Source: Eximiradius sp. (GTDB lineage Bacteria > Bacteroidota > Ignavibacteria > Kapaibacteriales > UBA2268). From it: DNA of 37,113 nt. The notes under the pieces are model-generated. The model saw only the letters and a program-made list of their open reading frames with translations, had not been told where the DNA came from and did no database searches. A program made the position numbers and the translations under genes. This document shows positions 1 through 37,113 of this stretch, in pieces (position 1 is the stretch's first letter; every line of letters begins with the position of its first letter). The stretch lies in assembly GCA_937127445.1 (NCBI GenBank), contig CAKZLY010000011.1, forward strand, positions 1 through 37,113, in the 5' to 3' direction.

Positions 1-24
1 AATTGTACTAAAATAAATATAAAT

Positions 25-52
25 AACAAAAAGCTGCCTCTCTGAGACAGCC
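25..52 (-). terminator. Intrinsic terminator after rpoC
   Basis: On the minus strand an 8-bp stem (GCTGTCTC / GAGGCAGC, one G-U pair, loop AGA) is followed at once by TTTTTGTTATTT. It lies about 30 bases past the rpoC stop codon, so it probably ends the whole secE-to-rpoC transcript. Confidence 0.85.
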
Positions 53-79
53 TTTTATTAATAACATTTATATAATTAT

Positions 80-4435
<4,356 letters not shown>

Positions 4436-4481
4436 TGGATAAACTCCATTTATTTAATTTCTAATTCTTCATAATTAATTT

Positions 4482-7400
4482 TTATTCAACATACAAATCA
4501 AGACACAAGCCTTGCAACTCGCGAACAAGCACGTTGAACGATTCAGGAATGTTCGGGTCGGGCATATTATCGCCTTTGACAATTGCTTCGTATAGTTTAG
4601 CACGACCTTGGACGTCATCGCTTTTGACGGTAAGCATTTCTTGCAGTGTGTGCGAAGCGCCGTAAGCTTCCAGAGCCCACACTTCCATTTCTCCAAGACG
4701 CTGACCACCGAATTGTGCTTTACCACCAAGCGGCTGTTGAGTAATAAGCGAGTAAGGACCAATAGAACGAGCGTGTATTTTATCTTCAACAAGGTGCGAC
4801 AGCTTGAGCATATAGATAACCCCAACGGTAACTTTTTCTTCGAACGGTTCGCCGCTGCGTCCATCGTAAAGCACCGACTTACCGTCGCGTGGTAACCCAG
4901 CTTTTTCGAGGTAATCTCCCACTTGTTCCCAGGTTGCACCATCAAAAATTGGGGTTGCAAAGTGAATGCCTAATTTAGAACCTGCCCAGCCGAGTGCTGT
5001 TTCGTAGAGCTGACCAAGGTTCATACGAGAAGGCACACCGAGTGGGTTCAGCACTATATCAACAGGCATCCCGTCTGGCAAAAATGGCATATCTTCCGGT
5101 GGTACAACCTTTGAAACAATACCTTTATTACCGTGGCGACCTGCCATTTTGTCGCCGACCTGAATTTTACGCTTTTTAGCAATATATACTTTAGCCATTT
5201 GCAGAATTCCGGGTTGAAGTTCGTCGCCCGCAGCCAATTTATTACGTTCAGAGCGAAACCGAGCCTGTTCGTCGGAACGCTTTTGCTTATAATTTGCAAT
5301 TAATTTTTTTACAAGTTCGTTTTTGGCTTCGTCTGAAACAAAATTATCGTCTTCGCTTAAAAGTTCTGGTTTCAGAGTGCCGTCGTTGTATTTTTCTTTA
5401 ATATTAGCGGCTGTCATTTTCGAACCGGAGCGGAAGACAGAGACATTATTAGTTAATTTCATACCAAGTGAAGTTTCGCCGTCTAAAATTTTACCTAAGC
5501 GTTTTACGCATTCGTCATCAAGACGCTTAATCACATCGCGTTCAAGGCGATTAAGTTGTTCAGCGCGTTTCTTTTCTTCGGAACGAGCTTCGCGGTCGCC
5601 AGTGTGCATACGGCGAGTAAAAAGTTTTGTATTTATTACAATACCTTTTATACCAGGACCCGCTTTGAGCGAAACGTCTTTGACGTCGCCGGCTTTATCG
5701 CCGAATATTGCACGAAGCAGTTTTTCTTCGGGTGTTGGGTCGGTTTCGCCTTTTGGAGTAATTTTACCGATGAGAATATCACCTTCGGACACTTTTGCCC
5801 CAATGCGGATTATACCGTTTTCGTCAAGGTCTTTGGTTGCTTCTTCGCTAACATTAGGAATTTCGCGTGTAAATTCTTCTTCACCGCGTTTTGTGTCACG
5901 CACTTGAAGTGTAAATTCTTCAATATGAACGGAAGTAAATATATCCTCGGCAACAACTCTTTGCGAAAGGATAATAGCGTCCTCAAAGTTATAACCACGC
6001 CAGGGCATAAACGCAACAAGCACGTTTTTGCCAAGTGCAAGTTCGCCGCGGTCGGTCGATGCACCATCAGCAATTGGCTGACCTTTCACAACTTTGTCGC
6101 CTTTCTTTACAATCGGCTTTTGGTTGACGCAAGTATCTTGGTTAGTTCGGAAGAATTTTGTCAATTTATACTCGACGAGTTCTTTATTTTCGAAACTTAT
6201 AAGTTTTTCTTCTTCGGAGCGAGTATCTTCGTAGCGGATAATAATTTTGTCAGCAGATACATATTCAACAACACCGTTGCCTTCGGCTAAAAGCAGTGTA
6301 CGGGAGTCTTTTGCGATACGTGCTTCCATACCTGTTCCTACAATTGGGGCTTCGGTGCGAAGAAGTGGCACAGCCTGGCGTTGCATGTTCGAGCCCATAA
6401 GCGCACGGTTTGCGTCATCGTGTTCGAGGAATGGAATAAGCGAAGTCGCAGGAGAAGTAATCTGATCTGTTGAGACATCCATATAATCAACTTGTTCGGG
6501 AGTAACGAAAACATAGTCGCCGCTGCGACGTGCGCGAATTTTCTCACCTGCAAGGCGTCCGTTTTCATCAACTGCTGTTGATGCGGGGACTAAAATTAAG
6601 CCATCTTCTTTATCTGCTGTTAGATATTCAATTTGATTAGTTACATATCCACTGACAACCTTGCGGTAAGGCGTCATAATAAAGCCAAGCTCATTTATTT
6701 TTGCGTGTATAGCAAGCGAGGAAATAAGACCGATATTCGGACCTTCGGGGGTTTCGATTGGGCAAAGCCTTCCATAATGCGTATAGTGAACGTCGCGAAC
6801 TTCGAACCCTGCACGTTCGCGAGTAAGACCACCGGGACCGAGTGCCGAAGTTCTACGTTTATGGGTAAGTTCGGCGAGTGGATTGGTTTGGTCCATAAAC
6901 TGGGAAAGTTGATTTGTGCCGAAGAACTGATTAACGACGGAAGTAATTGTGCGGGCGTTAACAAGTTCGGAAGGGGTAAGATTTTCGCCATCGTGAATGC
7001 TTAATCGTTCGCGTATAGTGCGAGCCATACGAGCAAGTCCAACGTTGAACTGTGCTTGAAGTTGCTCGCCGACAGAGCGAACACGGCGGTTGCCAAGATG
7101 GTCAATGTCATCGCCTGTGTGTTTTGATTCGTGTAGTTTTATCAAATGCTTGATAATCGCAACAATATCTTCTGTGGTGAGAACAGTAACATCGTTTGGG
7201 ATATTTAGCCCAATTTTTTCATTCATACGAACTCTACCAACAACTCCAAGATCGTAGCGTTTAGAGTTGAAGAATAGTTTTTCGAGCAGGCCAGCAGCAG
7301 TTTCGATATCTGGCGGGTCGCTCGAGCGCATTTGACGATAAATTGCTTCCAAAGCTTCTTCGCGGTTGCGAGTAGTGTCTTTTGCAATAGTTCTAGCAAT

Positions 7401-8381
7401 TATAGGTTCGTCTATTGGATCAGTGTAAGAGAAAAATCTCAAAGGAGTAATAGTTGTAGCCTTAAATTGTGCAAACAATTCTTCTGTTAAAATCATATCG
7501 CGGGTAGCGATAATTTCGCCTGTGTTTAGATCGACCACATCAGAAGCAATTCTTTTTCCGATGTATGATTCATCTAAATCTTCAGGATCGACATCTATAA
7601 CAAGCTCGAACAAATCTAAAATTTCTTTGTCGGAAGAAAATCCCAGAGCTCGCAACAGAGTTGTAACGGGGAATTTTTTCTTGCGATCTATGTAAGCATA
7701 CATAATTTCGTGAATATCGGTGGTAAATTCTATCCACGAGCCGCGGAACGGGATAACGCGTGCGGAATAAATACGCACACCATTTGGGTGCATAGCATCA
7801 TCGAAGAACACGCCAGGCGAACGATGTATCTGGCTAACTATAACTCGTTCAGCACCATTGATGATGAAGGTGCCACGTTGTGTCATTGCAGGAATATTGC
7901 CTAAATATACTTCCTGCTCAATAGCTTCGATATAGTCTTCGGAGTCTTTATCTGCTTTGCTCGATAATCGGAGTTTGGCTTTTAGAGGTTTTGCAAAAGT
8001 CAGTTCACGTTCGCGACATTCATCTTCTGTATATTTAGGTTTATCAATCGAATATTCAAGAAATTCGAGTTGGTAAATTGAGGAAGCATCTTCAATAGGG
8101 AAATTGTTATTGAAAGCTTGCTGCAATCCAATATTGCGTCGTTTTTTCGGTTGGACATTTTCTTGTAAGAATTCTTCGTATGATTGGAGTTGGACGCCGA
8201 GCAAATCGGGATAGAGTGGTGCCCATTTCGTGCGCGAGAAGTTCACTCGCTTACGAAGTCGCACAATATCTTCCGAAGTATCCAGCAGGAAGATATTGCT
8301 GGTATCGCTTGTTTTATAATTAACCGGGAGAGCAGATTCAAAATCTTCGCCGATTATTTCCTGAAATTCATTGTTCTCCAC
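4482..8381 (-). CDS. rpoB: DNA-directed RNA polymerase subunit beta
   Basis: This is the beta subunit of RNA polymerase, and the 1299-residue protein is full length. The rifampicin-pocket region lies around residues 480-560 and reads as the drug-sensitive form (FGTNQLSQFMDQTNPL, THKRRTSALGPGGL). The C-terminal block with GGKAQFGGQRLGEMEVWAL is intact. The start codon is GTG, chosen because GAGGAGG lies 6-7 bases upstream and the N-terminus fits the family. It is separated from rplL by about 300 bases that contain two terminator-like hairpins, so polymerase synthesis may be set by read-through from the ribosomal protein genes. rpoC follows after 46 bases. Confidence 0.99.
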   Translation of the reverse strand: MENNEFQEIIGEDFESALPVNYKTSDTSNIFLLDTSEDIVRLRKRVNFSRTKWAPLYPDLLGVQLQSYEEFLQENVQPKKRRNIGLQQAFNNNFPIEDASSIYQLEFLEYSIDKPKYTEDECRERELTFAKPLKAKLRLSSKADKDSEDYIEAIEQEVYLGNIPAMTQRGTFIINGAERVIVSQIHRSPGVFFDDAMHPNGVRIYSARVIPFRGSWIEFTTDIHEIMYAYIDRKKKFPVTTLLRALGFSSDKEILDLFELVIDVDPEDLDESYIGKRIASDVVDLNTGEIIATRDMILTEELFAQFKATTITPLRFFSYTDPIDEPIIARTIAKDTTRNREEALEAIYRQMRSSDPPDIETAAGLLEKLFFNSKRYDLGVVGRVRMNEKIGLNIPNDVTVLTTEDIVAIIKHLIKLHESKHTGDDIDHLGNRRVRSVGEQLQAQFNVGLARMARTIRERLSIHDGENLTPSELVNARTITSVVNQFFGTNQLSQFMDQTNPLAELTHKRRTSALGPGGLTRERAGFEVRDVHYTHYGRLCPIETPEGPNIGLISSLAIHAKINELGFIMTPYRKVVSGYVTNQIEYLTADKEDGLILVPASTAVDENGRLAGEKIRARRSGDYVFVTPEQVDYMDVSTDQITSPATSLIPFLEHDDANRALMGSNMQRQAVPLLRTEAPIVGTGMEARIAKDSRTLLLAEGNGVVEYVSADKIIIRYEDTRSEEEKLISFENKELVEYKLTKFFRTNQDTCVNQKPIVKKGDKVVKGQPIADGASTDRGELALGKNVLVAFMPWRGYNFEDAIILSQRVVAEDIFTSVHIEEFTLQVRDTKRGEEEFTREIPNVSEEATKDLDENGIIRIGAKVSEGDILIGKITPKGETDPTPEEKLLRAIFGDKAGDVKDVSLKAGPGIKGIVINTKLFTRRMHTGDREARSEEKKRAEQLNRLERDVIKRLDDECVKRLGKILDGETSLGMKLTNNVSVFRSGSKMTAANIKEKYNDGTLKPELLSEDDNFVSDEAKNELVKKLIANYKQKRSDEQARFRSERNKLAAGDELQPGILQMAKVYIAKKRKIQVGDKMAGRHGNKGIVSKVVPPEDMPFLPDGMPVDIVLNPLGVPSRMNLGQLYETALGWAGSKLGIHFATPIFDGATWEQVGDYLEKAGLPRDGKSVLYDGRSGEPFEEKVTVGVIYMLKLSHLVEDKIHARSIGPYSLITQQPLGGKAQFGGQRLGEMEVWALEAYGASHTLQEMLTVKSDDVQGRAKLYEAIVKGDNMPDPNIPESFNVLVRELQGLCLDLYVE

Positions 8382-8410
8382 AGTAAGCCTCCTCAGAAAT
8401 TAAATTCATT

Positions 8411-8475
8411 ATAAAAAATAGGATTTTTTGACGTTCCTCATTGTCAGAGCATAAAAAGAACATCAAAAAATCCTA
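8411..8475 (-). terminator. Attenuator-like long hairpin before rpoB
   Basis: An 18-base inverted repeat (8419-8436 and 8458-8475, one mismatched position) encloses a 21-base loop. On the minus strand it is followed directly by TTTTTTAT, about 20 bases before the rpoB Shine-Dalgarno. This is the layout of a Rho-independent terminator or attenuator. It is also long enough to be an RNase III site, as is known in the E. coli rplL-rpoB spacer (analogy). The rest of the spacer (8476-8653) is AT-rich; apart from a weak TTGTGT/ACACAA dyad I see nothing in it. Confidence 0.65.
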
Positions 8476-8639
8476 CCAACAACTGATATTTTCATTTTTA
8501 AATATTTATTGTGCAATTCTTTATTATACTAATAAATAAAATTTGTGTAGCAATCCCACACAAGTTAATTCAAAAAAGTAATTAGCATTTTCTGATTATT
8601 ATTGCAAAAGATATTATAAACATTTTGCATCATAGCTTC

Positions 8640-8684
8640 GCAAAAATAAAATTGCAGGAGAGAGAATTTTTGCCTCTCCCCTGC
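8640..8684 (-). terminator. Terminator-like hairpin after rplL
   Basis: An 11-bp stem (8654-8664 with 8674-8684, one G-U pair in the RNA, 9-base loop) begins about 10 bases after the rplL stop codon. On the minus strand it is followed by the U-rich run AATTTTATTTTTG. It probably ends part of the transcripts after L7/L12, letting the ribosomal stalk protein be made in excess over RNA polymerase. Confidence 0.7.
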
Positions 8685-8693
8685 CCAAAAAAA

Positions 8694-9077
8694 CTACTTA
8701 AGAGTAACCTTAGCGCCAGCTTCTTCAAGTTTCTTTTTGATATCGTTAGCTTCGTCTTTGTTGCAGCCTTCTTTAACGATTTTAGGGGCGCCTTCGACTA
8801 AGTCTTTAGCTTCTTTCAAGCCGAGACCAGTAATTTCGCGAACAGCTTTGATAACGTTAATTTTGTTAGCACCAACTTCAGTAAGCTCAACGTCGAAGTC
8901 AGTTTTTTCTTCAGCCGGAGCTTCGGCAGCCGGAGCGCCAGGCATAGCACCAGCCATCATAACAGGAGCTGCAGCAGTAACGCCGAATTTTTCTTCTAAA
9001 GCTTTTTTGAGTTCAGCAGCTTCAACTAATGTGAGATTTGAAATCTCTTCAACTAATTTTTCTACTTTTTCAGACAT
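8694..9077 (-). CDS. rplL: 50S ribosomal protein L7/L12
   Basis: This is the multicopy stalk protein of the large ribosomal subunit that recruits translation GTPases. The 127 residues comprise an N-terminal dimerisation helix, an Ala/Pro/Met-rich hinge around residues 37-55, and the conserved C-terminal domain ([20 protein letters not shown]). I start it at the second possible ATG (MSEKVEKL), because the sequence between the upstream in-frame ATG and this one holds GGAG, the ribosome binding site; the longer form would translate its own Shine-Dalgarno. It follows rplJ by about 30 bases and is followed by a terminator-like hairpin. Confidence 0.97.
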
Positions 9078-9109
9078 TTTATTAAACTCCAAAAATTATT
9101 CAAAAAAAA

Positions 9110-9637
9110 TTAAGCGGCATTTTGTTTTTTTGCGACTTCTTCGATAAGCGAAGCCACATCACGCATAACAGCGTTGATAGAGCCGACAATGCCGGAAATC
9201 GGCGAGTTGAGACTGCCAAGAATACCTGCAACAAGGTCCGCACGGGATGGCAGTGAAGCAATAACTTTCAAATCCTTTCCGTCGAAGTACTGGCCTTCGA
9301 TGAAAGCGGCTTTGAGCTCGAGTTTTTGCTCTTTTTCGTAGAAATCTTTGATAATTTTAGCCGGAGCAACGGCATCGTCATAAGCTAAAATCATAGCTGT
9401 CTGACCGAAGAGGCGTCGCTCGGGCAAATCATACCCACCTATTTGGGATAACGCACGCAAGATAAGCGTGTTTTTCGCTACTTTGAAGGCAGAGTTTTTT
9501 GATTTGAATTCACTGCGAATTTTATTAATTTCTTCGACAGTGATTTTAGTGAAATCTACGAAATAAATCCCTTTTGCAGACTGCAGTTTCTCGACTAAAT
9601 CTTCAACTATGCTTTGTTTTTTTTCGCGAGTAATCAT
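9110..9637 (-). CDS. rplJ: 50S ribosomal protein L10
   Basis: L10 anchors L7/L12 dimers to the ribosome and, in many bacteria, represses its own operon by binding its mRNA leader. The 175-residue protein has the usual N-terminal RNA-binding part (KGIYFVDFTKITVEEINKIR) and a C-terminal helix rich in Ala, Glu and Val for L7/L12 binding. The ATG has AGAGG just upstream. A structured leader lies in the gap before it, consistent with autoregulation. Confidence 0.98.
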   Translation of the reverse strand: MITREKKQSIVEDLVEKLQSAKGIYFVDFTKITVEEINKIRSEFKSKNSAFKVAKNTLILRALSQIGGYDLPERRLFGQTAMILAYDDAVAPAKIIKDFYEKEQKLELKAAFIEGQYFDGKDLKVIASLPSRADLVAGILGSLNSPISGIVGSINAVMRDVASLIEEVAKKQNAA

Positions 9638-9675
9638 AAACCTCTGTCCGTTTTTTGATTTATTTTAACGTTGCT

Positions 9676-9733
9676 TTCGGGAACAATCGCCTTTTTGAGG
9701 CGAAGGAGAAGCATCCCGAACGCAGCGAGTGCG
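9676..9733 (-). promoter_or_regulatory. Putative ribosomal protein L10 leader RNA
   Basis: The rplA-rplJ gap (111 bases) can fold into nested stems on the minus strand. The outer stem is 7 bp (TTCGGGA/TCCCGAA, 9714-9720 with 9676-9682) and the inner stem is 6 bp (TCGCCT/AGGCGA, 9698-9703 with 9687-9692) with a 5-base loop. Between them is an asymmetric internal loop, and a small CGCA/TGCG hairpin lies at 9721-9733. Position and the stem-bulge-stem shape fit the L10 leader family. I cannot verify the kink-turn consensus by eye. Confidence 0.55.
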
Positions 9734-9748
9734 TAATAGGCTTAAAAT

Positions 9749-10447
9749 TTAGAATTTATCAAATGATTGGTCGCTCACAGCAACGCCCGGTCCCATAGTA
9801 GAGCTGAAATAAACGCTTTTTACGTATTTACCCTTAGCAGTAGCAGGTTTAGCACGCATAATGCTCTGGTAGAAGGCATTAACGTTTTCAGCAAGTTTTT
9901 CAGGTGGGAAGGAGCATTTGCCAACAGCCGCGTGAATATTACCGGTTTTGTCGACACGGAATTCAATTTTACCGGCTTTTAGTTCAGCAACAGTTTTAGC
10001 AACATCAAAAGTAACTGTGCCGACTTTCGGGTTTGGCATTAAACCACGCGGACCAAGAATACGACCAAGCTTACCGACTTCTCCCATAACATCGGGAGTA
10101 GCAACAACGACGTCAATATCAGCCCAACCGCCTTTAATTTTTTCGATGTATTCTTCCAATCCGGCGTAGTCTGCTCCTGCGTCCAAAGCTTCTTTATCTT
10201 TTGGAGGCTTGCAGAGAACAAGTACTTTAACTGTTTTACCAGTGCCGTGGGGAAGAGATACAGTCCCGCGAACCATTTGGTCTGCTTTACGTGGGTCGAC
10301 GCCTAATCTCATAGAGATTTCAAAGGATTCGTCGAACTTCGCGGTGGCATTTTTTTTGACGATATCAATAGCTTCGCTAACGTTATAAAGTTTATTTCTA
10401 TCGAAGCTACTGACAAGTTTCCTGTACCTTTTTCCTCTTTGTCTCAT
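9749..10447 (-). CDS. rplA: 50S ribosomal protein L1
   Basis: L1 forms the mobile L1 stalk that helps release deacylated tRNA from the E site; in other bacteria it also regulates the L11-L1 mRNA. The 232-residue protein has the family landmarks, including [20 protein letters not shown] and [11 protein letters not shown]. The ATG lies about 17 bases after rplK. Only a weak purine run (GAGA) precedes it, so translation may be coupled to rplK. A 111-base structured gap separates it from rplJ. Confidence 0.98.
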
Positions 10448-10464
10448 TTCAATCTCGTAATTAA

Positions 10465-10890
10465 TTATTCAACAACATTGATGCCCATACTTCTTGCAGT
10501 TCCTTTAATCATGCTAACGGCAGATTCGATGGAAGTGCAATTGAGGTCATCCATTTTAATTTTAGCAATTTCTTCGCATTGAGCGACTGTAACTCTGCCG
10601 ACTTTAGTTTTGTTTGGCTCGGCTGAACCTTTTTGCAAACCTGCTGCTTTCAGAAGCAGAACAGGTGCCGGAGGCGACTTAATGATAAAAGTGAAGCTTT
10701 TATCAGTATAGTAAGTAACAACCACTGGCAATATTGTTCCCTGCTGTTTAGCGGTTTTGGCATTGAACTGCTTAACAAATTCCATACCTGCCAAGCCTCT
10801 CTGACCAAACGCCGGACCAACAGGTGGAGCCATAGTTGCTTCGCCTGCCTTGAGTTGGAGTTTGAATGTTCCTGCTACTTTCTTAGCCAT
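10465..10890 (-). CDS. rplK: 50S ribosomal protein L11
   Basis: L11 forms part of the GTPase-associated centre of the large subunit and is needed for stringent-response sensing in characterised bacteria. The 141-residue length is standard. The Pro-rich N-terminal domain ([14 protein letters not shown]) and the C-terminal rRNA-binding domain ([17 protein letters not shown]) are both present. It sits between nusG and rplA, the conserved order. Confidence 0.98.
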
Positions 10891-10919
10891 TTTACTTTTA
10901 CTGAATGTGAAAAATACGT

Positions 10920-11609
10920 TTATTTATTCTCTATTTCGACTTGGCTGAAGTCAAGTTCCACTGGGGTTTTACGCCCAAGGATACCAACTTCAACTTTCAT
11001 CTTTTGCTTTTCGTAATTTATTTCTTTGATTGTTCCGCTGAATGTGTTGAATGGTCCATCTATTACGCGAACCGGGTCCCCAATTTCGAATTGAGTTACC
11101 ACAGTTTCTATGTCTTTTCTTTCTTCAACTCGTCCCAGGATTCTTTTGATTTCGTCCGATTGCAACGCCTGAGGCTCGTTTTTACGACCGACAAAAGCAA
11201 CTACCGAGGGCAAAGATTGGATAATTTCGCGAGTTTTCTTATCTAAAATTGCTTTGACAATTATATAGCCAGGCAAAAAGTTTTTCCGACGAGAGCGACG
11301 TTTGCCACCACGCACTTCATATACAGTTTCTTCGGGTATAACAACCTCTAAGATTTTATCTTTCAGGTTCAGACGCTTTACTTCGGCTTCAATATTCTGC
11401 TTGACGCGAAGTTCGTGTCCGGTGAAAGTACGCAAAGCATACCAGCGAGCTTCGGTAGCGGAGCGTTCGTCGTCCGACAATTTTTGTGGTGGTTCGACGC
11501 ATTCTTCCTTTTTGCGTTCCAAAGCGGAGAAATCAAGGTCGTCGTTGCTGTCGGTTTGAGCGCTTTCGCCAAGCTGTTCAATGTTTTCGTATATATCGTC
11601 GATATTCAT
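10920..11609 (-). CDS. nusG: Transcription termination/antitermination factor NusG with acidic N-terminal extension
   Basis: NusG binds RNA polymerase and couples it to Rho or the ribosome. The NGN domain begins near residue 56 ([19 protein letters not shown]), and the C-terminal KOW domain ([21 protein letters not shown]) lies around residues 175-225. The first 55 or so residues are an acidic, low-complexity extension ([19 protein letters not shown]) not found in the roughly 180-residue E. coli protein. No methionine lies between residue 1 and the NGN domain, so the extension appears genuine. secE lies 20 bases upstream and rplK about 30 bases downstream. Confidence 0.96.
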
Positions 11610-11629
11610 ATCGCTTTGATTTTATTTAA

Positions 11630-11812
11630 TTAAAAAATCGCTTTCATAATTGCCGTCAAAGCCTGGTCGACAACTAAAATGAAAAGTGTAATAACCAAAG
11701 TAACTCCGATAACGACTTTGGTGGATTCCTTCAATTGTTCCTTTGTAGGCCAAGAAACCTTTTTCATCTCGGCAACAACTTCATTAACAAATTTTTTAAT
11801 TTTAGCAACCAT
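11630..11812 (-). CDS. secE: Preprotein translocase subunit SecE
   Basis: SecE clamps SecY in the inner-membrane Sec channel. The 60-residue protein is the short, single-spanning form. An amphipathic segment (FVNEVVAEMKKVSWPTKEQL) carries the conserved KVSWPT motif, followed by one membrane helix at about residues 32-55. It is directly upstream of nusG, the near-universal arrangement. Confidence 0.95.
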   Translation of the reverse strand: MVAKIKKFVNEVVAEMKKVSWPTKEQLKESTKVVIGVTLVITLFILVVDQALTAIMKAIF

Positions 11813-11833
11813 AACACATTCTCATTTACAAAT

Positions 11834-11864
11834 AAAAAAATTTCGGCAAACGCAAATGCTTGCC
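11834..11864 (-). terminator. Weak terminator-like hairpin between tRNA-Trp and secE
   Basis: On the minus strand GGCAA (11860-11864) can pair with TTGCC (11845-11849) around a 10-base loop. After four more bases (GAAA) comes TTTTTTT. The stem is short and the U tract is offset, so this may only partly reduce read-through from the tRNA genes into secE-nusG. Confidence 0.35.
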
Positions 11865-11877
11865 TTAAATTTAATTG

Positions 11878-11950
11878 CACGGGTGGTAGGACTCGAACCC
11901 ACAGCCAACGGTTTTGGAGACCGCTACTCTACCAATTGAGCTACACCCGT
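11878..11950 (-). tRNA. tRNA-Trp (CCA anticodon)
   Basis: A 73-base cloverleaf on the minus strand. The acceptor stem is ACGGGTG/CACCCGT, the D arm is AGCTCAATTGGTAGAGT, the anticodon loop is CTCCAAA with CCA, and the T loop is GTTCGAGTC. No CCA tail is encoded. It is the last tRNA of the cluster, about 65 bases before secE. Confidence 0.96.
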
Positions 11951-11971
11951 ACTTACAAAATCCTTCAGCAG

Positions 11972-12044
11972 AGCTGATGACCGGGATTGAACCGGTGACC
12001 TCATCCTTACCAAGGATGTGCTCTACCAACTGAGCTACATCAGC
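11972..12044 (-). tRNA. tRNA-Thr (GGU anticodon)
   Basis: A 73-base cloverleaf on the minus strand. The acceptor stem is GCTGATG/CATCAGC, the anticodon stem CATCC/GGATG with loop TTGGTAA (anticodon GGT), and the T loop GGTTCAATCCC. No encoded CCA. It lies 21 bases before tRNA-Trp; many bacteria carry tuf in this gap, but here it is empty. Confidence 0.96.
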
Positions 12045-12058
12045 GTTTGCTTCGCCCG

Positions 12059-12131
12059 AGCGGGAAACGGGACTCGAACCCGCGGCCCTCAGCTTGGGAA
12101 GCTGATGCTCTACCAGCTGAGCTACTCCCGC
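12059..12131 (-). tRNA. tRNA-Gly (CCC anticodon)
   Basis: A 73-base cloverleaf on the minus strand. The acceptor stem is GCGGGAG/TTCCCGC (last pair G-U), the anticodon stem TCAGC/GCTGA, and the loop TTCCCAA (anticodon CCC). It is very similar to the tRNA-Gly(UCC) gene next to it, pointing to tandem duplication followed by anticodon change. CCC is usually a secondary glycine isoacceptor because UCC can read GGG by wobble. Confidence 0.94.
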
Positions 12132-12140
12132 TTCTATGAC

Positions 12141-12191
12141 AAAAAAAGCGGCTTCGCTAATTCCACAAGAATTATTTATTTTTACGCCGCT
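12141..12191 (-). terminator. Terminator-like branched hairpin between the two tRNA-Gly genes
   Basis: On the minus strand AGCGGC (12186-12191) pairs with GCCGCT (12147-12152). An inner AATTC/GAATT hairpin sits between them, and the stem leads directly into TTTTTTT (12141-12147). The 74-base spacer is much longer than the 14- and 21-base gaps to the next tRNAs. It may terminate a Tyr-Gly(UCC) unit or serve as a processing site. Confidence 0.5.
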
Positions 12192-12205
12192 ATCTCTTCG
12201 AGCTG

Positions 12206-12278
12206 AGCGGGAGACGAGACTCGAACCCGCGACCCTCAGCTTGGAAGGCTGATGCTCTACCAACTGAGCTACTCCCGC
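12206..12278 (-). tRNA. tRNA-Gly (UCC anticodon)
   Basis: A 73-base cloverleaf on the minus strand. The acceptor stem is a perfect GCGGGAG/CTCCCGC, the anticodon stem TCAGC/GCTGA, and the loop CTTCCAA (anticodon TCC). The D arm and T arm are almost identical to those of the neighbouring tRNA-Gly(CCC). Confidence 0.96.
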
Positions 12279-12295
12279 ATAATTTGTTTTCATAG

Positions 12296-12379
12296 TGGGC
12301 AGGGAAGGATTCGAACCTCCGTAGGGCGGAGCCCAGCAGATTTACAGTCTGCCCCGGTTGACCACTTCGGTACCTGCCC
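12296..12379 (-). tRNA. tRNA-Tyr (GUA anticodon)
   Basis: An 84-base class II tRNA on the minus strand. The acceptor stem is GGGCAGG/CCTGCCC, the anticodon stem GCAGA/TCTGC with loop CTGTAAA (anticodon GTA). A long variable arm follows, then a T loop with GGTTCGAATCC. It is the first gene of the cluster, about 10 bases after the expected start of the promoter described upstream. Confidence 0.96.
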
Positions 12380-12395
12380 GAACGATTTAGGAATA

Positions 12396-12426
12396 CAAAA
12401 ATACAAACATTTTTTTTATTTGCAAA
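12396..12426 (-). promoter_or_regulatory. Bacteroidota-type promoter for the tRNA/secE operon
   Basis: On the minus strand TTTG (12423-12426) is followed after exactly 19 bases by TATTTTTG (12396-12403). This equals the -33/-7 consensus TTTG-N19-TAnnTTTG known for the Bacteroidota primary sigma factor. The implied start is near 12390, just before tRNA-Tyr at 12379. Confidence 0.75.
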
Positions 12427-12642
12427 ACTTTTTTTGTTTTTTACTATTTTTTTATTTTTTTTTCGATTATTTCAATTAGTTTCTTTTGTTCTTCTACTTA
12501 TATTTGTTTATTCTTTTATTTGTGTGATTACTCTTTAAATGCTTAAAAATACATTTTACCACAAGCAATTTAGTCAAATCTAAACATACAAAATAAGATT
12601 AACTAAATTTCGTCTATTTATTATATTCTCTAAATTTTCGAT

Positions 12643-13392
12643 ATGATGTATTTCTCATTTTTAATTAGTGTGCTTTTGTATATGGCGAACAATACCGAAA
12701 CAGCCAAAATCTCCGTCCATGCTTTGCACAACACTGTTGCAGCAGGCGATAGCACGTGGGTTGCTATTGGTATTACACCAAAGGACGGGTGGCACACATA
12801 CTGGGCAAATCCAGGTGATGCTGGTTTGGCAACAACTGTTGAGTGGAATTTGCCAAAGGGTCTCTCCCTGGTCGATACCATCTGGCAAACTCCTGAAATT
12901 ATTGAAACAGAAGAAATTATTTCTTATGGCTTTCATCATACGCACTACATTTTCTATAAACTGGCGATTCCTGATAAATTAGATAATCAAAATTTCGAGA
13001 TTATTGCTACTGTCAAATGGCTTGCTTGCAAAGAAAAATGCTTGCCGGGAAAAGATACAGTTAGTATTAAACTTTTTTCGGGCAATCGTAGTGAGATAAA
13101 CAGTAATTTCTCTAAAATTTTTGGCAATATTCCCAAAAGAATTAGCAATCCTTTGCGAACATCAATCAAAGATAATTATTTACAAATCGAAATCAACGAA
13201 GAATTAAAAATATCTGACAAAGCAAGATTTATTCCTTATATCGAAGGAATAATCGACAACTCAGCAGATCAATTTTTTCAAGGACGTTCATTGCTTGTTC
13301 GGCTCGATGCTTTTCACGGGGAAATTCCTAAAGAATTCAAAGCTTTGATAATTGATAACGAAATCTCTTACGATGTTTTAGTAATCTTTTAA
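12643..13392 (+). CDS. Stand-alone DsbD N-terminal-like (ScsB-type) periplasmic domain protein
   Basis: The 249-residue protein begins with a hydrophobic export signal (about residues 1-14). It then has the pattern seen at the N-terminus of DsbD/ScsB thiol-disulfide reductases (GWHTYWANPGDAGL, residues 49-62). The two cysteines typical of that domain are at 129 and 133 (WLACKEKCLPG). The known role of this domain is to pass electrons from the DsbD membrane core to periplasmic partners. Here the membrane core and the C-terminal thioredoxin domain are absent and the protein ends after the immunoglobulin-like region. A secreted redoxin starts 14 bases later, so the two probably act together. No strong ribosome binding site is seen. 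Electron donor unknown. Confidence 0.75.
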   Translation: MMYFSFLISVLLYMANNTETAKISVHALHNTVAAGDSTWVAIGITPKDGWHTYWANPGDAGLATTVEWNLPKGLSLVDTIWQTPEIIETEEIISYGFHHTHYIFYKLAIPDKLDNQNFEIIATVKWLACKEKCLPGKDTVSIKLFSGNRSEINSNFSKIFGNIPKRISNPLRTSIKDNYLQIEINEELKISDKARFIPYIEGIIDNSADQFFQGRSLLVRLDAFHGEIPKEFKALIIDNEISYDVLVIF

Positions 13393-13406
13393 TAAAAGGA
13401 GGATTT

Positions 13407-14018
13407 ATGAATTCATTCTTGGGATTATTTGCAATTATTTTCTTTGGCTTTGCTCTGACAAATTTAATTGCACAAAACAAAGCTGAAATCGATAAACCTG
13501 CTCCGGACTTCGAGTTGACTGATGTTAACGGCACAAAGCATAAACTTTCGGACTCCCGCGGCAAATATGTTGTGCTCGAATGGATAAACTTCGATTGCCC
13601 ATTTGTTAAGAAACACTACGACAGCGATAATATGCAAAAATTGCAAGAAAAATACACTAAGCAGGGCGTCATCTGGCTTGTTATTTGCTCGTCGGCACCC
13701 GGCAAAGAAGGAAACTTGCCGAAAGATGAAATTAAGAAACGTGCTGAGAACTACAAAGCGAAATTCACAGCGTATTTAATTGACGAAAGAGGTGATGTCG
13801 GACATATGTATTCAGCAAAGACAACTCCACATATGTATATTATCGACCCGCAAGGAACGCTCATTTACGCAGGAGCAATCGATAGCATTCGCTCAACAGA
13901 CAAATCTGACATCGATAAAGCGGAAAATTATGTTTCGAAAGCACTCGGTGAAGCTCTCTCGGGCAAATCCGTCTCGACTAAGGTAACTCAACCTTACGGC
14001 TGCTCGGTAAAATATTAA
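13407..14018 (+). CDS. Secreted redoxin (AhpC/TSA-thioredoxin superfamily)
   Basis: The 203-residue protein has a signal peptide (residues 1-22, cleavage probably after LIA). A redoxin fold follows, with KPAPDFELTDVNG at 30-42 and the active-site region NFDCPFVKKH at 61-70. Only one cysteine (Cys64) lies in the CPFV motif, so it is not a CxxC thioredoxin. Further cysteines at 95 and 199 (PYGCSVKY) could resolve a disulfide. This form is widespread and poorly characterised. A strong GGAGG precedes the ATG. It forms an operon with the DsbD-N-like gene before it. Peroxidase or thiol-relay function is inference. Confidence 0.8.
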   Translation: MNSFLGLFAIIFFGFALTNLIAQNKAEIDKPAPDFELTDVNGTKHKLSDSRGKYVVLEWINFDCPFVKKHYDSDNMQKLQEKYTKQGVIWLVICSSAPGKEGNLPKDEIKKRAENYKAKFTAYLIDERGDVGHMYSAKTTPHMYIIDPQGTLIYAGAIDSIRSTDKSDIDKAENYVSKALGEALSGKSVSTKVTQPYGCSVKY

Positions 14019-14036
14019 ACATCTATCTATAATTTC

Positions 14037-14068
14037 TTGTAGAGCCGCAAAGCATTGCGGCTCTACAA
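14037..14068 (+). repeat. Palindromic repeat, copy 1
   Basis: A perfect 14-bp inverted repeat (TTGTAGAGCCGCAA) with loop AGCA, followed by TATTTTT. It sits 18 bases after the redoxin stop. It may act as a terminator, but a near-copy follows 22 bases later, which marks it as a dispersed palindromic element. Confidence 0.85.
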
Positions 14069-14090
14069 TATTTTTCCATCACACCTTGTC

Positions 14091-14122
14091 TTGTAGAGAC
14101 GCAAGGCATTGCGGCTCTACAT
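14091..14122 (+). repeat. Palindromic repeat, copy 2
   Basis: A second copy of the 32-base element in the same orientation. It begins TTGTAGAGACGCAA and has loop GGCA. The right arm is identical to copy 1 except for its last base, and the left arm has one change that leaves one internal mismatch. TTTTT follows. Similar GTAGAGACGC palindromes are known as abundant intergenic repeats in several phyla (general knowledge). Confidence 0.8.
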
Positions 14123-14213
14123 TTTTGATTATTAATTATTCGAAAAAAAAATTCCCAATATGTTTTAGTAAATTCTTAATTTTGTTTTTTTAATATATAT
14201 TTGGGTTGATAAA

Positions 14214-15485
14214 ATGAAAGTTGGCGTTATTGGGCTTGGATATGTTGGGTTGCCACTTGCAGCAGCAATTCAGAAAAAGACTGATTATAATGTTGTCGGA
14301 TTCGATCTTTCAGAGAAAAAAATTGAGAAAATAAAGAATAAAATTTGCCCAATTGACGACCATCAGTGCAAGCAAGACTTAAAAGAAATCACATTGCAAG
14401 TATCGGCAAGCGACGAAATACTTAGCGGATGCGATATTTTCATTATATGCGTGCCAACACCTGTTTTAGACGACTATACTCCTGATTTGCAACCTGTTAA
14501 AAATGCAGTTACAAACGTTTCGAAATATTTAAGAAAAGGGAATTATGTTGTGATAGAATCAACCATAAATCCCGGCGTTTGCGACGAAGTTGTTATCCCA
14601 ATGCTTGAAGAAGCGACACATTTGAAAGCAGGATTTGATTTCGATGTTGCCCATTGTCCTGAACGTATAAATCCCGGCGACCCACACTGGAACGTTTACA
14701 ATATTCCGCGAAATATTGGTTCGACTCGCCCACAAACAACACGCTTTCTTGCAGATTTCTACCGACGGTTCATCGATGCCGAAATCAACGAAATGCCAGA
14801 TCTGAAAAGCACCGAAGCAACGAAAATTATTGAAAACACCTTCCGCGATATCAATATTGCTTTCGTCAACGAACTTGCAAAATCGTTCGATGTGCTTGGG
14901 ATTGATATTCTCACTGTAATTAAAGGTGCGTCGAACAAACCATTTGCATTTATGCCACACTATCCCGGATGTGGTGTTGGTGGACACTGCATCCCAGTTG
15001 ATCCGTACTATTTGATTGAAAGAGCAAGCAAAAGCGGTTTTGACCATAAGTTCCTGAAAATTGCCCGTGAAATAAATAATTCTATGCCTGCTTATACAAT
15101 TGAATTGCTTGTGAATGCTCTCAACGAATATACTAAACCTATAAAAAACACACCAATCGGACTCCTTGGGCTATCCTACAAAGCAAATGTCGGTGATTTG
15201 CGTGAAAGCCCAGCACTGAAAATTATGAATATTTTGCAGCAGAAAGGTGCTGATTTAATTGTTTTCGATCCATATTTCTCTGAAATGAGCAACGTAAGTA
15301 GTTTGGACGAAATCTTAGAAAAATCATATGCAATTGTAATTGCAACAGACCATAGAGAATTTAAATCATTAAATTCTGAAATCCTTACAAAAAATAATGT
15401 AAAAATAGTAATTGACGGAAAAAATTGTTTAGATAAAGAAGAAATTCGCTCAAGTGGTATTTATTACAAAGGAATTGGTCGGTAA
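14214..15485 (+). CDS. UDP-N-acetylhexosamine 6-dehydrogenase (WecC/TviB/WbpA family)
   Basis: The 423-residue nucleotide-sugar dehydrogenase oxidises the C6 hydroxyl of a UDP-N-acetylhexosamine to a uronic acid with NAD+, supplying precursors for surface polysaccharide. The N-terminal Rossmann motif is GVIGLGYVGLPLA (residues 4-16). The catalytic cysteine is Cys259 in GVGGHCIPVDPYYL, with the central KSTEATKIIENTFRDINIAF helix intact. Which UDP sugar it uses cannot be told from this sequence. No glycosyltransferases are nearby. Its stop codon overlaps the start of dtd by one base (TAATG), so translation is coupled to tRNA-related genes, an odd pairing. Confidence 0.9.
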   Translation: MKVGVIGLGYVGLPLAAAIQKKTDYNVVGFDLSEKKIEKIKNKICPIDDHQCKQDLKEITLQVSASDEILSGCDIFIICVPTPVLDDYTPDLQPVKNAVTNVSKYLRKGNYVVIESTINPGVCDEVVIPMLEEATHLKAGFDFDVAHCPERINPGDPHWNVYNIPRNIGSTRPQTTRFLADFYRRFIDAEINEMPDLKSTEATKIIENTFRDINIAFVNELAKSFDVLGIDILTVIKGASNKPFAFMPHYPGCGVGGHCIPVDPYYLIERASKSGFDHKFLKIAREINNSMPAYTIELLVNALNEYTKPIKNTPIGLLGLSYKANVGDLRESPALKIMNILQQKGADLIVFDPYFSEMSNVSSLDEILEKSYAIVIATDHREFKSLNSEILTKNNVKIVIDGKNCLDKEEIRSSGIYYKGIGR

Positions 15486-15928
15486 TGCGAGCAGTGGTCC
15501 AAAAAGTTAGCAGCGCAGAAGTTTTAATTAATGGAAAATCGAATGGCAAAATTGGTCGCGGCGTTTGCGTTTTCATTGCAATGAAGGAAAGCGATAGCGA
15601 TAAAACTATCGAGTGGATAACTCAGAAAATTTTAAATCTACGTGTATTTCCCGATAATGAAGGCAAAATGAACTTATCGGTTTCGGACATAGGCGGCGAA
15701 ATATTGATAATATCCAACTTTACTCTTTACGGCGATTGCCGCAAAGGAACACGTCCAAGCTACACAGATTCTGCCCCACCTTCCATCGCCGAACCATTAT
15801 ACGAAAAGTTTGTTCAGCATTTCCGTTCATCAACCAATTTGAAGGTTGAAACAGGAATTTTCGGTGCTATGATGGATGTGCGTTTGCAAAATGACGGTCC
15901 TGTTACACTGATTATAGATAGGGATTAG
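15485..15928 (+). CDS. dtd: D-aminoacyl-tRNA deacylase
   Basis: Dtd hydrolyses D-amino acids and glycine mischarged onto tRNA, a proofreading step. The 147-residue length is standard. The first active-site motif is SNFTLYGDCRKGTRPSY around residues 77-93, where the usual Gln of SQFTL is Asn; the Thr is kept. The Gly-cisPro motif NDGPVTLIID is near the C-terminus. The start overlaps the UDP-sugar dehydrogenase stop by one base, and rimM starts three bases after the stop. Confidence 0.95.
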   Translation: MRAVVQKVSSAEVLINGKSNGKIGRGVCVFIAMKESDSDKTIEWITQKILNLRVFPDNEGKMNLSVSDIGGEILIISNFTLYGDCRKGTRPSYTDSAPPSIAEPLYEKFVQHFRSSTNLKVETGIFGAMMDVRLQNDGPVTLIIDRD

Positions 15929-15931
15929 TGT

Positions 15932-16477
15932 ATGGGAAATTTAGTATTAATTGGTGTAGTCGGCAATTACTTTGGCTACAAAGGAGAATTTAATTTTCTT
16001 CTGGAATACAAGAAAATTGAAGCACTTCCAGATGGCTTTAAAGTAAAAATTGGTTACTCTCCAAACTTTTCCAATGAGTACACAATCGAACGCTTTCAGA
16101 AAAAAAATAATCGAGCAATAGCCAAGCTAACAGAAATTAACAATAAAGAAGGCATTGAAAAACTTCGCGACCAGGGTATTTTCGCCGACGAAGAAGAAAT
16201 ACAAAAGTATAATGATGAGTTTGTTTCAAGCAATACAATTGTTGGTTGCAAGGTAATTAATATAGCAAATGGAGAAGCATTAGGAGAAATCGTCGAAGTT
16301 TGGGAATTACCTGCAAATGATGTATGGCTCGTTCAGACAGAATTTGGCGAACTACCTTTGCCCGTAATCGACGATGTAGTAGTTGAAGCAGATTTTGCAA
16401 GTAAAATCGTCAAGATAAATATAATAGACGGACTTTTGGATTTGACACACAATCGAGGTGCAGTTGATGAGGATTGA
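15932..16477 (+). CDS. rimM: Ribosome maturation factor RimM
   Basis: RimM assists 30S head assembly and 16S rRNA maturation. The 181-residue protein has the N-terminal RimM beta-barrel (LIGVVGNYFGYKGEFNF) and a C-terminal PRC-barrel with the conserved GEIVEVWELPANDVWLV stretch. AGGGA precedes the ATG with 7-base spacing. It overlaps trmD by 11 bases. The usual neighbours rpsP (before) and rplS (after trmD) are not here. Confidence 0.93.
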   Translation: MGNLVLIGVVGNYFGYKGEFNFLLEYKKIEALPDGFKVKIGYSPNFSNEYTIERFQKKNNRAIAKLTEINNKEGIEKLRDQGIFADEEEIQKYNDEFVSSNTIVGCKVINIANGEALGEIVEVWELPANDVWLVQTEFGELPLPVIDDVVVEADFASKIVKINIIDGLLDLTHNRGAVDED

Positions 16478-17147
16478 TATTATATCGGCTGTCCCGGAAT
16501 TAATGAAGTCTTATCTTCAAGGTAGCATACTGAAAATTGCACAGGAGAAAAATCTGGTAGAGATACAATTGCATAATTTGCACAATTATGCAATTGACCG
16601 CTTTCGCCATATCGACGACACACCTTATGGTGGAGGCGCCGGAATGATAATCAAGTGCCAACCTATATTCGATTGCATCGAGAAACTTCAAAGCAAACGT
16701 TCGTATGACGAAATAATTTACGTATGCGCCGATGGGTATCCACTAACGCAATCAGTTTGCAATGAATTATCATTGAAGCAAAATATTATTATACTTGCAG
16801 GGCATTACAAAGGAATAGACCAGCGGGTGCGGGACTATTTCGTTATGCGCGAAATTTCGATTGGGGATTATGTGCTAAGCGGGGGAGAATTACCAGCATT
16901 GGTGTTAACTGATGCGATAGTTCGCTTGATACCGGGAGTAATTGGCAATGCAGAATCTGCATTAGAGGACTCGTTCCAAAATGGATTGCTCGAACCGCCA
17001 CAGTATACTAAGCCGTCGGAATTTCGCGGAATGAGCGTACCTGAAGTGCTGCTCTCAGGCAACCACGAACGTATTCGCCAATGGCGTGAGCAACAAGCCT
17101 TGGAAAAAACTCGCCTTCGTCGTCCCGATTTGCTGGGAGAGGGATAA
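16467..17147 (+). CDS. trmD: tRNA (guanine37-N1)-methyltransferase
   Basis: TrmD adds the N1-methyl group to G37 of tRNAs, using S-adenosylmethionine bound in a trefoil knot; this prevents frameshifts. The 226-residue protein has TPYGGGAGMIIK, GHYKGIDQRVRDYF and the knot segment ISIGDYVLSGGELPALVLTD. I use the ATG giving MRIDIISAVPEL because GAGGTG lies 7 bases before it and the N-terminus fits; a GTG three codons upstream is also in frame. It overlaps rimM by 11 bases. Confidence 0.95.
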   Translation: MRIDIISAVPELMKSYLQGSILKIAQEKNLVEIQLHNLHNYAIDRFRHIDDTPYGGGAGMIIKCQPIFDCIEKLQSKRSYDEIIYVCADGYPLTQSVCNELSLKQNIIILAGHYKGIDQRVRDYFVMREISIGDYVLSGGELPALVLTDAIVRLIPGVIGNAESALEDSFQNGLLEPPQYTKPSEFRGMSVPEVLLSGNHERIRQWREQQALEKTRLRRPDLLGEG

Positions 17148-17222
17148 TCACCAAAATTTTTTCTTACAATTTATTTCTCTCTTATTTGTTATAGATAATA
17201 TATTTTTTCGTCTGCGAATTCT

Positions 17223-18587
17223 ATGAATTACAATCATACTAATTTTTTTGACAAATATAAGGATTTTGCTACTAAACTCGTTGTTTGCAACGATTTGCGT
17301 TCGCTTTTCGGCACTGTCGATAAACTCGTCAATGAAATTTGCGATTATGAATATATGGTGCTGTATTACTACACTCCACATTCTGATAGATTAATCGCTG
17401 TTACAACAAAAGGTCTTACCAAAGAGGAAAGATTTATTGCTCAAAAAACAGCTATGCAGCGAGCGCCTGGTCGTTGCTTACGAGCCAAAGAAATCATCTA
17501 TATCAAAGAAGCAGACAGCGAAGCTTACGAACTCCAAAACAAATTTGTAAAACCTACGCTGCTTAATTCGAGGCTATACATTCCCTTGATTAACAATAAT
17601 CAAGTGCTGGGTGTTTATTCGCTTGCAAGCACAAAAGTTGATAATTTTTCCGACGAAGTAATAAATGCTATTTCCTTTATTACAAACATAGCTGCTGTCA
17701 TCTACAAAAAAATAATCGATACCCGCGATCTGGGAAGAATTAACAAACGTCTTGAAGAAATTAATCGAAACTTCTTTTCACAAAAGCTGCAATCAATTGG
17801 ACAGCTTGCCGCCGGTATTGCCCACGAAATTAATACTCCGCTGCAATACATAAATGATAATCTTGACTTTTTAGAGCATTCCTACGAAGCATTATCAAAT
17901 TTTGCTTCAAGCATTTATGATTTGATTAATGATTGGGAAACATACAATTGGAGCGATGCCCGAAACATAATAAAAAGGAACATAAAAGAAACTGATATAG
18001 ATTTTTTCCTCTCAGAAATTCCGGTCGCGATCAGTCAATCCCAGGATGGTATTTTGAAAATCAGTAAAATTATAAATACAATCAAAAACTTCTCGCAAGT
18101 TGGGATAAAAGAACAATCTTTTCTCAATATTAATCGGACGCTCGAAGATGTTGTGCTAATCACTCGAAACGAATGGAAAAAAGTTGCAGATGTAAATCTA
18201 ATTTTACACAACGACTTGCCTGTTATCTATTGTTACGCTGACGAAGTCAATCAAGTGTTGCTGCAATTTTTGCTCAATTCAATTGATGCGATAAAAGAAA
18301 AAATCCAGATTGACAAAGATTATACTTTCGGCAAGATAGAAATTTCCACTTGCTTTGACGACAAATATATCGTAATTCAATTTGTTGACGATGGGATTGG
18401 CATACAAGAAAAGCATTTAGACAAGATTTTTGACCCATTTTTCACAACAAAGCCGCCTGGCAAAGGAACAGGTCAGGGACTTGCAGTTGCCCACAATGTC
18501 ATTTGTAGCAAACTTGGTGGTGATATTTTTGTCTCATCAAATTATTTGAAAGGAACAGAATTTATTATTAAATTGTCATTCGAATAA
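17223..18587 (+). CDS. GAF-domain sensor histidine kinase
   Basis: A 454-residue soluble sensor kinase with no membrane segment. A GAF-like domain (about residues 10-165) is followed by a short linker and a HisKA-type dimerisation helix with phosphoacceptor His201 (AAGIAHEINTPLQY). The HATPase domain has an N box near 346 (LNSIDAI), DDGIGI near 388, and GKGTGQGLAV near 414. The ligand of the GAF domain is unknown. The receiver gene starts 20 bases later and a receiver-phosphatase gene overlaps that one, so the three form a signalling operon. There is no clear ribosome binding site; a 75-base gap separates it from trmD. Confidence 0.9.
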   Translation: MNYNHTNFFDKYKDFATKLVVCNDLRSLFGTVDKLVNEICDYEYMVLYYYTPHSDRLIAVTTKGLTKEERFIAQKTAMQRAPGRCLRAKEIIYIKEADSEAYELQNKFVKPTLLNSRLYIPLINNNQVLGVYSLASTKVDNFSDEVINAISFITNIAAVIYKKIIDTRDLGRINKRLEEINRNFFSQKLQSIGQLAAGIAHEINTPLQYINDNLDFLEHSYEALSNFASSIYDLINDWETYNWSDARNIIKRNIKETDIDFFLSEIPVAISQSQDGILKISKIINTIKNFSQVGIKEQSFLNINRTLEDVVLITRNEWKKVADVNLILHNDLPVIYCYADEVNQVLLQFLLNSIDAIKEKIQIDKDYTFGKIEISTCFDDKYIVIQFVDDGIGIQEKHLDKIFDPFFTTKPPGKGTGQGLAVAHNVICSKLGGDIFVSSNYLKGTEFIIKLSFE

Positions 18588-18607
18588 TTCTTTATTAGAG
18601 CATTGTT

Positions 18608-18991
18608 ATGGCAAATGTTTTGTTTGTAGACGACGAAGAGTTTATTCTGCTTGGGTTGAAGCGACTGGTTAAAAGTGCGTCAGATGTTATCGATGCTGAA
18701 TTTGCAACATCTGGCAAAGAAGCACTCGACAAAATAGCCACCAAAAATTTCGATATTATCATTACTGATTTATATATGCCTGAAATTGATGGTGTGAAAC
18801 TACTTGAATTTGCAAAAGAAACTCAACCTAACGCTATTAGAATTATGATGACAGGACACTTTAATTCTGAGATTGAAAAATTCAAAAACGGATTTGCTCA
18901 CATAGTTCTCTCAAAACCTGTTAGTTACAAAATGTTGTTGAATACTATTAGCGACTGCCTATCCAAAAAAGAAGAATTGCTACAACAATGA
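18608..18991 (+). CDS. Single-domain response regulator receiver
   Basis: A 127-residue receiver domain without an output domain. The acidic pocket is Asp8 and Asp9, the phosphoacceptor is Asp54 (IITDLYMPEIDG), the switch Thr lies in RIMMTGH near residue 82, and the conserved Lys lies in LSKP near 103. All catalytic residues are present. It lies between a kinase and a receiver-phosphatase, so it may act as a phosphate shuttle or competing acceptor (inference). Its last four bases overlap the next gene (ATGA). Confidence 0.92.
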   Translation: MANVLFVDDEEFILLGLKRLVKSASDVIDAEFATSGKEALDKIATKNFDIIITDLYMPEIDGVKLLEFAKETQPNAIRIMMTGHFNSEIEKFKNGFAHIVLSKPVSYKMLLNTISDCLSKKEELLQQ

Positions 18992-20169
18992 ACAAAAAAA
19001 TTCTCTTCGTTGATGACGAAATAAATGTTCTGCACGGTTACAGACGAAATCTAAGAAGTCTATTTGATGTTCATACAGCTAATAGTGGCAGCGAAGCTCT
19101 GAAAATAATCGCCGGACATGGAGATTTTGCAGTTATCATTTCCGACTACCGTATGCCAGAAATGGACGGAATTGAACTGCTTCACAAAGTTAAAGAAATT
19201 TCACCCGATACAATCCGAATTATTCTCACTGGATTTGCAGATATGCAAATTGCCATCGAAGCAATCAACGAAGGCAATATTTTCCGCTTCCTTACAAAGC
19301 CATTGCCAACAGATAAACTTATAAACTCGATTAATGACGCACTCGAGCAATATAGACTCATCACAACAGAAAAAGAACTAACGAGAAAACTCCAAGAAGC
19401 TTACGACACAATCAAACGAGACTTAGAAACCGCCGCCGAATTGCAACGCGAGTTTTTACCTCAGAACAATGTTTCCTACGGCGACTGCCGATTTAACTGG
19501 ATATTTGTGCCAAGCGTGTTTGTCTCGGGCGATACATTTAACTTTTTTCCTTTAAATAATAGATATATTGCTTTTTATATAGTTGATGTAGCTGGCCACG
19601 GTTTGCCTGCGGCGTTTCTGTCTGTTTCGCTTTCCCGTTCATTAAGCCAAGATACAGGCAAGAAACTTTTGCTCGACGAGAAAACCGGCAATTATGTTTT
19701 GCCATCGATTGTTATTAAATCACTAAACGAACAGTTTCTTTCGCGTGGGAAAAATGCTGAATACTTCACTATGCTATATGGCATTATCGATTTAATCGAA
19801 GATAAAATAATATTCTCGCAGGCGGGGCATCCAAACCCATTTCTAATTAAAGCCGGAGGCAAAGCTGAAATGGTTGCTTCTCGTGGCTTCCCAGTTGGTA
19901 TTTTGCCCGAAGCTGAATACTACGACCAAGTTATTCCATTCGAAACTGGCGATAAATTCATCATCTATACTGACGGTATAACCGAATGCGCCGGAGTTAA
20001 AAACAAAATTCTCATTCAAAACAAACTTATTGATTTCCTAAACAATCATTCAAATAACAACTCCGAGATTATGCTTCGCTCGATTGTCCCCGAACTTAAG
20101 GTCTGGACAAACGGGGAAGAATTCTATGACGATCTCACAATGCTAATAATCGAAAGAAAACTGTTTTAG
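18988..20169 (+). CDS. Response regulator with PP2C-type (SpoIIE/RsbU) phosphatase output
   Basis: The 393-residue protein has an N-terminal receiver (Asp10, Asp53 in ISDYRMPEMDG, LTKP lysine), a helical linker (about 125-155) and a SpoIIE-type PP2C phosphatase domain (about 165-390). Metal-binding aspartates are visible in VSGDTFNFF, IVDVAGHGLPAAF, YTDGITECAG and YDDLTML. In related systems such phosphatases dephosphorylate an anti-sigma-factor antagonist. No anti-sigma or antagonist gene is in this window, so the target is unknown. Its 3' end overlaps the convergent mutL stop by four bases. Confidence 0.92.
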   Translation: MNKKILFVDDEINVLHGYRRNLRSLFDVHTANSGSEALKIIAGHGDFAVIISDYRMPEMDGIELLHKVKEISPDTIRIILTGFADMQIAIEAINEGNIFRFLTKPLPTDKLINSINDALEQYRLITTEKELTRKLQEAYDTIKRDLETAAELQREFLPQNNVSYGDCRFNWIFVPSVFVSGDTFNFFPLNNRYIAFYIVDVAGHGLPAAFLSVSLSRSLSQDTGKKLLLDEKTGNYVLPSIVIKSLNEQFLSRGKNAEYFTMLYGIIDLIEDKIIFSQAGHPNPFLIKAGGKAEMVASRGFPVGILPEAEYYDQVIPFETGDKFIIYTDGITECAGVKNKILIQNKLIDFLNNHSNNNSEIMLRSIVPELKVWTNGEEFYDDLTMLIIERKLF

Positions 20170-22004
20170 ATACGTTTAAAACTTTTGTCCAATTCGTGTA
20201 AACTAATTTCCAGAACAACGGGTCGACCGTGCGGGCATACATACGGCATTTTGCACTGCATAAGATTGCGCGCAAGATGCAACATCTCGTCTGGCGAAAG
20301 TTTCTGCCCCGTTTTCACTGCCGAGCGACAAGCAAAACTTGCAGCAAGGCTGTCCCGCTTTGTGCTGTGCTTTATTTCAAGCAATTTCACATATTCGCTC
20401 AAAATTTCGGAAAAACTCGAAATAGCATCACTTTCGGGAATGTCCAGAGGGACGCTCATTATTTCAATTTTGCCATCAGGATATAAATTAAAGTCGAAGC
20501 CAAGTTTTCGTAATTCTTGGTCAATCTCTCTTGCAATTGCTATTTGTGAGGGTTCAATTACTGAACTTATGGGGAAAAGCAACACCTGCATATTTGAAAA
20601 ATCTGAGTTCATCGCACGCAAAGCTCTTTCGTAGAGTATTCGCTCATGTGCATTATGTTGGTCTATAATAAATACACCTGTGGGGCTTTGCATCAATATA
20701 TACTTATTGTGAATTTGCAAAAATTGCGCGTCATCGTTAATTTCAATTCTGTCTTTGGGCGTCTGAAAATCGCTTTTCGAGGCAGCATCGAAAAGCAAAT
20801 CAAAGGCACTTCTACTGCTTTGCTCGGAATTGCTAAAACGGCGTTCGAGTGGAGGTCGCCAGTTGGAAGTTTGCTTAAATGCAAAACTTTCGGTTAATAC
20901 CTCGCCTGTCTTTCTATCCACAAGAATATTTTCTCGAGAATTATCCTGCACATCGAAACGAACGAACGGGCTGTTATCTAATTTCTCAACCTTGTGAGCG
21001 GTAGTAAAGTTATATTTTGCAAGTACTTCTGAAACTGAACGATGTAGAGCTGAAAAAATTAATTTCTCATCGTCGAACTTAACTTCATGCTTTTGAGGAT
21101 GTATATTTATATCAACTTTTCGTGGATCAATCACAATATTGATAACGTAGAAAGGTTTGTAATTTTTTTCGAGTAAATGCTCGAAAGGAGCAAATATTGC
21201 ATAATTCAAGTTTTTGCTAACAACTGGTCGGTTGTTCACAAATAGATGCTGATAATTCCCCGTAGGACGAGCCGCTGCTGGCTTGCCGATAAATCCATGG
21301 ATTAAAACCAAATCGTTAGAAAATTCAACTTTTGCAATTTCATTAGCAATATTCTCGCCGAAAACGTTCTTAATTCGCTCTTCCTGGCTCGAAGGGTGCA
21401 AATCATAAACCAAATTATCTGAATCGTAATAAACTAATCTCTTATCGTAGTGAATTACCGCAAATCTTGTTACTGTTTCTGTAATATAGCGGTATTCGGT
21501 AATGTCTGATTTAAGAAATTTTTTTCGAGCTGGCACATTAAAAAATAAATTTCTGACAAAGACTTGAGTGCCATTGTCGCACTTGACAGGTGAAATTTGA
21601 AATGTCTGATTTGGTTCGGACCGCAGCGACCAACCGTGTTCATCTTGTATTCGTTTGGTGCGGATTTCCATCGAAGCAACAGCAGAAATCGAAGCAAGCG
21701 CCTCGCCGCGAAATCCATAAGTTTGTATTTGCTCTAAATCTTCTTGCGTAATTATCTTGCTTGTAGAATGCCGCAGAGGTGCAAGTTCCAAATCTTCACG
21801 GCTCATTCCTTTGCCGTTGTCCAGAACATGAATAAGAGTCTTGCCCGAACCTTTGACAACTATTCCGATAGAGGTAGCACCTGCATCAAGCGAGTTTTCA
21901 ACTAATTCTTTGACAACAGATTCGGGGCGCTGAACGACTTCACCTGCTGCAATTTGGTTTGCAATATATTCAGGCAAAATCTTTATTTGGTTACTTTGTT
22001 CCAT
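20166..22004 (-). CDS. mutL: DNA mismatch repair protein MutL (endonuclease type)
   Basis: MutL links MutS mismatch recognition to strand incision. The 612-residue protein has the GHKL ATPase N-terminus (ELVENSLDAGA, DNGKGM, YGFRGEALASISAV), a variable linker about 330-420 and a C-terminal dimerisation domain. The metal-binding endonuclease motif is present as DQHNAHERILYE near residue 447 (usual DQHAxxExxxxE; the usual Ala is Asn). The partner motifs ACRSAVK, CPHGRP and a terminal FKR are also present, so it probably nicks DNA itself, as in bacteria without MutH. It follows a sensor kinase gene by 21 bases in the same direction. Confidence 0.96.
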   Translation of the reverse strand: MEQSNQIKILPEYIANQIAAGEVVQRPESVVKELVENSLDAGATSIGIVVKGSGKTLIHVLDNGKGMSREDLELAPLRHSTSKIITQEDLEQIQTYGFRGEALASISAVASMEIRTKRIQDEHGWSLRSEPNQTFQISPVKCDNGTQVFVRNLFFNVPARKKFLKSDITEYRYITETVTRFAVIHYDKRLVYYDSDNLVYDLHPSSQEERIKNVFGENIANEIAKVEFSNDLVLIHGFIGKPAAARPTGNYQHLFVNNRPVVSKNLNYAIFAPFEHLLEKNYKPFYVINIVIDPRKVDINIHPQKHEVKFDDEKLIFSALHRSVSEVLAKYNFTTAHKVEKLDNSPFVRFDVQDNSRENILVDRKTGEVLTESFAFKQTSNWRPPLERRFSNSEQSSRSAFDLLFDAASKSDFQTPKDRIEINDDAQFLQIHNKYILMQSPTGVFIIDQHNAHERILYERALRAMNSDFSNMQVLLFPISSVIEPSQIAIAREIDQELRKLGFDFNLYPDGKIEIMSVPLDIPESDAISSFSEILSEYVKLLEIKHSTKRDSLAASFACRSAVKTGQKLSPDEMLHLARNLMQCKMPYVCPHGRPVVLEISLHELDKSFKRI

Positions 22005-22025
22005 ATGATAGTAGACGATGGAACG

Positions 22026-23975
22026 TCAATTAGATTTATTATTGCAGTTTTGCGGTACTCTAACAATAAAAGTAGAACCACTACCAACTTTGCTTCTCAC
22101 TTCAACTTGTCCGCAGTGCGCTTCTACTGCACGGCTAACTATGGACATTCCAAGTCCATACCCGGAAATTTTTCCGACGTTCGATGCACGGTAAAATGAT
22201 TGCGTAAGCAAGTGCTGCTCTTCTTCGGGAATACCAATCCCATAATCTGTAACGATGAATTCAACTATTTGTTCGTTGCAATTAACTGTAAAATCAATTA
22301 CTTTGCTATTTGGAGAATATTTAACTGCATTCGAAAGCAAATTATTAATCGCGAGAGAAAGAAGCTGGTCGTCGATGAATACACTTTTGCATTCACCGTT
22401 AATATTAAAATTAACTCTATGCGAAAAGCCCGAATTGAATTCTGCATTTTTGATTAAATTTAAACAAAGCTGCTCTAAATTACATTCTCTGGGATGAAAT
22501 TGGAAATTGCCGCTATCCATACGCCCGATTACAAGCAAGTTTTCCATCAAGTTTGTCATCTTTTGGATTGTTTCTTTTATACGTTTGATTTGTTTTCGGC
22601 GTTCTTCGGGATGAATTTTGTCGTAATATTTTCCGAGCATATCAGCCGAAAGCATAATAGTAGTAAGCGGGGTACGAAATTCATGAGAAACCATTGAAAT
22701 AAATTGGGTGCGAAGCTTATTTAAATCTTGTTGTTTGGCAAGCGCTGCTTCCATTTTGCGTTCAGCGTTAATTCTGTCTGTTATATCAAGCGTAATGAAC
22801 ACACTCCAAATATCATCAGGCAGAGGCATCTGCTCGCAAGAAAGCAGAACGTGGCGTTCCGCCCCTTCAAGATTAATTGTAATTTGCTTGTTTACAAAAG
22901 ATTTATCATTTTCGATTGCATCAATAATATTTGTCAATAGTTCGCTATTTTTAAATTCTGAGAATTCATCAAGAGAATGTCCAATTGCACGGTCGCGATT
23001 AATTCTGAAAAATTCTGTACATTTAATATTTGCATCAACAAATATTTTTTTCTTGTTGGAAATAATGAAAATAGGGACAGGACTCGAATGGAAAATTTTG
23101 GAAAACCGAGTCTCGCTTTTGAGAAGTTCCTCTTGCGAACGATACAGTTGAGTTAAATCTTCGGAAATACCTAAAAAATAGCGAGGTTCGCCTTTGCTAT
23201 TTTTAATGAGAATTTTTTTTGTTAGCAATACTTTCAATTTGTTGTTTTTTGTAAGACACATTTCTTCTACGGTCCGAGTAGAGATATTGCTGCGAATGAG
23301 TTCAGCATCTTTCGAGTGGTAATACTCTGCATATTTTGGATGAAATAAGTCGAAAACGGTTTTGCCAATCATTTCGTCAGGTGAAAATTCGATAATATCA
23401 ATAGCACTTTTATTAACATATAAGTATTTCATCGAAGCAACATCTTTGACATAAATTAAGCTTGGTATGTTTTCGAGTATAGTTTGCATAAAGATATGAT
23501 GTTCTCGCAACATACCTTCTTCTTTCAGGATAGCAGTAATTTCCCGTTCCAGAGCCGACGTTTTCTCGTCTTCGGTTAGTTGTTCGGAATGTAAAATTTT
23601 ATTTGAATGTTCGTATTTCAGAAGTTTATCAATTTCACGAGCAAAATGGTCAATATTAGAGTAACGGAATACAAGTGAAACGCCTTTTTTAATAAGCAGC
23701 GATGCATCAAATTCTGTAATATCATCAGAAATAACAACTATTGGAATATCTATATTTCTCTTATATTCCGAGATAGTGTCTACATAAATTGCATAATCCA
23801 GCAGTATCACAGCAATGTCAATTGGGTTCTTGTGCTTATGGTCAATATATTCGTAAATATCTTTGAAAATAAAGTATTCGACAAGATAGCCCCAATCTTT
23901 TAAACTTTTTGTTAACTTTCCGATTAATTGAGTGTTGCTTTCGCAAAAGAAACCAACGCTAATATTTTTGTCCAT
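22026..23975 (-). CDS. PAS-domain hybrid sensor histidine kinase with degenerate receiver-like N-terminus
   Basis: A 649-residue soluble kinase. Residues 1-125 resemble a receiver domain (Asp60 at the end of a beta strand, VVISDD). It lacks the paired acidic residues and the conserved Lys, so it is probably a non-phosphorylated pseudo-receiver. Two PAS domains follow (about 155-280 and 290-400), then HisKA with phosphoacceptor near His431 (MVSHEFRTPLTT) and a HATPase with NNLLSNAVKYSP, DYGIGIP and GYGLGMSIV near 607. No membrane segment is seen. It lies 6 bases after the MscS gene and 21 bases before mutL. Its partner regulator is not in this window. Confidence 0.9.
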   Translation of the reverse strand: MDKNISVGFFCESNTQLIGKLTKSLKDWGYLVEYFIFKDIYEYIDHKHKNPIDIAVILLDYAIYVDTISEYKRNIDIPIVVISDDITEFDASLLIKKGVSLVFRYSNIDHFAREIDKLLKYEHSNKILHSEQLTEDEKTSALEREITAILKEEGMLREHHIFMQTILENIPSLIYVKDVASMKYLYVNKSAIDIIEFSPDEMIGKTVFDLFHPKYAEYYHSKDAELIRSNISTRTVEEMCLTKNNKLKVLLTKKILIKNSKGEPRYFLGISEDLTQLYRSQEELLKSETRFSKIFHSSPVPIFIISNKKKIFVDANIKCTEFFRINRDRAIGHSLDEFSEFKNSELLTNIIDAIENDKSFVNKQITINLEGAERHVLLSCEQMPLPDDIWSVFITLDITDRINAERKMEAALAKQQDLNKLRTQFISMVSHEFRTPLTTIMLSADMLGKYYDKIHPEERRKQIKRIKETIQKMTNLMENLLVIGRMDSGNFQFHPRECNLEQLCLNLIKNAEFNSGFSHRVNFNINGECKSVFIDDQLLSLAINNLLSNAVKYSPNSKVIDFTVNCNEQIVEFIVTDYGIGIPEEEQHLLTQSFYRASNVGKISGYGLGMSIVSRAVEAHCGQVEVRSKVGSGSTFIVRVPQNCNNKSN

Positions 23976-23981
23976 ATTCGA

Positions 23982-25079
23982 TTAATTTATTTTATTGTTA
24001 TTAATATTTTCAAGAAAGACTTTTGAAGTTGGATAAGCAAATTCAATTTGATTTTTCTTAAATTCATCGAAAATTTTGTATAATATTTCCTGCTGCTTGT
24101 CGAGAAATACTTTTAGATTATCGTCTTCCACCCAGAAAATAGTTTGAAATTCGAGCGAAAAATTCCCGAAAGCCCTGAAATGAACACGCTCGAAGCGAAC
24201 TTGCTCGATATTATTTATTACATTTTCGATAATTTGCGGAATGATTTTAAGCTTTTCGAGTGGTGTTTCGTAAACAACACCTAAATTGATTTCTGCGCGA
24301 CGTTCCTTCATTTTAGTATAATTGCGAATTCGAGCAGCAGTAATATCAGAATTAGCAAATACGTGAAGTTCTCCAGAGATGCTGCGCAATCTTGTGGAGC
24401 GAATACCAATGTATTCTACCGTCCCCCAATTCCCGTCTATCAAAATTGTATCACCTATTTCGAAAGGCTTGTCTATCAGAATTGAAACGTAGCTGAATAA
24501 GTCCCCCAATATTTTTTGTCCTGCAAGTGCAATAGCCAGACCACCAATCCCAAGCCCCGCAACCAGTGCAGAAATATTAAACCCAAGATTACTTAAAATA
24601 AACACAATACCTAACGCCCAAAGTGCGATATTAATTGCCGGAATAACAGCTCGTAACACACTTGCTTTGCTCGGAGTTGATGATTTTTCTATCTTTTGCT
24701 CTATTAAAAAATCAATAAGCGCCACAACAAACCGTGTAACGTAGAACACGACAATCAGCAGTGCAACTACATCCAGCCCTTTCAATACGTTCTTGTCAAG
24801 TTGTAGAGTCTTAAAAGAAAAATAAAAAACCCCGAAATACTCTATCGGAATTAGCAGCTTCTTGATTTTTCTTAATATAAAATCGAATAATTTGGACTGC
24901 GCCTTTCTTGCAAACTTGTTAAGGAAAACAAGAATCGTAGATCTAAAAAGCTTAATCAATAATGTAAATATCAGAAAAATCGCAATAAAATCTAAATAAT
25001 CAACTACCCGATTACCAAGAAATTTATTTTGAAAGAAATCCGAATTAAGAATATTCTCACTTAATAAGTATTGTAGCAT
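23982..25079 (-). CDS. MscS-family mechanosensitive ion channel
   Basis: This inner-membrane channel is expected to open under tension and release solutes during osmotic downshock. The 365-residue protein has several N-terminal membrane helices. The pore-lining, Gly/Ala-rich TM3 is GLGIGGLAIALAGQKILGD, followed by the beta domain (DKPFEIGDTILIDGNWGTVE, IGIRSTRLRS) and a C-terminal alpha/beta part. I start at the ATG giving MLQYLLSEN; upstream in-frame TTG and GTG codons would add a few residues. Only a weak GGTG precedes it. The sensor kinase gene starts 6 bases after its stop. Confidence 0.9.
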   Translation of the reverse strand: MLQYLLSENILNSDFFQNKFLGNRVVDYLDFIAIFLIFTLLIKLFRSTILVFLNKFARKAQSKLFDFILRKIKKLLIPIEYFGVFYFSFKTLQLDKNVLKGLDVVALLIVVFYVTRFVVALIDFLIEQKIEKSSTPSKASVLRAVIPAINIALWALGIVFILSNLGFNISALVAGLGIGGLAIALAGQKILGDLFSYVSILIDKPFEIGDTILIDGNWGTVEYIGIRSTRLRSISGELHVFANSDITAARIRNYTKMKERRAEINLGVVYETPLEKLKIIPQIIENVINNIEQVRFERVHFRAFGNFSLEFQTIFWVEDDNLKVFLDKQQEILYKIFDEFKKNQIEFAYPTSKVFLENINNNKIN

Positions 25080-25402
25080 AATATTCACCAAAAAGATTTT
25101 TAGTAAAATCTAAAAATTTGTAATTCTAATATAATGAATTTTTATTTAATAATCTTATATCATTGTCATAAATTCAATAAAATAAAGCAAATATGTGGAA
25201 AACTTTTTTTGATTTTTCGAGAAATTTGTAATAAATTTATGAAAAGGGGGGGAGTTTGAAATATTAAATTTTTGCTCGGCATACAAATTGACTATCCCAA
25301 AATATCGTTGAAAAGTAGTATTTACAACATTCTTTTGTTGATTTTTCAACATTTTTGGAAAATATTGCCCAAAGATTTGTTCTAAAAAAAGATGGATTAA
25401 TT
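25080..25402. other. Divergent AT-rich intergenic region
   Basis: About 320 bases separate mscS (leftward) from the J-domain gene (rightward). It contains a run of seven G at 25246-25252 in otherwise AT-rich DNA, and a perfect small palindrome TGTTGA-TTTT-TCAACA at 25336-25351. I see no Bacteroidota-type promoter match on either strand and no convincing gene. Confidence 0.6.
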
Positions 25403-26248
25403 ATGAACAACTACAAGCGACAAAATATTGAACACCTTAAATTACAGGTCGAGCAGCTGAAAAAGCAATTGCAAAAGTTAATAGACGAATGGTATTACTA
25501 CCAGACAAGCGTCTATCAGGAAATAATGTTCGAATACGATAATATTTTTGGTGATATAGAAGAAGAACTCGAAAACAAAATTCGCACATCGCAGGAATTA
25601 GAAAAGCGAGTGGAATTCCTGCGAATAAAGTTGCGTCAAGGCGAAAACCTACGCAAAAACACAATGAAATTAATTGATATAATGTCCAGCCGTCAGGCAG
25701 AGCGCCAACACCTGAGACAAAACACAAACGGTGCATCGCAAAAGTTATACCCCAAAAATGAGCTGCAACAATTAAAGCAAATCAGTTGCGAGGTGAACGA
25801 AAACTACGAAATTTCTAATCTATACCGCTCGCTTGTGAAAAAATTGCATCCCGATGTTGCCGGCGAAAGCGAAGAATGCCGCAAATACTGGGAAAGCGTC
25901 CAAATCGCATACAAGCAGAAAGATGCTGAACGTTTGCGGGTAATTCAGCTTCTGGTCGACGAAAATATCTACAACCAATCGAAAAATGAAGAAGCCCAGC
26001 TAAAAACTCTAATTTTAGACCTCGAAAACAATATCAAAAAGCAAGAAATGAAGCTGAAAAATTTGATTTACCAGGAACCCTTCGTTTTCAAAGATAAATT
26101 AAAGGACAGGTTCTGGATAAAGAAAAGAAAAGAGCAACTTCAAAATAGACTGATTCAAATTAACGATAGGCTTCGATATCAGCATCATCTGCTTTCTAAT
26201 CTCACAGAAAGCTTGAAAAATTCTCAAGAAAAATCCCGAGCAGTATAG
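25403..26248 (+). CDS. Coiled-coil protein with a central J domain-like segment
   Basis: The 281-residue protein has a long N-terminal coiled coil (about residues 5-105), rich in Glu, Lys, Gln and Leu. A J-domain-like core follows, with the HPD motif in YRSLVKKLHPDVAGES near residues 145-165, and a second coiled coil (about 195-275) ends it. HPD-containing J domains stimulate the ATPase of DnaK-type Hsp70 proteins. The Gly/Phe and zinc regions of real DnaJ are missing, so it is a specialised co-chaperone or a structural protein. An in-frame TTG 48 bases upstream could extend it; I prefer the ATG (MNNYKRQ). No signal peptide. The 193-base gap to the next gene shows nothing. Confidence 0.75.
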   Translation: MNNYKRQNIEHLKLQVEQLKKQLQKLIDEWYYYQTSVYQEIMFEYDNIFGDIEEELENKIRTSQELEKRVEFLRIKLRQGENLRKNTMKLIDIMSSRQAERQHLRQNTNGASQKLYPKNELQQLKQISCEVNENYEISNLYRSLVKKLHPDVAGESEECRKYWESVQIAYKQKDAERLRVIQLLVDENIYNQSKNEEAQLKTLILDLENNIKKQEMKLKNLIYQEPFVFKDKLKDRFWIKKRKEQLQNRLIQINDRLRYQHHLLSNLTESLKNSQEKSRAV

Positions 26249-26441
26249 TTGATTTAACAATTGAGAATTTATTTTAAGTATTCAAGGACGAAAACATTTC
26301 GCCCTATAAAATCATTAATTATCTTAATTTTTCAGTAAATACAGCAACAACTATTCCCAATTAAGCTTAGAATAATTATTGTAAATACAAAAAAATCTTT
26401 AATTTGCATAAATGTGTTTGTAAAAATTTCTACTCGATGAA

Positions 26442-28706
26442 ATGAAAGGAATGTCGCCATTGAAATTTTTGTTAATATTGTTGGCTTCGACAGTAACGTT
26501 TTTTCTGGCAATAACAATATATGTATTGTGGGTAACATCAAGCAATATGCCCTCGCTTGCACAGCTTGAAAATCCAAAGCAAAATATAGCAACAAGAATA
26601 TACACCGCCGATAACGAATTGCTCGATATGTATTACATAGAAAGGCGTGTTCCACTAACATACAACGACATCCCGAAAGATTTTGTAAATGCTCTCACCT
26701 CAACCGAGGACAGAAAATTCTGGCGACACTGGGGTATTCACGTAGGTCGTGTGTTCAACTCATTTGTAAAGAACATTTTTTCATCTCGCCGAGAAGGCGC
26801 TTCTACTATTACTATGCAGTTAGCACGGAATTTATATTTAAATTTCGACCAGACGATAGAACGTAAAATTCGCGAAGCAGTTACAGCCGTGCAAATCGAA
26901 AAAACCTACACAAAGGAAGAAATTCTGGAATTATACACTAATACAGTAAATTTCGGACGCGGTGCTTATGGGTTGGCAGTTGCCGCAAAAGTGTATTTCA
27001 ACAAAGAACCGAAAGAGCTCACTACCGCTGAATGTGCTTATCTTGTCGGTTGCCTGAAAAAACCCGAATACTACAACCGCAAGGAAAATTATAACGACGC
27101 TGTGGAACGTAGAAATCTTGTTCTAAAATTGATGTACGACGAAGGATATTTGAGCAGTGCTCAATATTTGCGAGCTATCGAAGAACCTCTTGAATTTGCT
27201 ACTTCAAAGACAAGTCCAACTATTCTTGGCGGAAGTGCTCGCTTTGGGATTGCACCCCACTTTGTCGAAATGCTGCGTCAGGAACTTACAAATCACCCAC
27301 GTTTGAAGGAATATGATTTATATCGCGATGGATTAACAATTTATACAACAATTGATTCGAGAATTCAAAAGTTGCTCAATCAGGCACTCGAAGAATTTAT
27401 GCCCGAAATTCAAAATACATTTAATGCAAATTGGAGTTGGAAGGAACGCAACGATATTCTTCAAAAATTACTCAAGCGAGCAATTTCTTTGAGAACTGAT
27501 TACCGCGCCGCCAAAGATAATCAGAAAAATTCAATAATGACGCGACTGCTTAACGATCAACGCTTTATTGATTCAGTGAAAAATGCTGTTACAACGGTTC
27601 AAGTTGGTGTTGTGATAATGAACCCAGCAACAGGAGCAGTGCTCGCTATGGCTGGCGCTTCGCCAAAATTTATGCGGGAAAATCCCGATGCAAAATACTC
27701 ACTTAATCACGCTTATCAGATTCGTCGCCAACCCGGCTCAGCATTCAAGCCATTTGTGTATGCTTCTTCATTGATAAAAGGACTAACCCCAGACAGCCGC
27801 ATTGCTTGCGGTCCTTACAGCTACACCCTGTCCACAGGAGAGGTGTGGTCGCCACGTGGTTCGGGTTGCAATGAAGGCGAAACAACTGTAACCTTAACTA
27901 CCGGCCTTGCTCGTTCGATTAACACAGTTGCTGCGCGACTAATAACGCAGATTACTTCACCGCGCGATGTAATTGATCTCGCAAACAAAATGGGTATTCA
28001 GTCGCCTTTGGCAGCAGTGCCTGCTCTTTCGCTTGGTGGTGGCGGCGAAGTAAGCCCATACGAAATGACATCCGCTTTCTGCACTTTTGCAAACAACGGA
28101 TGGCATACCTCACCGTATTTCTTTGAAAGCATTGAAACTAATAATGGCGAAGTGCTTCTTTCTAATAAAAATAACAGAAATATTACTGATGTTTTTGACA
28201 AAGAAATTGCTCAACAAATGACTTATATGATGATGCAAGTTATTAATGCTGGGACTGCTTCGCGTGTGCGTCAGTTCCTCAAAGATGTTGATGCCGCTGG
28301 GAAAACTGGCACAACAAACAATAGCACAGACGCCTGGTTCATCGGATATACTCCGCAGCTTGTTTGTGGAATTTGGATGGGCTTCGACTATAACGAAATA
28401 AATTTTGATTGCCTGGGTTCGGTTGGTTATGGTGGACGAACTGCTGCTCCACTCTGGGGAAAGATTATGAGTTTAATTTACAGCGATCCACAAATACCAT
28501 ACAAACAGAAAAAATTCATTTTCAATCCTGTCGATACGCTTTCGCCCCAAACTAATTGGAAACCATATAATTTAACTAACACACAGAAAAATGCTGGCGA
28601 AGTTAACGTTTTAGACGACGGCTCTATTCCTTCAAACGGGAGCGAACCTCATAAATCGAGAAATGATTCGCCTATTCTATCTCCCCTTCCTCGCGACGAG
28701 GAATAA
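26442..28706 (+). CDS. Class A penicillin-binding protein (PBP1A-like)
   Basis: This bifunctional peptidoglycan synthase polymerises glycan strands and cross-links peptides in the periplasm. The 754-residue protein has a membrane anchor at about residues 7-30. The GT51 glycosyltransferase domain shows TEDRKFWRHWGI, GASTITMQLARN (usual QQ is MQ) and EKTYTKEEILELYTN. The transpeptidase domain has the SxxK serine in QPGSAFKPFVY, SxN in ARSINTVAARL, and KTGTTNNSTDAWFIGYT. All catalytic motifs are present. The C-terminal tail is polar and Asn/Ser/Pro-rich. No good ribosome binding site precedes the ATG. Confidence 0.95.
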   Translation: MKGMSPLKFLLILLASTVTFFLAITIYVLWVTSSNMPSLAQLENPKQNIATRIYTADNELLDMYYIERRVPLTYNDIPKDFVNALTSTEDRKFWRHWGIHVGRVFNSFVKNIFSSRREGASTITMQLARNLYLNFDQTIERKIREAVTAVQIEKTYTKEEILELYTNTVNFGRGAYGLAVAAKVYFNKEPKELTTAECAYLVGCLKKPEYYNRKENYNDAVERRNLVLKLMYDEGYLSSAQYLRAIEEPLEFATSKTSPTILGGSARFGIAPHFVEMLRQELTNHPRLKEYDLYRDGLTIYTTIDSRIQKLLNQALEEFMPEIQNTFNANWSWKERNDILQKLLKRAISLRTDYRAAKDNQKNSIMTRLLNDQRFIDSVKNAVTTVQVGVVIMNPATGAVLAMAGASPKFMRENPDAKYSLNHAYQIRRQPGSAFKPFVYASSLIKGLTPDSRIACGPYSYTLSTGEVWSPRGSGCNEGETTVTLTTGLARSINTVAARLITQITSPRDVIDLANKMGIQSPLAAVPALSLGGGGEVSPYEMTSAFCTFANNGWHTSPYFFESIETNNGEVLLSNKNNRNITDVFDKEIAQQMTYMMMQVINAGTASRVRQFLKDVDAAGKTGTTNNSTDAWFIGYTPQLVCGIWMGFDYNEINFDCLGSVGYGGRTAAPLWGKIMSLIYSDPQIPYKQKKFIFNPVDTLSPQTNWKPYNLTNTQKNAGEVNVLDDGSIPSNGSEPHKSRNDSPILSPLPRDEE

Positions 28707-28740
28707 TCTTTCGGTTATATTTTTCTATTTTTATTCTTTC

Positions 28741-28778
28741 GACAAATTAATTCCAAATATGTGATGGAATAATTTGTC
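28741..28778 (+). terminator. Hairpin after the penicillin-binding protein gene
   Basis: GACAAATTAATTCC (28741-28754) pairs with GGAATAATTTGTC (28766-28778), with one bulged base and an 11-base loop. TTTAATAA follows. The stem is AT-rich and the U tract short, so terminator function is uncertain. A second small dyad (TTCTCGAA/TTTGAGAA) lies at 28800-28818. Confidence 0.4.
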
Positions 28779-28900
28779 TTTAATAAGGACTATTTATATT
28801 TCTCGAATTTTTTGAGAAGTATATTAATAAATAACCTTTTGTTTTCATAAGTAATTTGTTTATTTTAAACTTAGTTTTCTTTACTTTCGGAGAGTACCGA

Positions 28901-29638
28901 ATGAAAAAATTTCTTCTACTTGTTGTTATTCCTCTGATAATTACTGCTTGCTCAGAGGATGATTCTTCCCTTGGTAAAAGCACAAATGTTGAATTTACAT
29001 CTGTTGGTTCAAAGACTTACTTCTACACTACTATTCCGGGGCTGGGAGACATTAGTTCAGAACCAGTCGTTACTGAAAATCGTAAAGGCATCGTAATCTC
29101 CGAAGGACGAATTACAACCAGCATTGACTTTATTAGAAAAATAGATACAATTTTGGGCACCGCTCTGCTACCTAAACCTCTAAAAGACGCACTACGAGAA
29201 AAAGCAATACGGCATTTCGATGCTAAAATCGACAGCACCGACTTGAATAACATCAAAATCGACTACAAAATCAAAGCAAAAGTAACATCAGAAGGTATGC
29301 AAGACTACATACACAGCGAAGGTGACGAAAGCAAACCATTCTTACTTGTCAAATACAATGCAAAAGTCGGTGATAAATACACCTTCCAGGACAAAGACGG
29401 GAATAAATATGTTCGTGAAGTTACATATCGCTCTACAACAGATGATTATGATATTGCTTTCTGGCGAATAAAGGTCATCAAAGTAGAAGAAACTGTTTCT
29501 GATGGCCCGTTGAAAGATTTGTTCGGTAAGGTGATTTACTACACTAACCACAAATTTGGTCTTGTCGGCGTGGAATGGGAAAGCCCTGATAAAAGCAAAA
29601 AATTAAAATTTACAATATTCCCGTCAAATTTAGAATAG
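28901..29638 (+). CDS. Lipoprotein of unknown function
   Basis: The 245-residue protein begins MKKFLLLVVIPLIITAC, a lipoprotein signal with the lipidated Cys at residue 17. I do not recognise a family for the mature part. It is mostly polar with alternating beta-strand-like segments (DKYTFQDKDGNKYVREV, VIYYTNHKFGLVGVEWESP), so it may be a beta-rich envelope protein. GGAGAG lies 6 bases before the chosen ATG; a longer reading from 28856 lacks this site and would bury the signal peptide. A bidirectional terminator separates it from the phage-type genes. Confidence 0.85.
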   Translation: MKKFLLLVVIPLIITACSEDDSSLGKSTNVEFTSVGSKTYFYTTIPGLGDISSEPVVTENRKGIVISEGRITTSIDFIRKIDTILGTALLPKPLKDALREKAIRHFDAKIDSTDLNNIKIDYKIKAKVTSEGMQDYIHSEGDESKPFLLVKYNAKVGDKYTFQDKDGNKYVREVTYRSTTDDYDIAFWRIKVIKVEETVSDGPLKDLFGKVIYYTNHKFGLVGVEWESPDKSKKLKFTIFPSNLE

Positions 29639-29639
29639 G

Positions 29640-29673
29640 AAAATGGGGCTGCGGTTGTAGCCCCCATTTTTTT
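29640..29673. terminator. Bidirectional intrinsic terminator
   Basis: AAAATGGGGCT pairs with AGCCCCCATTTT (one bulged G) around an 8-base loop. TTTTTTT follows on the plus strand, and an AAAA run on the left gives a short U tract on the minus strand. It lies between the stop codons of the convergent lipoprotein and portal genes and overlaps the last bases of the portal gene. Confidence 0.85.
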
Positions 29674-30715
29674 AATCATTTTCATTCGAAGCATAAGAAA
29701 AATCATCAGGAATAAACAAAAACTTTGTGTTGAGATTCTCTATCGAATTTACTTTATACACCAAGTCAACCAACTTTTGCAAATAGTGTTGAACAAATTG
29801 CAAATCCGACATAATCACTTCTCGCCTAATAGAATAATGCGTCCTCGAAGCAGCATAAGAACCGCTATCAAGTTCAGTTGTGAGAGTTTGTGAAAGCAAC
29901 GCCTTCGATATCTCTGCATTACAGGTGCGGACAAGCTGATAGTAAAGTTCAACCGAACTTGTTCGAGATGGCTCAGTAAGCTTAATATCGATGCCCTCGG
30001 GAGCAACTATCACAGAGTTTTCCGCCATATTTACCAAGCTATCGGCAAGATCTTCGATTTCTTGGTTTGTTGCATATCTTTGATATTGCCCGATAAGCAA
30101 CGGCATACCATATCGCTCCATAAAATTCATCCAGAAACGAAAAGCTCCATTTTTAAAAGTGCATGACCAATAACACTTGCTAAGAAGCGCAGTACCATAT
30201 GGGTTTTGCAGAGTTGATTCATATTGCGGGCATATAATTTTTTCTTCGGGAAACTCAATAAATTCATTTTGGAGATTGCTTTTCAGCATCAGTTTTCCGT
30301 TAGCTGAAAATCCAAAGTAATCTTGTGGTAGCGGAATAAATCTATCTGGTACAATCGAAAATTCACTCGTATTATCTACTTTCCAGACAATCTCAATCGG
30401 CTGAAAACCAAATAGAATTGCGTTGAAAATACTGCTTATGAGCAAGCTTAAATCGATTTTCTCGAAAATCATTTTAATTTCGCGTCCGAATTTATCGTTT
30501 GTAGCGACTTCCCATTTGCAATTTGTAATTCCACTTTTGCGGGACTGAATGCAACTCCAAACGTGTGGGTCGTTCATCAAGTCGCGCAATGTTTCGTAGT
30601 TTCGCCCAGCATAGCTTAGCACTTTATCTGGATTTGGCAATAACCCGATGTATTTCATAAATGAGTATTGTCGAACGCGGCCTACAAGTTCTTGCGTGAG
30701 AATGTTTTTCTGCAT
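29672..30715 (-). CDS. Phage portal protein, DUF935/Mu gp29-like
   Basis: The portal is the dodecameric ring at one capsid vertex through which DNA enters and leaves. The 347-residue protein has family-like segments near the start (NDPHVWSCIQSRKSGITNCKWEV), in the middle (FGFQPIEIVWKV, NPYGTALLSKCYWSCTFKNG) and later (FMERYGMPLLIGQY, TELDSGSYAASRTHYSIRREV). Mu gp29 is longer (about 500 residues), so this form has a shorter C-terminus. AGGTGA precedes the ATG. In Mu-like phages the portal gene comes first, next to terminase; here it is the last gene of the operon and no terminase is found. The frame is intact. Confidence 0.88.
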   Translation of the reverse strand: MQKNILTQELVGRVRQYSFMKYIGLLPNPDKVLSYAGRNYETLRDLMNDPHVWSCIQSRKSGITNCKWEVATNDKFGREIKMIFEKIDLSLLISSIFNAILFGFQPIEIVWKVDNTSEFSIVPDRFIPLPQDYFGFSANGKLMLKSNLQNEFIEFPEEKIICPQYESTLQNPYGTALLSKCYWSCTFKNGAFRFWMNFMERYGMPLLIGQYQRYATNQEIEDLADSLVNMAENSVIVAPEGIDIKLTEPSRTSSVELYYQLVRTCNAEISKALLSQTLTTELDSGSYAASRTHYSIRREVIMSDLQFVQHYLQKLVDLVYKVNSIENLNTKFLFIPDDFSYASNEND

Positions 30716-30722
30716 AAATCAC

Positions 30723-31160
30723 CTATTTAATTTTTGCAATAATTAATCCAATAGCAACTCCCGAAACTGCATAAAGTAGTTTATCTTGAAGCAGGCAATC
30801 TTTCTCCGACTTACTAATGTTCAATATTGTCCGTTCGTAACGAAATGTATCAGGCATTGCAGCAAAACGTAGAAACAAACTGTTTTCTGGGTAGCTGTAA
30901 CTTATATTTACTGTATCTTTGCTTATCAAAGTGTCCAACGAAAAAGTAAAACCGTTAAATATTGTGTCCAAATGTTGAATTTTAGGTTTTACTTTGATTT
31001 TTATCTCTTTACGGGGCAACATTTTGACAACTGTATCGCGATAAACTTCTTTTTCGACAATGTAATCAACTTTATTATTTCTGTTAGACCCAAAAATCAA
31101 ATAAAACAATGCAAATCCCATCAAAAATCCTAAAAACAAAACAAACAAATTAGATTTCAT
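30723..31160 (-). CDS. Small membrane-anchored protein of the phage block
   Basis: The 145-residue protein has an N-terminal membrane helix (about residues 5-23). A charged middle follows (VEKEVYRDTVVKMLPRKEIK) with beta-prone stretches, and a second hydrophobic segment lies near the C-terminus (about 127-143). I do not recognise a family by sequence; similar proteins with this layout occur in phages and prophages of Bacteroidota. A role in lysis, such as a spanin-like link, is a guess from position. The start overlaps the previous gene by 11 bases, and the portal gene follows after 7 bases. Confidence 0.7.
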   Translation of the reverse strand: MKSNLFVLFLGFLMGFALFYLIFGSNRNNKVDYIVEKEVYRDTVVKMLPRKEIKIKVKPKIQHLDTIFNGFTFSLDTLISKDTVNISYSYPENSLFLRFAAMPDTFRYERTILNISKSEKDCLLQDKLLYAVSGVAIGLIIAKIK

Positions 31161-31608
31161 CGCTTTTGCTCACTCTAATAATCAACCGAAACAATAGATT
31201 TCGTGCATTTTCCGACTGAGTAACAAAAACCGAGAGTATGTCTTTTTGAGTAAGTTCGATGGACTCGTCTAAATTCACAGCCATGATATTAGAATTTGCT
31301 TCAATCGCTGAGAGCTGCTGAACGGTATTGCCATTTTGCTTAACCAAAAGAACAGCATTACCCACCAAAAGCCCAGATTCATAGCTAACGATTTCCGCTT
31401 TTTGCCCATTTGCAAAAAATATTCGGTGCGGGAAGAAATACTCACCTGCTGAAATTTCACCATATTTCGAAAAATCTACCACCAGAACGAATTCCGAAAG
31501 CAATAAATGATGCACCATCTCAACCAAATCACTTTGCAAGCGAATATTCCCCCCTATTGTTCCCCACATTGTTTGTTGCATAATTGCTGGGAAATAATAA
31601 AATGGCAT
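31150..31608 (-). CDS. Putative phage fibre-like structural protein
   Basis: The 152-residue protein has near its N-terminus the segment MWGTIGGNIRLQSDLVEMV (residues 14-32). It follows the W-G-x-I-x-G-x-I-x-x-Q-x-D-L pattern common at the start of phage tail-fibre and appendage domains. The rest is beta-rich with no known motif. It is far too short for a full tail fibre, so it may be a small capsid or neck appendage. AGGTG precedes the ATG. It overlaps the next gene by 11 bases. Confidence 0.65.
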   Translation of the reverse strand: MPFYYFPAIMQQTMWGTIGGNIRLQSDLVEMVHHLLLSEFVLVVDFSKYGEISAGEYFFPHRIFFANGQKAEIVSYESGLLVGNAVLLVKQNGNTVQQLSAIEANSNIMAVNLDESIELTQKDILSVFVTQSENARNLLFRLIIRVSKSDEI

Positions 31609-31618
31609 AAAACACCTA

Positions 31619-31957
31619 TTACTGAATTTCTAAGAAAATTCTAATTTTTCCACTCGTTGTTCCATTTGAATTATAACTAAATTTCACGTAACGAACCGAA
31701 GTAACCAACAAGAAAATGCTTGTATCTTGGGCGTTTGTGTTAGTCGAAATGGGGAGCACCACCCCAACAGACTTTATTATTCTATCGGGTGAAGCAAATA
31801 TTTCCAATCGTCCTTTCAAATCACCTTCGACATTTTCCCAAAGCACATTGAGCGACCTAACCTTCAGCGACGGCTTATGTTTGGAATAATCTATCGCTAT
31901 CCAATCAGTTTCGAAATCTTGCGATAAATCTGTATTTTCATATAATTTCATTAGCAT
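31619..31957 (-). CDS. Small beta-rich protein of the phage block, unknown function
   Basis: The 112-residue protein (start MLMKLYENTDL) has alternating hydrophobic and polar residues typical of a beta sandwich (SLNVLWENVEGDLKGRLEIF, VRYVKFSYNSNGTTSGKIRI). No signal peptide or membrane segment. I do not recognise a family. The ATG is chosen because GAGGTG lies 7 bases upstream; an alternative start 30 bases earlier would overlap the lysin gene. By position it may be a structural or adhesion protein. Confidence 0.65.
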   Translation of the reverse strand: MLMKLYENTDLSQDFETDWIAIDYSKHKPSLKVRSLNVLWENVEGDLKGRLEIFASPDRIIKSVGVVLPISTNTNAQDTSIFLLVTSVRYVKFSYNSNGTTSGKIRIFLEIQ

Positions 31958-31967
31958 CACTATCACC

Positions 31968-32555
31968 TCAAACAACGCTGAAACCAATAAGCCCTCGCAC
32001 TTTCATACGAGAGAGCGGATGAAGAATATTTCGCTTCTGAAAGAAAACGCCTTCATACTTCTTGCCTTCAACAACGGAACTCGAATTGAATGCAATTGTC
32101 CGGACAAAACCAGCCGCCAGTACCTCGACGACGCATTCTATATGTCCACGGAATGAGTTCTTCTGCTTCCAGACAATTAAATCATACGTGCAGGGATAGT
32201 AGTTAGTTTGCTTACCTTGCCTAATAGCAAAAGCAAACATTTCATTAGCGACAGCAGTCGCGGGAAGCGGATGAAAACGCTTTGGCAAACATAATTTACG
32301 TCTTGCTTGCTCGAAGCACCACCAGATGCCAGCAGCACAATACGCATAATTGCCCCGCAACCCAAGCAATTGAGTATATTTATTTACCTCGCCGTCGTTT
32401 CTGCCCGTTGCCTCGTAAATTCCAACTTGATTATACATTATTGCAATTGCCTCTTGCAGCAGCAGTCCATTGCAGGGAATTTCGTAGCGTTTGGCGGTAA
32501 TTGCTCCAAGCGGCAATAGCAAAAGCAGAACTCCATATAAACACCGTCTTTTCAT
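31968..32555 (-). CDS. Secreted NlpC/P60- or CHAP-like lysin
   Basis: The 195-residue protein begins with a clear signal peptide (MKRRCLYGVLLLLLPLGAITA). The mature domain matches the Cys-His amidase/peptidase pattern: Cys73 in YAYCAAGIWWCFEQA, His138 in RGHIECVVEV, and a possible third residue Asn157 in IAFNSSS; YDLIVWK precedes the His. Such enzymes cut peptidoglycan peptides or amide bonds. The start with GGAGG just upstream gives the signal peptide. It follows the holin-like gene by 8 bases, the classic lysis-cassette order. A Sec signal on an endolysin removes the need for a large-hole holin. Confidence 0.8.
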   Translation of the reverse strand: MKRRCLYGVLLLLLPLGAITAKRYEIPCNGLLLQEAIAIMYNQVGIYEATGRNDGEVNKYTQLLGLRGNYAYCAAGIWWCFEQARRKLCLPKRFHPLPATAVANEMFAFAIRQGKQTNYYPCTYDLIVWKQKNSFRGHIECVVEVLAAGFVRTIAFNSSSVVEGKKYEGVFFQKRNILHPLSRMKVRGLIGFSVV

Positions 32556-32563
32556 CTTCCCTC

Positions 32564-32866
32564 CTATATCTGAGTGAAATATACTCCAAGCACAACTAAT
32601 CCGATGCATACGTGAACGCCAAGGAATATATTACCCAGTGCGTTCCACATCTGATAACGCATAGTCTCGCTTCGCGATAGAATAAATGCAGCAATAGAGG
32701 TAATTCCAATTGCCAACGCCTCGAAAACAATCACGGCAACAACTGTCTCTTTTATTGCTGATTGCGACATAAAGAACAAGCCCAATGCAAAAGGAACAAA
32801 CCATATTAAATTACGTAGAATCCAACTTGCTGCTTTTGCCAGTTTATTTTTTTCTGAACATTTCAT
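32564..32866 (-). CDS. Holin-like small membrane protein
   Basis: The 100-residue protein has three predicted membrane helices (about residues 15-34, 41-63 and 76-98) and a charged N-terminus (MKCSEKNKLAKAA). Small size, three helices and position directly before a lysin gene fit a class I holin topology. I see no family signature, so the call rests on topology and context. It starts 3 bases after the stop of the gp36-like gene. Confidence 0.65.
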   Translation of the reverse strand: MKCSEKNKLAKAASWILRNLIWFVPFALGLFFMSQSAIKETVVAVIVFEALAIGITSIAAFILSRSETMRYQMWNALGNIFLGVHVCIGLVVLGVYFTQI

Positions 32867-32869
32867 TTC

Positions 32870-33295
32870 CTATTCCCTGAAATTTCTGAATTCTTCTAAA
32901 TGAGCATCATCAAAAAGACGCTCGCCCGAATGAAAAATAATTTTTAATGTTTTTTCTGGTAGTTGAATTTTCAAGTTGCCTGCGGAAATTTGTTCAAGCA
33001 GGCGAACTGCTTCTTTTTTTTCGTTAGTAACTTCAATTGGAACAAGCAATTCGCGATTTTTACGCAAGTAAAGATTATATATAGCGATTTTTTTCGTTAA
33101 ATGAAGAAGAATATTAGGTAATGAAGTTTCCTCTAACTCATATCGTGCAAAAACATATGCTTTCACTTCTTCGGTGGCTAATGAAAGTGCCTCATTAACC
33201 ACCGACTGAACTATTTCGCTGCCATCGCCAGAAAGCTCAGCAAGTTTGGTTTCGCCGAGTTCGGCAACTAAATCATCTATCGTTACCCACTGCAT
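32870..33295 (-). CDS. DUF1320/Mu gp36-like head-completion protein
   Basis: The 141-residue protein fits the small family of Mu-type head-tail connector proteins. It has an N-terminal WVTIDDLVAELGETKLAEL segment, a helical region (SVVNEALSLATEEVKAYVFARY, LTKKIAIYNLYLRKN) and a short C-terminal tail. In Mu these proteins are encoded after the major capsid gene, as here. I choose the ATG giving MQWVTIDDL because family members start this way; an in-frame ATG four codons earlier is possible. Its stop is 3 bases before the holin-like gene. Confidence 0.8.
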   Translation of the reverse strand: MQWVTIDDLVAELGETKLAELSGDGSEIVQSVVNEALSLATEEVKAYVFARYELEETSLPNILLHLTKKIAIYNLYLRKNRELLVPIEVTNEKKEAVRLLEQISAGNLKIQLPEKTLKIIFHSGERLFDDAHLEEFRNFRE

Positions 33296-33321
33296 AATAC
33301 TTCCCATACTTCTAAATAAAA

Positions 33322-33663
33322 TTATGGAACAAGAAGCACTTTGATAATACCACCGTTTGCTGTTGCTTCGAGAGATCGAGCATTGACAGCTGCCCCCGAG
33401 CTGGCAACCACAGCCCTGCCCTGAGAATCACTTGCGAGGTTTTCTCCTACCGAAATGCTTCCCACCGCCTCGACGGGAACTGTGCCATATGTAACTATGC
33501 TCGCATCTTTATTGGCTGCCCACTTGCGCTCCGTTACACCAAGAGATTTGCTTCCAGCAGTGCAATGCGAACCATTGAAACCAACAAAACGAAATGCCAG
33601 CAAATTATCGCTCGATTTAATTGTAACTTTCTGAACGGGCTGAAAAAGAACGCTGTTTTTCAT
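33322..33663 (-). CDS. Capsid cement/decoration protein, DUF2190-like
   Basis: The 113-residue protein is Gly/Ala/Ser-rich with short beta strands and shows the DUF2190 pattern (VPVEAVGSISVGENLASDSQGRAV, GSKSLGVTERKWAANKDASI). DUF2190 proteins coat and stabilise HK97-fold capsids. GGAGG lies just upstream of the ATG. It follows the major capsid gene by about a dozen bases, the usual place. Confidence 0.8.
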   Translation of the reverse strand: MKNSVLFQPVQKVTIKSSDNLLAFRFVGFNGSHCTAGSKSLGVTERKWAANKDASIVTYGTVPVEAVGSISVGENLASDSQGRAVVASSGAAVNARSLEATANGGIIKVLLVP

Positions 33664-33675
33664 ATTTCCTCCAAT

Positions 33676-34602
33676 TTATATTTGATTTAATATTAAACAT
33701 CCTGCTTGCGGTGAGGTTATCTTCAAGCAATAATTATCCGTTGCGCGAATTACTTTGATTTTTCCACCGTTTTCGTAGTAGGTGTCTATCTCAGGCATTC
33801 CACGTCTACGAAGTGCATAGCCAAAGCTAGGATTGAACTCACTACGGACCTCCGGCGAACTGTCATCAACAAATGCAAGTATTATGGAATTTCCCCAGAC
33901 ATTTTCGAAGCTTATTCCGTCGGGCGAGAACACAGTTGTAGCAATTTTTACTTTCGAAATTTCAAAGTAATCGGAAATAATTTTTGTATTTAGTGAAGTT
34001 ATTCCTGCATATTTAAATTTGTCCTGCAAGGAAACATCATTATTGATAATCTGATAAATCGGGTAGCTCAATATCATTGTATTGGGACGAATTCCAATGC
34101 TGGAACGAACTCGCTCAATTGCTTCCTTGATTATTTCAGTAGAATTATAAAATAAATTAACGGAACTTGTCTCATCTATGATAATTTTGTTGTCGCTGGG
34201 ATAATTATCAGGATTGGTTGCTATTTTTGCAGATTCAATTTCGCAATTGAGTTCCAAAATATCAATTAATTGGCGGACAGTATATTGTTCGTACTTGTAG
34301 AAATCATTGATTTGCTCTTCTTCGAGATAATCGACAGCCATCTCGACGTCGCGTTCGATTGTTTCAAACTCCAGCAAATCAAATTCAGTTTGCGGTAGGC
34401 GGTTGGAACTGCTGCCCATAGCACGTGCAGTCGAGCGTTCCACAAAAGCAGATTTGCCGAAAACAGGAATACGACCTTTCTGTTTGCTGACTTCGACAAC
34501 CGGAAAAAGCTCTTTCCCGACGTATTTGCGGTTCACATAGCCCTGTGCAAGCGTAGTTAGCACGGGGTCAAGAGTTCTTAATTCATAAGTTTGATTAGGC
34601 AT
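33676..34602 (-). CDS. Major capsid protein (HK97-fold)
   Basis: The 308-residue protein resembles a common phage major capsid family. The N-terminus is LDPVLTTLAQGYVNRKYVG. It has a long central helix (VRQLIDILELNCEIESAKIA), the segment NTMILSYPIYQIINNDVSL, and the C-terminal block FNPSFGYALRRRGMPEID followed by ATDNYCLKITSPQAGCLI. The shape fits the HK97 fold; the sequence is closer to this group than to Mu gpT as I remember it. It overlaps the protease gene by 8 bases, with GGAGGA before its ATG, so the two are translationally coupled. The frame is intact. Confidence 0.85.
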   Translation of the reverse strand: MPNQTYELRTLDPVLTTLAQGYVNRKYVGKELFPVVEVSKQKGRIPVFGKSAFVERSTARAMGSSSNRLPQTEFDLLEFETIERDVEMAVDYLEEEQINDFYKYEQYTVRQLIDILELNCEIESAKIATNPDNYPSDNKIIIDETSSVNLFYNSTEIIKEAIERVRSSIGIRPNTMILSYPIYQIINNDVSLQDKFKYAGITSLNTKIISDYFEISKVKIATTVFSPDGISFENVWGNSIILAFVDDSSPEVRSEFNPSFGYALRRRGMPEIDTYYENGGKIKVIRATDNYCLKITSPQAGCLILNQI

Positions 34603-35476
34603 TTTCTCCTCCTTGTAAAATATTTAATGCTTGCTGGTAGGTAATATTTGGGTTTTCCATAGTCATTTCTACCGCTCGGCGATGAATTTCGAGGCGATTT
34701 TCGTCAACTTTTTTCCCCTCGAACTGGTTTTCGATTTTGCCTACATTTGAAATAGATAATTGAGAGAAATACGCAGAAGGTTTTATGCAATCAAGAATAG
34801 ATATAAATTCCTCAGCAATATTAAATGAGATTTCTTCGTTGAATTTGCGAGATAATTCATCAGATTGGACAAGCAAATTAACAAGTTTCTCCTTGATTGC
34901 ATCGTTTTTGAGAAGTAGTTTGTTGCGTTCAAGATAATTCTCGATAAACTCGCTATATTCGAGCCTGCGAAGCCTATCACGAAGTTGAGTAATTTGTTCG
35001 TTGAGCAGTTTGTTTTGTTCGGAAAGTGTTTGTATTTCATCTTCTTCGTCTGTTTTGTCCAGAAATTCATAAGCAAAATAGTAGTAGTCGTATTCACCAT
35101 CGTCAAACGAAACTGGGGCAAGTCCATCAACTGCAGGATTTGCGGCTCCGAGCAATCCTACGTGCCGAAGAAGTAGTTCCGGAGTAAGAGCAATGGACAC
35201 TCGCCGAAATTTACCTTGGCGAACATCTTCGACAATTTCGCTTGATAATTCTTTGAGCTTTGCCAGAAGTTTATTGCCACGCCGAGCCAAACGCTCGACC
35301 CAACCATAAGCTGGAGCGTCGTCCTTCGGATGACCTTTCACAAGCGGAGCTTCGTAACCATGCTGAGTAGCTGCGTTGTAAGTGCGTTCAATTGCTTCAA
35401 GTGTAACACTATCAGCATAGAAAGGACGCCCCTTGCTATCGTTGAAACTTCCTGTTCGAAATACCTCAATCCACAT
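34595..35476 (-). CDS. Phage capsid maturation protease/scaffold, Mu gpI-like
   Basis: The 293-residue protein has the Mu I-like N-terminal domain: FRTGSFNDSKGRPFY, EAPLVKGHPKDDAPAYGWV (His49) and GKFRRVSIALTPE (Ser94), then LRHVGLLGAANPAVDGL. These fit the serine-protease core. The C-terminal half is helical and charged with a coiled coil at about 145-175, as expected for a scaffold. The ATG giving MWIEV is preceded by CGAGGT; an upstream ATG would add 11 residues without a good binding site. It is the first gene of the phage block and overlaps the capsid gene by 8 bases. A promoter-like site lies about 25 bases upstream. Confidence 0.85.
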   Translation of the reverse strand: MWIEVFRTGSFNDSKGRPFYADSVTLEAIERTYNAATQHGYEAPLVKGHPKDDAPAYGWVERLARRGNKLLAKLKELSSEIVEDVRQGKFRRVSIALTPELLLRHVGLLGAANPAVDGLAPVSFDDGEYDYYYFAYEFLDKTDEEDEIQTLSEQNKLLNEQITQLRDRLRRLEYSEFIENYLERNKLLLKNDAIKEKLVNLLVQSDELSRKFNEEISFNIAEEFISILDCIKPSAYFSQLSISNVGKIENQFEGKKVDENRLEIHRRAVEMTMENPNITYQQALNILQGGENA

Positions 35477-35506
35477 TTTTACCTCGAATAGTGTTGAACC
35501 TTGATG

Positions 35507-35538
35507 CAAATCTATCGAGGCATAGCGAACAGGCTAAA
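35507..35538 (-). promoter_or_regulatory. Putative Bacteroidota-type promoter for the phage block
   Basis: On the minus strand TAGATTTG (35507-35514) matches the -7 consensus TAnnTTTG. TTTA lies 20 bases further upstream (35535-35538) where TTTG is expected. The implied start is near 35500, giving a leader of about 25 bases to the protease ATG. The -33 match is imperfect. Confidence 0.45.
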
Positions 35539-35867
35539 CAGACAAATTTTAATTTTCTTAAAATCAGATTTTAAAAGTGTTTTTTTATTTTTCGGGCACG
35601 TTATTTTTTTCTTAAATAAGCAATACTAATAAATCATTATTTTCGTTAAGATATTAAATTTTATTCAAGTTTTCGTGTGCATTACCGAAAAATATACTTG
35701 AATAATTGAGCCGTTGATTGGGAAAAAATAATTAAAACAAAGTTCTTGAAAATATACGGAGGCTTTTTATTAAATTTATTTTGACGTTGTTTATTTCTAA
35801 ATTAAATTATTAATTAGATATTGTTGTAAAAAATATATTTCTATTGAACTATATAAGGGTTTTAGTT
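35539..35867. other. AT-rich intergenic region between phage block and chemoreceptor
   Basis: This stretch has no gene I can support. At 35663-35703 a nested inverted repeat (ATTCAAG...CTTGAAT outside, TTTTCG...CGAAAA inside, 10-base centre) could be an operator or an RNA hairpin. A GGAGG at about 35758 has no good start codon after it. I see no integrase site, no tRNA-derived attachment site and no flanking direct repeat matching the other end of the block. Confidence 0.5.
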
Positions 35868-37113
35868 ATGAAACTTAATGTTAAACTTTACACATTTATT
35901 GGCGGTATAGTTGTTATCGCTTTTGTTATTTTTGGAGTTAACACTTATAATTTCCAAAAAAAGGTGATCGACCGAACATATCAAGAATCAATTCAGGAGT
36001 ATTTAAACAATTACACACAGATGATTAATCTGGAAGTCGAATCGAAACAAAAATCTTCTTCTATTGGTATTAACCTTGCAAGTAATTATTTAAAATCTTT
36101 AGGTAGCATCACAGAAACCTCTGAACAAGTAGATGTCAACGAACATTCGTTAAACAAATGGATAGTTGCCGGCAAGCAAGTTCAAAATAATGCAGATATT
36201 ATATCAACCATTGAAGGATTTGGGATTAAAGCAGCCTCAATATTTCAAAAAACCTCAAAAGGCTATGTAAGAATAGCAACAAACGTTAAATCTAAAGAAG
36301 GGAAGTTGGTTTTAGGTACAGTTGTCCCGTTTGATAGCCCAGTTATTCAAGCCATTGAAAAAGGTGAAATATACACTGGTAGATTAAAAATAATTGATAC
36401 TTGGTACTTATCATCTTTTGCCCCAATTAGAGTAAATGGTGTAATTAAAGGAATGATTGGTGTCGGGGAACCAGAAATAAATTATCAAGGTTTTTCAGAA
36501 GATTTCAAAACTAAAAAATATTTCGGTTCTGGTTATCCTTATATTGTTGATGAAAATGGTGTTCTGACAGCTCACCCGCAATCGGTTGGATTATCAGTCG
36601 CCGAGTACGACTTTTTCAAGGAAATGAAAGAAAAGAAAAATGGTTTTGTTGTATATGAATGGAAAGGCAGAGAAAAAACACAATATTTTAGATATATAGA
36701 ACCTATAAAAAGTTTTATAACAGTGGGTTGGTACACAGAAGACTATGAAGCAATTTTTGATGAATTAAGAAACACTTTAATTGTTGAAATCTTGATTGCA
36801 CTGTTAGTAGTTATTGCTGTTATTTATTTTGTAGTGCGTTCGGTGATGAAACAGCTTGGTGCCGACCCGAAAGAACTTCAAGAAATATCTAACAAGGTTG
36901 CAGAAGGTGATTTTTCGATGAATATCAACTTGAAACAAGGAGATACGAATAGTTTGCTTGCATCAATGAACAAGATGGTTCAAACTGTCAAGTCAATGGT
37001 TCAGGACGTTCAGAAATTGGGCAATTCCGCAACAGAAGGCAAACTTGATGTAAGAGCAGACGCATCAAAATTCCAGGGCGAATATAAGCAATTAGTTCAA
37101 GGATTAAATAGCA
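35868..37113 (+). CDS. Methyl-accepting chemotaxis protein, Cache3-Cache2 sensor type (cut by window end)
   Basis: The reading frame stays open for 415 codons to the end of the window. A first membrane helix (about residues 10-30) is followed by a periplasmic sensor (about 35-300) with the Cache_3-Cache_2-like run ASIFQKTSKGYVRIATNV, WYLSSFAPIRVNGVIKG and PYIVDENGVLTAHPQSVG. A second membrane helix (about 304-325) and HAMP-type segments come next (LGADPKELQEISNKVAEGDF, then a second similar unit). The signalling hairpin would lie beyond the window. AAGGG precedes the ATG by 8 bases. Such receptors usually control flagellar or pilus motility; the ligand is unknown. Confidence 0.88.
   Translation, partial: MKLNVKLYTFIGGIVVIAFVIFGVNTYNFQKKVIDRTYQESIQEYLNNYTQMINLEVESKQKSSSIGINLASNYLKSLGSITETSEQVDVNEHSLNKWIVAGKQVQNNADIISTIEGFGIKAASIFQKTSKGYVRIATNVKSKEGKLVLGTVVPFDSPVIQAIEKGEIYTGRLKIIDTWYLSSFAPIRVNGVIKGMIGVGEPEINYQGFSEDFKTKKYFGSGYPYIVDENGVLTAHPQSVGLSVAEYDFFKEMKEKKNGFVVYEWKGREKTQYFRYIEPIKSFITVGWYTEDYEAIFDELRNTLIVEILIALLVVIAVIYFVVRSVMKQLGADPKELQEISNKVAEGDFSMNINLKQGDTNSLLASMNKMVQTVKSMVQDVQKLGNSATEGKLDVRADASKFQGEYKQLVQGLNS

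Follow-up and report, generated by a model that had tools for sequence, protein, structure and literature searches.

Does a compact run of capsid and lysis genes, set among host genes without a terminase or a recognised tail, represent the remains of a prophage, a satellite, or a particle that the bacterium makes for itself? We examined this question for a ten-gene cassette in the window, which is the entire 37,113-base contig C11 of genome G000 (the assembly is visible up to 37113 only). All ten frames are open on the minus strand from 29672 to 35476 (Table 1), and an upstream TTG would extend the block to 35509. The organization described in an earlier note on this DNA was borne out: the ten same-strand genes are intact, the overlaps of 8 to 11 bases are found at protease/capsid (8 bases) and g8/g9 (11 bases), and the strong ribosome binding sites claimed for many genes correspond to a Shine-Dalgarno-like match of at least 5 bases at 7 of the 10 genes, with the likely starts used, compared with 4% of random positions. 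For LYS, the start at 32555, which is preceded by AGGAGG, is more likely than the first ATG of the frame at 32609. A Cache-type gene lies to the right of the cassette in all three same-genus genomes, and a penicillin-binding-protein gene lies to its left in both of those whose contig is long enough (two of the three). An Rfam scan returned tRNAs only.

Table 1. Features of the cassette and its upstream region (positions in the window).
Feature	Position	Strand	Evidence and remarks
PROT, head maturation protease	34595..35476	-	phrog_976 E 1e-46, residues 2-135; start preceded by GAGGT; orthologues in relatives
PROT alternative start	to 35509		in-frame TTG
MCP, major capsid protein	33676..34602	-	phrog_1005 E 1.8e-67
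CEM, capsid cement protein	33322..33663	-	PF09956 E 1.7e-6, above cut-off; phrog_673 E 6.5e-26
GP36, Mu gp36-like head-tail adaptor	32870..33307	-	PF07030 E 8.1e-19; phrog_195 E 2.4e-23
HOL, holin-like membrane protein, 100 aa	32564..32866	-	no named family; three hydrophobic stretches
LYS, CHAP-like endolysin	31968..32555	-	PF05257 E 2.2e-5, 25.3 bits, just below cut-off 26
g7, small beta-sandwich protein	31619..31957	-	AlphaFold model, mean pLDDT 88.7; open frame extends to TTG at 31987
g8, short member of tail-fibre-like family	31150..31608	-	no family match of its own
g9	30723..31160	-	N-terminal membrane helix, beta-rich middle, C-terminal helix
PORT, Mu gp29-like portal, short form, 347 aa	29672..30715	-	PF06074 E 5.9e-72; phrog_113 E 2.4e-75
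Upstream region	35477..35843	.	common to the PROT side and the divergent Cache-type gene; long identical blocks in four species of the genus (alignment A5)

Judged by its family matches, the head of the cassette is of the Mu type and comprises protease, capsid, cement, portal, and gp36 adaptor. The assignments made earlier for these five genes and for the lysin are each backed by a family match (that of the lysin falling just short of its threshold), and the product called holin-like has three hydrophobic stretches and no named family. The C-terminal part of PROT looks coiled and may be scaffold-like. MCP has relatives in 29 phage records by tblastn, each below 60% identity. Among the HOL homologues, 20 of 26 have three hydrophobic stretches and the remaining 6 have two; all 24 LYS homologues carry the GH-x-E motif, and at least 15 of these have Y-C-[AS]-A. 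The best structure matches of g7, all weak, are nameless phage proteins, minor tail proteins, and one phage capsid chain, and the protein may be a decoration or fibre part. The g8 product is tied by profile and by a common N terminus to homologues as long as 703 aa, some of which match tail-fibre, tail-collar, or LamG families. An N-terminal hydrophobic stretch is found in 27 of 28 g9 homologues and a second, C-terminal one exceeds the threshold in 10 of 28; the predicted model is of modest confidence (pLDDT 71.3, pTM 0.34), and the topology would be spanin-like.

The host family consists mostly of uncultured bacteria of the Kapaibacteria line. A cassette-type capsid gene occurs in 46 of its 54 genomes, in single copy per genome, and the order PROT-MCP-CEM-GP36-HOL-LYS-g7-g8-(small)-g9-PORT is retained across genera despite differing flanks. 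In genera g15 and g18 the cassette has no GP36, g7, or g8, leaving protease, capsid, cement, holin, lysin, the spanin-like g9, and portal as the minimal content. Within the window's genus the mean dN/dS of the cassette genes is 0.05 to 0.25, so that both marks of a maintained locus proposed by the earlier note, conserved synteny and dN/dS below 1, were found. The frameshifts in sister strains that it had named as counterevidence do not occur in this genus, where the frames are intact, but decay is seen in a few others: G012 has a fragmented cassette, G027 has its portal in two frames, and G006 has a truncated TerL. Capsid or portal is missing in G005, G023, G029, and possibly G444; G005 and G029, which represent genus g3, lack both portal and TerL, and G023 has TerL with no MCP or portal match. 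Because the capsid gene is single-copy in most of the family, the order is kept, and dN/dS is low, the block is no local relic.

The starred branches of the RpoB, TerL, PORT, and quick MCP trees show no conflict. All 27 cassette MCPs fall on one side of a branch from 9 phage rows (support 97), and all 30 cassette TerLs on one side of a branch from 5 phage rows (support 100). The quick MCP trees place G012 with G022 and G024 (84-88, unstarred), although its partner in the RpoB and TerL trees is G018, and G004 is unplaced in the PORT tree rather than beside g1. With one g1 genome included, distance correlation with RpoB is retained for MCP (r 0.56) and CEM (r 0.47), weak for PORT (r 0.30, p 0.08), and close to zero for TerL, PROT, and LYS (r 0.04-0.06, p 0.39-0.45); TerL and MCP distances also correlate poorly with each other (r 0.07, p 0.32). 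These mixed correlations were given less weight than the supported branches, and inheritance of the cassette is apparently vertical.

A terminase is absent from the window, as the earlier note stated, but not from the genome: a TerL gene lies at C20:80097-81266 of G000 on the minus strand, among host genes. This is the matching terminase elsewhere in the genome that the note had suggested looking for, and the supported tree branches agree with such a match. TerL of this one lineage (at least 581 bits) is found in 30 of 36 genomes of the family and in none of 24 other genomes of the order, in which one weaker match (258.7 bits) occurs. It is present in 30 of 32 cassette genomes, counting G010, whose TerL consists of two contig-end halves, versus 1 of 4 cassette-free genomes (Fisher p 0.005, uncorrected for kinship); G014 has the cassette and no TerL of this lineage. 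No cassette gene stands beside TerL in 27 of the 28 loci examined, and in G034 TerL adjoins PROT, directly upstream. The mean dN/dS of TerL is 0.10, and its active-site residues, which we assign to the Walker A and Walker B motifs and the nuclease site, show no variation among 17 aligned sequences. No motif common to the PROT and TerL upstream regions was obvious by eye (alignments A5 and A6). Two further terminase-like matches in G000 were seen, one on C32, rejected as coming from an unrelated phage-like contig, and a weak one on C13 within a 1107-aa frame.

Tail and minor head genes were searched for with Baseplate_J, the PF10145 tape measure, and Mu F, each in 36 genomes (22 from the family and 14 from outside it). 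Baseplate_J matched in 0 of the 36. PF10145 matched in 9, of which 6 belong to the family (G002, G006, G014, G016, G018, and G021), the G002 match being weak (E 1.1e-4, below cut-off). Mu F matched in 10 genomes, 9 of them in the family; 10 of its 13 places there are on contigs that also bear a long-type portal, the others being G010:C136, G015:C76, and G016:C123. None of the three matched in G000, which extends to the whole genome the absence of Mu F, tape measure, and baseplate noted earlier for the window. Because the search covered three families in 22 genomes of the family, a tail might still be supplied in trans.

Taken together, the conserved gene content and order, the purifying selection seen within the genus, and a TerL orthologue that is unlinked yet keeps its active-site residues make it likely that these ten genes form a head-attachment-lysis operon, one part of a gene transfer agent that is domesticated and split, is inherited with the chromosome, and was fixed early in the family. 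Capsid and portal genes are chromosomal and under purifying selection, a terminase is present in the genome, and no integrase, mobility, or replication genes were identified among the ten genes or in the flanks scanned. As to a delivery device, the adaptor GP36 and the fibre-like g8 are present, and the three tail and minor head families were not found in G000. In such an agent, protease, capsid, and portal would form a procapsid, into which TerL, expressed from its own locus, would, with no known sequence specificity, pack host DNA by way of the portal. Cement would stabilize the shell, gp36 would close the portal vertex, and g7 and g8 would stand in for a tail as a short attachment structure; the producer would then be lysed by holin, endolysin, and g9 and release particles that bring DNA to kin. 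The data suggest that bacteria of this family make their own virus-like particles, whose purpose is probably to move bacterial DNA between cells, a transfer that we infer from the genes. The agent is perhaps tail-less, in which case the delivery step would be unexplained, and this counts against gene transfer. More tentatively, and somewhat short of an even chance as a whole, a tail-less agent may predate most genera, with a DNA-filled Mu-type head, its own fibre and lysis set, and a stand-alone packaging motor among host genes; the g15 and g18 cassettes, together with TerL, would, in the same picture, serve a programmed release of capsid-protected DNA, which might enter kin otherwise, for example by natural competence.

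The missing matches to the three tail and minor head families in G000 and the g15 and g18 cassettes without adaptor, g7, and g8 would also suit a domesticated capsid that is released by lysis and transfers no DNA, acting as a killer, a decoy, or a protein-carrying particle. We regard this as improbable, given that portal and TerL are both under purifying selection, the TerL active site is invariant, and genus g3 lacks both, which points to DNA packaging. Decay in G012, G027, and G006 and the missing capsid or portal genes elsewhere are what a prophage remnant being lost would leave, yet in the window's genus intact frames and low dN/dS leave that reading little room, and with one MCP clade and one TerL clade across most genera it is the least probable of the three rivals weighed (no transfer, satellite, and remnant).

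The options named in the earlier note were a gene transfer agent with split loci, a domesticated particle released by lysis, and a satellite; synteny, dN/dS, and the unlinked TerL uphold the first two, and the last is disfavoured. Capsid-forming satellites of the cf-PICI kind are mobile islands with an integrase and linked packaging genes. The cassette resembles one that uses helper-phage tails in having its own head genes and adaptor and no tail genes, and the long-portal prophages of several family genomes could provide such tails. Such a satellite is nevertheless quite unlikely, though a little less so than a remnant, because no mobility gene was identified in the cassette and no integrase there or in the flanks scanned, the supported branches are compatible with vertical descent, and TerL is unlinked at nearly all loci examined, a separation that a self-mobilising element could not afford; a single copy per genome across genera, the cassette's own lysis genes, and its fibre-like gene also speak against it. 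Three other candidates were rejected: a functional Mu-type prophage (TerL is on C20 among host genes rather than beside the portal, and Mu F, tail, transposase, and integrase genes are absent at the cassette), a tailocin or contractile injection system (a capsid is present and Baseplate_J was found in none of the 36 genomes), and an encapsulin-type nanocompartment (portal, protease, adaptor, and lysis genes are present).

Among known systems, the closest published case, compared by description, is FpGTA of Faecalibacterium, whose phage-derived genes occupy two unlinked loci and whose capsids, about 40 nm in size and with no identifiable tail, hold about 9 kb of DNA (PMC12946183). FpGTA and the cassette system share split loci and head/packaging, fibre or receptor-binding, holin, and endolysin genes; in FpGTA, TerL is with portal and capsid and the second locus holds fibre and lysis genes, whereas in the cassette system TerL alone is split off (PMC12946183). 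The host phyla also differ. RcGTA and its relatives in Alphaproteobacteria are likewise domesticated phage genes, vertically inherited and at more than one locus; such agents possess siphophage-type tails and keep TerL within the main cluster, whereas no tail was found for the cassette. The Brachyspira agents VSH-1 and BhGTA, compared by description, are gene transfer agents outside Proteobacteria too, although in an unrelated host, and their cluster, which includes lysis genes, is larger and carries tail genes. Mu-like Pasteurella phage AFS-2018a and Pseudomonas phage Komp_PAO1_1 have homologous portal and capsid proteins (about 30-34% identity) and a similar protease-capsid-cement-gp36 order, but in both the terminase adjoins the portal and Mu F and tail genes are present, and AFS-2018a additionally has transposition-type integration genes. 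Prophages L130-L133 of neighbouring lineages have homologous protease, capsid, cement, and portal genes; there, portal and terminase lie together on the strand opposite protease-capsid, whereas in the cassette the portal closes the operon and TerL has a separate locus.

Only a small number of gene transfer agents, mostly from Alphaproteobacteria, have received detailed study (PMC12946183), and no such agent was found described for Kapabacteria in the literature, judged mostly from titles. If the candidate is real, it would represent a further domestication event, family-wide, in a Bacteroidota-related line, and would supply a short parts list for a particle with a Mu-type head, an unlinked terminase, and no recognised tail. 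Capsid-lysis islands without a terminase call for a search of the remaining genome before they are called relics. Among viral contigs, the portal query found no relative, and the capsid profile found three short contigs: L187 has the complete minimal order, L188 has the same order with the capsid in two frames, and the IMG/VR contig L186 ends after the holin and has TerL directly upstream of PROT. Short contigs classed as viral can bear cassettes of the same type.

The cassette in the window and a large terminase gene (TerL) encoded elsewhere in the genome are best accounted for as a gene transfer agent that became fixed at an early stage of the family's history. One operon would supply the head, attachment, and lysis genes, and the packaging motor would be encoded at an unlinked site. 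The ten cassette genes, PROT (head protease), MCP (major capsid), CEM (cement), GP36 (adaptor), HOL (holin-like), LYS (CHAP-like endolysin), g7, g8, g9, and PORT (Mu gp29-like portal), are all intact. Pfam and PHROGs give clear family assignments for the protease, major capsid, cement, gp36 adaptor, and Mu portal, and a CHAP lysin match slightly below the cut-off. At the likely start, 7/10 genes show a Shine-Dalgarno-like match that is 5 or more bases long, compared with 4% of random positions. The genes on both sides are host-type: the left flank holds an unnamed 260-aa gene and a penicillin-binding protein gene (transglycosylase and transpeptidase domains), and the right flank a Cache-sensor gene interrupted by the contig end; because the window is the entire contig C11, sequence beyond it is out of reach in this assembly. 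The blocks that precede PROT, among them the leader beside its start, possibly act as a regulatory element, either for the operon or for the Cache-type gene that diverges from it.

Positions of the cassette and of associated features
Feature	Location	Remark
Ten-gene cassette	window 29672-35476	minus strand
Blocks upstream of PROT	window 35477-35843	near-identical across 4 species of the genus
Second capsid match	G439:C1:13797-14699	334 bits; one-contig genome
Extra genes between g8 and g9	L029 10284-11355	
Extra genes between g8 and g9	L031 11735-12686	
Separate phage-like contig, same genome bin	G000:C32 (L189 = 5000-24879)	24.9 kb

The order PROT-MCP-CEM-GP36-HOL-LYS-g7-g8-(small)-g9-PORT is conserved over about 30 family loci, many of them interrupted by contig ends and some without certain genes; the flanks differ between genera and are common to the window's genus within reach of the contigs. 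Within the sequence covered, genera g15 and g18 and contigs L187 and L188 carry the minimal order PROT-MCP-CEM-HOL-LYS-g9-PORT, from which GP36, g7, and g8 are absent, and tblastn with one GP36 found no match in three of the minimal-type loci or contigs. L186, L187, and L188, short IMG/VR contigs filed as viral and carrying minimal-type cassettes, may be chromosomal pieces.

A portal query matched 35/60 genomes, namely, 33/36 of the family and 2/24 others of the same order, the latter two with portals of the long type. By frame length, the short cassette-type portal is present in 31/36 family genomes, two of which (G012 and G027) have it in pieces. The capsid profile scored in the cassette range (362 bits or more, the next score down being the second copy in G439, between the cassette and prophage ranges) in 46/54 family genomes, with a single copy in each (two contig-end pieces in G028). 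Among the other eight, G010 and G032 carry the short portal, the completeness of G437 is 76% and that of G016 85%, the sole match in G029 is prophage-type, and G005, G023, and G444 gave no capsid profile match. Across the phylum, any capsid match was found in 14/395 genomes (8 in the family, 6 outside). In all four outside-family capsid loci read, the portal strand is opposite to that of protease-capsid, and a terminase adjoins the portal in 3/3 loci tested for it. Named relatives are Candidatus Kapabacteria, Candidatus Kapaibacterium, Ignavibacteria, and Bacteroidetes or Bacteroidota MAGs.

Searches with the Terminase_6N and 6C models, in 36 genomes of which 22 belong to the family, and then with an orthologue profile (60 genomes) yielded one TerL lineage, at 581 bits or more, in 30/36 family genomes, single copy in each (two halves, each at a contig end, in G010), and in 0/24 same-order genomes outside the family, where one weaker match was seen. 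The window's own genome (G000) has its TerL, assigned to phrog_38, on contig C20, flanked by genes for an NfeD-type protein and a 2-hydroxyacid dehydrogenase. TerL is without a neighbouring cassette gene in 27/28 loci, several on short contigs, as scanned with six cassette profiles (17 loci) or ten (11 loci); it lies directly upstream of PROT in G034 and L186, and about 30 kb from the capsid gene on one contig in G020. The residues that we take to be Walker A, Walker B, and the nuclease site do not vary across 17 aligned TerLs. The phage-like contig G000:C32 has frames of 459 aa (terminase-like), 689 aa, 295 aa, and 433 aa, apparently in head-module order; its terminase-like frame gave no match to the cassette TerL profile, and the contig may be a prophage, a phage, or a binning guest.

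The cassette is present in 32/36 family genomes (31 by portal, G030 by capsid), and TerL is found in 30 of these 32, the exceptions being G006 (truncated) and G014, where TerL of this lineage was not seen. The four family genomes without the cassette (G005, G016, G023, and G029) include one with TerL (G023) and one with an 81-aa piece (G016); Fisher p for co-occurrence is 0.005, without correction for kinship. The RpoB, TerL, and portal trees and a quick capsid tree do not contradict one another in their starred branches: genera g15 and g18 are grouped in all four, genus g1 and G004 in the RpoB, TerL, and MCP trees (unresolved in the PORT tree), G012 and G018 in the RpoB and TerL trees, and the genus g9 and genus g19 pairs in the TerL, PORT, and MCP trees. 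A single branch splits 27 cassette capsid rows from 9 phage rows (support 97), and another splits 30 cassette TerL rows from 5 phage rows (support 100). However, the distance correlations with RpoB of TerL (r 0.06), PROT (0.04), and LYS (0.05; p 0.39-0.45), and of PORT (r 0.30, p 0.08), speak against this picture; those of MCP and CEM are r 0.56 (p 0.016) and r 0.47 (p 0.024). TerL distances give r 0.28 (p 0.02) versus PORT and r 0.07 (p 0.32) versus MCP; one g1 genome is included in all of these correlations.

Mean dN/dS over four species of the genus, with dS high in most species pairs, is 0.05 for MCP, 0.06 for PORT, 0.08 for PROT, 0.09 for HOL, 0.10 for TerL, 0.13 for CEM, 0.18 for LYS and g7, 0.20 for GP36, 0.24 for g8, and 0.25 for the g9 protein; LYS length varies between species in this set because first-start frames were taken. 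The closest pair, G001/G002 (dS 0.23-0.58), gives 0.05-0.11 for MCP, PORT, PROT, and TerL and 0.30-0.37 for g8, g9, and LYS. The G012 cassette is disrupted, and just fragments of lysin and portal remain; the G027 portal is split over two frames, and the G006 TerL ends after about 210 residues, its portal branch being long. These defects could reflect gene loss that is under way or, in the case of G027, a misassembly.

No tail was identified for G000 in searches with Baseplate_J, PF10145, and Mu F across 36 genomes (22 of the family), which matched 0, 9, and 10 genomes, respectively, G000 not being among them; 10/13 Mu F places in family genomes are on contigs that also carry a long-type portal. 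A tail of other families may act in trans. The Faecalibacterium agent FpGTA is encoded at two loci that are not linked, includes genes for fibre and lysis, and forms capsids in which no tail can be identified (PMC12946183). It shows that a layout of this sort can yield DNA-filled particles; delivery of FpGTA DNA is likewise still open (PMC12946183). For Kapabacteria or Bacteroidota, the open-access literature searched held nothing relevant on a published agent of this kind.

HOL homologues have three hydrophobic stretches in 20/26 cases and two in the remaining 6, and LYS homologues have the GH-x-E motif in 24/24 cases, at least 15 of them with Y-C-[AS]-A as well. The g9 protein, presumably spanin-like from its topology, has an N-terminal hydrophobic stretch in 27/28 homologues and a second, C-terminal stretch above threshold in 10/28; its model, of modest confidence, consists of a helix, a beta-rich middle, and a helix. 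The g7 model is a beta sandwich (pLDDT 88.7) with weak structure matches (best PDB E 7.8e-4; 52 viral models, E up to 0.001), which include minor tail proteins, unnamed phage proteins, and one phage capsid chain. Members of the g8 profile family (152 to 703 aa) have a common N terminus; some of the long members scanned match tail-fibre, tail-collar, or LamG families and others match nothing, and the short copy in the window has no Pfam or PHROGs family match of its own. Some genera, at the two loci tabulated and at others, have extra genes in the interval from g8 to g9; these encode a protein of 218-255 aa, one copy of which matches a tail-fibre family, and a second of 89-114 aa with a membrane-anchor-like N terminus.
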